DNA of 64,000 bases from Ceratothoa steindachneri. Taxonomy: Eukaryota > Arthropoda > Malacostraca > Isopoda > Cymothoidae. Location: the NCBI GenBank assembly GCA_963969495.1, contig OZ018319.1, positions 205,267,405 to 205,331,404 on the forward strand, read 5' to 3'. A model generated the notes under the pieces. That model made no database searches. It was given only the letters and a program-made list of their open reading frames with translations, and was not told the origin of the DNA. Both the position numbers and the translations under genes were made by a program. Below are positions 1 to 64,000 of this stretch, piece by piece; within the stretch, counting starts at the first letter, position 1, and every line of letters starts with the position of its first letter.

Positions 1-485
1 CCAATAACCATAACAATATAATTATAATAATAATAATAACAACAATAACAATATTAATAATAATAACTCTTTGTCTTTTCTTTTGTTTTGGACGAGATTT
101 AAAATGACACTTAAAGATCATATAATTATATTGTACTGCACTTATCTCAGTGCAAACCTCCATAACTGAAGCGTGAAGTTTCAGTTGCTAATGGGGCTTA
201 TTCATCTATGCAACCCCAGAGTCCCCGAGGAACTCAAATGACTCGTTGAACCGAATTCCTAAAATTACTCAATGAATGACATTACTCGAATGAACTAGTG
301 ACTAAAGTGACTCAATGACTCTAGTCTTGGTTCTGGTTTGTTTCCATTAAATGTACTTTCTTGGGACCATAAGAAGAATTGATGTGAGATTGAGCCCCCA
401 CCCGAGGGGTTAAATTCGTATGTTAGAGTACTTGTGTTATTGATACTCTCTCCCGTGGGGCTCAAATAACCCCTTTCACTGCATC
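1..485. other. AT-rich spacer
   Basis: No gene is visible. The first 70 bases are an imperfect AAT/AAC trinucleotide tract. Around 230-320 there are scattered TGACTCA-like words that resemble the repeat seen at 2.2-2.8 kb. Confidence 0.5.
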
Positions 486-934
486 TTCTAGGGCAGGGGT
501 CTCTAAACTACGGCCCGCGGGCCAGATCCGGCCCGCGAGGTCAGTTCATCCGGCCCGCTGCTGCAGTGTGGATGCAGCAATTACAAAGCAAATATTGATG
601 ATATCTTAAAAGCTAAACGCCAGGTTCACAAATCTCACTAACCTTTTTTGCTGCTTAGTTTGTGAGACTCGGATATGTGCGCACTGGGTGTGATAATACT
701 ATCCTTTTGCTAACGACGCCTTCTTTGGTAACTTTTTAGTAAATAAATATGTTTGGTGTCTTTATTTTTTGTGTATTTTGGATTTTGGGTATTGGTAAAT
801 AAATATGTTAGTTGTCTTTATTTTTTGTGTATTCAATATATTGTATTAAACAAAATGGTTATGCGGCCCGCGCTCGTCATTCTCTCAGTTATCTGGCCCA
901 CTTTGAAAAAGGTTTGGCTACCCCTGTTCTAGGG
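486..934. mobile_element. hAT-like MITE with 8-bp target duplication
   Basis: The element itself is 494-926 (433 bp). It begins CAGGGGTCTCTAAAC, and its other end read on the minus strand begins CAGGGGTAGCCAAAC, so the termini are inverted repeats of hAT type. The 8 bases TTCTAGGG lie immediately outside both ends (486-493 and 927-934) and are identical, as expected for a hAT target-site duplication. Both ends have GGCCCGCG-rich subterminal sequence. There is no transposase frame, so it is non-autonomous. Confidence 0.9.
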
Positions 935-2219
935 TGATAAGTTTCAATGTGCCATATTTTTTATCCATATTTTTTAATTACAATAGATGCCATTTAATAA
1001 GACCATCGGCCATTAAGCCATTAAGACCCATGATACATGTCTAAAATAGAGGTAAATCTCAAAAATAATTATTAAATTAAGTATTATACCATAGGTGACG
1101 TCCAAAAACTACAATTCATAATTTTCTGATTTGTGAATAAAATTTGTATCTGAGAGAGTTAGTGGTCGCTCCTTTATGAGGTGCTGTTATTTATTATCAA
1201 TGCTGTGTAAGATAACCATTATTAAGCATTAATGCCCTTTTATTCCACTACTCAGCGGGAGGAATTTAGGTTAGCCCTCCCCCAATTTTATCATGGATCC
1301 GCCACTGATTAATGCATATTAGAACCGATTTCGCCCCCAACTATTCAAAGGTATGTGATTGTCATAAATTAACTTCGTTTATTATGAACTGGGAGAATTT
1401 TATCCGGCCCTTCTAATTTAACATATTTTTCATGGTAATTCCGGTTAATTTACTCCATTTTATCTTCTATTCCATAGTTTATACTCTCTAGTTCTTTAAA
1501 AAAAAACTTTAAAAAAATACCCCTTAATTCAAGCTGCATGTGAAATTAACGGTATCCTAAAAAATACGTTAATTGGCAACATCGACAAAACGCGTTGACA
1601 GGAATTTTCTCGCTTCGCTCACAATTATGTGACTGGGGATGTGGTCTACATGGAAAACTTACAAAGTGGTGATGTTGAGTATATGTAAGACTGAAAATAA
1701 AATGACGATGATACGTACAGGTTAGACTTAAAAGAAGTACGACGCCGAAGTATATATATGTTAGAGTGACTAAGAAGTGACCACATCTTGCACATGTAGA
1801 ATCAATAAATAGGTGAAGAATACATGTAAAACTAACAAGGTGACGATGATGTGAACATTTAAGACTAAAAAATAAGTGCTGAGATATTTACACATGCCTT
1901 TTAGCTGAAGGGTTTTTACTGTTAGTCTAAAAAAAAAAAATCATTTTAAAAATCATAGAAAACTATCTTCCGGATGTTCTATTAATACAACCTTTAAGCT
2001 TATTAGACCAAAATCCGTGGTGGAGAGATATCTGTTATTGCTTTATTTATCCTCTTCCAATATTTCCTATTTATAATAATTTAACAAACTCAACCCTCCC
2101 TCCCAGCCAACTATCCCCCACTCCCCCAAGTTCCTTCTCTTTGCTGGTCTGGGCCAGGGATTTCGCTTATTTGAGACAGCTTATTTGTATCGTTGCCATT
2201 TTTAATCATTTGATTCTTC
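935..2219. other. AT-rich spacer with a small MITE relic
   Basis: No coding signal is visible. At 1236-1307 there is a 72-bp piece ending in CCGCCACTG, a hAT-type terminus when read on the minus strand. It is bounded by ATTAATGC at 1228-1235 and again at 1308-1315. Its left terminus is not recognisable, so it is probably a deleted MITE. The rest is unassigned AT-rich sequence. Confidence 0.45.
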
Positions 2220-2790
2220 AGGTCATAAGTCATTGATTAATTCGAGGTCGCTAAGTGACTGGAGTCACTGAATATTATTAGTCATGGGTAATTTGACTCA
2301 CTGGTTCATTTGATTCATTCACTTATTAAGATCTAGGCATTTATTTTATTTGAGGTAATAATTAAATTTTAATCATGAATAATATGAGTCACTGGGTCAT
2401 TTGAGTCATCGAATGACTTTAGTCAACTGAGTTATCCAATCGTTTGAATTATTAAGTTACCTCGGTCATGAATAATTAAAGCCACAATAACATTTCAGCC
2501 ATTTGATTCAATGAATAATGAGTCATATGGGTCATTGAAACAATGAGTTATTTGAGTCAGTAACTTTTTAATCATTGATTCCCCTCTTCCCTGAGTCATT
2601 TGAGTCACTGGCACATTTAGTTATCGAATGATTAAATTCGTATAAGCAATTAGGTTATCTAAATTTTTAGTCAGTGTATCACTTCGCCCATGAAAATCTT
2701 TAGTCAACGAATCATTTCGCTTTTTCATTAAACTTAGTTTTCTCAGTCATTGAGTCATTTGAGTCAAAGGTTATGAGTCATTTAACCACG
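2220..2790. repeat. Degenerate GAGTCA/TCATTTGA repeat
   Basis: This stretch is built from loosely repeated words of about 8-12 bases around GTCATTTGAGTCA. I read about nine exact TGAGTCA heptamers in it. The spacing is irregular, so it is an eroded short-unit minisatellite rather than a clean array. TGAGTCA is also the AP-1 (TRE) consensus, but nothing else here indicates a regulatory region. Confidence 0.65.
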
Positions 2791-2799
2791 ATATCGCAC

Positions 2800-4438
2800 T
2801 AGAAATTGATGTATTTATAACGAAATCTAAGTCATTATTTCTTTTATGTCCTCGCTGTTATTCATTTCTTCCCTTCCCTTGTTCCTTTCAATGATCTCTA
2901 TTCCACTGTTTAATTCCATTTTTTATTTTATTCTTTCATTTGTAGTGACGTGCCCTGAATTCACTCCTCGTAGTGTAAAGATTCTTTGCCATTGAACTTG
3001 TCTGCTGGTAGGGGTTATCCTATAATCTCCATCTATATGTACATTGCAACCAGCAACCAAAATAACCCATTTGTCAAACCATACAACGGAGGAGACCCAG
3101 GTCCGAATCTACCATATACCCTCTTTTGAAAAGGCATCGTTGAATGGCATCACCCCGACACACCAACGCCACACACACTCCCTCCGTAAGTGCCCCGCCC
3201 TGCATTATGCCATTCAGGGTCAGTCCGAGTTTAGGACAGAAGGAAACCCATGTGTCCTCGACTGAGAGGAAACACCTTCATTGTTGGTCACCAATTTGAC
3301 CTTTCAGTGTCATACCAATCTCCCGCTGTTGCCCGTTCAATATCTCTTACAAACATTTACCACAACTCCACCTCCCATTTTTTTACGTTCAGATGATTGG
3401 TCGCTCCACCCTTTCTCGCTTTCTCTCTTTATTTCCACACACAAATTCACTTGCTCTCACACATTACTAAATTTATCATAAGTATACCTTGCGTTCACGT
3501 TTATATTTTGAGCTAAATTTCTCACCGAGTTTAATAAAAAGAAAACTTCTATTCCTCCTCCACCACAGTACACCATGGGTATTCAAACATGATCCTTACC
3601 ATTTCTACAGATGCCAGACTCCCTCCAATACCCCGTACCTAAACGCAAAAAATCGTCCTTGATCTATTTTTATCCCATAAGATCAGATAACAAATTTTTC
3701 AACGTCAAATCAATTTTTCCTTTTATGCGTTAATACACGCATGAATGTAACCATTTTTAAGGCTCTTGTAACGAGTTCTGCTCTAGTAAACAGACTTGAA
3801 CTTGAGGGTTGACCACGGTATATAACAACTCTCTAATACCTTATAAATCGAATTTACATTCAAATTGATAACTTCATTCTAAAAGCCTTGGCACTGACTG
3901 CTGGCGAGGGCAACCTTGCTCTAACCTTCCTCGAATGAACTTCAATTTCAAATATTCTTTTATGGTTTCGTTTAGGAACGCTTTGAAAAAGGCTTTTAAA
4001 AAGGCTTTTAAAAAGGCTTTTAAAAGGTTTTTAAAGCATTAGTCGCCCGGCTTTTTTGCTCGAACTCGCCCTCTGCAAAAGTTCAAATGGTACACGTTAT
4101 CTAAGATAATTAAAATAAAAGATTTAAATCCTTTTTTATAAATAAAATAATATATCATTTTAATTGAAAATAATCATTATATTGATATAATTAAAACATT
4201 ATTAATAAGTTTCTACCTATTTATAATTAGGATTGATAAATTCTCAGTTCTTACACAAATTTTCATCAACACCTATGGTTGTTTTATGCTTTTTAAATCT
4301 GTTACCCTTTAAAACTTATATTTAATTATAGAAAACAGTGCCGCCCTTCATGGGATACTATTTTATATCTTAAATTTTATGAAAATTTTGCTCAGGGACT
4401 ATTTTTCACCTATTAAACTATATTTTCCAGACAAAATA
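2800..4438. other. Unassigned AT-rich stretch
   Basis: Two short open frames near 3044-3481 have no recognisable domain and look like chance. At about 3985-4030 there are four tandem copies of an AAAAAGGCTTTT-type 12-mer. Nothing else is assignable. Confidence 0.4.
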
Positions 4439-4952
4439 GGCTTGCTCATAGGTGGGCGCGATAACGAAAAAAATGTATCACGATAACCGATAAAGCGATA
4501 GAGATAACCTTATCGGCGATAACCGATAATCGATAACTTGCGATAAATTTATCGCCCGATAAGGTGATAACCGATAAATCGATAAATCTAAAATTATAAT
4601 ACAATATTTATTAATAACTATATGTAGAACGGAAGAAGCACGGGAACATAGGCAAAAAATCATCAAAGAACGCGTAAAACCGGTAGCGCGCAGGAGCAAC
4701 GCTTCGTGACCTCTCGTCCGACAACTGGTTCCCAGCTCGGACCTATCTATTTCTGCCTCCAAGGCACGCGCGGCTCGCCCCTATACTAAACTGGAACCAA
4801 AAACTGAAATTATCGATTATCGCTAGTTTGGAACCAAAAGTATCTGCGATACGGATGAATCAATAACGCGGGGGTGGGGATATCGGATAACCGATAACCT
4901 GATATCGTTATCGCGATAATTTATCGTGATAACGCCCACCTATGGGTTTGCC
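4439..4952. mobile_element. hAT-like MITE rich in GATAA
   Basis: The ends CATAGGTGGGCGCGATAAC (from 4447) and the inverse ending CGCCCACCTATG (to 4944) form terminal inverted repeats around a 498-bp element. The flanks GGCTTGCT (4439-4446) and GGTTTGCC (4945-4952) agree at 6 of 8 bases, consistent with an aged 8-bp duplication. Subterminal sequence at both ends is packed with CGATAACCGATAA-type repeats, probably transposase-binding repeats by analogy with other hAT elements. The 4478-4762 frame on the minus strand is a by-product of these repeats. Confidence 0.75.
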
Positions 4953-5759
4953 GGTTTGTGTGCTTTCAATAACATACTAACTTAAGGCATTTCCTCGTTT
5001 TAATTGGATAAAAAATTAAAAACATAAGTGTATTTAACTAAAAAAATAAGGAAGAGTTATAATAAATCAGTCTCTTTTCGCGGTCATGTTGTGGTGAGGT
5101 CTAGAATGGAGTCAAGTTACTATCGTACATAAATCTTGGTTTACAAACAGAGAAGGACTGACCTAAGCCATTTATGTATTTTAATTAGATGTTTAATAAC
5201 TAACATAAGAGTTTTAAAAAAATTAACAAATTATCATAACTATCAAGGCAAATAAGAGTCTATAGGTGAAAGGCCACAAAAGGCCCTCGGGCGATTATGT
5301 AGCACTGAATCGAGGATTTATAAAGGCCCTCGGGCGACTGATGGGTTAAAAGGACTTCTAAAAGCCTTCCGAAGGCTTGTAATTATCTTCCCGGAAATAG
5401 AAGTGGCACTAATAGTCCCTATTATGTCACTACCCATTTAAGTCCAGCCCATAGATGTCACTAGCTCGGAGTTTAATATTTATTCCCCATAACCCTACAT
5501 TTTAAGAACGAGATTTTTTGAAGGTTTGAATAAGATTTTTTCTTTTAATTTAGTTGTCACCTAAGAAGACCAGGCAATGGCTTCGTTACTAAAATTAAAA
5601 TTTAAAATCTAAAAAAAAGCAGCCATGGTTAAATTTTTAAAAATTTCTGAAGTTAGCCAATTATAATAATTTTAAAAAGGAACTCTAAACTAAATTTTCC
5701 CCTTTTCAAAATATCACGTTGCTAAAATATAGTTATAGAAGAAAATATATATAAATAAA
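4953..5759. other. Unassigned AT-rich stretch
   Basis: No gene is visible. The 16-mer AAAGGCCCTCGGGCGA occurs near 5279 and again near 5322 as a short direct repeat, partial in the first copy. The rest is unassigned. Confidence 0.35.
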
Positions 5760-6131
5760 TTTTCTGAACTTCACCATTTGAAATTTGGGTTTAAAAAAAT
5801 TCGCAAAGTTTTGATACTTATATTTATCTCTGAACTTCACCATTTTGTTTTTTGATATTAAAAAAGAATTATTAGAAATAACTTTGATAAAAAATAGGTC
5901 ATAACCAAACTAAGATGAAATTATTATTCAAATACTCAAAAAATCCCCTTCTTAAATTATAGAGTTAGTGATGATGATGATGATGATGATGATTTAAAAT
6001 TTTCAGTAGTTATTTCTAATAATTCTTTTATAATATAAAAAAATAAAATGGTGAAATTCAGAAATAAATATAAGTATCAAATTTTTGTGAATTTTTAAAA
6101 AACTAAAAGAATTACAAATGGAAATTATTAG
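5760..6131. repeat. Foldback (inverted repeat) element
   Basis: Sequence around 5790-5886 recurs in inverse orientation at about 6007-6105, sharing GATACTTATATTTAT, the words around CTTCACCATTTT, and GAATTATTAGAAATAAC. Matching continues weakly outward to about 5760 and 6131. The arms are about 100-125 bp and the loop about 120 bp. The loop contains a (GAT)n tract at about 5969-5992. No target duplication was identified. Confidence 0.65.
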
Positions 6132-8124
6132 AGCAAATTTAGATGGAGAAAAAAAGAAAGAATCATGATAGGCCGTAGGCCAGAGACCGAAAGTCTGCCA
6201 GCGAAGCGCAAGCTCCTTCTGTAAGGAGAAGTGGCGAAACTGCTCATCTTGTTTGATATATATTTATTTTATTTATTATTTTATTTATTGGATCAAAACC
6301 AACGGGAGAACTTCTACCACAACTTGTCAAGACGTCTCGCAAGAAGAGATAACATGTAGCATGAATACTTACAGAGGGAAAACTACATGAAACCATGAAG
6401 ACTAAGAAGATGCTCACCTCTCCCGAAACGTAAATGATACTAACCATTATGGGGGGGAAGGATTCTAATACTATGGTCCTATGTCAGGTTATTCAGCCCT
6501 GTACTAGGGTGGGTAGATCTTACACTGCTCATCAAACACATAGTCACTGCCAACGCTGCTTTCTTTCCTCTCCAGTCTTCACAGCACAACACACACACAC
6601 ACTCTCTGTTCCAAGGAATACTGCCGATGAGTATCTATATCCACATACCTCTGAATCGGAACAGGTCCCTCTTCCCCGGAGCGACGAAGGTTCCCCCTGA
6701 ACGCTATTTGGTGTCATAACACAATACTTCCTGACACCTCTCCCCAAAGAGGACCGGCCCCTGGTGCCCTCAGGCTCACCAACGATTGTCATACTGATCT
6801 TTATGTCTATTTCATTATCCGGTCTGGATCCGCTTGGATAAAGGCTGGTTGGCGAACCACTGCGACTTCTACGTCAGGTTCTACTCCTTCAGCCTTAGGT
6901 TCAATGAGTGGTCGGACTGTAAAGGTGAAATTTCCCCCTCCCCCTGTCAAAGAGTTAGCCTCATAAGCAAGTTCTAAGTTCTAAAATTGGAGTCCTCTCT
7001 GCAGGATTAGAAGGATCTTTGGTGTCCTAATTCTCCCACACATACACTTCGCTTCTTCTTGCCACATTCATTGCATACTCAGACTACAACCTGTCTCTCC
7101 TACTAAACTACCAAAAAACAACTTATCATTTCCTATACTTTCCACTTCACAGCTACCACTCACTATGCTCATTCTTTTTCGTTTTTCTTCCACACATTCT
7201 TACCCGTTCATTCCCTACCATACTCATTTTGTTGCCTCTTCGGAAAACTACCTGTCTCATTTTTCCTACTAAACTACCATAAAATATTCTTATTCTTTAC
7301 ACTACACACCAACCGCACACTATGCTCATTCGTTTCCGTTTTTCTCCCACACATTCATCGTTCCTCTATTCCAAGCACATTCCCTTTTTTTATTCCATGT
7401 GTCTACTTTTAAACAGCGAGATCGAGTCATTTCTTCTTCTTTTTTAATCCCGATCCACATAAAATGGAGCCGACTCGAGGTTAGCTTCTGTAATAACCTT
7501 TGAAGTCATCAAAAACCTGTCATAAATATGCTTCTATATTTCATAGCATTATAAAAAGAGGAAAACCAACTGGTACATCTTTATCAGTCTTCAAAGAGAA
7601 GGAAAACTGGTCAGGTTAGGAAAGTTGAAAGGTGTGGAGGTATATAACCGCGTATCGATGAGGACACTTCTAGGTGCTATCTATGGAGAGAATTGCTGCG
7701 AAATTCAACTGGGATAGTTCTTCACGGCAACCAACGATGACATTTTGGTGAAATAATGAAAAATGGATGTAGTTTTAGGGGGTGTCAGAATGAGGATCAT
7801 AGTTCGAAAAAAAAGGGATGATCTTGGAATACGAACGTGTTCGGAGTTGGGAAATCAGCCTAGGGGGAAAAGAGAAAGCTATTGTGGGCGCGGCTACCAA
7901 TGCGACGTCGAAGGGCTCTTTAAGGCTATGGAAAGGAGCCCTGACGAATCGCTAAAAAGGAATGCAATGATGTGGCTGCATGATGGCGTGCTGTGAATGA
8001 TATGTAGTAGTGTAATGAGGAAAGGGGGGAGGGGGAAGGGGATAAAAAGAGTGAGACAGGCAGAGAAAATAATAGTGGTTTATTCTAGTAAACTATTTAT
8101 TATAGCCTGTTTTTTTTTCTCTCT
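6132..8124. other. Unassigned spacer
   Basis: Several frames of 60-90 codons occur (for example 6434-6700 and 7763-7996), but none shows a domain, conserved motif or gene-like context. Around 7040-7330 a roughly 230-base segment with CTACTAAACTACCA and TATGCTCATTC appears twice in degraded form. Nothing further can be supported. Confidence 0.35.
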
Positions 8125-8369
<245 letters not shown>

Positions 8370-8419
8370 TACAAGGAAGCCACAATAACCGTGAACAATA
8401 GTTAAAAAAAAAACTAGAC

Positions 8420-8510
8420 CCGCAATGAAATGTTGGGGATTCAAACCTCTTTCATCAAACGTTCCTCGCTTCTTAGGCGCACCGATCTAACTACTGAGCC
8501 ACATTCCACA
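8420..8510 (-). other. tRNA-like sequence (possible SINE head)
   Basis: Read on the minus strand there is an A-box-like TGGCTCAGTAGTTAGA, followed about 40 bases later by a B-box-like GGTTTGAATCCCC. An acceptor-like pairing TGGAATG with CATTTCA can be drawn. The T-stem pairs poorly, so a working tRNA is unlikely. On the same strand it is followed by a short body, then the (TC)n(TA)n tract, which is the layout of a tRNA-derived SINE with a microsatellite tail. Confidence 0.45.
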
Positions 8511-8519
8511 TCGCCATAT

Positions 8520-9300
8520 TGTACTCATAAGTACGAACCAGTTTGTGATGAACATGAGGATCCAGAATTACGAATAAGTTTGTATTCTTAACCTAGCGAC
8601 TGAATGGTGGATATTTAGTGATGAGTATCGTAGATACTGTATTCAGAGGTATCCACGTGAGTGCTGATGAGCATTGGGACCTAGAAGTACGAACAACTTT
8701 GTGATGATTACCAGACAGAATCCGGAGAACGATGTCCTAATAGGTGCATGTAATTACAGTAAGAACAAGTTCGTATCAATGAGGATAATGCTCATAAGAG
8801 CGAATAGCTTCGTAATAATTGATATAGGAACTCATACTTACGAGCAGGTTTTTATTGATTATATTAATTCAGAGATGCGAACAAGTTTGTAATTATAAAT
8901 ATTTGGATTTATAAGTTCAAACAACATCGTGATATCAGAAATACGAAGTTTGTAAGAATAAATCTATGGGTTACGAAGTACGAACAATTTCGCTATGATG
9001 AGTTTATAGGAAAAGAAATACGAACAAGTTTGTAACAATGATAATATAGATTCATAAGTACGAATAAAGCCATGATAGGTGAATAGCACACCCAGTATTA
9101 TGACTCAGTTCGTAATGCTGAGCATATCAACTCGTAAATATGACCAAGTTCGTAATAGCGACCATAAAGTCATGGTGGCGAGCAAACACATCCAGAGTTA
9201 TGACTCAGCAAAAGCGAGCATTTTGACTCATAAATACGACCACGTTCGTAAATGTGATCAGAACGAATCAGAGGTACGAACTGTATTTTGGGACAATAGC
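8520..9300. repeat. Degenerate ~35-bp minisatellite
   Basis: A unit like ATAAGTACGAACAAGTTTGT followed by a GATGAGCAT-type spacer repeats about 20 times with many substitutions and small indels. The repeat makes long open frames at 8674-8892 and 9079-9315, which I do not regard as genes. Confidence 0.75.
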
Positions 9301-9954
9301 AGCACGAGGGGTTAATTTCGTACCTTTATTCCATGTTCCCAGGGTCTGACCCCCCCCCCCTACCTCATCCGAAAATGTTTACGCCCTACATTTTTCTCTC
9401 ACCTCCTTTCACATTTCTTCCCCGGGTTTATGTCTTGATTCTCAGTTACGTGCAACTGCTTTTACTTCGAAGCCTACTTGAAGGAGGCTCTATTGTAGAC
9501 CACCCTACATCAAGTAGGCCGAGACTCATGCCCCGCTCCGCAATCCAGTCGTCACGCCATCCGTCGTCACGCCAGGGGTCGTGCCCCTGAAAACGGCAAA
9601 TATTAAGCTCTAGACGAGATTGGGCATTGCCAGGTAGTAGTATTAGTAGTAATTGTAGTAGTATTAGTAGTAGTAGTAGTAGAGGTGGTAATTGGCACGG
9701 GTTTTACCACCGTGCTACAAAATTAGTAGGGGTTTGACCCCCCGAACGGCACTCATTTCAGATGCCTTTTTTTCTCATTTAGGACCCACTGATTAAAGTA
9801 GGATCTGAACCTCGAGTATATATGGCAGCTTCCGCAAAGTCAACCTGAATCGAGAGTTCCTCCAAAGACTTACCATCTCCGTTGTATTTTAACTTGGCTC
9901 TAATTAAAGGGGGAGTAGCTCATTTTTGAGGGTGTTAGTTGAAACTAGTCTCCG
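9301..9954. other. Unassigned spacer with (TAG)n
   Basis: There is a C-run at about 9349-9360 and a TAG-rich trinucleotide tract at about 9640-9691. The 85-codon frame at 9333-9590 has no recognisable feature. Confidence 0.5.
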
Positions 9955-10625
9955 AAAAGTTCATTATACCTCATTTAAAAAACAGGTTAGTTTGTTTTCC
10001 ATTATACCTCATTCCACTATACCTCATGTCCAATATACCTAATGTCCATTATACCTTGTGTCCATTATACCACATATACACTATACACATTGCCAATTAT
10101 ACCTCATGTCATTGTACATCAGGTCCATTAACCTCATGTCTATTGTAAATCACGTCCATCATGTCTATTTTACATCATGTCCATCATACATCGTGTATGT
10201 CATACATCATGTCCATTATGCTTCACGTCCATTATACTTCATGTCCATTATACTTCAATTCCATTATATTTCATGTATATTATGCTACCTCTCTATTTTA
10301 CTACCAGTCTATTATACCTCATTCCACCATACCCCATATTCATTATACATCTTGTCCACTATACCTCTTTTCCATTATACTTCATATATACTATAACATT
10401 GACCATTATACCTCATATTCATTGTACATCCCGTCCATTATACCTTATGTTCATTATACCTCATGTTCATTAAACATTATGTCTATTTTAAAACATGTCC
10501 ATTATACCTCATGTATGTCATACATCATCTACATTATACTTCATTAGATTTCTTGTCTAATATACTACCTGTCTATTATACTATCGGTCTCTTATACCTC
10601 ATGTCCCATTATACATCTTTTAAAC
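9955..10625. repeat. ~16-17-bp minisatellite (CATTATACCTCATGTC type)
   Basis: The unit CATTATACCTCATGTC is repeated about 40 times with frequent substitutions and occasional dropped bases. Because few units contain stops, overlapping frames of up to 128 codons arise in all three plus-strand frames. This is expected of a repeat and not evidence of a gene. Confidence 0.85.
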
Positions 10626-11338
10626 ACATATATTTTGTCGTCATCCTTCGCGGGGCTGTCGAAGCCGTGGCACAGAGTGAAAAAGTGTGATTCCGGAGAG
10701 CGAAGCAAATTTGGCTCGTGGCAGATGTGCGAGCACCGAAATGGCGAGAGACGACGAAGGTCTGAACTGACGCAGAATGCAAATGATCATTTCTATCCCT
10801 ATTTGTTGCATGGTCATTCGAATATCAAGTCGCTTTCTAATCTTATATGTATATGCAGGAAGGGAGGGCTGGGGAAGGGGCATTTAGAAGAATTGGCCCT
10901 CAAATTTAGAACTGCTAAAAGAATATTTAAGAAATCTTTTGATTCCTGATGGGAGCATGGGAAAGGAAATCAGGTTGAGAAGTAGGAAAGATTGGCTTCT
11001 TTAGTAGCGAGGACAATCCAAGGAATTAGCTAGGAATACCTCAGAGGGACTTTGGAAGAAATACATAGATAATGTCTCCAATAAAGGTGAAGGGTATAGT
11101 AAATACAATGAAAGTTCTGAAGTGGAAGTGAGTAGGACACAACAGGGAAAAAATGAAGATGCATAAAGAAACCATGAAGAAGCCTTCGTATGAGGTTAGA
11201 AATATGAATATTCTCTCGACGGTAGGAAAATAACAAACTCGGGCACTGGACCGTCCTCAATAAACACTTCTTCTGGAGGCCATTGCCCAGTCATGAAATG
11301 AGACAGGCTCATGTTGAGACTTGGAGTTTCACTCAATT
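10626..11338. other. Unassigned spacer
   Basis: Frames at 10635-10949 (+) and 11030-11260 (-) have no recognisable domain. Nothing else is visible. Confidence 0.35.
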
Positions 11339-11692
11339 CCTAAGACGTTTCGTCTTAAAACTTGTGACATCTTCAGACGTTTCGTCTTAAAAATTGTGAC
11401 ATCTTCAAACATTTCGTCTTAAAACTTGAGACATCTTCAGACGTTTCGTCTTAAAACTTGTGACATATTCAGACGTTTCGTCTTAAAACTTGTGACATCT
11501 TAATACGTTTCGTCTTAAAACTTGTGACAGCTTCAGACGTTTCGTCTTAAAACTTGTGACATCTTCAGGCGTGTCGTCTTAAAACCTGTGACATCTTCAG
11601 ACATTTCGTCTTAAAACTTTTGACATCTTTAGACGTTTCGTCTTAAAGCTTGTAACATCTTCAGACGTTCCGTCTTAAAACTTGTGACATCT
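11339..11692. repeat. 32-bp tandem repeat, 11 copies
   Basis: Eleven head-to-tail units of 32 bp carry the core AGACGTTTCGTCTTAAAAC followed by TTGTGACATCTTC. Each unit contains a perfect hairpin, AGACG-TTT-CGTCT. Units differ from one another by about 0-4 substitutions and period length is strictly kept. Confidence 0.95.
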
Positions 11693-12026
11693 TTGCTGAC
11701 TCAGGCGAAAATTAAAACCGAATGGTAAACCAAAGTAGCAATTGATATATACAATATCGGGAGTGCGTTAGCCCTTTTAAAATACAAATTCTATCACAAA
11801 CTATTGAATATAAATATCGTGAACATAAAATATTGAAAATATTTATAAAAAAATAATCAGTAAGAATTGTGTTTCATTCCTGAATAGATGGACTTCAAAC
11901 AAATGTTGTCATTTAAGGAATATTTATTTATATTTTAGTATCGAATTTGCAATGAGTAGGCACCTTCATACTGCATCGGGAACGCATTGGAGGACACTCT
12001 TCACCCACACCAAGCAAGTGACTATC
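11693..12026. other. Unassigned spacer
   Basis: AT-rich; no feature seen. Confidence 0.4.
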
Positions 12027-12558
12027 GAATAGACCAGAGATGGGCAAACTGCGGCCCGCGTTTCATTTGAGAATTCGACAAAATATTGAAAATCAATTAT
12101 TGAACATTTTGACCAAATCTCACCTTATAGGCTATTCTGTCAAATTTTGGAACGCCTTGGAAATTTTAATGGTTTGCGTTCCTCCAACAAACTAACTTCA
12201 TATAGTTCTATTTTTATATTATCGTTCATTATTTAAGTTTGGCAACATCGCATATTGCGTTGATAATTAATTATAAATTATGGTTTGGATTCCATGTGAA
12301 GCTGTAAGTCTTCGTTCGGTCTGAAATAAGTCTGGAAACAGTTTAAAAGGAGTGGCAAAACTATGCAAAAATAATTACCTTTAGTTATTTATGTGTAGGT
12401 ATATCTATGACTATGTAGTATATGCAAGAAAATGCAGGAAGGTAATTGCAATTAACTTAGAATTATTCCCAATTTGCATCTAACTGTGGCCCGCAAATCT
12501 TAACATAGGCTTCAATGTAGCCCGATGCTTAAAATTATTGCCCATTTCTGAAATAGAC
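12027..12558. mobile_element. hAT-like MITE
   Basis: The element spans 12035-12550 (516 bp). The left end is CAGAGATGGGCAAACTGCGG; the right end on the minus strand is CAGAAATGGGCAATAATT. The flanks GAATAGAC (12027-12034) and AAATAGAC (12551-12558) match at 7 of 8. There is no transposase frame. Confidence 0.82.
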
Positions 12559-12606
12559 CAATCTAAAAGCCCTAAAATAACTGAATTAATTGTTGACGCA
12601 GTACAC

Positions 12607-13044
12607 GAGATCGTTTTCATCCACTTTCGGGGTCATTCGATCGTTTTCATCCACCTTCGGGGTCATTGGATCGTTTTCATCCACTTTCGGGATCATTGGA
12701 TCGTTTTCATCCACCTTCTTGGTCATTGGATCGTTTTCATCCACCTTCGGGGTCATTGGATCGTTTTCATCCACCTTCGAGGTCATTTGGATCGTTTTCA
12801 TCCACCTTCGGGGTCATTGGATCGTTTTCATCCACCTTCGGGGTTATTGGACCGTTTTCATCCACCTTCGGGGTCATTGGATCGTTTTCATCCACCTTCG
12901 GGGTCATTGGATCGTTTTCATCCACTTTCGGGGTCATTGAATCGTTTTCATCCACTTTCGGTTTCAGTGGATCTTTTTCATCCACCTGCGGGGTCATTGG
13001 ATCGTTTTCATCCACTTTCGGGGTCATTGGATCGTTTTCATCCT
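12607..13044. repeat. 30-bp tandem repeat, 15 copies
   Basis: Fifteen units of GGATCGTTTTCATCCACC plus TTCGGGGTCATT, one of them 31 bp. Thirty is divisible by three, so several frames on both strands stay open and encode 10-residue repeats (for example MTPKVDENDP on the minus strand). The single 31-bp unit shifts every frame partway, and there is no flanking coding sequence, so I treat it as a minisatellite. Confidence 0.95.
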
Positions 13045-13599
13045 CCCATGGGAGTACGCAATATCTTACAATAGTAAGAAAAACTGCAATGTGTAGTGAC
13101 CTCCCCCATTGCTATACTAACGGCATACCATTAATGAGTGCATGTCACTTTACTTTACTCCTTACCCTCCATTATATAGCGAGAATCTTTGCAATATAGA
13201 GTAGATAACATTGTTTTAACCATTTTAAGCAAAGATATATGCTTGAAAATAAAGTATGGCAAAATAAAAAAAATGGCTAATATGTTTGTTATCGTTTTCC
13301 ATCTCTAAAATACTTATTTTAAGGAGGGAAAATATGTTGCCTTATTTCTTAATTATAAGCACCAATTAATATTATGTTTAATTTTATTTTCATTTATTCT
13401 CTTCGAATAATATTATTAATTAATTTTTATATTACATTCATAGACGATACTTATTAGCGATTGTCATTTTGGCGGTCTCATAAAAGGAACAATTGTCATC
13501 TGTTTTCGAATATTATCGTTTACATTCTGTTTCTGCTTTTTATAACACCATTCCTGTTCTCTTGCCCTTGAAAATGTGGAAATAAACAAATTTCTCGAC

Positions 13600-13602
<3 letters not shown>
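13045..13602. other. AT-rich spacer
   Basis: No gene or repeat recognised. Confidence 0.4.

Positions 13603-13669
<67 letters not shown>
13603..13669. repeat. (TA)n microsatellite
   Basis: Uninterrupted TA dinucleotides. Confidence 0.97.
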
Positions 13670-13670
<1 letters not shown>

Positions 13671-13672
<2 letters not shown>

Positions 13673-13745
13673 CCAAGTTAGCTCAGCGATAGAGGTTTGG
13701 TCTAAATGTCCAAAAGTCTGAGGTGAGAGTCCTCTTGTCGGGGCG
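13671..13745 (+). other. tRNA-like sequence next to (TA)n
   Basis: An A-box-like TTAGCTCAGCGATAGAGG and a B-box-like GGTGAGAGTCCTC are spaced as in a tRNA, and the anticodon region is pyrimidine-flanked. The acceptor ends pair poorly. It directly follows a (TA)n tract. It could be a decayed tRNA-derived SINE head; a functional tRNA is unlikely. Confidence 0.35.
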
Positions 13746-14229
13746 ACGTGTTTATTTTCTCGTGGCATTCCTCGGGGTCATCTCCTCTAAGCTCTCTGTT
13801 CTCCTGTTTTTGTGTAACCTCTGCCATACACTTCTTTTATCTGGCAGCATTAGCGTCAACGTGGTAGATGTTTGCTAGTTTGCGCGCCAACCATAACTGG
13901 CCGATATCTTTCGGTCGTACAAGGAAGAGATGCGTTCACTATAGGGTACACAAACTATGGTTTTAAAATGCCTCTTCAAGAAAATAATTAAAGCGTTATA
14001 TTTGGTGGAGGGTTAATGAAATAGAATGCTCCCTCATCCCCCTAAAGTGACACGGACTTCATGACTTTCTTCCTCCATGCAACATATGAGATCCAAACTA
14101 CGGGAATTTTGTCAGATTCGTCATCACAACCACCCCACAATGTAGATTACATAGTACCACATACCGCTTTAGAGATTAATGGGAAAGGCAAAAAACAAAT
14201 GATTGTTAAGAAATGTGTCTGGATGTACA
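13746..14229. other. Unassigned spacer
   Basis: The 60-codon frame at 14061-14243 is unrecognised. It may be the upstream part of the LINE fragment that follows, but I cannot show it. Confidence 0.3.
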
Positions 14230-14487
14230 AAAGCTGGTCTTAGTAATAGCTAATGGAACGATAACAGAATTTGTCTCACTTTCATGTGGGGTGCCATAAG
14301 GTGTTATCATGGGTTCCTGTTATTATTATATACATAAATGGCATTCCACATGTGAATTCTCAGAACATTTAGAAAATATCGAATAATACCATATTAAGAT
14401 CTGATGTTCCCATTCGTGAGGACGAGGAAAAAATTAATCCGACCTTGAAGTAATAGATAAGTGCTGGGCCACCTGACAACGCTATTC
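14230..14487 (+). pseudogene. LINE reverse transcriptase fragment (5' part, interrupted)
   Basis: In pieces, the translation reads IANGTITEFVSLSCGVP, a stop, then GVIMGS. This parallels the CR1 motif VVNGQASEWVPVTSGVPQGSVLGP seen elsewhere in the window. Further on, REDEEKINPTLK parallels the linker before the thumb region. It is heavily mutated. It stops at the hAT element that begins at 14496, and homologous sequence resumes after that element at 16056. Confidence 0.55.
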
Positions 14488-15634
14488 TTCTAATGCAGGG
14501 GTGGGAAAACCCTCGCCCGAGGGCGAAGTTTTGCCCGCGAGCCGAATTCTCATGCTCCTTCTTCCCCCGAAAGTGATATATTTGTATGCACAAATTTTCA
14601 GTAGTAAAATTTAAATATTTGTATGTCCAATTTCCATGGTGGCAGTCAATAACAATGTTGCGCATCATTTTTTTTTATATTAATGCATGATGTAAAGGTA
14701 TCTTCTTTGAATAATAGTATTTCCCCACCTACTAAGACATTACTTCCAGAGAGAAAGCGACCCGTTACTCCCCTCGACTCATTCTAACCTCACCCTTTTT
14801 CGACTCACCGCCAGGTCTCCGTGAAATTCACACCGAGGATACCTCCCGGCCGTCTCAATCTTCCTTTCCCCCTCCCTCGGGTCGGGAGATTACTTTGTAG
14901 ATTCGCCGTGAACCGCGTTTATGGCTCCCGCCGCTGTCATCCGTCTGGCCCGCTGATCCCTGCCTTTGACACCTCACCGCAAGGAGACGCTCGGGTTGTC
15001 AGGCCCGATAACGAAGGTTAAAAAAGGTCTCAATCTATCTCCCTGTTTTGAAGAACTCCGGCTATATGTGCACCCGCTCCCGGACTACAGGCAGATTTGG
15101 TTTGACGCGACGTCCCCGAAAGGAGTGCAATTCAACGAGCTCTCTTCCAAGAAGTGTGAGTGACGGTCGCAAGTCACGGAAGAGCTGGACATCACACCCG
15201 TATCTTCGGGTCAGAAAGAAGAGCCTCGTGAGGCAACGTCAGCCTTTCTCATCCTCCTTCGGATCAAAGATTAGAGAAGCCGTCCTCCGAAGTTCTTCCG
15301 GTGACCTCTTAAGGACAAGATGCCCGTTAGCTTTCTCAAGCTGAGTGTGGAGAAGTCATCTCTCCCCCCTTTCGAAGTTCGTTCGGTGACACCCTGAGGA
15401 CAGGAGGCCTGCATCTCGCAAACACAAGTAGAGAAACGTAGCCCCACCTGCTGCAGGTTTGTTGCTACCCTCGGAGTAATCAAGGTCTCCAAACCTCCCC
15501 AAGTTTCCATCCGCTTTAGTCTCGAGTTTCAAAGGAAGTAAATCCCTCCTTACCCTCAATCTCCCATTATAACCATTCCCTAACCACGGTTATCTTATTA
15601 GTATTCGGAGCTTAAGTCCGTCTTATTTATGTAT

Positions 15635-15720
<86 letters not shown>

Positions 15721-16055
15721 ATATTTATTGTTGTGCCTTTGATTTCGTGTGTACTAAAATCTATTTTGTCATTGTGTTTGTTATATTCATTGGTCACGAA
15801 ACTGCCGCTATCTATTCAAATCGCACTCTTAGAACAATAACAGTTGTCGCCTTGCTTGGCCTACCTTAGAGCCTTTGTGTGCATATTTACGTATACTTGA
15901 CCATACCTCGACACATGAGTCTATGGCCCCATGTAATAAATTTAAACTACATTTTTAAAGATACAAGAGTTAAATTTTATTTTTCACCCTCCGATTTCTT
16001 TCATTAGAAATTTTCGCCCACGGCTCAAAAAAGTTTCCCCACCCCTGCTCTAAAG
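14488..16055. mobile_element. hAT-like element with nested repeat
   Basis: The termini are CAGGGGTGGGAAAACC (from 14496) and, on the minus strand from 16047, CAGGGGTGGGGAAACTT. The flanks TTCTAATG and CTCTAAAG agree at 6 of 8. At 1552 bp it is much longer than the other MITEs here because it contains a GC-rich block (about 14750-15600) and a separate dispersed repeat (15295-15850). The same LINE continues on either side, which independently supports both boundaries. No transposase is visible. Confidence 0.75.
15295..15850 (-). repeat. Dispersed repeat shared with the CR1 5' region at 60.65 kb
   Basis: The minus strand from about 15850 down to 15295 matches 60655-61190, beginning at the same GCGACAACTGTTATTG and including a (TA)n tract at 15639-15718 in the matching place. 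I judge the similarity by eye as about 75-85%. Beyond 15295 the two copies diverge. It is either a CR1 5' untranslated region or an independent element that the CR1 copy carries. Confidence 0.7.
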
Positions 16056-16440
16056 AGTAAGGTTCTATACATATAAGGCCTATAAAAAGTATTGATTAGT
16101 AATAATTACTAAAATATGTATAGAAACTGGTAGAATGAAATCTAAAAAGATCTAGTTGCGTCTCTTACTAGCAGTCTACAGCTTTCTAGACAGTAAGACG
16201 TAAAAAATAGAGGGATGAAAATATTAGGAAATATCGAGTTTCAATTTCGCAATATGAAAATTTTTCTCTTTTTAATCACTAGTTTAACTAGAATTGGTTC
16301 AGCGAGATCACTTAGGATCACCTTGACTCAGACATCATGTTCAAAGGTTAGAAGAGTTCAGTCTAAGGCAACTAAACTGATGCCACCAATTAGGAATAAA
16401 AATTACGAAGACAGACTGAATATAGTCTGAATTTGTTTTT
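16056..16440 (+). pseudogene. LINE reverse transcriptase fragment (3' part, interrupted)
   Basis: The translation contains KDLVASLTSSLQLSRQ, then MKILGNIEFQFRN, then VRRVQSKATKLMPP and NYEDRL. These parallel, in order, the CR1 motifs KDLGVTITSDLKFSKQ, RMLGYIKRQFRY, LERVQARATKLIPS and YEDRL seen in LINEs A and C. Stops and frameshifts make it non-functional. It is the continuation of the fragment at 14230-14487 across the hAT insertion. Confidence 0.7.
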
Positions 16441-17189
16441 GTTAAGGATTCTCAAATCAAGCGCATAGCTCGAGTTGATGTGATTTTGATGTATTTTGAT
16501 GTGATTTTTATAGGCGATTAGAACTGTCTGGCGCCGTGCTTATGCAACATCTACAGTTCGAATGGCATCTAAAATACTACAGTTGATGGAAAGTCGACCC
16601 AAATCAGTACGCTTGTTTGAGGACTAACTACACTCATTGTGATTTAACTTCCCGCAGCTTCAGAAGCATTGTTTACACTTGAATGATCCATAGTCCAATA
16701 ATTCTGAATAGATTCGATAACATGGCCTCAAGACCTTTGGATCTCTCGGTGATCTTCTTTCCAGGCATATTTCGTGTTGAAATAGGTTAAAATAGTCACC
16801 ATCAGAACCTAATGTAGTACCATCCAACATAACATAAATAAGTCTTGAAGCAAAGACAACTTCCATGTGGGGGGGGGCGAGGTTGCTATAGATCCTAGTT
16901 ATTTTTTATTAACAAATACCAACTTGTAACAATGCATTATGAAGTAGAAAATTATGCGGTAACTGCTTTTCTGTTTGGAACATTAATGCGTTTAACTACT
17001 TCCTAGTGTGTATTTCCACTATTAATAAACACCAAAATTAGTTTAACATTTATTTCATTCAATTGCAATATAAAAACTGCAAAGTGGAACTTTCTTAACA
17101 GAAAAAAAAAACGAAATCAGAAGTAGGGGTTATGCCTCATTGAATCGGTTGTGAGAGATTTTAGATTACCTATTATCCATAACTCACTC
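16441..17189. other. Unassigned spacer
   Basis: No feature recognised; the 68-codon minus-strand frame at 16660-16866 is probably chance. Confidence 0.35.
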
Positions 17190-17441
17190 TATCCATCCAG
17201 TGTCGGCTCATGGTACTGGCAACTCGAGCAGTTGCCCGGGGGGCGCCATCAAGGATCTTCCCCCATAATAAAAACAATATTATTGTTTGTTAAAAAAAAC
17301 AACCCAGGTAATAAACTAATTTCTATTATTCTATTTTTAGTTTTTTCCTTGTGAATTTTTTTGATAATTATACTCTAAAAGGGCGCCGAACATCTGCTTG
17401 CCCAGGGGGCTAGCAACCATAGGGTCGGCCCTGTATCCATA
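17190..17441. mobile_element. hAT-like MITE
   Basis: The element is 17198-17433 (236 bp). The left end is CAGTGTCGGCTCATGG and the right end on the minus strand is CAGGGCCGACCCTATGG, each followed by a GCCC/GGGCGCC-rich subterminal block. The flanks TATCCATC (17190-17197) and TATCCATA (17434-17441) match at 7 of 8. Confidence 0.85.
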
Positions 17442-18563
<1,122 letters not shown>

Positions 18564-19139
18564 GGAAGAAAGTAGAGGTAGAGGTGACGCATCCTTGTCG
18601 CGGGAAGAGAGCTAGTGTGTACTTTTGACTTTTCGAGCTATGTCGGTGGGGGTACTTCTCTTCTGGGTGCCTCCTATGTTGATTTGGTCGAAAACGAGGT
18701 TCCAGACTAAGTGCGTCCGTCCTTCCTTTTTCTACTTTATCCTTCTCCCTTTTCACTTTTATCCTATCTCTTCCACTTATTATACAAAAAGATGAACAAA
18801 AAAACCTACTCCTATCATGTCAATCTTACCCTTTTTTCCCTCTATCTACATATAAGGACCTGGCAGCTACTTCATGCGTCAGAAGAGAGGCTTTGGAACC
18901 TCTATAAACAACGTTAATCTACGCTCACTGGTTGCGAGAGACTAGGACTAGATGTGTCCTAGGCGTTGGAGCACGATGAATGGGATGAATGTAGTGACTC
19001 GTTAACCCCTTCCCTAGCGCGTAATTATTGACCATTCCCAGTGACCGTTGACGGGTGCCTATGGCAGCATCAGTCCGAAATGATGGCCCTTTGTTACCAG
19101 GTTGGTTGCCAGGCCAATAAAAAGCTTTGGGTCGAGTCT
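18564..19139. other. Unassigned; possibly LINE A 5' flank
   Basis: No conserved motif is visible. The GC content rises from about 18920 and may mark the start of the LINE A 5' untranslated region, but the boundary cannot be placed. Confidence 0.3.
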
Positions 19140-19484
19140 CTTGGTGTGGCGGGATATCCATTGAACGCTACTCCGATATCCTGGCCGTCGTGAAGGGAAC
19201 TAGTAGGATTTTAGTACGGGGCGTGCTCCATGGTTCGCCTGGTGAGAAATCGATGGCCCCTTCGGGGACAGTCAGTGCTGCTTGGTTGGGAGCCACGGCA
19301 CGCCGAGGTTTTACGACTCGGTTGGACGAACAGCAGCACATGGAGCGTGCCTTCTGAAAGATCCGAAACGTCTGCGATGGATAGGCGGGAGCGACTCATG
19401 CGGGGTGAACTCACCCCCCCCCCCCCCCCTCCCTTCTTTCCCATTGAGTGGTCACAAAGTATTCCGATATAGAAAGTGTCGAGC

Positions 19485-19964
19485 ATGACTGTAAAGAAAG
19501 GACCAGGTGCGCTAAAATATACGTGCCCTACATGCAAAAAGGACAAGTGGTGCGTAGATTTCTCGGAGGGGTGTTTCTCAAAATGCCACCCTGGAAGTAT
19601 CTGCATGGACTGCGTCCTAAGGGAAGAACTGCAGGAGATTAAAGATCTGTTCAAATCTTCTGAGGAAAAATCTAAAGAATTGGAGAGGAAGCTGCAGAAC
19701 CTAGAGTCTGAACATGCGCGTCAGCTTCGCCGTCTCGAAGACAGGATCATCGAGTTGTCCTCAAGTTTAGAAGTCCAGTCGGCTACCGATTTATCTCCCA
19801 CCGACGTGGGTGGATCCGCCGACGAGACCCTCTCCCAAAAAGCGAGCACTTCATCGGCAGTGCCACGCCAGCCTTCCAATGTCCCAGAACTGGAGTCAGC
19901 TGCTGTGGGACTGGTTCAATGGGCCAAAAAGAAGAGAAAGAATAAAGAAAAGAAAAAGAAATAG
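19485..19964 (+). pseudogene. CR1 ORF1 N-terminal part, copy A
   Basis: From the ATG at 19485 there are 159 residues. A cysteine-rich finger (CPTCKKDKWC near residue 14, then CFSKCHPGSICMDC) is followed by a coiled coil of charged heptads at about residues 45-95, then a serine/threonine-rich region and a run of K/R ending in a stop. CR1 ORF1 proteins bind nucleic acid and form multimers through these regions. The esterase domain that should follow is out of frame downstream, so a frameshift or stop has truncated this copy. An in-frame GTG lies 9 bases upstream and was not used. Confidence 0.75.
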
Positions 19965-20039
19965 AATGTAGAAACAGAAGAAGAGAAAAGAGAAAAAGAA
20001 GTTAAACCAGAGAAAGATAAGAAAAAAAGAAGAAGAAAA

Positions 20040-20765
20040 AGAAGAAATATATGAAGAAGAAAGAGGAAACAGAGAAGTCGCTTCCTAAAGGGAAGACTCT
20101 GTCCTCTGCGAGGGTCGTCCTTATCAGGGAGTCTCAATCAAGGGATCCGTAACCCATGCTAGCGGCACGCTTTTTCACTAGTGTGAGGGTAAGCTGCCTC
20201 TCAGGACGCGGGAACCAACAAGTAAGAGTAGAGGCTGAGAAAACTCAGATTTCTTGAGAGTTCAGTCGTTGCCCTCTTGGTAAGGGGAAACGACCTCTAC
20301 CTCAGAGGAGGTAGGGTAGGCCCTACAGGCGAGATCTTTCAGACGGTCATGGGGGCTTTGGATGACTGTGGGTTGAAAACCCGCAGACGTGTCGTGGTCG
20401 AGATGCTCCCGAGAATTGGACCTCTCACTCGAGGTACGTCGCACTGGACCGTCGACTAGCAGATTTATGTACGGGGGAAGGGGTGTTTTTTTGTCGATCC
20501 CTACCGCATCTTTTATAGTAGGAACGATCTCTACCAAATGGATGGGGTGCACCTTTCCTTTAAAGGAAAGGCTGTACTCTTAAACCTGATACAAGATGTC
20601 GTTAACAGGACTCAAAGGACGGTCCGGCCCAGAGTGAGGGTGGGCGTGCGCAAGTACGCCAAAGTCACCCCTGGAAAGACTTTCGTGGTGGTCGCTCGAA
20701 AGGGTGCCACCACACTACTAAAAGAGAACAGAGAGACAAGTAAAACGGGAAACGGAAGAGCGTAG
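20040..20765 (+). pseudogene. CR1 ORF1 esterase remnant, copy A
   Basis: Pieces in different frames resemble the SGNH esterase of CR1 ORF1: RGNDLYLRGG at about 20285 (the GxND block), VVEMLPRI at about 20400, and MDGVHLSFKGKA at about 20540 (the D-x-x-H block). The serine block near 20100-20150 is not recognisable. There are several stops. Comparison with the intact copy at 61372-62529 makes the assignment firm. Confidence 0.65.
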
Positions 20766-20771
20766 GGAGTC

Positions 20772-21992
20772 CTACAGTCGGGGACTCACCAAAGTTCTTC
20801 TGTTTAATGCGAGGTCTATCAGAAACAAGTTTCTTGAACTTCGTGGCCTCGTAGTGACGGAAGAACTAGAGATGATGGCCATTATAGAATCGTGGATAAA
20901 AACTTCAAACCAAGATTTTGAAGGCCAATTCATGATTCCAGGATACCGACTCTTCCTAAAAGATAAGCCTGACAGAAATGGTGGCGGTGTGATGTTGTAT
21001 GTCAAGGATACATTCAACTCGACAAAATGCAACATCGCATCCCACCACGAGCTCCTAGGTGCAGACCTAGAAATAGGTCCTGCCAAATAAGAAGACCCTG
21101 GTACTTTATAGACATCCTGTCCAACTCGTTGAAAAGGACAGAGATCTGTACTAACTACTAGGAGAACTTGTCGAAGACAGAGTGTGTATCGTCATACGGG
21201 AATCTCAACACACAAGTTGACTTGGAAACCAGAGAACCCTGTGACGAGAACGCGCTACTCTCGGAATTCGCGGACAACGAGTTCCTGACTCAATGGGTGA
21301 GAGAGCTGACGAGAGGCAACAATACCCTCGACTTGGTTTTCACCTCTGAGGATGACATCATTGAGGATCTCTCGGTAGGCGAAAGCCTCGGTGGCAATGA
21401 TCAATGACTAGTCATATTTATAGTCATGGTCCCCAAAGTAGAGTCTGCGATTAGTAAATCGAGGGAAACTGATTTGAGAAGAGCAGACTTTGCAGGTCTT
21501 CGTGCTGGCTTGACTGATGCGAGGCTAGAAGTGTGCGAGGATGTTGAAGATTCATGGAATAGATTCAAAGCTACGTTCATGAGTCTTTAATCACGTTTCA
21601 TCCCTTCGAAAAGCCGTAGTCGGTCTTCCGTTCAACCAAAGTGGTTTAATCGAGAAATCGGTCAACTTCTAAGGGATAAGGGAACGGTGTACCGGCAGTC
21701 AGAGATTTCTGGAGACTTTGACGAGTACCGTAGGCTAGCTGAGAGGGTGAAATCCAGCATAAGAGTGGCTAAGCGGTCTGAGGAACTCCGAGTGGCGAGA
21801 CTTTGTAAAGAGAACCTCAAGGAGTTCTTTGGATATGTAAACAGCCGTAAACCAATCCGTCGAACGATTGGCTCTTTGAGGAAAGAGGATGGGACATTAA
21901 AGCACTCAGATGCCGAAAATGCTAACCTCCTTAACGACTACTTCTCTTCAGTGTTTACAGTAGATTCAAGAGAAGTGCCCTTAAGGATATAA
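20772..21992 (+). pseudogene. CR1 ORF2 endonuclease and linker, copy A
   Basis: NARSIRNK (about 20808), IIESW (the conserved catalytic E within the TESW block), GGGVMLYVKD, then after a damaged stretch LTQWVRELTRGNNTLDLVFTS and VGESLGGND (in place of the usual SDH). The APE-type endonuclease nicks target DNA in this family. The central GDFN block is lost. The linker ELRVARLCKENLKEFFGYVNSRKPI and DYFSSVF (21687-21985) matches copy B. Coding similarity ends abruptly at about 21959-21992, where the inverted repeat begins. Confidence 0.75.
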
Positions 21993-23737
21993 TGAGATTT
22001 GGGGTTTCGGTGGTGCCCGATATGCATCACTGCATTTATTCACGTTAAAGGGCATTTTCCTACGTTTCCGACCACTCCACAATCTTCCGACGATCTTCCT
22101 GCAGGCGGGCAGTATTTCCATCCTTTGCAACGTTCATACCAAGCTTGGTATCGTCTGCAAATTTAGAAATCAAAGCAACCATGTCACCATCCGTGTCGTT
22201 GACGTAGATCATGAATAGTAGTGGTCCCAGGACAGAACCTTGAGGCACCCTGCTAGTAATGGGCACCCACTCAAAAGCCTGTCCATTCAGCACCACCTGT
22301 TGCCGTCTGCCACTTAGCCAGTTCTCTATCCAGCCTGCTCCTTTTCCGTCTATGCCCAGCGCTCAAACTTTCCGTAGAAAGCAGCGGTGTGGTACCTTAT
22401 CAAAGGCTTTCTAAAAGTCCAAATAGACTACATCCACCACCATGTCCCGATCGTGCTCACCGAAGACAAAGTGGAAGAATTCCACAAGGTTCATCAGGCA
22501 TGACCGTTGCCTTCGGAAGCCGTGCTGGGAACTCCTCAGTAGCAGGCTTGACTTTAAATGCGACGTCATTTTGTCCACCATCATGCTTTCCATGAGTTTA
22601 CCGACTATTGAAGTAAGACTGGTAGGTCAGTAGTTCGACGGTTCGTACGGTCTCCTTTCTTGAAGGTAGGAGTCACCTCTGCTTCGCGCCAGTCTCTAGT
22701 AACGCATTCGTTCCGGATTGACATGTTGAAGATTACGCTCAGGTGTCGTGACACTTGATCGGCACTTTTTTGAACCCTTTAGGTAGAAACCCATCCGGGC
22801 CAGGTGACTTATTCATCATTAGATCCAATGCCTCAGCCAACGGATTCCTACCCTGGGGAAAAGCTGGCGGACATGGACTTCACCGTAGGAAAAATTGAAA
22901 AGAAGATCACTGACCTAATGATGAATAAGTCACCTGGCTCGAATGGGTTTTCTACCTAAAGGGTTCAAAGAAGGGTTCAAGTGTCACGACACCTGAGCGT
23001 AATCTTCAACATGTCAATCTGGAACGAATGCGTTACTAGAGACTGGCGTGAAGCAGAGGTGACTCCTACCTTCAAGAAAGGAGACCGTATGAACCGTCAA
23101 ACTACTGACCTATCAGTCTTACTTCAATAGTCGGTAAACTCATGGAAAGCCTGCTACTGAGGAGTTCCCAGCACGGCTTCCGAAGGCAACGGTCATGCCT
23201 GATGAACTCTGTGGAATTCTTCCACTTTGTCTTCGGTGAGCACGATCGGGACATGGTGGTGGATGTAGTCTATTTGGACTTTTAGAAAGCCTTTGATAAG
23301 GTACCACGCCGCTGCCTTCTCCGGAAAGTGCGAGCGCTGGGCATAGACGGAAAAGGAGCAGGCTGGATAGAGAACTGGCTAAGTGGCAGACGGCAACAGG
23401 TGGTGCTGAATGGACAGGCTTTTGAGTGGGTGCCCATTACTAGCAGGGTGCCTCAAGGTTCTGTCCTGGGACCACTACTATTCATCATTTACTTCAACGA
23501 CACGGATGGTGACATGGTTGCTTTGATTTCTAAATTTGCAGACGATACCAAGCTTGGTATGAACGTTGCAAAGGATGGAAATACTGCCCGCCTGCAGGAA
23601 GATCGTCGGAAGATTGTGGAGTGGTCGGACACGTAGCAAATGCCCTTTAACGTGAATAAATGCAGTCATGCATATCGGGCACCACCGAAACCCCAAATCT
23701 CATTATATTCTTAAGGGCACTTCTCTTGAATCTACTG
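21959..23737. repeat. Large inverted repeat (palindrome) within LINE A
   Basis: The left arm, about 21959-22822, is the reverse complement of the right arm, about 22916-23737. The loop is about 93 bp. I followed the match at both outer ends (GATTCAAGAGAAGTGCCC against its complement near 23720), in the middle, and at the inner ends (GTGACTTATTCATCATTA against TAATGATGAATAAGTCAC). The left arm has about 40 bp that the right arm lacks, near 22556-22600. Identity looks above 95%. The left arm carries the reverse transcriptase on the minus strand (22060-22593), the right arm on the plus strand. Confidence 0.9.
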
Positions 23738-24345
23738 ACACTGAGAAGGACTTTGGTGTAACTATAACTAGTGATCTTAAGTTCTCGAGGCAGTGTATTG
23801 AGGCGGAGAAGAAAACCCAAAGGATACTAGGTTACATAAAGCGACAGTTTAGATATCAGAACAAGGACCTAGTACTGTGTTTGTACAATTCACTTGTCCG
23901 ACCGCACCTGGAGTATGCCATACAATTTTGGAGTCCTTCGTTTCGAAAGGACATTGCAAGATTGGAACGCGTGCAAGCCAGGGCAACCAAGCTGATCCCC
24001 TCTATCATACATAAAAGTGAAGAAGATAGATTAAGAAAATTAGATCTGTTCTCGTTGGAAACCCGTAGACTGCGTGGTCGGCTCATCGAAGTTTTCAAAT
24101 TCTTCGAGGGTTCGACAATGTTGACTACAGGGATATTTTCAGCCTTAATGAGAGCAGAACAAGAAATCACGGCTTCAAACTTGAGCTGAAGCGTTACAAC
24201 CGCGATCTGTGTGGGAATTTTTCACGTACAGTATCTGTGGTAGCTGGAACGCACTTTCGATGGAGGTTCTCAATAGCAATTCTGTTGACCAGTTCAAGAC
24301 AAGACTAGACAAAGTCTTGAAGAGTGGCCGTTTAGGGAGGACGTA
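22850..24345 (+). pseudogene. CR1 ORF2 reverse transcriptase, copy A
   Basis: In order: SSQHGFRRQRSCL, VVYLDF (with a stop right after) and KAFDKVP, VPQGSVLGPLLF, SKFADDTKLGMN (catalytic FADD), then MPFNVNKC, ITSDLKFSRQC, RRLRGRLIEVF. These are the finger, palm and thumb motifs of non-LTR reverse transcriptases. At least one stop and several frameshifts interrupt it. The 3' end reads into the terminal (CT)n tract. Confidence 0.85.
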
Positions 24346-24443
24346 AGACAATTGAGCGGGGATGTGCCCGCTCAACAGCGAGTCCAAAGGTATCCTCATT
24401 GAATGGACCGTAAGGTCTTCTAGCGTACTTATTTTCCTTGTTA

Positions 24444-24476
<33 letters not shown>

Positions 24477-24499
24477 TCTCTCGCTCTCTCTCACCCATT

Positions 24500-25110
24500 G
24501 AACTGCAAAATAGGTATTCAGAATTAAAAGAAGAAGATACTTATTTATTTGGAGACTGCTTAATCAGAGATCAGATTGACTACTTCGGTGCGAAAAATTC
24601 TTGAAAACGTAAATTTAGGTGTTATCCTGGAGCTAACATCAAGAAGATAACCCAAGAGATAGACAACCTAACTTTAAAAAATCAAAAGTGTTCAGTAATA
24701 GCCGATGTTAGAAGTAATGATGTCTTTCGTAAAAATAATTATGCCGGAACTGAAGAGATAATTGAGGACTATACTACGTTCATCAAGAAAATCAAATCTA
24801 AGACTAAAAGAGGCATGGTAATCGGCTTACTACCGAGATTAAATTCAAATAGAGAAGCGTTAAGTCGAGCAATTGGCATTAACGATCGCGTAAAGAAGAT
24901 ATGTGAAAAAGAAAATGTTAAATTCTTTCACTTTTGTCATAAATTTATCCAAAAAGAGGCATACTTTAACCATGATGGAGCGCATTTTAGCCTAAAAGGA
25001 AAAAAGGAATACGGAGAATTGCTCCATCTAAATTTGATAGAACTTCTAGAACAACCTAGTATCTTCTCAGAACCCCAAGAAAATTCGGAAACTACTTCGG
25101 TGCAGCATTA
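24500..25110 (+). pseudogene. CR1 ORF1 esterase, copy B
   Basis: LFGDCLIRDQ (the serine position of the GDS block is C here), then VRSNDVF in the GxND position, VIGLLPRLNSNREALSRAIGINDRVKKI, and NHDGAHFSLKGKK with the D-x-x-H pair. The block order and spacing match the intact ORF1 at 61372. A stop follows near 24602 and a frameshift separates the two halves. The cysteine in place of serine would probably disable a serine esterase. Confidence 0.75.
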
Positions 25111-25129
25111 GAAGTAAACGGATAACTTC

Positions 25130-25812
25130 ACTCAAAGCCATCTTATTTAATGCCAGATCAATCAGGAACAAATTATCAGAATTCAAAGCGTTAGAGGCAT
25201 TAAAAAAATATGATATAATAGGCATCACCGAGACGTGGATCCACAATCATTCGAGGGACTATATCAATGAATTTCATTTGCAAGGCTACAAATTATTTCC
25301 CAAAGATAGAATTTATAAGGAAGGAGTAGGAGTACTCTTATATATAAGTGAGGAGGACCTTCAGCCTATTATCCGCAATATAGATACATAATTTAAACTA
25401 ATAGGAATAAAACTAAATAGAAACAAATTTTTACATATATATATTTGGCCTATAGAAAGCCACGCCAATCAAATGAAACAGACAATCGATTTTATGATTT
25501 TTTGACGAGCGTTAGTAAGGACAGATTCTCTCTCATTATTGGCGATTTTAACTGCCTCCAAATTAATTGGAGGACAAAGAATTCAGATTCTGAAGGAAAA
25601 AGATTACTAAATTTCATAGATAAAAATCTGCTAACTCAATGGGTCACTGAGCCAACAAGAGGAGAGAATATATGGGACTTAATCTTAACTTCAGATGATG
25701 AACTTATTTCAAACGTGAGCGTAGGCGATCAACTTTGCAGCAGTGATCATGACCTAATAGAATTTGAATTAAATTTACCTCACAAAAGAATTGTAAGAAG
25801 TATTACAAAATA
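25130..25812 (+). pseudogene. CR1 ORF2 endonuclease, copy B
   Basis: NARSIRNKLSEF, IGITETWIHN, VGVLLYIS, then in a second frame AYRKPRQ, IIGDFNCLQINW, LTQWVTEPTRGENIWDLILTSDD and SDHDLIEFEL. All main catalytic blocks of the APE endonuclease are present, but stop codons near 25390 and a frameshift near 25445 break it. Confidence 0.8.
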
Positions 25813-27890
25813 GACTTCCGAAAGGCTAATTTCATAGATTTAAAAAGTCTCAAAAATTATAAAATAACTGGTAGAGACATAAATGAAGCATGGAATGAAT
25901 TTAAAAACAATCTTTTCATGAAACAATCCCAATTCATTCCTCTAGCAGTCAGAACAAGTGGAAAAAGTCAAAATCCTAAATGGTTACAAATTAAATCAAA
26001 AGAGACATAAATAAAAGAAACTAGGCTTTTAAGTTGATCAAATTAAACAGCTCAGAAGCGAATAAGAAGAAATATATTGATCTCAGAAGAAAAGTAAAAG
26101 CTGGAATTAAAAGATCAAAGTGTAACGAGGAAATGAGAGTAGCTTTAAACTGTAAAGAAAATCCCAAAGAATTCTTTGCCTTAGTTAATACTAGAAAACC
26201 AATAAAAAACAGCATTGTCCCAATCAATGATTGTCACAATAATTTACAAGTTAGAGATAAAGATATAGCCACTGTACTAAAGGAGTATTTCGCATCAGTT
26301 TTCAACAACGAGGCGTCAAATCAAAATATCATACCATATAATGAGTACTTAGGCAATGACCCACTAGAAATATTGAAATGCACGAGCAACGATGTACGAA
26401 TAAGAATGTATAAAATAACAAATTCAAATCCCCAGGACCCAATAAGATAGTGCCAAGAATAATCAAAGAAGTAAAAGATGCAGTAGTAGACCAAATAACA
26501 TACATTTTTAACTTATCACTTGAAACTAGTACTGTCTCTCAAGATTGTAAATTAGCCAATGTAACGCCAATATTTAAAAAGGACGTAAAGATCTGGCATG
26601 CAATTATTGACCTATAAGTCTAACATCAATAATTGGCAAAATGCTCGAGAGTATTATTGCAGAAAAAATAGTACGCCATTTAGAAACCAACGAATTGCTA
26701 AGAAACACGCAACACGGATTTGAGAAACACAGATCTTGTCTTACAAATTTATTAGAGTTCTTCCATTACATTAACACAATTCATGATAGTGAGAGATCTG
26801 TCGACATACTGTATCTGGACTTTCAATATGCCTTCGACAAGGCGCCACACAGGAGATTAATGTCAAAAGTTAGAGCTCTAGGAATACGAAGTAAAATAGC
26901 AAATTAGATTGAAGACTGGCTTAGTAATCGTAAACAGAGGGTCATGATCAATAGAGAGGAGTCTGAATGGATACCTGTGAGTAGTCGCGTTCTTCAGGGA
27001 TCGATCCTGGGACCCTTGCTCTTTATTATTTATGTAAATGACATAGACGTGGAATTTATCTCTAAAATCTCCAAATTCACTGACGATTGTAAACTGGGTA
27101 AGAGTATAATTACCGAGCAAGATATAGTAGATTTTCAAAAGGACATTGACCACATAGCCTAATGGTCTGAAAAATGGAAACTTCCACCGAATCTTGAAAA
27201 ACGCAAAGTGATGCATGTTGGCCACAAAAATCAGAAGGCAGAATACAAACTCCTTGATAAAACAATAGCAGAAACAAAAAAACGAAAAGGATCTCGGTAT
27301 TTGTGTGTCAAATAATATCAAGTTCACACAACACTGTGTCGACGTAGAAAAAAAGCGCGAAAGATACTCGGTTATATTAAGAGACAGATTAGCTATAAAA
27401 GCAAGACCGTATTAATTAACTTGTACAATGTTTTAGTAAGAGCACAATTAGAATATTGTACCCAAGTGTGGTCGCCCTCCCTCAAAAAAGATATAGAAAG
27501 ATTAGAAAGAGTGCAAGGTACGTCTACGAAAATGACAACATCATTAAGAAAATACAGTTATAATACACGGCTGGAAAAGTTAAACCTTTACAAATTAGAA
27601 ACAAGACGTATACGAGGTCAACTAATTGAAGTATATAAAATCTTAAATGGAATCTAAAATGTGGACTACTACATCTGGTTTTAATTCAATAAAAATATTA
27701 CACGTAATAACAGCATGAAGCTCGTTCCGAAAAAGTAGACTCAATGTATGTGGAAATTTGTTTTCGTATAAAATTGTAAATATATGGAATCAGTTGTTGG
27801 AAGAGGTTGTCTCGAGTCCCACCATTAACACATTTAAAAAGAGGTTATATAAAGTTATAAGGACTATTAACTATTAAATAGTACTTGTTG
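25813..27890 (+). pseudogene. CR1 ORF2 linker and reverse transcriptase, copy B
   Basis: The linker NCKENPKEFFALVNTRKPI is at about 26140. Palm motifs are QHGFEKHRSCLTNLLEFF, DILYLDFQYAFDKAPH, LQGSILGPLLFIIYVNDID and SKFTDDCKLG. The third-aspartate box reads FTDD instead of FADD. The thumb (NVLVRAQLEYCTQVWSPSLKKDIERLERVQ, TRRIRGQLIEVYKILNG) follows. At least four stops or frameshifts are present. Confidence 0.8.
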
Positions 27891-27899
27891 ATAAATATT

Positions 27900-28077
27900 T
27901 GAAAATCTTTACTATTAAAATTCCTGGTTGAGCTCTATATTTCATCTGAACCAGGTATCTTTTTGGTTTTCCGTACCCACGTGGCGGGTGGGAGAGGAAA
28001 GAGGAGAGTGGGAAGAGACTTCAACTTTAATGTCTTTTTGTCTCCAACTCCTAGATTTTTTTTTTGTATGTATAATA
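27900..28077. other. Junction between LINE copies B and C
   Basis: Unassigned sequence with a T-run; it probably includes the copy B 3' untranslated region. Confidence 0.3.
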
Positions 28078-29138
28078 GAACGGCAACGGGTGGTGGTGAA
28101 TGGACAGGCTTCTGAGTGGGTGCCAGTTACTAGCGGGATGCCTCAAGGTTCTGTCCTGGGACCACTAATATTCATCATCTACGTCAACGACATGGACGGT
28201 GACATGGTTGCCAAGATTTCTAAATTTGCCGACGATACCAAGCTTGGTATGAACGTTGCAAAGGATGGAAATATTGCCCACCTGCAGGAAGATCTTGGGA
28301 AGATTGGGGAATGGTCGGACACGTGTAAAATGCCTTTTAACGTGAACAAATGCAAAGTGATGCATATAGGCTACAGAAACCCCCAATCTCAGTATATCCT
28401 TAAGAGCACTGCTCTTGAATCGAGTGACACTGAGAAGGACTTGGGTGTAACTATCACTAGCGACCTCAAGTTCTCGAAACAGAGCATCGAGGCACAGAAG
28501 AAAGCCCAAAGGATGTTAGGTTACATAAAGCGCAATTTGGATACCGTAACAAGGAGATAGTACTTTGTCTCTACAACTCTCTCGTTCGGCCGCACCTGGA
28601 GTATGACATACAATTTTGGAGTCCTTCGTTTCGAAAGGATATCGCAAGGTTGGAACGCATACAAGCCAGGGCAACCAAGCTGATCCCCTCTATCCTACAT
28701 AAAAGTTATGAGGATAGACTAAGGGAATTAAATCTGTTCTCGCTGGAAACCCGTAGACTGCGTGGTCAGCTCATCGAAGTTTTCAAAATACTTCGAGGGT
28801 TCAACAATGTTGACTACCGGGATACTTTCACACTGAGTGAGAACAGAACGCGCAATCACGGCTTCAAACTTGAACTGAAGCATTACAACCGCAATCTGTG
28901 TGGAAATTTTTTCACCTACAGTATCTACGGTAAGTGGAACGCACTTCCAGTGGAGGTTATCAACAGTGAATCTGTTGACCAGTTGAAGTCAAGACTAGAC
29001 AAAGTCTTGAAAAGTGTCCGTTTAGGGACGCAAAACAATTGAGCAGCCATGTGCCTGCTCGATTACTAGTCCAAAGGTACCCTCTTTGAATGGACCGTAA
29101 GGTCTCCTAGGGTACTTACTTTCCTTGTTACTCCTTGT

Positions 29139-29173
<35 letters not shown>
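28078..29173 (+). mobile_element. CR1-type LINE copy C (5'-truncated)
   Basis: Starts inside the reverse transcriptase at RQRVVVNGQASEWVPV and ends in a 3' untranslated region and (CT)n tail at 29141-29173 that closely match copy A (GAATGGACCGTAAGGTCT, then CTTACTTTCCTTGTTACTC). The palm motif KFADDTKLGMN is intact. There is a frameshift at about 28555; the C-terminal part 28650-29042 is otherwise open to a stop that matches the family end. It is the least decayed of the 19-29 kb copies. Confidence 0.85.
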
Positions 29174-29176
<3 letters not shown>

Positions 29177-29199
29177 TATATACCATGTGTCATGTGATT

Positions 29200-29234
29200 T
29201 TCAATTATTATTATTATTATTATTATTATATAAA

Positions 29235-29326
<92 letters not shown>

Positions 29327-29328
29327 TA
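29200..29328. repeat. (TTA)n and (TA)n microsatellite
   Basis: TTA repeats at about 29208-29230 are followed by TA to about 29328. It touches the end of a Penelope-like fragment. Confidence 0.95.
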
Positions 29329-29650
29329 GAAGGAGGCCGTTTTATATGCAGGATTCATTGAAGTCGACAGCAAACTGCTGCATTGTTTACTCTTGGCTGC
29401 AGCTTTCTTATAGCTTTGACTATAGTCACAACAGATGGCTCTAGGCGAGGAAAATTGCTCGGAAGTGGCATAACTTTATTTGCCTAGACGTCTTTCGATC
29501 TAGGAGTAGGTCATCTTCGGGGCAGAATGGTGAAGGTGATATTACAGAAAAATATATTGAATATGTTTGAACATTACCGTAAGAAAACGGAGCAATCAAC
29601 TAACCAGAAAAATACATGGATAGATTTATGATTAGAAATATTTTCTGGTC
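29329..29650 (-). mobile_element. Penelope-like element 3'-end fragment
   Basis: Read on the minus strand it matches two plus-strand segments: 41130-41240 (shared words CGTTTTCTTACGGTAATGTT and AACATATTCAATATATTTT) and 44870-45048 (shared CGAAAGACGTCTAGGCAAAT and CTTCAATGAATCCTGCAT). The first of those follows a GIY-YIG endonuclease at 40.5-41.0 kb, so this is the 3' end of that element family. It ends against (TA)n. Confidence 0.75.
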
Positions 29651-29659
29651 TGTCCGTTG

Positions 29660-31740
29660 GAAGGAGGGTAGAGTTTATCAAATGAGAGACTTACCGTGAA
29701 CATTTATGACATGTGCAGGTTGAACAATTGGATGGTTGCCTCGCTAGAAGAAATTGATGCAAAACTTGACCACCTCACATCAAAGATCATAGAGGCTGAC
29801 CACTTGACTGTTCCGTGGAAGGAACACAAAATATTGCCCGCTCCTAGATGGGACCATAATATTCAGGAGAAGATGGATCAACTGGAGGCAACCATTTATT
29901 TCTTAAACTTTTGGATGATCACAGGGCGTCGACAACAAGAAATAATAGATCTAAGGAACATCAGACATCTCATAATGGAGAAGTCAAGAGAGCAGTGGGA
30001 TGAATTAATTGCTAACATTGACGTTGAAGGTGACCCTAGAAAATTCTGGAGCCAACTGAGTAGACTGCGGGGCTCTCCAAGCGAATGGCGTGCAATACAC
30101 GAAAGACCATGACATTGAACGCGAATTTAGTAATTATTGCCAAAACCGTTTTCGTATTAGTGAAGAAGAGAACGAATTCTTCGATGAACGGCACGAGAAC
30201 CATGTTCTTTCAAATCTTCGAGACCTGGAGGCTGACCTCACATTGCATCATTTCATTGACAGAACACGACTCGCAAGAGAAGAAGGTAAACCCTTCTCAA
30301 ACGAAGAATATGAAATAGCCCTGAAGAGTTTTAAACAAAAAGCACCAAGGATAACTGGCATCACAAAGAATGCATTTTCTTATCGCCCCCAATAACTTCA
30401 ATCAGGCCCTTCTCGCGGTATTTAACGCCTGCCTCAACGTTGTCTACTTTCCGGACCAATTAAAAAAAGCAGGGATGATATTTATATTAAAGCCTGGCAA
30501 GCCGACGAAAGAGATCAGCAGTTACGGCCTAAACTCTCTGCTAGAATTCATGGGTAAACTTCTAGAAAAGCTTCTCAACAACAGACTTAGGACTTTTCTG
30601 AAACTTAAAAACCTATATAATACCCAATAACATGGCTTCCGGAGGAAGTTTGGCACAAAAACGGCTCTGGCTCTGATCACGAAGAAGATAGCTATCGGAA
30701 AGGCCAGGAATGGCAGCAAAGTTGACGTTGTACTTCGAGACGTGGCTTCAGCATCGACAAAGTGTGGCTACTGGGTCTTAAAAAGAAAATAAGTGAACTG
30801 AATATGGAACAAAGCCTAACGAGAATACTCTGCGTCTACCTGTAAGATCAGGAGGCAGTCATGAGTGTAAACGACATCGAAGCGGAGCCTTTCAACCTAG
30901 AGGCAGGAGTGCCACAAGGGGGTTGCCTGAGCCCTACTCTATACGCGGTATATACCGGAGAGTTGCCTTACCCTGACCAAGACCTTACTCTGTACGTCCA
31001 GCCGGCAGATGACATAACACAGGTTATCACCAGCTTGTACAAAAACCCTGTGGGCATCGCTAACAGGATAAGCTGGGAGTTTGGAATCATCAACAATTTC
31101 GAAAAATTGAACAAGTTAAAACTAATGTTCAAAAATTCAAGATAATATCTGTGGGCTGTCGGAAAAAGCGGACGTGTTAGTGCAGGACGAGCCTTATGAT
31201 TATTCCAGAGAAAGTCGGGTACTCGGCTTGAAATTGACTTCAAGTGATTACAACGCCCATTACTAAGATAAGGTCGCTGAGGCCCCAATGAAATTACGGG
31301 CCCTCTACCATTTCAAACGACACTCAATAAACAACAAGAGGAAACTTTACATGTCGTAAGTAAGGTCAAACATCCTGTACCCTGCCACCCCCCTCAATAC
31401 TCTAAGCAAGTCCGCCATCAAAAAAGCACAAGTTATACAGAACAAGGCAATTCGCTTTATAACCAACGTAACCCTGTGGGACTACATCCCTTCAGAAATC
31501 CTAAATAAAATGGTGGATATAGAACTCATCAACGCCACCCTAAACAGATGTGCAAAAAACCTATAGCAAAAGATTTATCAAGTCATCCCTGCTGAAGTAC
31601 TAAACCCTATCAGACTACCTAAAGAAGAACTACCTAACTTGACATTTAAACGATCTTTCAAATGTAGTCAACTGCTGGCATTGCAGGAGACTGACCGGAT
31701 TTATGGATAAACCTAACAGAAGATTAAACAATATATAATA
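29660..31740 (+). pseudogene. LINE copy F (Jockey/I-superfamily-like), reverse transcriptase
   Basis: 5'-truncated. The linker 29696-30112 (EKSREQWDELIANIDVEGDPRKFWSQLSRLRG) is followed by FRISEEENEFFDE, the motifs YFPDQLKKAGMIFILKPGKP, LLEFMGKLLEKLLNNRL, HGFRRKFGTKTAL, EAGVPQGGCLSPTLYAVYTGELP and PADDITQV (in place of YADD), then the thumb to about 31710. Reading requires several frame changes and passes several stops. It belongs to the same family as LINEs D and G. I cannot name the clade with certainty. Confidence 0.8.
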
Positions 31741-32000
31741 AACAAAACTAAAAGATAAGCTTAAAACAAAAGATCCGAAGTGGACACACTCTACACAAAA
31801 GAATAATTTAAAAGACTAAAAGATGTGAAGTGGACAAACTTTTCGTAAAATAAGATAAACAATCCATTAACTAAAAGATCCGAAGTGGACAAAAAAAAAG
31901 AAAAAAAAGATCCGAAGTGAACAAACTTATGTTAAAAGTAAACAATAAGAGTAAAGCTAAATAAGTAATAATTTCTAGTAAATTTGAAAATCACAACCGA
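31741..32000 (+). repeat. LINE F 3' tail with AAAAGATCCGAAGTGGAC repeat
   Basis: The 18-mer AAAAGATCCGAAGTGGAC or a close variant occurs near 31768, 31816, 31870 and 31903 in A-rich sequence directly after the LINE F reading frame. These are either a subterminal repeat of the LINE 3' untranslated region or a small independent minisatellite. Confidence 0.65.
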
Positions 32001-33055
32001 TCTAAATGAAGAACGAAGACTGAAAAACACCAAAAACGGAAGTGTAACATCAAGTGTAACACCAATTACGAGAGATCATATATCTTATGACGAAGGCTGA
32101 ATAATCCAACAACAGCAAAATGACTTACAACAAATGAGCATTTACTGAGATAGCAAATCAACCTGGCACACATACCCTACTACTACAAAACCACTTTTTA
32201 TATTTATCTCCTACGTTCTATACACACATCTTCTATCTTTTACGATCGTTGATCGTTGGTAGAGTTTATCTTCCACTTAACGATTGAGTCGAATACGGTT
32301 TGTGAATAGCCTTTGTTCACAAGAAGCTGGTTCACTGACGGAAATTCATGAATTTCTTTTTGCTTAGTAAAGGACTGCGAGCACCGCTGAAAGAACCCAT
32401 TGAATTTGGAAGTCTAAGGTGAGTTTTAGTTCACCTTTCGAAGAAGAGATAAATACTTTTTTCATCGCAGATATAATAACTAAATGAGGTCTTAAGCACC
32501 TCACTGCTTACGTCCATCGTCCTACGTGGGAACCTGCTCGATGTCTGTCATTCATTGATTTCCTCTTAAGGGTTTATGGGAAAACTGGTTTGAGGACTAG
32601 CCCACAGAGGACGCTTAAGTCAGAAAAATTCTCGAAACTAGGGCATTACTGCGAGTCCCGGACGGGAGAGAGATTTTCATCGCCAGGGGGACTCAGCCAA
32701 CATAATAAAGGGAAGTAACACCCGTCTATATGTAGTTGGATGCGTTTATGGCGTAAGTACCCAAGAAGGGGTGGCAAAACTTTAGCGGCCGTTGATTCGA
32801 CCGATATTGCCATCAAGTCAACCATAAGTCACCCCTCTTGAGGTTCCCCCTCGAGATCCATTCCCATCCATCCATCACCCATCATCCTGGCGCAGCACCC
32901 GAGCGGGAGACCAACTGGAAAATGGACGGGAGCATTCATTCAATTTTCGAACCATTTTCGAATTCACCTGACCAAACCGTTGCCTCCTTTACCACCTCAT
33001 CACATCATTTTTCACCCAAAATATGGTAATTACTTTTTATTACAGAGAAAGAAGA
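32001..33055. other. Unassigned; probable LINE D 5' flank or untranslated region
   Basis: No domain is visible. The 63-codon frame at 32838-33029 has no recognisable content. Confidence 0.3.
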
Positions 33056-33090
33056 ATATGTCAAGAAAGAAGAGAAAAAGGACACACAAC

Positions 33091-34375
33091 CATGGAGACT
33101 CTCACTAAGAGGGTTCCCCTACGGACCATACCTGGAATGAAGGCACCTGAAAAGAGCAAACTTTGCGAGTCGCTATTCAATGAACTGAGAGTAGCCATCG
33201 TTAAGCTAATCATAGTTTCCTCTGGTTTCATCGCCATTTGTGGGGGAACCAAGGATGTCGACCGGCTCCTGTCCAAAGAGCAAGCCGAATTACTAAAATC
33301 AATTAACCTCGAAGCAAAGACGCCCCCACAAGTGGCAGCCAACCGCAGAATTATCTGTCGCAAAGTTGAACGATGGGTTGGTGAGCATTCTGCTGACGAA
33401 ATTAAAAATGAAATAGGAAGTCAACACTCATAGGCGAAGGTCAAAGAAGGGATCAAATTCCGCGACCACACGTATGTTTTTGAAGTGACCTTTCTATTGA
33501 CCGAAATGGCACACAAAGCCACAACGGAAAGACTCCTCGTTTTCAACATGAGGATCCCTGAATGCAACATCGAACTGGAAAAGTTCCATAGCATCCAGAT
33601 GTGCTTTGTGTGTTACAAGTTAGAAACACACACAACGACGAACTGTTCCGAAAAAGGAAAACTGCGGTGCAGCGAATGTGCCACAGAATGACACCGCTAC
33701 GACACCTGCAAAAGCAAAAGGAGAAAATGTGTGAACTGCAAGGGCAGACATAGGACGTTAGCCCTAAACTTCCCAAAATGAAAAGACATTATAAGGAAGG
33801 TGAAGGAAGAAGAAAAGAAGAAAAAACAAAATACGTACCCCGGCACAGTGTAGAAAAGCCAAGAGACGCTACCAACTATGGCATCCCCATCCCAAATGAA
33901 CTCCACGAATGAACTCAGTGCAAAAATCCTGATTTGCATCACGCATGCAAACGTGGCTAACGCGGTAAAGCCTGGGTTCTATAAACAGGTTCTAAACGCG
34001 CTACTGAAGACAAACAAACTGCCTTCGGTCATTATGACCGAGAACCCTGAATGCTCCAAAATATTCAAGAAGTTTGTCATTAGGAACAACGCAAGTATCA
34101 AGTCTGGATTGGAAGAAGCAATGGAAGTACCCTCATCGGAGGACCGAGGAGGAAGAAGAAGAAAACAAGGAAGACAAAGAACAAGAAGACAATGAAACCA
34201 CCTCTTCGGACAGTGACGAGGGCCCATGCACTCGTGCACGAGCGACGAAGGGTAATTCAAAAACTTCTAGTCCTCCACCGAAGAGTGAAAAGCCTGGGCA
34301 CACTAATACTGCCCCATAGCCCAAGAAAAAGAAAAGGAGCAAGAGGAAACATAAGTAATTACATCTCATCATAGA
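33091..34375 (+). pseudogene. LINE D ORF1 (gag-like, zinc knuckles)
   Basis: An N-terminal segment METLTKRVPLRT... (33091-33433) is followed by a knuckle region: CFVCYKLETHTTTNC (C-x2-C-x5-H-x4-C), LRCSECATE with a stop inside, and KCVNCKGRH. Then comes a segment at 33878-34195 and an acidic, serine-rich tail. Zinc-knuckle ORF1 proteins coat LINE RNA. At least three stops or frameshifts break it. Confidence 0.7.
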
Positions 34376-35570
34376 ATTAAGCGCACTAAGAATACTGGAA
34401 ATCAACTCCAACGGCTGGACGACAAAAAGGACTCTTTACGGAAAATTATTCAGAGAAATTGATGCAGATGTCATCTTGATATCAGAACATGGGTGTGACA
34501 CTCGTAATTCTGAAATGAAAATTTGGAATTACGATGTGTTGATCACAAATCACTCACAAGAGCGGTATGACGGTGCCGCTATTGCCATCAAAAAAGGGAT
34601 CAAATACAAGCCAATTAGAAATCTCGAAGAATCCTTTTTCGCGATTGAGGTCGAACTCGACATTGGGAAGCTGGTCATCGCTGCCGGGTACCAGGCGCCG
34701 AGGAGAGGATACTTACCGATCCATTCTCTCGCTGGACTATTTGGCAAGAGAGCCCCCACCATATTAATGGGATATCTGAACGCCAAATGTCGGGAATCCG
34801 GCTACAGGACCTTCAGTGGAAATGGAAGGTGCCTATACACTCTGCTGGACAGAAACATGGTCCAACAGATAGGCCCAGACTTTCCCACCTTTGCTCGAGG
34901 AAGAAGTGCAACAAAACCAGACATATGTCTGCCCATTCGTCAGCTACGATTTAATTGCTACATGGAATCAGTCCAGGTACCATGCAGTGACTATATAGGG
35001 ATCCTAATCACCATCAACATGAACCCTATATATGTCCCAGCTGTAGTTAGAAAAGTCTACAGAAGAGCAGACTGGGAACGGTACGCGCATCTTCTCGAGG
35101 CCTACCATCCTCCCAACCTGGATGAGGCAATTCTCGGGGAGATCAACGAGGCACTTGACGACCTTAATAACCATCTCATCAACGCGGATAGGGCATGTAT
35201 CCCGAAAAACCAGTATAAGTCAATCTCAGCCTACAGGTGGACAGGATACATGAAATAACTGTAACGTGAGTTGAGAGTAATGTATGAAATCAACATCAGG
35301 AATGCATCGATTGTCTCAATACAGCGAAGTAAAGAGAGAAAATAAGAGCTCAACCAGTTGATTCTCGAACAACAAGGGAGGCAGTGGGATGATGCGATCG
35401 AGAGCCTCGATCAAGATGCATCTTCCAAAGATCTTTGGAATAAAATCAGCGTCTCAAAGGACCAACTGGGAAAAAGAAGAAAATAGAAATATAAGGAAGG
35501 CGGAACCATAGAAACAAGAAAAAGGAATAGAAGAAATATTCCGACATTATTGGAAAAAAACCTTCATTAT
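34376..35570 (+). pseudogene. LINE D ORF2 endonuclease and linker
   Basis: ILEINSNGWTTKRTLY, ADVILISEHG (catalytic E), DGAAIAIKKGIK, AAGYQAPRRG, TILMGYLNAKCRESGY in the place of the usual GDxNAxHxxWG, and YMESVQVPCSDYIGIL for the SDH block. It is open from 34476 to 35258 but key catalytic positions are altered. The linker then reads ELNQLILEQQGRQWDDAIES and KDLWNKIS, parallel to LINE F. Confidence 0.75.
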
Positions 35571-35582
35571 ATCCGAAGAAGA
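35571..35582. repeat. Target-site duplication of LINE E (left)
   Basis: ATCCGAAGAAGA occurs here and identically at 39744-39755, bracketing LINE E. This side is followed by a T-run (the LINE E poly-A tail on the minus strand). Confidence 0.92.
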
Positions 35583-35763
35583 TTTTTTTTTAAGAGATCA
35601 TCTGGCGACTGCCTACTTAGGTAATAGTCGCAGTATTAAAAACTGCCTAGTACTAGGCTACTTTAAAATAAGATTAAAAAACACAAAAAAACAACACTAG
35701 AAAAAAAAATGAAAAGGCAATGAGCAGGAACGTGCGACCTATAAAGAAAACAAAAAAAAATAG

Positions 35764-36357
35764 TTAAATAAAAGATAGAAGGCCGGCCTCCCACAAAAAG
35801 TCTACAAGTCCACCAGTCAATGTGCACGCACTCGTCCCGAGTACAAGGGAAAGGTGGGAGCGACCCCGCCCATCCCGGTACCGGGACAGATAACGTGGGA
35901 GAAGATCGCCCAGGTTAGGATATGCAACAAGAATGTGCCGAACAGTCTGGGGGACAACGCAGTCTTCACAGTATGGCGCTGGCGAGCGCCCCATCAAATG
36001 GCGGTGCGTCCCGCGAGTGAGCCAAATTCTGAGACGACACAAAGCAACCTGAAGCCTTCGGGGCATTGGGAGGTAGGTCCATGGGAACAGTCACGGTGCA
36101 ATGGCACGCAACTTTAAGTTCCCTTCGACCGTCTCCCATCTTCTTTGCCAAGCAGTCCGAAGAGCTGTCGGTTTTCCTGCCATGTAGTCAGTTTGAGGAA
36201 GAGTGAAACGCTGGTTCGGTCGCAGAGTCCCCGCGGACTCTTTAGCGCCCTCATTCCACACAATTCTTACATGTCCAGGAACCCAGCAGAAGATAATCTC
36301 GACATCCGCCCGGCTCGCGAACCAGGGGATGCGGAGATTCCAATGCCCCGAGAGCAC
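35764..36357 (-). pseudogene. LINE E ORF2 C-terminal region
   Basis: The end of the RNase H fold, IIFCWVPGHVRIVWNEGAKESA (about 36280), then RTAWQRRWETVEGNLKLRAI, and in another frame RRLQVALCRLRIWLTRGTHRHLMGRSPAPYCEDC and VRHILVAYP, the C-x2-C-type tail of I-group LINEs. One frameshift separates it from the RNase H part at 36251 and another lies at about 36070-36110. Confidence 0.8.
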
Positions 36358-37297
36358 TCAGGGCACTTTGTGAGTCGCTATAGATTACAATCCGGTCTCC
36401 GAACCGGGCACGTCGCGTAATCTCCCGTGCCAAGTGATGTATTGCCAACAGCTCGGCCGTGAAGACAGACGCAGCGCCTGGCAGAGCCCCGTTAAGTTCA
36501 AAGAGAGGGGATACGGCGTGAAAGCCGACATCCTCTTCGGACTTGGAGCCACCCATATATACTCGCATGATTCCAGCGTAAGACGAGTTGAGTTCTAAAA
36601 AGGTCGAACGCAATACTCCTGGCACTGTACAAGCTTTGGGAGCAGAGGCGTGGCCACAAATAGCCAAATGTGGTAACCTCCAGGGTGGCATCCTGTTCAG
36701 AACCAGGGGCGCCACCGGCGCGAGAGGTATACGTACCTCTCGAAGGAGTTTATTGGCTATATACCCAAAGGGCTTAGGGTATGACTGGCGTCTCTCGGTG
36801 GCATAGGCGCCGTCGAACTCAGCTGCGGATGCAGTGAGAGCTGTTGACGACTGAGGGAGGCGCCGGGCTCGCTTGTACAGGCGAATGATGCACTGTACAT
36901 GGCGTAGAGCGAGTGGCATCTCTCCAGCATCGACTAGTAGACTCTCAATGGGGGGGGGGTGCATAAGGCACCGGTCGTCAGGCGAAGGCCGGTGTGGTGC
37001 ACGAGTCCATCTTCCGCAGTACACATTTGGCTGCGGGTGCATAAGACTCGCATCCATAGTCGAGCTTCGAACGAACAAAGGGCCTTCTTTTCGAGGATCC
37101 ACCGTCTCCGAGGCACTCAGCCCACCACTAGGCATGGGCGAAGGAGCCGGAGTTCCTTTGTTGCTGTCCTTCTTTTGGGGGACAGCCTTAGGAACCTTCG
37201 AAGATGGCCTGGCCACCAACTTCAGGGGTGTTGCCTCCTGTGAGTCAAACGACTCGGTGGAGGCGCGTGACCGTTTCGCCTTACGGGAAACGGTCAC
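36251..37297 (-). pseudogene. LINE E fused frame: ORF1 tail joined to RNase H
   Basis: 348 residues. About residues 1-60 (lysine, serine and proline-rich) continue the ORF1 C-terminus. The region from about residue 120 resembles the end of a reverse transcriptase, and residues about 245-330 form an RNase H domain: VYMGGSKSEEDVGFHAV (catalytic D replaced by G), AASVFTAELLAIHHLA (E), IYSDSQSALSAL (D). The direct jump from ORF1 to RNase H shows an internal deletion of about 3 kb relative to a full I-type element. Confidence 0.75.
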
Positions 37298-37542
37298 GCT
37301 GGGGAAAAGGGGGAAGCCCTGGTTTTAGCCAGGGCTGGGTATGAACCTTTTTTGCCGCCAGGTTTACTAGGGAAGCGCCCGGGTTGAGTAGAACTCGCAG
37401 AAGGGCTCCGAATGGGTGGGGAAACAACCGTGCTCGTTGGCCTGGATGGGCCAGGAGCAGAGGGTGTCTTTCTAACCATTGATGCGTAAGACGTCCCAGG
37501 TAGAGCCGAGCGCGCCAGAACCAAGTCCTTAGCCCTGCGGAA

Positions 37543-38331
37543 TTAGAGTCGATCCTGGACCTCAACGGTCAGGATTTCTTTCTCAAGGTTATATGCACCA
37601 CATTGCTTCGGAGAAGCGGGGTGCGGCTCTCTACAATTTACACACTTGGCCACACACGATTTGGAATTATCGTGTGCTGCCTTGGAGCAATTTACACATA
37701 CTTCGGCTGACTCCGACTTTGCACTTTTACATGAGCGATTCGTATGGCCGAAGCAGTGACAGTAATAGCATCTCTGCGGCAGTAAAACGAATGCCTTCAC
37801 GCGGTAGCGGTACCAACCGGCACCCACTGACTCAAGGAGCTTGTCACAGTCGAACGTGTCGAAGAATGTAGGGGTGAGTCTCAAGGCCCCTTCCTGTTTT
37901 CTAATCACACGCTCGACCTTGACCGCCCCGTGGTCGGCCAGCTCTGAGGTGATATCTTCTATGGAGTAGTCCAAGAGTTCCCTCGCATAAACTACTCCTT
38001 TCACAAAGTTCATGATATAGTGCAGGGTCACACTCACCGAGGGGCCATCAAGTGTCCGAAGAGCACTTATCTTGGCCGCCTCCGAGGGATCCGCTGCATT
38101 GGCCAGAACGCTCCCGTCCGAGAAACGGGTTACCTTCGGCTCTCTAACAATTACACTAGCTAAAGCTCTCCTCTGATTGATCATGTTACCCTTGGCCAAC
38201 ATGCTGCCATCAGTGGAGCGAATAACTAAGAAGTATTTGAAGCCAGCGGGCTCGAAAACGCCAGGTAACCTCTGAATGAGGTGCTCCGATGTTATCAAGG
38301 CTCCGCCCTGCGCACTCTTGGTCTTAGTCAC
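37543..38331 (-). pseudogene. LINE E ORF1 (gag-like, three zinc knuckles)
   Basis: 262 residues open. An RNA-recognition-like region (about residues 20-190) is followed by CYYCHCFGHTNRSC (C-x2-C-x4-H-x4-C), CVNCSKAAHDNSKSC and CVNCREPHPASPKQC. This arrangement is typical of I, R1 and Jockey LINE ORF1 proteins, which package the RNA. The frame is shifted after residue 262 relative to the tail in 36251-37297. The true N-terminus may lie upstream. Confidence 0.8.
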
Positions 38332-39743
38332 AGGCTCCGCACCCGTGGGCAGAGGGGCCGGAAGTGCCGATCTTGGCTTGGTCGCTCACCGAAATGGCAG
38401 CAGACCCATCCGTCCCCGCAGCCCCCACGAATGGAGAGGAGCCCGGAGTCTTTTTTCTGTTTTTTTCTTTTTAGGAGAGGAGGGCGGGTAATGAACCCGC
38501 CTCTTCCCTCCGCCGGCAGGAGCCCCCAGGCCAGATGGACCAGCCTCAGCAAGGTCCTTCTCCGAGATGGAGAAGGTCCAGGAAGCGCAAGGGCACCGGA
38601 CGGAGGAGATCCCTCCCCTCTTTGTACTGCCTTGGAAACCCGAGCCGTTTGAGGAGGACCTTGTATAAGGGAGGACTCAGGTTCGGTGCTTGACGCTGAG
38701 CCCGGATTCGCTCCCATGGAAGGCCCTGCTGTCTGAGGCTGGGTTGACTCAAGGAGCATGTCTATCTCAGGGGCAGCCTCCAGTTGCCCCCCCTCCTCAG
38801 GACATAACAGGTCCTAGTGGCAGCAGTGTCTTTAGTCACGTCTTGGGAGTCACAGGCCTTGACCCGGACAAGGCTCAATATTCTTGCCAGCAGGTCTTTT
38901 GAGGGAAGCGACAGAAGGGGCCTGGCTACCTTCTCCCCCCTAAGGGGGTTTTCCCTAACGAGCCACTTCAATGGGGAGCGGTCGGCTATGGGCTACCTGC
39001 TGGCTTTCTTGGCAGTCCCCTTCGAAAGTAAAGGGGAAACTGCCACCAGAAAGAGGGAGGTGCCCGAAGGCATCTCCAGACAAGGGGGTGAGGGGGAGTC
39101 CCCTGCGCACGCACAGGGGGAACCTCCATCTTTTCTGTGGAGCTGCCCGAGGGCGGCTCCGAAGATGGAAAAGGGGAAATTGAGGAGAGATTTTTTATTT
39201 TCTCATCATTGGGATGGTGACCCTATTTTTTGTACGGGAAGCAATCGCTCATCAACCCTCGCAGTAGCCCGCCCTGCAAGGGATGCGTACAGGCCTGGCA
39301 GAGCTAGGTGCCGCAATTCAAGACCACCGCTCCAGCCTGGTGGCCTGGCAGCCCCTCGGCATGGCGGCTCTACCTTGGACACGGCGTAAAATTTATAGTG
39401 TGAAGAGGAAAGGAAAATGGATGTGAGGAAGGTATGGGTGCTGATGAAGCAGGTTGTTAAAAAACCACCATCCCAAGCCGGATCTCAGGGGTGAGGGGAC
39501 ATTGTCCCCTCCCTCCTCAGCCCCTATCTGGGATAGTTGGGTGAGAAGAAGGTCAGCATATACCCTGAGAAAATAGAGGCCGACCAGAGAAAGTTGTGGG
39601 AGACGTTGTAGGGGAAGTGAGGAAGTAGGGAAGAAATACAGGCTGTCTGAAAGAAGGAAAAGAGGCTAAGCTGGGGCCGGACGGGGCGCTGAGTCCCGTT
39701 AGCACGGCGGACAGGATGGCAAATCGCCGCGCCCCTTACAGAG
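38332..39743 (-). mobile_element. LINE E 5' region
   Basis: GC-rich sequence upstream of ORF1. Several frames of 70-190 codons occur on both strands because of the GC content, without recognisable domains. Part may be the ORF1 N-terminus and part the 5' untranslated region. Confidence 0.5.
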
Positions 39744-40236
39744 ATCCGAAGAAGAAAACGAAGATTTTGATATAGAGTTCGAGAAGAACATTGTAGACGA
39801 GCTTAATACACAAATACATAAGACGCATCCTCACCACCAGGTGGAAAGAAAACGCGACGGAGACGCCGAGATCACTGAAGAAGAACTACTCGGCGCGCTC
39901 CGCTCATTCCATCAGAAAGCCCTAGGACAATCAGGGCTTACGAAGCTAAACTTCCAAAAGGCACCAGCTAATGTCATCGATGGAATGAGAATAATTTTTA
40001 GCGCGTGTCTAAATACGGAATACTTTCCCGATGCTTATAAAACTGCAAAGATAATCTTCTTGCCAAAGCACGGAAAGGACCCAACGTTGAGAGACAGCTA
40101 CCGGCCAATTTTACTTCTAGAATTTGGCGGGAAGCTCTTCGAGAAGATCCTCAATCGAAGCCTAGTGTCTCACCTGGAGGATAACTTCCTCTACAACCCA
40201 TTCGAATACTGGTTTAGAAAAAAGCGAAACACATGA
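39744..40236 (+). pseudogene. LINE D reverse transcriptase (after LINE E)
   Basis: Starts in the right-hand duplication and reads SEEENEDFDIEFEKN, then EITEEELLGALRSFHQKALGQSGL, NTEYFPDAYKTAKIIFLPKHGKDPTLRDSYRP and LLEFGGKLFEKILN, ending FEYWFRKKRNT. It is one open frame of about 160 codons including the 131-residue stretch from 39841. It stops where a Penelope-like fragment begins at about 40237, before the catalytic YADD motif. Confidence 0.85.
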
Positions 40237-41238
40237 CAATAACATTTATGAAAGTGATAGGCCTCACCACCAGGCGCCTAGCATCTTTTTTCACCCTACC
40301 ACACTTCTTTCTCTTTTTACCAGTTGTCTATTCTCACCTATCAATTCACACACACCCTTTTTTCCTCTTTTGCATATACACACACTTACATCAATCGAAA
40401 TCGAAGCTGGTTCTCTCGCTTAAGCTCAGTATCAATTGTTACCCAATTGGAGGAGTGTAACAATGAACACAGACTACAAGGAAGATTAGAAGTTTCTCAA
40501 AGCATTATACACCGCAACGTTTCCCCAGCCAACCCCGAGCATAAAATAAACTTGGTCATATATTACAAGACCAGAAAAACACGATCCCTCGTCATAAAGA
40601 ACAGTTTTCTCCCCACGACGAACTTCCTACCCCTACAAGAGGAAAACATATTGTATGAATACTCGTGCAATGTCGGTGACTGCGCTCACCGCAACTCTAA
40701 ATACATAGGGATGACTTCTACAACCCTGTCGCGCAGGTTGATGATGCAACTTCAGGAAGGGGCTAGCGAGCGACATGCCGAAACGCATCATACGTCAATT
40801 ACAAGACGAACGCTCACCTAAAACACCTCCATTATCTTCCGTAATCGTGACAGCCGAAGACTCCGAATGGCCGAGGCAGTTATGATCTCCCAACGTAGAC
40901 CTTCAATCAATATACAACTCCAGCCAGAGGCTATCCTCCCAACGACTCGCCGCCAGAATCTCCAACGTCCCCGCATGGAACCAGAATTTTCCCAAAACCT
41001 TTTCCTCCTTTTGTTTATTCTCAACATCAATTTTGTTCTCGATCATATTTTTAAACATATCTATGTATTTTCATGTTAATTGATTAGTCCGTTTCCTTAC
41101 AATAATGTTCAAAATATTTTTAAACACATCTACCCATCTAATTTTCGAGTTAGTTGATTTGTCCGTTTTCTTACGGTAATGTTCAAACATATTCAATATA
41201 TTTTCCTGTAATATCACGTACACCATTCTGCCTGCCTC
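40237..41238 (+). mobile_element. Penelope-like element fragment with GIY-YIG endonuclease
   Basis: A 3'-region-like segment (GATAGGCCTCACCACCAGGC, also near 44720) is followed at 40480-40960 by a degraded endonuclease: NILYEYSCNVGDCAHRNSKYIGMTSTTLSRRLMMQLQ, then after a stop NTSIIFRNRDSRRLRMAEAVMISQRRPSINIQLQ. The Y...YIG pair and following R, plus the C-x4-C pair, fit the Penelope endonuclease. 41030-41238 is the 3' untranslated region also seen at 29.5-29.65 kb. The right junction falls inside a CTGCC shared with LINE G. Confidence 0.75.
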
Positions 41239-41886
41239 AACACGGGATACTTTCCAGATAATTCTAAAACTGCTAAGATGATTGTCGTGCCTAAGCACGG
41301 AAAGGACCCAACGTGGAAGATCCGCACGAACCAGGAAAAGTTCAAAGTAGTCCTCATAGGCAGGAGATTACTTTACGACGTCAGGGTGGGGGATAGAAGC
41401 TATCCCTAAACCACGCAGTGCAATGTACTCAGAAAGGAAGATTACTTTAACCGGTTACAAGAAGCACGTCCAAGAAAGAATCACCAAAGCCACTACTGCA
41501 GTCTAAACTCTATACATGTTTAGAAAAATATATACAATGCACTTGTAAGATCGACGCTGCTATACCTCGCTTCCGCCCCCTCGCGTGTCTCGAAGCCACA
41601 AAATCGGAAACTACAAGTGGTGCAGAATAAATGTATGTACTTAATTACAGGTATATATAGGCGAGAAAGAAGACGCCAGGAAGAGCTGCACCAGGAGGCG
41701 GGGTTAAGTCCCATTAACGTTATCATAGAAGAACGGCCAAGGAATATGCAGGAACTGGTTAATCGAGAATTGGACGATGATATCGTCCAAATTATTAACC
41801 AGAATAGAAGAGGCATAAGTCGCGCCAGATTTCCGAGCTCCACTGGCCTTTTAGCTGGCGGAGCAGAAGTGCCGTTCTACGCATGA
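41239..41886 (+). pseudogene. LINE copy G fragment (same family as D and F)
   Basis: LNTGYFPDNSKTAKMIVVPKHGKDPT joins directly to EKFKVVLIGRRLLYDV, skipping the palm domain, so there is an internal deletion. The thumb follows (NALVRSTLLYLASAP, LQVVQNKCMYLITGI), then a C-terminal stretch 41617-41886 ending at a stop. Similarity to LINE F (EKLNKLKLMF, FKIISVG, QVIQNKAIRFITNV) supports the call. Confidence 0.7.
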
Positions 41887-42694
41887 AAATAGAATGTTTT
41901 TACCTAAACCAAGAAAACTGAACAAGAAAAAGAACACCTAATTATGAAACCTCACCGATGAATACCCAAATATACCGAAGAATACATCCAAGAAAAACAA
42001 AAGGACACGATTTACACTCACTAAAAGATAAACAGGTTTGACAACCCGTCGCCTTCGGTTCAGATAGTGTGTCTGTTTCCCCAAGTCCCTGGAATTCGCT
42101 TATATTATCGAGGTTGGATCTCACCAGGCAAACACATCTCTTTTGTGAAGCATTACTCTTTCCAGAGCAAGCCTCGAATCGTTTTCACCCCTGAAGGATT
42201 GGGTGATATTTATCTCGTCTCATCTGGAACCCCCCTCTTCAAGGATTTCCAGTTTCCCGTGTGAGACTCTACGCCGAGCTACGTCAGAGTATCGATTTTT
42301 GGAGGTTTCACTTTTCTGTAGCGGAGTTGCCATCGTCCTTCTTCAAGGAGGATCGTAAACTCGTCTTCTGCCCCCCCCCCCTCCCTACCCTTCATCCTCG
42401 TCACCGTCAGGATATTCGGCCAAGAGTCAAGTTCATTGTTGGTCTCCATTTCCCCGCGCTGACTCGCTAAAGCATTCCCCTTCCTCGAGGTGACCCGATT
42501 AAGGTAAAACGACCCTTGTTTTTTATCTCCCGTTAATTGACCCACTTTCCGACATATAAATATTCCCTCTGTATAACTGATTTATAGTATCCCATTTAAA
42601 AGCTGATTAACAAGTAATTAACGTTACCCGATTGCCAATTAATCGATATTCTGTCAGAATTGTCCTCATTTACATTACCTATATTTTTTTCCCG
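41887..42694. other. Unassigned spacer
   Basis: Partly GC-rich (42040-42500), with a C-run at about 42371-42381. No recognisable coding or repeat family. Confidence 0.35.
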
Positions 42695-42702
42695 TATATA
42701 TA

Positions 42703-42762
<60 letters not shown>
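42695..42762. repeat. (TA)n microsatellite (left of Penelope-like element)
   Basis: Nearly pure TA repeat; abuts the 3' end of the minus-strand Penelope-like element. Confidence 0.95.
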
Positions 42763-42764
<2 letters not shown>

Positions 42765-43111
42765 GAAAATTAATGCAATATCACAAGAAAAGATGAGGAA
42801 ATAAACCACATTTTTCGAAGACAATTTAATTCAGAACAGTTTCGGTGTATCTCACACCCTTTTTCAACTGACACTGGATAGAAAATATAAGAAAATTGCA
42901 TACAAGCATAACACAAGGTCAGGTCGTGAAAGATCCCCTCTTTTTTCCCCAATCCCCTACTTGTGGCTAATCTGGGGAAGGGGGTTAGGCCTAAACATAT
43001 TGAAGGGCTGACATTTTACTATTTTGTTTATTTGCTTTCTTATTACAGGATTAAAAGAAAATTGACCCTCAGATAGATTTAAATTAGGAACAGACGATAT
43101 CAAGCTCGGTT

Positions 43112-43567
43112 CTACGATTCTTCTCTTACATAGTTGGACGATTTAAATACCATTTTACTTCCATTGAAATCAATCGTATGATTCTTGTCTCTAACATGGC
43201 AAAATATTCCACTGCTTTCGCTGCCCACTCTAATATCTCTGTTGTGTTCATACAATCTCTTGTCTAGATTTCTCCCCGTTTCCCCTATATAAACTTTATG
43301 GCAATCATTGCATGGTATTGCATATACTCCTATGTTAATATGTTCTTTGGGTTTCCTGGCAATCATCAATTGGTTTAAGGAATTATTATATTTAAAGGCT
43401 AGATTAATACCCGCTTTTCCAAATATGTCCTTCAAACTATTTAATTTATTATTAAATGGCAATGTTATACATTTGTTGAAGTCGTTAGTGCGGGAAGGCT
43501 TATTACCATAGAATGTTTTCCTAGCTGCAAAATGGGCAGACGATATCAACCAATCGGGGTAATACAA
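43112..43567 (-). pseudogene. Penelope-like GIY-YIG endonuclease
   Basis: 151 residues open to a stop. IGVYAIPCNDCHKVYIGETGRNLDKRLYEHNRDI holds the GxY and YIG motifs, the C-x2-C pair and the catalytic R of this nuclease, which nicks target DNA for Penelope integration. HVRDKNHTIDF follows, with H residues in the expected metal-binding area. The frame is continuous upstream with IYNLFLRAYKICHPSYLDGEIGI back to about 43655, so it is fused to the reverse transcriptase apart from one frameshift. Confidence 0.85.
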
Positions 43568-43656
43568 ATTAGAAAAAATGGTCCTGATAATGCCAATTTC
43601 TCCATCTAAATAGGAAGGATGACATATTTTGTATGCTCTAAGGAAAAGGTTATATA

Positions 43657-44119
43657 TTACCGTTTTTTAACAGTATTATCGTGAAACGAAAAATAATGTA
43701 TATAGGCATTCGAGTGGGTTGGTTTCCTATACACGTCAAGTTTTATTTCATGGTGATCTTTATTAATGAGGACATCTAAAAAGGGTAATCTATTATCATA
43801 TTCCCATTCATATTTAAATTTGATGGAGACATGCAAATTATTCAAATTATTAAAAAAGGTATCAAAATCATGGCCATTAGGCCATACAGAAAATACATCG
43901 TCAATGTACCTTAACCATATAAAGTTAGGGGGAGAAATTGTGGGAAGGAGTTCAGTCTCAAAATATTCCATGAGGAGACATGCCAATATCGGAGATAAAC
44001 TATTTCCCATGCAAAGGCCAAATATTTTTCTATAAAACTCATTATTTACTCGAAACACATTGTCAGAGAGACATAATTCAACTAAATCGATAAATTTACT
44101 CGCGAATGTGATTTATTTC

Positions 44120-44122
<3 letters not shown>
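43657..44122 (-). pseudogene. Penelope-like reverse transcriptase, C-terminal half
   Basis: From SKFIDLVELCLSDNVFRVNNEFYRK the frame reads CMGNSLSPILACLLMEYFE, NFIWLRYIDDVFSVWP (catalytic YIDD), LPFLDVLINKD, VYRKPTHSNAYIHYFSFHDNTVKK. These are the palm and thumb motifs of Penelope reverse transcriptases, which are related to telomerase. It ends in a run of six A (minus strand, about 43662), where a one-base shift would restore continuity with the endonuclease. The N-terminal half is absent. Confidence 0.88.

Positions 44123-44200
<78 letters not shown>
44123..44200. repeat. (TA)n microsatellite (right of Penelope-like element)
   Basis: Pure TA repeat directly joined to the truncated 5' side of the Penelope-like element. 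Confidence 0.96.
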
Positions 44201-44203
<3 letters not shown>

Positions 44204-44464
44204 AACTAGTGTCTTATTAAAATTATATTTTGGTTTTAACTCTTTAAATATACCCTTGAACTTCAACTTGGTAAACTCATTAAACTATATCAGCCCCTGT
44301 AGTAAATCGCATTCTTATACCTCGTGATCAACGGATTACTCTTACGAAGTGAACGTACTTGTACGTAGCGAAGGGCGCGTACGTACATTAGAGGATATAT
44401 GTATATATAACTATATATGTACATATTTTCGTGATTTTTGTCTTTTTCCTCTCAAACAATTGAT
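44201..44464. other. Short unassigned spacer
   Basis: AT-rich, with palindromic ACGTAC words near 44350-44390. No feature recognised. Confidence 0.35.
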
Positions 44465-44467
44465 ACA

Positions 44468-44551
<84 letters not shown>
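44465..44551. repeat. (TA)n microsatellite
   Basis: Nearly pure TA repeat. Confidence 0.95.
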
Positions 44552-44552
<1 letters not shown>

Positions 44553-44679
44553 GTATTGTCTAGGGAGGGGACTTATTCCTCGACATTACTACAACAGCAA
44601 ATGCGCATAACATATCTAAGAACATTAATTTTTTTTTAAGACAAATGGCTGTAACGCCATACTAATATAAACTATCTCA

Positions 44680-45045
44680 AAGACAACAAAGGAACCACAA
44701 AACAAGAAAATATTTAAAAACGATAGGCCTGCTCACCAGGCACTTAGAATCTCTTTGTACTCTACCACACTTCTTTCTCTTTTTACCACTTGTCTATTTT
44801 CAGCTATCTGTCCACACACCCTTTCTTTATCCCCTACCCACTTACATCGTCCATAGTTCATAGTTAACAATTCTGCCCCAAAGATGACCTACTGTTAGGT
44901 CGAAAGACGTCTAGGCAAATAAAGTTATGCCTCTTCAGAGCAATTTTCCTCGCCTGGGCCATCTGTTGAGACTATAGTCAAAACTATAAGAAAGCTGCAG
45001 CCAAAAGTAAATAATGCAGCCGTTGCTGTCGACTTCAATGAATCC

Positions 45046-45048
<3 letters not shown>
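44680..45048 (+). mobile_element. Penelope-like element 3'-end fragment
   Basis: Shares GATAGGCCT...CACCAGGC and CACACTTCTTTCTCTTTTTACCA with 40250-40320, and its last 180 bp match the minus strand of 29333-29530. It ends in CAATGAATCCTGCAT directly at a (TA)n tract. At 44886-44905 there is a 6-bp hairpin (GACCTA-CTGT-TAGGTC) followed by GAAA, reminiscent of stem II and the GAAA box of the hammerhead ribozymes known in Penelope-like elements. Confidence 0.7.

Positions 45049-45133
<85 letters not shown>
45049..45133. repeat. (TA)n microsatellite
   Basis: Pure TA repeat at the end of the Penelope-like fragment. Confidence 0.96.
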
Positions 45134-45135
<2 letters not shown>

Positions 45136-45799
45136 ACTAAAATCCAAGTACAATTCTCTTTACGAAATATCTGTCTCATCTATAAGACTCTCGATCTGCT
45201 CCTGTGGTCACAATGTTATTTCCTTATGACTAACGGTCATTCACGGGTGCGAGTAAAGTGCCGGGCGCGCACGGTGAAACGTTTACTCATTGCATGTATA
45301 TTATATGATAATATTATATGATAGTATATATGATATCAGATGCAGAGTGTGCAGCTCTACTGAATCTGCCTTCACCGCCTTCACCCGACAAATAATAATA
45401 ATAATCATCAGCAAGGTAAGATATTTTTGCGGCACAATATAAGAATTTCAAAGAATATGCTTCTGTATTTCTTTGCGACTGGACTTTTTATCCCGGGCCA
45501 CGGTCGGTACCTATGCTAGTGATCTCTAAAATTTCGGACGTGCGTTAATCTTGTCCTACATTTGTTGGGTCCTTAATTCCGACTGTTTTGCATTCTAAAT
45601 AAGAGCTGAACAGCAGGGTCTTTAAAAAGGACATTTTGTCCGGAAATGGACAAACCTGCTGTCAGGTTGATGGTATACTCATTTCTGAGACATTTGCACT
45701 CACACTTTTAGTTTTTTAGTTTTTTATTCTTGAACTGATAAAAAAGTTTTGGGTGCATTTTTTTATCTTGCCGAAAATAGTGAACCTAATTTCAAAATA
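45134..45799. other. Unassigned spacer
   Basis: No gene or repeat family recognised; a short (AAT)n tract lies near 45391-45405. Confidence 0.35.
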
Positions 45800-46145
45800 T
45801 CAAGAATAGCTACCCCCAAAGTTTACCTCTTTTGAATAGCAGCCCCCAAAGTTTTTATGTCAAGAATAGCGGCCCCAAAATTTCCATGTCAAGAATAGCT
45901 GCTCCTAAAGTTCCCATGTCGAAAATAGCGACCGCAAAATTACTCATGTAAATAATAGCGACCCAAAAATTACTCATGTGAATAATAGTGACCCACAAAG
46001 TTTCCATGTCAAGAATAGCGGCCCTCAAAGTTCCTATGTTAAGAATATCCATCTCAAAAGTACCTATGTCAATAAATGCGACCCCTAACGTTCCATGTCA
46101 AGAAGCGTGGCCGCCAAATTTCTCATGTTAAGAATAACAACCACA
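45800..46145. repeat. ~30-bp minisatellite (CATGTCAAGAATAGCG type)
   Basis: About eleven degenerate units of CATGTCAAGAATAGCG plus a CCCCCAAAGTTTC-type segment. An isolated further pair of units lies at about 46670-46735, outside the array. The minus-strand frame 45855-46052 reads the unit as a 10-residue repeat (MGTLGAAILD). Confidence 0.85.
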
Positions 46146-48225
46146 ATATAAATTTGATATAACAGAAAAACTCAACATACATCATCTTCACTTTATTGTA
46201 AATGAACCGTACACTAATTTATTAAAAGGGAAATTGAGAGACAATTGCGTTACATACATTAATTAACCTGCTTACTTTATTTCTTTCCATCCACGTGACC
46301 TGTTGTAAATAAGCTGGAATAAATACACCTTTGCATCCTCTCAAGTTGTTTATTTTGGCCTTATTCTTTCCTAATACGATTCACTATGTTGGGTATGAAC
46401 GCCTGTATGTGGATTACCAATGTGCAAAGAGTGGTTGACGGTTCTGTGCTGGTAATTTGGATTATTGGTGCGATTTATGTGGGCTCTGTGGTTTCTGTGT
46501 CTCCAACTACTTCCATATATCCAACAACTGGAAAATACCTAGTAACTACTTGACCAAACCCCCGAACTTGACTTCTATGGCCCCGATTTCAATGGTTTTT
46601 AGGTTGGGTAAGGTTGATATGAACTAACCTAACCTAAACCTAGCGTTTGAAGTTATAAAAACGTCCTTCAGAACTCCCCATGTCAAGGAAAGCGACCCCC
46701 CAAAATCACTTGTTAAGAATAGTGACGCATGAAGATGTTGGGTTCCCTAGTCCTGATTTGATCCTATTCTTTTGGTAAAAAAAAGAGAAAACCAACGAGT
46801 TCCTATCCCGCAGAAAGATTGTAAGTTGGAAGAAGTGAAAATGTTTAGAAGATATATATCTCCAGGGACACTTTGCGTGAGTTATAGCCGAGAAGTCGCG
46901 CAATCCTCCAAATAGGGTACTTCTGGTGTCCACGGGTTAGCCAGCAATTATTATTCTGATCTTTATGTTGCTCAATTAACTAACATCCTCTTTTCGTATT
47001 ACTGTCCTTTTCAAGTTTCTCAAAGCCTCTAGTTCTGTTCATTGATTTCCTATCTATCTAATAGACAAATTTAAAATTACAAAGGTGTAACACAAACTCA
47101 GTTTTTAGGACTATGTGCATTATTTGTATGGCATTGCATTACAATTGCAGTTAAATACTTGTCTGGGGGGGTGTTATCAACTGAATTATTAACTATTGCC
47201 CGCCAAAGGCCAAGGTCCATTCGTATCTCTAAAAAGTGAGTTATGATTTGCCATGTGTGTATGCATATTTTAATGAATGGGGCCATAAATATGCGCTCTA
47301 GTCGATAATTATATGGTAGGTAACGTAAACCATACTCATTGCATTTGCATAGAAATGAGATCACGAAATGTGGTCATCGGAATATAGCCAGTGGGAGAGA
47401 AAGCAAAGAACTAATTCCGAGAACCTTCATTTAGAGTAATAAAGTTTTAATGATTGTGGAACGGTATCACTAAACTTTGTGTGTAATAGATTTGTAATAT
47501 TCTAATAAAATAGAAGGCAAGTAGTATAGTAAGAAGAGGGAAGCTGGAGAGGAGAGTAATAATAAAAATGGAAGTAGAAAGCACAATGAGATTACAAGCC
47601 TCTTCAATTCTACGGGGTGTTTCTAAACATCTGGTATTAATGCCGGATATAAATGTATTCAATTACAATTTTCGTTGGTCTTGCATGATGAACTAGTAGT
47701 GGTTCCAATTGCGAACGTCAGCTTCTTAAGTTGGCAACTTTGAGGATTTTGATGGACAAATTTTGAGTGTCTCTAAGATGGATATCATTTTGACGGTACA
47801 ACGCAGTAAACCTTCCAGTATTATTACTTCCTCTCTAAATATAGGAATTGGAACTGAACTACATACTCTAAATACAGACAAACCAGAGATTTGTATGTAG
47901 TCATTATTCTGTCCGCAGTTTTCTATGTAAAAATTCCATGAATAAATTTATTCTTAGCAATATGCGAGCTTTTTTGCCGCTCTAACTTAGGAAACCTCAA
48001 ATTTTCACTTTAAAAGCCACAAGGATTTTTCTCTTCCAGAACCTTTTTTGTAAAGTCACTTCGAACGTGGTGCAAACATGTTCCAATTTGTTGATTCAAT
48101 TTTTAGAAGTTTTTCCCTTTTTTTTCTATGGGAAAAAATGTATTTGTCATTTAACTATCCATTTATGTTGGTTTGGAGAGACGGTCTGTCCTGTTGTGTA
48201 CAAGTTTGGATACAAACTCACCAAA
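46146..48225. other. Unassigned AT-rich stretch
   Basis: Contains a short CTAACCTAACCTAAACCTA tract (46624-46642), which resembles the TTAGG pentamer. Frames of 60-90 codons on the minus strand (46706-47662) show no domain. Confidence 0.35.
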
Positions 48226-48415
48226 TTAATATTTTCAGTATGAAATTTACGTATAAAACGTAACGGTACTAAAACATTTCCTTGGAGGATAATTCCTATA
48301 CCATTTATTTGTTCAATATTTTCAGTATGAAATTTATGTATATAAAATTGTCGGTACTAAAACACTTGTTTGAGGGATCATTCTTCGTACATTACCATTT
48401 ATTTGTTCTTTGTTT
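48226..48415. repeat. Two-copy direct repeat of ~90 bp
   Basis: AATATTTTCAGTATGAAATTTA begins both copies (written here as words: AATATTTTCAG then TATGAAATTTA), at about 48227 and 48314. Both continue with GGTACTAAAACA and end CATTTATTTGTTC. The copies differ by substitutions and small indels, so it is an old tandem duplication. Confidence 0.75.
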
Positions 48416-50451
48416 TTTTATTTTTCCAACAAAGTTTCACTGGAGTTCATTAGTTTTTAAGGACGTTGTCGTCTTCAACTCTTTTTATTCCTTTATCGTG
48501 GTACTGGATTGAACATTTTGAAATTGAGATAAGGGTTTCAAATTTAGTTCAAATCAGCCGAATAGTTACAATGTTATTGCAAAAAAAAATCATTGAAAAC
48601 TAAAATAATTACCAACTCACCGACCAGCCTACGGACCGACATAATTTCTTATAGAGTGGCGTGCATGCGACTAAAAACATAGTGCTTTGCTATATATTTG
48701 TTTGAAAAAAAAAGAGATTGCCGAATGCTACCTGAATCTTCGGTGGTGGATAATGAAGGAAGATAAATATTCAAAATGTCTGATTCGGTCCGGTTTAACA
48801 AAAAAAAATTTATCTTTGAAGAGGCCAACTGTATGTGTGAATGATTTTCGTTGTAATGAAAATGGTATATTTTTTCCGCAATTTTCTCACTGCTGTTTAT
48901 TGGTACAGTCTCTTAAATTTCTTTTTGGCTTTTCCTAAAGACTGACCTTTTTTTTTTTACACAGATCCTGTTTCGAGACATCGCGCCACCTCTTTCGGAT
49001 CACATCTGAAAAATGAGGTGCCATTTTTCGGAACTAATCCTCTGCAAATTAAGCTGTGTTCAACGAATTTCTTTGTTACTCACGAAACCATACATTACGT
49101 TTTTCACTACTTCTTGATTCATTTTCCTTGCTTTATCCTTCTAATTCCAGGCGCATTGTATCGTTGTATGATTAATAGCTTGATTTCACTCAGTGAACAT
49201 TTTAGGTGTGAAATATATTCCTGCATTTTCCTTTGAGGAATAAATTATCAGCTTGTTTAAATTTAGATTAGAAATAGTCCCCTAAATTACACGATCCTCA
49301 TCAATTATCATATCGAGAGATCTTAAATCCTTCAAAGGTAATTAGCTTGAAATTATCAAAAGTTAAGTATCAGAATGCGATTTGTTGGTATAATCACTTG
49401 TAAAGGTATTTGTATTTGAAAGGAGAGATGTAATTACTATTTTTTAAAGATTTACAAGGGGTTAAATTGTAAAAGAAATCGTTAAATTATAACACGTATA
49501 AAGTATTTTGTCTTAGGAGTTGTTTGAATTTAATTCTGCTCATAAAAAACTGTCATTCATGAAGTCGAATGACCTATAAAGTACATGAATTTGGGAAAAT
49601 TTAGATTTTCGACTATAGCCGTATTGTCAAAATTTGCGATTTTTTCAAAGGATATTAAAGATCGACGTTTAAAACTTCATTTTTCCATGGAGATTTGTAA
49701 TTAACAACGACTTTGAATGTAAAGTAAACAAACTGCACTTTAATGCAAAATTCTTTCTGTCCCCAACCAATATTTACAGCCGGACTCAGACATCTATAAT
49801 AAATCATAACAACGCCACTTCTCTTAAACCTCTTTATGAGGTAATTAATTTTGGACTATCCTATATCAAAGAATGATGGCCAAGGGGTATGGATTTCGCA
49901 TGATGTCAAGTTTGGACGATGTTTCGCTCTTCAAAATACTGAGGAAATGACAGTGATCAGGTCAGCCTTTAGCACTACATGGCAAAGAAGATGGTGGACG
50001 GTACGTGTAAATTTAAATTTAGGGGCCATTACACCTTTGACTCTTTCACTGAATATATCCCTCAATGCCTCGATAGTATCAAGTCATTTTATGTCGTCGC
50101 CAAATTGGACATACTCTCGGGACACAGCACCATCTGATGGACCGCTCTCGAAGACCTTTATTAAGACTGCTTGGTACCCGAGACAATTCCTCACAGTTTG
50201 GTTTAATGCCCTAATCTGCAAGAGCTGTGCGTGGTACCTACAAGGGTACCGTTAAAAACGCGATTGATAACGCTCATCCTGTGTGCTGGGAACAATTCGT
50301 GCACACCAGATTTTGGAGAGGTGGTGTTTTTGGAGTTGATCTTTCATCATGCAATTTCTTTTAATTGTTGGTGACTTGCTTAGCTGTCTAGGGACGGCAG
50401 GACTTAATTGGGGACCTCAGGTGTACATTTTCTTTTACTTCTTTGCTGTTG
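48416..50451. other. Unassigned AT-rich stretch with a possible LINE remnant
   Basis: No clear gene. In the frame 49851-50255, SAFSTTWQRRWWTVRVNLNLGAIT (about 49960-50040) resembles the RTAWQRRWETVEGNLKLRAI segment of LINE E, so a very old I-group LINE remnant is possible. The rest of that frame is not recognised. Confidence 0.3.
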
Positions 50452-51091
50452 GTTTATGCTATGCCTGGGCAACCCTTGGCAAACATGGCACGCCCACAAC
50501 TGCTTACAGGCACGCAAAGCTAAATGTCCACCTTAAAAACACTAAATGAATGTATCGAGTTTGTAATTGTTGTTTTACTTTTGCTAAAAATGGTAAAGAT
50601 TTACTTCTGTTCAATATAATATGTAGTTTTGTAAGGTAAAATAATTATATTTTCTCTGTAAACTTTTTGTAGCATTAATAATGGATTAAGAATTTAAGAA
50701 TCAATAAAAGAATATCTCTAAAATCTTATATCCTTTTATTGTTTTTAATCAAGTCAAACGATTAAAAGATAGGGCATTATACTGTATTAAGAGATAGGAC
50801 ATTATACTGCATTAAGAGATAGAGCATTGTACTGTATTAAGAGATAGGGCATTATACTGTATTAAGAGATAGAGCATTGTACTGTATTAAGAGATAGGGC
50901 ATTATAATGTATTAAGAGATAGAGCATTGTACTGTATTAAGAGATAGGGCATTGTACTGTATTAAGAGATAGGGCATTATACTGAATTAAGAGATAGAGC
51001 ATTGTACTGTATTGGCACGTGAAAATATTTTGTATTAAAGTTTTAGCCGATGTGGGCGCACACAGAAAGGTTGCCCACCCCTGGTTTATGC
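50452..51091. mobile_element. hAT-like MITE containing a minisatellite
   Basis: The element is 50460-51083 (624 bp), bounded on both sides by an identical GTTTATGC (50452-50459 and 51084-51091). The left end TATGCCTGGGCAACCCTT aligns without gaps to the right end read on the minus strand, CAGGGGTGGGCAACCTTT, so the left terminus carries substitutions. Most of its right half is a 25-bp tandem repeat. Confidence 0.82.
50766..51014. repeat. 25-bp tandem repeat, 10 copies, alternating variants
   Basis: Ten units of AAGAGATAGGGCATTATAC plus TGTATT. Variants GGGCATTAT and GAGCATTGT alternate over most of the array, so the higher-order period is 50 bp. It lies inside the MITE at 50460-51083. Confidence 0.93.
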
Positions 51092-51529
51092 TATTGTTTT
51101 TATTTTGTTTATTATTTAACACTAACCTAAAGATAGATTTATCATTGTAACCCCGGCGGATCTCTCCTTGTTAATGGGTGCCAGAAGGAATCTATAAAAA
51201 CAAACAAAATAAAAACTCGAGTTCTAGACGTGTCTCAAGTTTTCACTTCCCATAACTTCACCACTGTCATTACTAACCTATTTTCTTGAGTATTCTGGAG
51301 AATATGCCCTCTTTGGTTAATGGTAGGCTTTGCTAATAATAATAATATAATAATAATAATAATGAAAATAATAATCATAATAATTTTAACGATAATAGTA
51401 ATAATGATGATAAAGATTAAATGATAATAAAATTCTAATAGCAATAATAATAATAAATACTAATAACAGTAATGATAATTATAAATTTAATAATAATGAT
51501 AATAATAGAAATACTACTCCTACAATTCT

Positions 51530-51572
<43 letters not shown>

Positions 51573-52507
51573 GAGTGTTGGTGTCTCTAATCCGAGTGGC
51601 AGTGGCAAGATTCTCTCTTTTTTTTCTCTACTCCACATTCGGAGCCTTCCATTCACTTCCGCATAACGGCTTACCGCTAAATGCTTTTACACATTCACAT
51701 TCATCCACCACTGCACCCATCCGCCTCTAGTACTACCACACACTACCGCTAGCGTCGGTACTTAACCTCTTTATTCGATACCAGGAACGTAGTGTGTAGG
51801 GGTGTGGTTGGGAGAACAGCGTGTTTCTTCAGTGTCAAATAAGCGGAGTGACCCATTAAACCAACTGCTCCCCCACCCCCACACCGTTGTGACCCTTAGA
51901 AGGAGTGCCAAGGTCAGGTGACCCCACCCTTGATCGCATTCCGCAGGTGGCTTTCCCTCGTCGGGTTTCCTTGTTTTCTTAGCTTTGTTTTGTCTCGTTT
52001 TGTGTTGTTTTCTTTCTTGTAGATGTGGGTTGGTGGTGGACCCCATTACGGGTCCTTTGGTATTACCTGGGGGGCGGAGGGCGTAAGTTAGTGCCAGTTG
52101 GTTGGTTTTCTCTTAGAGATTTCATTAGTTTATTTTTACGCCATTTATTTATTGTTTTTTTTCAATTGTTTGTATCTTTGTTTGATTTTGGTTGGTTGTT
52201 TCTTTTATCCACCAATTCTCTTTTAATTCTGAGATGGAGAGAGAGAGGTTGCGATGAAACAGATAGAAGAGAAGTGTATGTGAGAGAAGCTGACCAAAAT
52301 AATTCGTATCGCCAGGAGTCTTTGAATCGCCGGCTGGCCATGGAATTGTTGACGATCGTTTGTTCCCCGCATGACTTATTTGAGCTCAACCAAAATATCG
52401 CCAAGGATTTGTCCTAAAACACAGACCATGACATGTTTAACTTCCAAGGCAGAGGCGTAAGGAATAAGGTTACGACGTGAACTGACCTTGGAAGCCATTC
52501 TTACGAC
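51092..52507. other. Unassigned, with AT-rich and (ACT)n microsatellite
   Basis: TAA/GAT-type trinucleotides run from about 51333 to 51520, then (ACT)n at about 51531-51571. The 130-codon frame at 52025-52417 has a hydrophobic stretch but no recognisable domain, and I do not call it a gene. Confidence 0.45.
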
Positions 52508-53190
52508 GCCTCAGAGAGAGAGAGAGAGAGAGAGAGTATGAGAGTGCGCGAATTTTTGTGTGTGATAGAGGGAGTGTGTGGGGGGGAGGAGGATGTGAGA
52601 GTGCATGAGACAATATAGAGAAATAAAAATATTGAAAGCGTGAGAGAGAGTATGTGTAAGAGAAGGAATGGAAGAGACTGTGTGAGAGATAGTATGTGTA
52701 GGAGAGCGTGTGTGAGAGAGTTTGAGAGAGAGTGTGTAGGAGTATATTTGAGAGTGTGTTTGTGTGAGAGAGAGCATATCAGAATGTGTGAGGTTGCCTA
52801 TGAGAGATATAGGGTTTGAGAATGTGAGAGAGTGCGTGTGAGTGAGAATGCGTGAGAGAAAGAGTGTGTGTGAGAATATTTAAGATAGAGTGTGTGAAAG
52901 ACAGAGCGTATGAGACAGTATGTGAGAGAGTTCGTGTGAAATAGTTTATGTGAGAGACAAAGTAATAGAAAGAGTAGGAGATGGAGTGTTTGAGAGAGAG
53001 TATGTGAGAGAGTGTGTGAGTGTGTGAAACAGAGTTTGTTTAAGATAGTTTTTGAGAGAGAGTGCGCGAGGGATAAAGTGTGTTAAAGAGGGGGAGAAGG
53101 AGAGAGAGATGGAGAAAATGAGAGAGAGAGAGGGAGAGGGAGAGGGAGAAAATGAGAGAGAGAGAGAGTGAGAGACAGTATATGAGAGAG
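52508..53190 (-). repeat. Expanded (CT)/(CACTCT) tail of a LINE
   Basis: On the minus strand this is a long, degenerate mix of CT and CACACTCTCT units starting exactly at the 3' end of the CR1 LINE fragment to its right. The matching tail of the inverted copy is at 60415-60655. Frames through it are artefacts. Confidence 0.85.
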
Positions 53191-53822
53191 TCACAAGGAA
53201 AAGTAGTACCTCAAGGGACATTGCTGACGATACCGTGGAGGTACTATTTTGGGAAGGTCCTAACCTATAGCATAAGAGAAAGCATATCATAGATGAAGGC
53301 TCTCCCCGCCGACCTCTCCCACCCGCATTTGCGGGCCAGAAAGCTGAAACGATACCTGATTGTGCTGAAATAAGAGAACACAATCAGGAAGTTGTATAGA
53401 AAAGTCGAAGTCTATCTACTTGCCTCAAATCTATAATCTATACCAAGGTGGTACCATCTAGGTCAAGGTGTGGAGATCTCGTCGAGTCGAAATTTGAACT
53501 GTTCGATTGATGAACTGTTCACCACTTTTGACGGTAGAGAATTGAACGGTGTATTCAACGTGTAACCGGACTAGAGAGTTGGACAAGGCGAGAACAATCT
53601 GCTTATTTCTGATGGAAATGTCTCTTTATGTACCCTAGCATTTTCCTTTCTACCTGGAGGCACTGCTTAGAGAACTTTAGGTCACTGCTAATTAACACGT
53701 CTAAATCTGTCTCAAGGTCAGTGGTATCTAGCTGTTTGCCTAGCAAGGAGTAGTTTTCCCGAGGGCTAGCATGTCCAATGTGCATTACCTTGCACTTTTC
53801 AAAGTAATTTGTGGCCCCGTCA
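53191..53822 (-). pseudogene. CR1-type LINE fragment I (minus, internally deleted)
   Basis: Minus-strand translation: FEKCKVMHIGHASPRENYSLLGKQLDTTDLETDLDVLISSDLKFSKQCLQVERK, MLGYIKRHF, then NSLVRLHVEYTVQFST. After that it jumps directly to the 3' region, missing the thumb. It matches 59795-60420 in inverted orientation at high identity and shares the same internal deletion. Confidence 0.85.
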
Positions 53823-53951
53823 ACTACGTATGGGCCAGAATGGGAAAGGTCTTTGTCCGCAACGTGTGCATGGCCTTCAGGTCTCGCCTGGAGTTTGTGC
53901 TTGCCGCCAATGGCGGTCACATTGATTAATATTAAAGTTTAAACATTTTTA
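53823..53951. other. Spacer between LINE I and mariner
   Basis: Unassigned sequence that ends in the TA target dinucleotide of the mariner (53950-53951). Confidence 0.4.
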
Positions 53952-54035
53952 TACAGGGTCCTCCCCAAATGGGCCTGCACACACTTTTTGTGATATATCT
54001 TTCATTCATACACTAATCACCCTTACTTTGCAGGA

Positions 54036-54337
54036 CATGACAGAAGCAACACCTGTGAACACAACTCGATCTCAATGGGAGCTCCAGCAAAGAATATACT
54101 GAGTCAAACATTACTACAAGACAGGCTCGTTCAAGAAAGTGCAGGACACTTTCGTGTATCAGTTCGAATGTGAAAAAGCCCCCTCCAAAAGCAGAATTTA
54201 GGACTGTGTGCGCCACTTCGAGAACTATGGGACAGTGGAGAACCTCAATGCAGCCAGTGACAACCGTCCAAGCCCTTCGGTACGCCCCAGAAAGCGTACA
54301 GCTGAGCTGGTCAAGAGCGTCAGACGAAGCAGACCCT
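54036..54337 (+). pseudogene. Mariner transposase, N-terminal part
   Basis: ATG at 54036. The frame has a stop at codon 22 (TGA where TGG would fit a W before VKHYYKTG), then FKKVQDTFVYQFECEKAPSKSRI, another stop, and CVRHFENYGTVENLNAASDNRPSPSVRPRKRTAELVKSVRR. This is the paired helix-turn-helix DNA-binding region of Tc1/mariner transposases. It ends where the retroelement begins. Confidence 0.8.
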
Positions 54338-54607
54338 TAGTTTAGTTTAGTCCTCCCCCCCCGCAGGGTGAGGAGGACCTTCCTTTAATTATTCAAAGTA
54401 CAAAAAGTTTAAACAAGTACAAAAAATGAAATTATTGAAAAATTTCTTTAACAAACCAAAGATTTATAACAAAGACAGAGGTCCAGCTAACAAGCCTGGA
54501 TATCACCGTATGGGATAGTGGCAGGATAGTGGAAAGGGAGAAAAGAGATGTCGGAGGTCCGAGGAAAGACAGAAGAAAAGACTGGTGGAGCCAGGGGAGG
54601 AAGGAGG

Positions 54608-54631
54608 GAGCAGGTCACACCGGTAGCAGAG
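54608..54631 (-). repeat. 24-bp repeat, 3' copy (R-like)
   Basis: Identical over 24 bases to 57774-57797 (contains CACACCGGTAGCAGAG). It sits about 38 bases downstream of the minus-strand TATA box, near the expected transcription start, so it behaves like the R region of an LTR-type transcript. Confidence 0.85.
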
Positions 54632-54668
54632 CTGTTAAACGTCCGTCCCGGCTCGGGGAGTGTGGGTC

Positions 54669-54676
54669 CTTATATA
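54669..54676 (-). promoter_or_regulatory. TATA box of the retroelement (minus strand)
   Basis: ACTATATAAGGACCC on the minus strand fits a core-promoter TATA element. The position upstream of the 24-bp repeat supports it. There is no experimental evidence. Confidence 0.6.
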
Positions 54677-54705
54677 GTCCCGAGAAGGAAAGGGCCCGCA
54701 CACGC

Positions 54706-57183
54706 CTAGAAGGTTCTTGCAAAGTGCCGAGACGGGACGTCAGCCGGATTGTGCCTGCTTCGAACGTAAGAAAAATTCCGAGATGAGATCCTGAAGGCCG
54801 AGGAGTAGTTAAGTAGAGATGTAGTAGAGAGGCAGAGAAGAATAGCCTCTGGAAGTTTGCCCCTCTTTGCGTTCCAGAGGGCGCCAATATTGTCACCGTA
54901 GGTGAGGGCGCGGGGGGCAAACAAGGTGGAGAGGATGAGACCCAAGGATTCAAGATCAAAGATCCCAAGGTCCCATTGGCGGCAATCGAGGGCCATAGAG
55001 GCGCCCTGCGACCACCACCCGATGCCCCAAGGAGAGGCGTCGACGAAAAGCCCCGGAGGGGCTCCTTTAGGGGGGCGGAAACGAGTCCACCTGCCGTGGA
55101 TGAGGCGGCTAAGGTGGAGGAAAGGTGCCGGGTTGGGGTGGGCGTCTTGCGAGTAGCACAGCTGCACCCAGCAGAAAGGAAGGCGAAGTGCAGGAAGAAT
55201 GAAGTTGAGGAGTCCAGCAAGACGAGACCATGCCTTGCGGGAGACCGGGCGGGTGGACATGATGCGGAGAGCAGTCCGGGTCTTGTTCCGCATAGAGGAG
55301 GTGAGGCGGATACGCTTGAGCTTCAAGTCAATATTAAAGCCAAGGTATGAAATCTGTTTCACCGGAGTGGTGAGCGATTTCCTCCAGTTCGCGTTGATCG
55401 AGCTACGCTCGATGGTCTTCATGAACGCTCTGAGGGCGCGCTTCTGCCCAATACAGAGCACGTCGTCCAGGTAGGTGTATACCTGGATGCCGTGACCTGA
55501 AGCGAGCTGGTTCATGGTTGTCGCCGTGAGTTTCTGCATTAAGAAGGGGGCCCCATTAAAGCCCATGGGGAGACGTGTGAACCGAAACGATCGACTGTCG
55601 CATCGGATTCCGAACCAGGGGCGAGCTTTCGGATGAAGGCGTACATGGTAGAAACCATCCTTGAGGTCGAGCTTCATAGCCCAAAGATGTTCGGTGGCTG
55701 ATTCCATGATTTTCTTTACGCTGGGGAGGCTGAACTTCGGGGGGTGGTATGCCTCAGCAGCAGGAGACATGTCGTAAATAAGGCGAGCGGAGCCATTAGG
55801 CTTAGCCACCCCGAAGATCCGGTGGGCACAGCGGATGCTGGCCTCCTCAAGTACTCCACGGTCCATGAGGGCGGAAATCCAAGGGAGAGTGCGAACGTCG
55901 GAAGGGGCCCAGTTGCGGTATGTCTTATTCAAAAAGATTTTTACACCGTTCTGGGCGTTGGCCTTCTGGAGGTGGGAGATGGGGGTTATAGAGTCGTATG
56001 ACCCAGGGGTTTCCACGTCCAGGGGGGTGTCAAAGTCCACGCGGGGCGTGTCAGGCTCAAGTGGGTCGAGGCCGGGGCTTTCCCACTGGTTGCCCTGGTC
56101 ATCAGCGTTGCCTTGGTTGCCGTTGTTGTTGTCCCGTTCATTCTGTCGCTGGTCGTTACCATCGTTGTCTTCGTTACCACCGTTGCGACCTCTCATGATG
56201 TCTGGGGGGCCGCTGTTGGGGTCAATAAGGACATCACCCATTTCCGAAGGGTGGGTGTCCGAAGAGGCGATGGACGCTGGAGGGGGGGTGGCGACAGGGC
56301 CTTGAAGCACTGTGGGGACTGCGAGGCCCGGGAGAGGAATACACACGGTGTGGCACGGGGGTGAGGCCCGCGGGGGGTCGGCGAGCACAAGGGCGCCAAG
56401 CTCCTGGGCGGCGGCCTCAAAAAAGGCAGTTACCTCGGGCACAGGTAACGGGGGGTACACACAGATGGTAGGGTCGAGCAACTCGACTACCTCCGGCACA
56501 GGGGCAGCACCAAAATCTGCAAACACTGGTTGTGGGATCTCGTCCCGACGTCCTAAGGGGACATCACACACTTCGATGACACTTTCGGCAGGGCTTGGCC
56601 CAGGGGGGGGCCTAAGCACATCGTACACGATGTGAGGAATTGGCACGGGGGAAACTGAACGCACGGGGGTTCCGAAGAGGTCACCGTCGACGCAAGGCAT
56701 CCACTCCGGTGTGGATGAGGCGCCGGAGATGGTGAAGCCCGAAGCCGAAGAGTCCAAGGTAGGACTGGGGCTAGGGAAGTAAGGAGGCGAGCCGGGGCTC
56801 AAGGAACGAAATTCCTCAGAGGTATCCGACCGAGGGCGGCTGTCGTATCCCATGCGGCGGCGGTGGCGGGCGATGCGGACTTCAGTTTGCCAATCCACGC
56901 TGGATCTAACGTCGAGCAGGAACCTGCGGGCCCGCTCGAGACCGAGCTGCAGGGCGCCGCCGACCAACTCGTCGGGGCGCTGGTGCCCTGTACCAAGAGC
57001 CATATGCCGGGGGCGGTCTAGCCGCCGTCGAGCGGTTGAGGATCCGGGAGTCGTATTCAATGCCGGACTCGTTGGAGGCCTGGAGCCTCGTGTCGATGGT
57101 GGCTGCGGACCAACCATGTATGGACACTGTGTAATATAAACGGATGCGCTGGTGAATAGTATGGAACGTCGCAGTGGGTACAC
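54706..57183 (-). CDS. Retroelement polyprotein: disordered N-region, reverse transcriptase, RNase H
   Basis: 825 residues, uninterrupted. Residues about 1-120 are basic; about 120-420 are proline-rich and low-complexity, with an N/Q/D/G-rich stretch at about 332-365. The reverse transcriptase follows: WISALMDRGVLEE, GVAKPNGSARLIYDMS, WAMKLDLKDGFYHVRLHP (about 500), LPMGFNGAPFLMQKL, YTYLDDVLCIG (about 566-575), ISYLGFNID, then SRLAGLLNF. RNase H: FVDASPWGIGWW (about 713), FDLESLGLIL (E), YGDNIGALW (D), SYVRSRHNPADVPSR (about 808-818). All catalytic acids are present. The upstream frame 56906-57727 probably encodes its natural N-terminus; the first ATG here may not be the true start. Confidence 0.8.
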   Translation of the reverse strand: MYPLRRSILFTSASVYITQCPYMVGPQPPSTRGSRPPTSPALNTTPGSSTARRRLDRPRHMALGTGHQRPDELVGGALQLGLERARRFLLDVRSSVDWQTEVRIARHRRRMGYDSRPRSDTSEEFRSLSPGSPPYFPSPSPTLDSSASGFTISGASSTPEWMPCVDGDLFGTPVRSVSPVPIPHIVYDVLRPPPGPSPAESVIEVCDVPLGRRDEIPQPVFADFGAAPVPEVVELLDPTICVYPPLPVPEVTAFFEAAAQELGALVLADPPRASPPCHTVCIPLPGLAVPTVLQGPVATPPPASIASSDTHPSEMGDVLIDPNSGPPDIMRGRNGGNEDNDGNDQRQNERDNNNGNQGNADDQGNQWESPGLDPLEPDTPRVDFDTPLDVETPGSYDSITPISHLQKANAQNGVKIFLNKTYRNWAPSDVRTLPWISALMDRGVLEEASIRCAHRIFGVAKPNGSARLIYDMSPAAEAYHPPKFSLPSVKKIMESATEHLWAMKLDLKDGFYHVRLHPKARPWFGIRCDSRSFRFTRLPMGFNGAPFLMQKLTATTMNQLASGHGIQVYTYLDDVLCIGQKRALRAFMKTIERSSINANWRKSLTTPVKQISYLGFNIDLKLKRIRLTSSMRNKTRTALRIMSTRPVSRKAWSRLAGLLNFILPALRLPFCWVQLCYSQDAHPNPAPFLHLSRLIHGRWTRFRPPKGAPPGLFVDASPWGIGWWSQGASMALDCRQWDLGIFDLESLGLILSTLFAPRALTYGDNIGALWNAKRGKLPEAILLCLSTTSLLNYSSAFRISSRNFSYVRSRHNPADVPSRHFARTF

Positions 57184-57727
57184 TCAGCCGGAAGGGAAAT
57201 AGAGCCAGCAGTAACTCTATCTCAATCCTGTCTCGTGGTCTGAAGCACGATGACGAGAGGTGACGGCGAAGGTGCGTGAGAATTACTTCCCACCGGATGT
57301 GGGCGTAGCACTCAATGTCAACCGGCTGGGCCCTTGTAGTTTCTTCTGTGGTGGAGTCGTACGCTGGCGGCGGACGACTAGGCGTCCTAGGGGTTTCTGG
57401 ATCAACTAGATAGGAGAGGGGCTCTAGGTGAAAGTCTCGAAGAGCCTGAACCGGAGGGGGCGACGGTCCCCTTTCGTGGCGGGCCTCCGGCCTCTCGCTC
57501 GCCGGTGAAGTGGCGAGGCTGCGGGATGTGCCGGGGAGGAAATAGCGCGTGCTGCTCGCCTGAGAGCCAGCGCCGAATCCACCCTCGCCCGTGCAGGTCC
57601 CGGAGTCTTGCGTATCAGGAACGGACGCGGTCGCTGTTTCTGGAAGGTCTGGGAGTTCCGATGTCGGCGGGACAAGCCGAAGCCTGCTACCTGTGGATCT
57701 GGAAAGGCTCATCCCCGGAGGCCGCAA
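56906..57727 (-). CDS. Retroelement upstream frame (gag-like or N-terminal part), overlaps the RT frame
   Basis: 273 residues from the ATG at 57727. The first half is proline/serine/threonine-rich. About residues 135-225 (IRWEVILTHLRRHLSSSCFRPRDRIEIELLLALF... and RIRLYYTVSIHGWSAATIDTRLQ) look like a folded domain that I cannot name. After about residue 232 the sequence becomes arginine/proline-rich, like a wrong-frame reading, while the overlapping frame 57183-54706 becomes protein-like from about 57010. So one ancestral protein may have been split by a frameshift near 57000-57050, or a programmed frameshift joins the two. Confidence 0.55.
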   Translation of the reverse strand: MRPPGMSLSRSTGSRLRLVPPTSELPDLPETATASVPDTQDSGTCTGEGGFGAGSQASSTRYFLPGTSRSLATSPASERPEARHERGPSPPPVQALRDFHLEPLSYLVDPETPRTPSRPPPAYDSTTEETTRAQPVDIECYAHIRWEVILTHLRRHLSSSCFRPRDRIEIELLLALFPFRLSVPTATFHTIHQRIRLYYTVSIHGWSAATIDTRLQASNESGIEYDSRILNRSTAARPPPAYGSWYRAPAPRRVGRRRPAARSRAGPQVPARR

Positions 57728-57773
57728 GGCGCCGGGAGAGATGAATCAAACCAAGGAAGAAGATGAGCAGAAA

Positions 57774-57797
57774 GAGCAGGTCACACCGGTAGCAGAG
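57774..57797 (-). repeat. 24-bp repeat, 5' copy at the retroelement terminus
   Basis: Exact copy of 54608-54631. Mariner transposase sequence resumes immediately after it, which fixes the 5' end of the insertion at or very close to 57797. Confidence 0.85.
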
Positions 57798-58367
57798 GCT
57801 ATGGCAGTCAAGATACTGGAGAAGATTCAGGAGACCCCAACTTTCCTTAACCTCCTTTGGACCTCAGATGAAGCTCACTTCCATCTTGAAGGCAAGGTAA
57901 AATGGAGGAAAAATGTCTTCTGGGGGACCTTCAGACCAAATAAGGTAGTTATCAAGCCCCTGCACTCCCTTAAGTGCACGGTATGGACTGCAATCTCAGC
58001 CATAGGCATCATCGGATCATTCTTCTTCGTGGAATCTGACGCGACAGTGACAGTCTCCAAGAAGGGGTTTGTTGAGGTCCTCAAAACCTCCAAGAGTGAG
58101 CTGCAGACCCTGTTTCGGCCGCTTATGGGGAAGTTCTGGTTCCAGCAAGATGGAGCAAGCTCCTACACCTCAAACCTGTCCCAAGATTGGCTGAAAGAGA
58201 ACTTTGGTAGCCGTGTGATCAGTCTCAAGACTGATTTTGAGTGGGCACTTTACAGCCCAGACCTTAGCCCCACAGATATCTTTCTCTGGGGCTACCTTAA
58301 AGACAGAGTGTACGCGGTGAGCCCAATGACTATCACGGACCTCAAGTCATTAGTCGGTGGTTTGTAA
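57798..58367 (+). pseudogene. Mariner transposase, catalytic part (DD41D)
   Basis: MAVKILEKIQETPTFLNLLWTSDEAHFHLEG (first D), VWTAISAIGIIGSFFF, MGKFWFQQDGASSYTS (second D), YSPDLSPTDIFLWGYLKDRVY (third D). I count 41 residues between the second and third acids, which places it with DD41D Tc1/mariner elements (rosa/visitor type) and not DD34D. The three acids are intact in this half, which is open to its end at 58367. The upstream codons of the 57591-58367 frame (MQVPESCV...) belong to the retroelement and are not transposase. Confidence 0.88.
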
Positions 58368-58589
58368 GGACGTGATGGACAACTTTGTGCTGCGCCTCAA
58401 GAAATGCACTGAGCTAAATGGAGGTCATCTCGAACACGTGCTCGAGAATAAAGAAGAAAAGTCCAGACTGTCATGTTTTTAAAACACAATAAACTAGTTA
58501 TCACCAAAGTTTCATTCAATCCTTGCAGAAAATTAAGAAATGAGGCCTATCGAAAGTTGGTGCCCGTTTTTGGGGGGTGACTCTGTATA

Positions 58590-59305
58590 TCAAAACAATA
58601 AAAACGTTTCTAACTGCATCAAAACTATCATTGTGCCCATGGTCGAGAGCATTGTAACGAGTGTCTCTCTCCATCTCCCTCCCCCCTCTCGCTATAACAC
58701 ACAATTTCTCCTACACGCACGTTCTCACACACTTTCTCGCACAAACTCTGTTGTACACTCTCACACAATTTTAAATACTCTCACACACTCCATCGCTCAC
58801 TCCCTCTCACATACATTGTTTCACACACTCTGTCTCACACACCCTACCTTTCATATGCTATCTCTCAAACACTCCGTCTCTTTCAAACAGTCTCTCTCAC
58901 ACACATTTTCTCACACTCTCTCTCTCACGCATTCACACACTCTCACACATTCACACACTCTCACATATTCACACACTCACTCAGATATGCACTCTTCCGC
59001 ACACACTTTCACACATACTCTCTCACACACTCTCACACACACTATCTCTCACAAACCATTTTCTCTCACTCACTGGCTCAGACACACATACTCTCTTTCA
59101 CGCAGTGTTACACTCTCCCATACACTCTCTCTCACACACAGGCTCTTTCACACACTCTCTCACATACTCTCTCTCATACACTATCTCTCTCTCAAATCTC
59201 TCTCACACTCACTCTTACTCACTCTCGCTTTCAATCTCTCAAACTTGCTCTCACTCTCTCAATTTTGCTCTCAGTCTCGCTATCACCCTGTAAGTTTCTT
59301 TTACA
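58590..59305. repeat. Degenerate (CACACTCT)n tract
   Basis: From about 58665 to 59290 the sequence is a CT/CA-rich tract of CACACTCTCT-type units. The 270-codon frame 58540-59352 is a translation of this tract. Because CR1 copies here end in such tracts, it may be the expanded tail of another LINE copy whose body is gone. Confidence 0.85.
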
Positions 59306-59309
59306 CTCT

Positions 59310-60414
59310 CTCGAATTTCGCAAGAACCGCTCATGTCTCGCTAATCTACTAGAATTTTTCCACAGTGTTTTGAGTGAGTATGACCGTAGTCGAGCTGTGG
59401 ATATCTTATACCTGGACTTTCACAAAGCATTTGATAAGGTCCCACACCGCAGCTTGATGAATAAGGCACGCGCCCTCGGTATTACTGGCAATTTAGCTGA
59501 ATAGATACAAAACTGGCCCTCGGGACGGAGGCAATGAGTAAAGATCAACGGGGTAGATTTGGAATAGGCGCCGATCAGTAGCTGAGTGCTCCAGGTTTCA
59601 ATGCTCGGGCCTCTATTGTCCATCGTCTACATCAATGACGTATACGGAGGGCTACTCTGCTCGATCGTCAAGTTCACTGAAGATATCAAGTTGGGAAGTA
59701 ATGTGAGCTCGTGAGAAGGAGTGGAACGCCTGCGAAATAGCCTTCTCAGGGTAAGTGAGTGGTCCGAGAGGTGGCAGATGCCATTTAACTTTGACAAGTG
59801 CAAGGTAATGCACATTGGACATGCTAACCCTCTGGAAAACTACTCCTTGCTAGGCAAACAGCTAGATACCACTGACCTTAAGAAAGATTTAGACGTGTTA
59901 ATTAGCAGTGACCTAAAGTTCTCTAAGCAGTGCCTCCAGGTAGAAAGGAAAAGAAGGCCCAGCCAATGCTAGGGTACATAAAGAGACATTTCCGTCAGAA
60001 ATAAGCAGATTGTTCTCGCCTTGTCCAACTCTCTAGTCCGGTTACACGTTGAATACACCGTTCAATTCTCTACCGTCAAAAGTGGTGAACAGTTCATCAA
60101 TCGAACAGTTCAAATTTCGACTCGACAAGATATCCACACCTTGACCTAGATGGTACCACCTTGGTATAGATTATAGATTTGAGGCAAGTAGATAGGCTTC
60201 GACTTTTCTATACAACTTCCTGATTGTGTTCTCTTATTTTCAGCACAATCAGGTATCGTTTCAGCTTTCTGGCCCGCAAATGCGGGTGGGAGAGGTCAGC
60301 GGGGAGAGCCTTCATCTATGATATGCTTTCTCTTATGCTATAGGTTAGGACCTTCCCAAAATAGTACCTCCACGGTATCGTCAGCAATGTCCCTTGAGGT
60401 ACTACTTTTTCTTG
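59310..60414 (+). pseudogene. CR1-type LINE fragment H (internally deleted)
   Basis: RKNRSCLANLLEFFHSVLSEYDRSRAVDILYLDFHKAFDKVPHRSLM (59310-59500), then after stops LGPLLSIVYINDV, KFTEDIKLGSN (FADD box altered to FTED), MPFNFDKCKVMHIGHANPLENYSLLGKQLDTTDLKKDLDVLISSDLKFSKQC, NSLVRLHVEYTVQFST and a direct jump to the 3' region. The same junction is found in fragment I at 53.2-53.8 kb. The 3' region ends in CT-rich tail sequence. Confidence 0.88.
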
Positions 60415-60654
60415 TGACTCTCTCATATACTGTCTCTCACTCTCTCTCTCATTTTCTCCCTCTCCCTCTCCCTCTCCCTCTCTATTTTTCATTTTCTCCA
60501 TCTCTCTCTCCTTCTCCCCCTCTTTAACACACTTTATCCCTCGCGCACTCTCACTCACACACTATCTTAAACAAACTCTGTTTCACACACTCCACACTGT
60601 CTCACACTCTCAAACACTATATCTCGCACACACAGCCTCACACATTCTGATATG
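60415..60654 (+). repeat. (CT)/(CACACTCT) tail of LINE H
   Basis: Starts TTGTGACTCTCTCATATACT as in the inverted copy at 53.19 kb and ends CACACATTCTGATAT, a word also found in that copy near 52780. The next element begins at 60655. Confidence 0.85.
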
Positions 60655-60790
60655 CGACAACTGTTATTGTTTCTAAGAGTGCGATTTAAGTAGATAGCGG
60701 CAGCTGCGTAACCAAGGAATATACCAAACACAATGACAAAAATAGATTTTAATACACACGAAATAAAAGAGGACAACATAAATATATATA

Positions 60791-60866
<76 letters not shown>

Positions 60867-61371
60867 TAGATAAATGAGACGGACTGAAGCTCCGAATACT
60901 AATTAGATAACCGTGGTTAGGGAATGGTTATAATAGGAGCTTGAGGGTAATGAATGATTTACTTCCTTTTAAACTCGAGGGTAGGGTGGGGCTTCTAGGG
61001 GGAGGTCTTGGTGACCTTGAGTACTTACGGGGTGTAGCCACAGAACCCACAGCGACTTGCGTTTGCGAGATGCGGGCCTCCTGTCTTAAGAGGTCACCAA
61101 ACGAACTTCGAAGGCGGAGGGGTTGAGATGACTTCTCTACACTCGGATTGAGCAAGCGAATGGGCCTCTTGTCGTAAGAGGTCAGTCTTCGACTGACCTT
61201 CGAACAGGTAGCACGTGTTTTATAGAGCTCTCAGTCTGTTGATCTATTTTTCAGATTTTTCTATAGTTTGTTTGTTTTTTGTTTTTTTTTCTCACCACAA
61301 TCAGCCAAAGCTAAGTTGCTCTTCTTTTTTTTCTTATTGCTACTTAAATTCTTTCTTTGTTTGAATAAGTG

Positions 61372-62529
61372 ATGGAGTTTGGGGATGAAAGTGAGCATGA
61401 GTGTCGGAATGTATGCATTGGTTGTGGTGTATTAGGTGAGGGGTATACATGTGTTGTATGTGGGCTGCGTGAATGCATTGTAGATTTAGAGGGGATGAGA
61501 AGGCAGGATTTAGACAGGATATGTAGGCTGGAGGGGTTAGTTGCTGAGCTCAGGAGGGAACTTAGTGTTAGGCCTAGATTTGGGAATAGGTTAGGTGGTG
61601 AGGTAGGCCAGTTAGATGTTTCAGGTGAAGGTAGAGGGCCGGTGGAGGAGGTAGGATATGATAGTTCTAGTGATAGTGAAGTTAGCCCCCTTAGATTAGT
61701 TAGAAATAGGCCTAGTGAGGATGGGGGACAGTGGAGAGTGGTTAGGAAACATGAAGCTAGGGAGGCTTCTCCTGTTCTTTGTGAGAATAGGGTTGCCTCT
61801 GTTGAGGTGGTTAGCCAGGGGGAGAATAGGTGTGTGAGTCAGAGGGACACAGAACCTATTAGCTTGACTAATAGATTCAGTGCCCTAAGAGAGGAAGTAA
61901 CTGGAAGTGATATGACTGATGGGGGTGGGGGTGGAGTTCGAGTGACTGGTAGTTTGAATGAGAATAGGAGTGGGGATGGAGTTAGGTCTGTGGGGGTTAG
62001 GAATAGGAGTCTGACTGAAGTGCTTGTGATGGGTGATTCGCGAGTTAGATATTTAGATAGGAAGTTGAATGCAAGTAGATTGAATGGTTTGAGGGTGTGT
62101 TTGCCGGGTGCTGGAGTGAGAGATCTGTCTGATAGGTATGAGGAACTGGTGTCTGGCTGTGCAAGGGATGCGGTTGTGATTACACATGTAGGAGTGAATG
62201 ATGTGAAGAAAGTGGGTGCATGTGAGTTACGTGAGAGGTACAAGAGGTTGATTGAAAAGGTGAAAGAAAGTAGAATGAAAGGTGTTGTGACAGGTGTGCT
62301 TCCAAGAATGGATGTTGGGGTAGAATGGATGTCTCGTGCAATTGGTCTGAATGATTATGTGAGGAGGATGTGTGAGATGGAAGGTGTCATGTTTGTGGAT
62401 GTGTGGGATAGGTTTGTTGGAATGAAAGAAATGTATGCGATGGATGGACTGCATTTGAGTAGGAGGGGGGTAGATGTGTTGTGGGAGGAGTATGATCGTG
62501 TTATTAGGTCTTTGCGGGCGGGAAACTAG
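61372..62529 (+). CDS. CR1 LINE ORF1 protein: zinc finger, coiled coil, SGNH esterase
   Basis: 385 residues from the ATG at 61372 (a GTG one codon upstream was not used). C15-x2-C18-x8-C27-x2-C30 forms a finger. A short coiled coil follows (about 38-65: LEGMRRQDLDRICRLEGLVA and LRREL). The middle is acidic and disordered. The SGNH hydrolase domain spans about 215-382: VLVMGDSRVRYL with G221-D222-S223, THVGVNDV with N276, and MDGLHLSRRG with D358 and H361. All four blocks are intact. CR1 ORF1 esterases are thought to assist retrotransposition. ORF2 starts about 24 bases after the stop. Confidence 0.92.
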   Translation: MEFGDESEHECRNVCIGCGVLGEGYTCVVCGLRECIVDLEGMRRQDLDRICRLEGLVAELRRELSVRPRFGNRLGGEVGQLDVSGEGRGPVEEVGYDSSSDSEVSPLRLVRNRPSEDGGQWRVVRKHEAREASPVLCENRVASVEVVSQGENRCVSQRDTEPISLTNRFSALREEVTGSDMTDGGGGGVRVTGSLNENRSGDGVRSVGVRNRSLTEVLVMGDSRVRYLDRKLNASRLNGLRVCLPGAGVRDLSDRYEELVSGCARDAVVITHVGVNDVKKVGACELRERYKRLIEKVKESRMKGVVTGVLPRMDVGVEWMSRAIGLNDYVRRMCEMEGVMFVDVWDRFVGMKEMYAMDGLHLSRRGVDVLWEEYDRVIRSLRAGN

Positions 62530-62552
62530 ATACTAATAGTGGTCAGGGAATT

Positions 62553-64000
62553 ATGAGAGGACATTATAGTACTGAAAGTAGAATGGACTTGGCACATAAC
62601 AGAAATAGGTTCCAAGGCGATAGAGGTGAGGTCATTCAAGTTTCAAGAGGTGCTTCAGGGATAGGGGGGTTAAATTGTTTCTATACAAATGCTCGTAGTC
62701 TTAGAAACAAGAAGGATGAGCTATTTAGTTATATTAGCAATGAGGATATAGATATATTATGCGTTACTGAATCATGGGTTAATGAAATAGAATTTAGTGA
62801 CACTATAAGTGAATTTGATTTTCAGGGCTATAATATGTACATTAGTCAAAGGACAGGTAGGATTGGTGGAGGAATAATTATCTATATAAAAAACAAGATT
62901 GTTTCAAGTTTAAATACTTCAATAAAGCAGGATGGAGTTGAGTCACTTTGGATAGATATTAAGTTCAGTAAAAATAGAATGGTGCATTTGGGAGCTTTTT
63001 ACAGGCCACCTGGGCAGACTGATGATATAGATGAACTAATGATAAGGGAAATAAGTAAGGGATGTGAAACAGATGCAGTTATTATTGGGGACTTCAACTT
63101 AAACTCTGTGGACTGGGAAAATATGATAGGTAGGGATAGAACAAGTGGCAGGTTCATAGAATGCTTTGAGGATAATTTTTTGAATCAATTTGTTAATGAG
63201 CCAACGAGGGGGGACAATATATTAGATTTAGTACTTTCTAACAGTGATCATTTAGTTCAAGAATTGACTGTTGGGGAAGCATTGGGAAATAGTGACCATC
63301 AGATAGTTCGTTTTAACTTGGGAATTGAGAAGGGTAAAATAACTGAGAATGCTGAAAAAGTTCCAAATTTTCATAAGGGAGATTATGTAAAACTTCGAAG
63401 CTTGCTAAATTTGGTAGACTGGGATATAGAATTCAGAGGTAAAAATGCTTATGGGATGTGGGATACTTTCAAGCATATAATAAATGTAGTCCAAGAACAA
63501 TGTATCCCAATGAAGGCCATTAGGAACAAAAGTAGGAAACCATTATGGTGGAATCAGGAGATAGCTAGAAAAATTTCAGAGAAGAAAAGGGCATATAAAA
63601 AATTACAGGTAGAAAATAATATTCAAAATTTAAGTGATTATAGAATGGCTAGGAATGAGTTAAATAAGATTATAAAGAAGAACAAAAGGGTGTCAGAAAT
63701 TAAATTAGCTCAGGATAGCAACAAAGATCCTAGAAAGTTCTTTAGTTACTATAAAACTAATAACAAGTGTGGCAGAGTTAAAATAGGACCTATCAAATAT
63801 GAAGGGTTTGTGAGAGAAACTGATGAGGAAATAGTTGAGGTACTAAATGGTCATTTTGCATCAGTATTTACAAAAGAGAAACTAAATAGTCCTATGTATA
63901 GTACTCATAGGTCAGGAAAAGAGGTGTTTACTAACATTTGTGTGGATCGGAGGATGATAAAAGGACTAATAGGTGATTTAGATACTACCAAGGCCTCCGG
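62553..64000 (+). CDS. CR1 LINE ORF2 (endonuclease and start of RT), truncated by window end
   Basis: My own translation from the ATG at 62553 (another in-frame ATG is at 62583) is open for 482 codons to the window edge. APE endonuclease blocks are all present: FYTNARSLRNK, ILCVTESWVN (E), GGGIIIYIKN, GAFYRPPG (Y), VIIGDFNLNSVDW (D, N), NEPTRGDNILDLVLSN (D), GNSDHQIVRF (SDH). The linker AQDSNKDPRKFFSYYKTNNK and LNGHFASVFT follow, and the last codons DTTKASG are the entry to the reverse transcriptase. The frame is also open upstream into the end of ORF1. Confidence 0.92.
   Translation, partial: MRGHYSTESRMDLAHNRNRFQGDRGEVIQVSRGASGIGGLNCFYTNARSLRNKKDELFSYISNEDIDILCVTESWVNEIEFSDTISEFDFQGYNMYISQRTGRIGGGIIIYIKNKIVSSLNTSIKQDGVESLWIDIKFSKNRMVHLGAFYRPPGQTDDIDELMIREISKGCETDAVIIGDFNLNSVDWENMIGRDRTSGRFIECFEDNFLNQFVNEPTRGDNILDLVLSNSDHLVQELTVGEALGNSDHQIVRFNLGIEKGKITENAEKVPNFHKGDYVKLRSLLNLVDWDIEFRGKNAYGMWDTFKHIINVVQEQCIPMKAIRNKSRKPLWWNQEIARKISEKKRAYKKLQVENNIQNLSDYRMARNELNKIIKKNKRVSEIKLAQDSNKDPRKFFSYYKTNNKCGRVKIGPIKYEGFVRETDEEIVEVLNGHFASVFTKEKLNSPMYSTHRSGKEVFTNICVDRRMIKGLIGDLDTTKAS

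What the first reader, a model, noticed from the sequence alone, without database searches (positions are those of the whole stretch)
54338..57797. Integrase-less RT-RNase H retroelement inserted in the form of a full-length transcript
Seen: one uninterrupted 825-residue frame with complete RT and RNase H motifs, plus an overlapping upstream frame. A 24-bp segment lies exactly at the insertion's 5' end and again just downstream of a TATA box near its 3' end. No integrase, tyrosine recombinase, protease or endonuclease is visible. Known: LTR elements carry long terminal repeats and an integrase, DIRS elements carry a tyrosine recombinase, hepadna-like polymerases pair RT and RNase H without integrase. 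Inference: this copy began at the transcription start and ended at a polyadenylation site, so it is either a non-autonomous retroelement moved by another machinery or an undescribed small RT-RH family. The N-region / disordered spacer / RT / RH order is unusual.
Basis: partly seen in the sequence, partly recalled or inferred. Interest (0 to 1): 0.78.

Follow-up and report, generated by a model that had tools for sequence, protein, structure and literature searches.

The report
Integrase-free retroelement with short terminal repeats
A multi-copy mobile element in this large genome encodes a reverse transcriptase with RNase H and a second conserved protein but no recognisable integration enzyme; its copies mix signs of virus-style copying (short U3-R end repeats) with signs of LINE-style insertion (cut-short front ends, a conserved tail hairpin, no target duplication seen).

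Summary
In detail: minus strand 57797-54338 holds an open 825-codon RT-RNase H frame, an overlapping upstream frame and an exact 24-bp repeat. It is one copy of a family: the host genome (3.93 Gb) gave 55 scored ORF2 and 144 ORF1 matches, lower bounds. Both ORFs are under purifying selection (median pairwise dN/dS 0.08 and 0.12). The 24 bp is part of a 42-nt R. Five of 20 surveyed copies carry U3-R (about 98 bp) ahead of the leader; two have identical U3-R at both ends (94 of 94 and 95 of 95 nt). In the one divergent copy with both R, L078, they agree (19 of 20 nt) while differing from the window's R. This points to R-guided strand transfer. Yet Pfam finds no integrase, recombinase, protease or endonuclease in the window copy; 18 copies with clean flanks show no target duplication; 10 of 20 are 5'-truncated; a 3' stem-loop is conserved. 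The window copy is close to a full-length transcript. The RT lies outside Ty3 and probably outside DIRS. Kinship with HEART or hepadnaviruses was not testable; whether a LINE shares the tail did not complete.

The parts
54338..57797 (-). whole insertion (element nt 1-3460; element nt i = window 57798-i)
   Evidence: ends shared with other genomic copies
57774..57797 (-). 5' R, last 24 of 42 nt; the first 18 nt are missing in this copy
56906..57727 (-). ORF1, 273 codons (first ATG 57712); helices at aa 138-232 in a low-confidence model, PPxY motifs at 120 and 239, Arg-rich C-terminus; conserved in the family
54706..57183 (-). ORF2, 825 codons, +1 frame to ORF1 by coordinates; probable start ATG at 57003
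55330..55890 (-). reverse transcriptase domain (aa 432-618), YLDD at aa 571
54721..55053 (-). RNase H domain (about aa 711-821)
   Evidence: limits set by me
54650..54705 (-). U3 with TATATAAG at 54676-54669; starts directly after the ORF2 stop; the same U3 stands at the 5' end of 5 of 20 surveyed copies
54608..54649 (-). 3' R (42 nt; holds the 24-bp repeat)
54338..54607 (-). 3' tail, 270 nt, outside the U3-R repeat
54349..54379 (-). 3' stem-loop (63-nt stretch -27.7 kcal/mol, z -4.9)
54337..54350 (-). terminal CTAAACTAAACTAA (one base into the flank); length varies between copies

Best explanation
A two-gene retroelement family that supplies its own reverse transcriptase-RNase H but no recognisable integration enzyme. 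Shown: U3-R stands at both ends of two copies and ahead of the leader in five of 20; the two R copies agree within elements, also in a divergent one whose R is different; 18 copies with clean flanks lack target duplications; half of 20 copies are 5'-truncated; the 3' stem-loop is conserved; head-to-tail, head-to-head and tail-to-tail arrangements occur. Inferred: RNA runs R-leader-ORF1-ORF2-U3-R-tail. Reverse transcription can start from the tail at broken or nicked DNA (LINE-like), giving the common copies that begin at the transcription start or are truncated. If the cDNA reaches the 5' R it can transfer to a 3' R and copy U3, which puts the promoter back in front of the leader. Joining to the chromosome is by primed synthesis or by host end-joining.
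For: Family and selection. Copies with U3-R ahead of the leader were predicted from the repeat and then found: 5 of 20, all starting at nt 3092-3096, flanks 8-16 of 40 nt alike. Two copies with U3-R at both ends: L089/L101 94 of 94 nt, L086/L102 95 of 95. L078: 5' R against 3' R 19 of 20, while its R resembles the window R no more than shuffles do (330 of 2000 reach the score). Of 22 copies starting in the R region, 7 start at TATA +27 to +30 and none further up. In L016-L035, 10 of 20 copies start at nt 52 or beyond and 15 of 20 end at nt 3432-3460. No duplication over 4 nt in 18 clean copies, mean 1.1 against 1.4 in 306 mismatched control pairs. Stem-loop region 82% in L078 and 95% over 38 nt in L077, against 67-71% for most other aligned stretches.
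Against: No experiment. A LINE with the same 3' end was sought but the search did not complete (13 tries), so what opens the DNA is unknown. Some copies end inside U3, R or mid-tail (L017 3143, L022 3176, L027 3183, L101 3186, L025 3298, L020 3343), which fits end-joining of linear DNA as well. Of the five U3-starting copies one has the tail, one ends in R, one is cut at nt 1484 and joined to an inverted copy, and two gave no match in the 3' stretch fetched. U3-R is alike between copies too (84-91 of 91 nt; L084 and L086 identical), so identity within L086 is weak evidence. The L078 comparison is one copy, its R located by eye. No canonical polyadenylation signal lies between TATA and the end of R. 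The stem-loop is not the only conserved non-coding block: start-site block 17 of 18, leader stretch 51 of 58.
Confidence: 0.62

Rival explanations
1. Endogenous copies of a pararetrovirus-like agent (hepadnavirus, nackednavirus or HEART kin) with an episomal life cycle, caught in the genome by host repair or by LINEs.
For: ORF1/ORF2 overlap with ORF2 in the +1 frame, as P is labelled +1 in PMC5604429; 3166 nt between the two 24-mer starts; PPxY plus Arg-rich C-terminus in ORF1, as PMC11389946 describes for the HBV core (two or more PPxY in 0.6% of shuffled ORF1); sub-threshold match of the RNase H end to PF00336 (18.4 bits, cut-off 22.4); many open lineages with pairwise dS up to 0.74.
Against: The PF00336 match is absent in the relative L078; no core or terminal-protein family match at E 10; the tail stands outside any circle made by R-to-R transfer and is present in most copies; RT motif YLDD, while PMC11551314 calls YMDD fully conserved in its set. 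The ORF1 model is unusable (pLDDT 45).
Confidence: 0.25
2. A DIRS-like element that lost its tyrosine recombinase (split direct repeats).
For: Best protein hits are DIRS-like; AU tests do not reject joining it with the divergent P0004 (p 0.31) or P0055 (p 0.37).
Against: Trees place it outside the DIRS group (94, 98/93, 87/89); no recombinase or methyltransferase match in the window copy; no B repeats (longest shared word 8, reached by 168 of 500 shuffles).
Confidence: 0.06
3. A short LTR retrotransposon integrated in trans by another element's integrase.
For: U3-R repeats at both ends of L089/L101 and L086/L102.
Against: No target duplication over 4 nt in 18 clean copies, no excess over controls; 5' truncation with a shared 3' tail; RT outside Ty3 (100/99 and 100/98).
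Confidence: 0.05

Closest known systems
HEART retroelements (Gong and Han 2018, not held; known to me here from PMC12440569, PMC12691608 and PMC11551314)
   Same: Invertebrate RT elements of the virus-like group whose mobilisation is called unresolved (PMC12440569)
   Different: Sequence kinship not testable here; I do not know whether HEART has U3-R repeats or a 3' stem-loop
DIRS-like retrotransposons
   Same: Closest RT by search; RT then RNase H; no DDE integrase
   Different: No recombinase or methyltransferase match, different repeats; trees place it outside, not conclusively
Penelope-like elements (recalled)
   Same: Partial tandem and inverted copies, promoter in a repeat, 5' truncation
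   Different: RT here is of the virus-like type with RNase H; no Penelope sequence was compared
LINEs of the stringent type such as L2 (recalled)
   Same: 3' stem-loop with short terminal repeats, 5' truncation
   Different: RT type, U3-R repeats, no endonuclease match
Hepadnaviruses and nackednaviruses
   Same: RT plus RNase H without integrase, overlapping upstream ORF, short terminal redundancy
   Different: No core or terminal-protein family match; genomic multi-copy family with a 3' tail
Ty3/gypsy LTR retrotransposons
   Same: U3-R logic of terminal repeats
   Different: No protease or integrase match, no target duplication seen, RT outside the group

Membership tests
Ty3/gypsy | RT inside the Ty3 group | tested here: not met
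   Ty3 rows one clade without it, 100/99 and 100/98
Ty3/gypsy | protease and integrase | tested here: not met
   No Pfam match in ORF1 or ORF2 of the window copy
Ty3/gypsy | target-site duplication | tested here: not met
   0 of 18 clean copies over 4 nt, no excess over 306 control pairs
DIRS | RT inside the DIRS group | tested here: inconclusive
   Outside at 98/93 and 87/89; AU p 0.31 and 0.37 for joining two divergent rows
DIRS | tyrosine recombinase | tested here: not met
   No Pfam match in the window copy; further frames of 150+ codons overlap ORF2
DIRS | split direct or inverted terminal repeats | tested here: not met
   No B repeats; instead U3-R
Hepadnaviridae and nackednaviruses | RT inside Blubervirales | not testable with these tools
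   No reference sequences obtained; the pattern scan of viral contigs gave 15 contigs of 7-79 kb
Hepadnaviridae and nackednaviruses | core protein and terminal protein | tested here: inconclusive
   No Pfam match at E 10; layout of ORF1 similar only in outline
HEART | RT kinship with published HEART elements | not testable with these tools
   Paper not held
Penelope-like elements | RT of the telomerase-like branch | not tested
   No Penelope reference in any tree; the protein hits were DIRS-like and Ty3-like
LINE-mobilised element | 3' end shared with a LINE of the same genome | not tested
   Search unanswered; 332,128 held bases, mostly around this family, gave no other element with the hairpin core at up to 5 mismatches, apart from one partial match in the window judged chance
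LINE-mobilised element | 5' truncation with constant 3' end | tested here: met
   10 of 20 truncated, 15 of 20 end at nt 3432-3460

The most novel reading that the evidence does not exclude
A separate class of retroelement that joins retrovirus-type strand transfer through a short U3-R repeat to LINE-type insertion primed at a conserved 3' stem-loop, with no integration enzyme of its own; if it proves to be HEART kin it would show how that enigmatic relative of hepadnaviruses moves.
Probability: 0.35. Interest if true: 0.9.

Novelty: new variant of a known kind. Interest (0 to 1): 0.78.

Why it matters
RT-RNase H elements are classed largely by the enzyme that integrates them. This family has kept both its proteins under strong selection without a recognisable enzyme of that sort, and its copies carry the marks of two replication styles. 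It gives a countable, multi-copy system for asking how integrase-free reverse-transcribing elements persist, a question open for HEART elements and relevant to the origin of hepadnaviruses (PMC12440569, PMC12691608).

Tried and rejected
Chimera idea: before other copies were available I read the 270-nt tail as a hitch-hiked LINE end joined by template switching. One search refuted it: the tail belongs to the family. Circular pgRNA idea: weakened, since the 3' R is followed by the tail and not by the leader. ORF1 coding by codon usage alone was inconclusive. ORF1 homologues in the protein database: none of 3990 candidates at E 0.001. Viral and genome contig scans with the protein: no relative (11 pattern matches, none a relative). 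Rfam: none in the window at gathering scores, none in 54330-54800 at E 5. Structure: RT-RNase H model, pLDDT 70.5, matches many retroviral-type RTs and does not discriminate; best viral hit A0A3S9H6R8 has no name. Hairpin fold of the 5' 148 nt: z -2.3, 5 of 200 shuffles as low, not followed up. Literature: 6 searches run, 1 rejected; I saw no element of this anatomy in their listings, which cover open-access papers only.

Rows left out: one search dropped 7 of 84 RT rows (the full-length copy of the query and six short ones); one search used 47 rows; one search used 28. Group names DIRS and Ty3 are mine, from Pfam content and clustering. The 20 loci were picked by me from the ORF1 matches with complete ORF1, so they favour complete 5' ends; one of them (L097) repeats a copy already held as L075 and one (L080) belongs to the copy seen in L064. 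The target-duplication test used 16 of the 27 copies plus two U3-starting copies; 11 were dropped because one end joins another element piece. In one search two of the 18 rows (L030, L060) are the same tail.

Full report
Check. Simulated sequence never gave an 825-codon frame in 300 runs but gave 273 codons in 19, so the upstream frame needed other evidence.

Family. A search of the window's own assembly (3.93 Gb, 529 contigs) gave 55 scored matches out of 15,495 first-look candidates for ORF2, 35 of the 55 without an internal stop, and 144 matches from 141 scored candidates for ORF1 at 62-100% identity, many of them partial and three of them second pieces of loci already listed. All are lower bounds. 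Pairwise dN/dS (Nei-Gojobori) is low: ORF2 from codon 100, 190 pairs among 20 loci, median 0.08 over the 176 pairs with dS above 0.05, maximum 0.20; ORF1 outside the overlap, 91 pairs among 15 loci, median 0.12 over 80 pairs, maximum 0.71. The pair with that maximum was not printed; the printed pairs with L019, whose truncated frame brings in flanking sequence, run at 0.35-0.52. Both ORFs are therefore genes that the family has needed. In the divergent copies L078 and L076 one PPxY motif and the Arg-rich end of ORF1 persist.

Ends. Of the first 20 loci (L016-L035, the best ORF2 matches), 10 start within the R region, 10 are truncated at nt 52 or further in, and none has U3 at its 5' end; 15 end at nt 3432-3460 and 5 elsewhere. 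Of 20 more loci picked for complete ORF1, 5 start with U3 (nt 3092-3096), 12 in the R region and 3 are truncated. The window copy lacks the first 18 nt. In 18 copies whose two flanks are free of other element pieces, no abutting duplication exceeds 4 nt, and the mean (1.1) is no higher than in 306 mismatched pairs (1.4).

Terminal repeats. The five U3-starting copies have flanks that agree at only 8-16 of 40 positions and start directly after the ORF2 stop. The copy at C9:75.67 Mb has U3-R at its 5' end and ends in R at its 3' end, the two repeats identical over 94 nt; the 2.7 kb between were not read, but length and ORF1 hit fit one copy. The copy at C35:26.48 Mb has U3-R at the 5' end and U3-R-tail at the 3' end, 95 of 95 nt identical. 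Between the five copies U3-R agrees at 84-91 of 91 nt, so identity within one copy is informative for C9 (84-88 of 91 to the others) and weak for C35 (91 of 91 to L084). Of the remaining three, one is cut and joined to an inverted copy (L064/L080) and two gave no match in the 3' stretch fetched. In L078 the two R copies agree at 19 of 20 positions although its R is no more like the window's R than shuffled sequence; this is one copy. Within the main subfamily the 3' R 24-mer is unchanged in 17 of 20 loci, the other three being cut there. I read this as the trace of reverse transcription with R-to-R strand transfer.

Tail. The 270-nt tail ends in a stem-loop; the 63-nt end stretch folds with z -4.9. 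Against the window it is 82% identical in L078 and 95% over 38 nt in L077, while most other aligned stretches of those copies are 67-71% (L077 also 78% over 63 nt of U3-R). In 18 aligned tails, 17 of them distinct and all picked for having the stem-loop, 29 columns are invariant. Other blocks are as conserved in L078: 17 of 18 nt at the start site and 51 of 58 in the leader. Copies end at varying points within GGACTAAACTAAACTAA. This resembles the 3' ends by which some LINEs recognise their RNA (recalled). Whether a LINE here shares it did not complete.

Rearranged copies among the loci held: two head-to-head pairs joined at truncated 5' ends (L019, L022), tail-to-tail pairs (L017/L018, L046/L052), a tail followed by a new R start (L051, L090; L081 imperfectly) or by a U3 piece (L029, L049), and a doubled tail (L032). 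Template jumping during reverse transcription is a simple reading; recombination is not excluded. No frequency is claimed.

Place among RTs. Protein search finds only 12 distant DIRS-like and Ty3-like hits at 24-29% identity. In trees the family stands outside Ty3 (100/99, 100/98) and outside DIRS (94 in the quick tree; 98/93 with 47 rows; 87/89 with 28 rows and L078 added), but joining it to two divergent DIRS-like rows is not rejected (p 0.31, 0.37). Hepadnavirus, HEART, BEL, caulimovirus and Penelope sequences were not in these trees. A weak hepadnavirus RNase H match, found in 2 of 57 proteins scanned including the query, vanishes in L078, so I give it little weight.

Host. The assembly is unnamed; a microsatellite-rich crustacean-like genome is a guess only.

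Papers. PMC12440569: whole text read in five parts. PMC12691608: parts 1 and 2 of 3. PMC11551314: part 1 of 2. PMC11389946 and PMC5604429: passages only. Gong and Han 2018 is not held; what I say of HEART comes from the first three papers.

Noticed in passing
53992-54340 and 57798-58364: The element sits in a Tc1/mariner-like transposase relic (right part matches Sleeping Beauty transposase, E 3e-8; the left part gave no PDB match of that kind); by a recalled alignment some 47 codons of the target seem missing between the flanks.
   Followed up: partly
20722-29042, 34359-40236: Fragments of several LINE-like elements (RT and endonuclease matches; further frames by eye).
   Followed up: no
52640-53175 and 58881-59278: AG-rich and TC-rich low-complexity arms on either side of the transposase relic, by eye inverted to each other.
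   Followed up: no
L021 4579-5466 and 1-1145: Tandem units of about 408 bp made of element nt 8-132 and 644-915 next to a copy.
   Followed up: no
L030: ORF1 and ORF2 lie in one continuous frame (1307 codons in the locus, 2360 reported in the genome).
   Followed up: no
L037 and L047: Two copies truncated at nt 2957 and 2961, both preceded by a long A run.
   Followed up: no
L065: A minimal copy: leader nt 6-59 joined to the tail at nt 3194.
   Followed up: no
61369-62529: Open frame with a GDSL lipase match.
   Followed up: no
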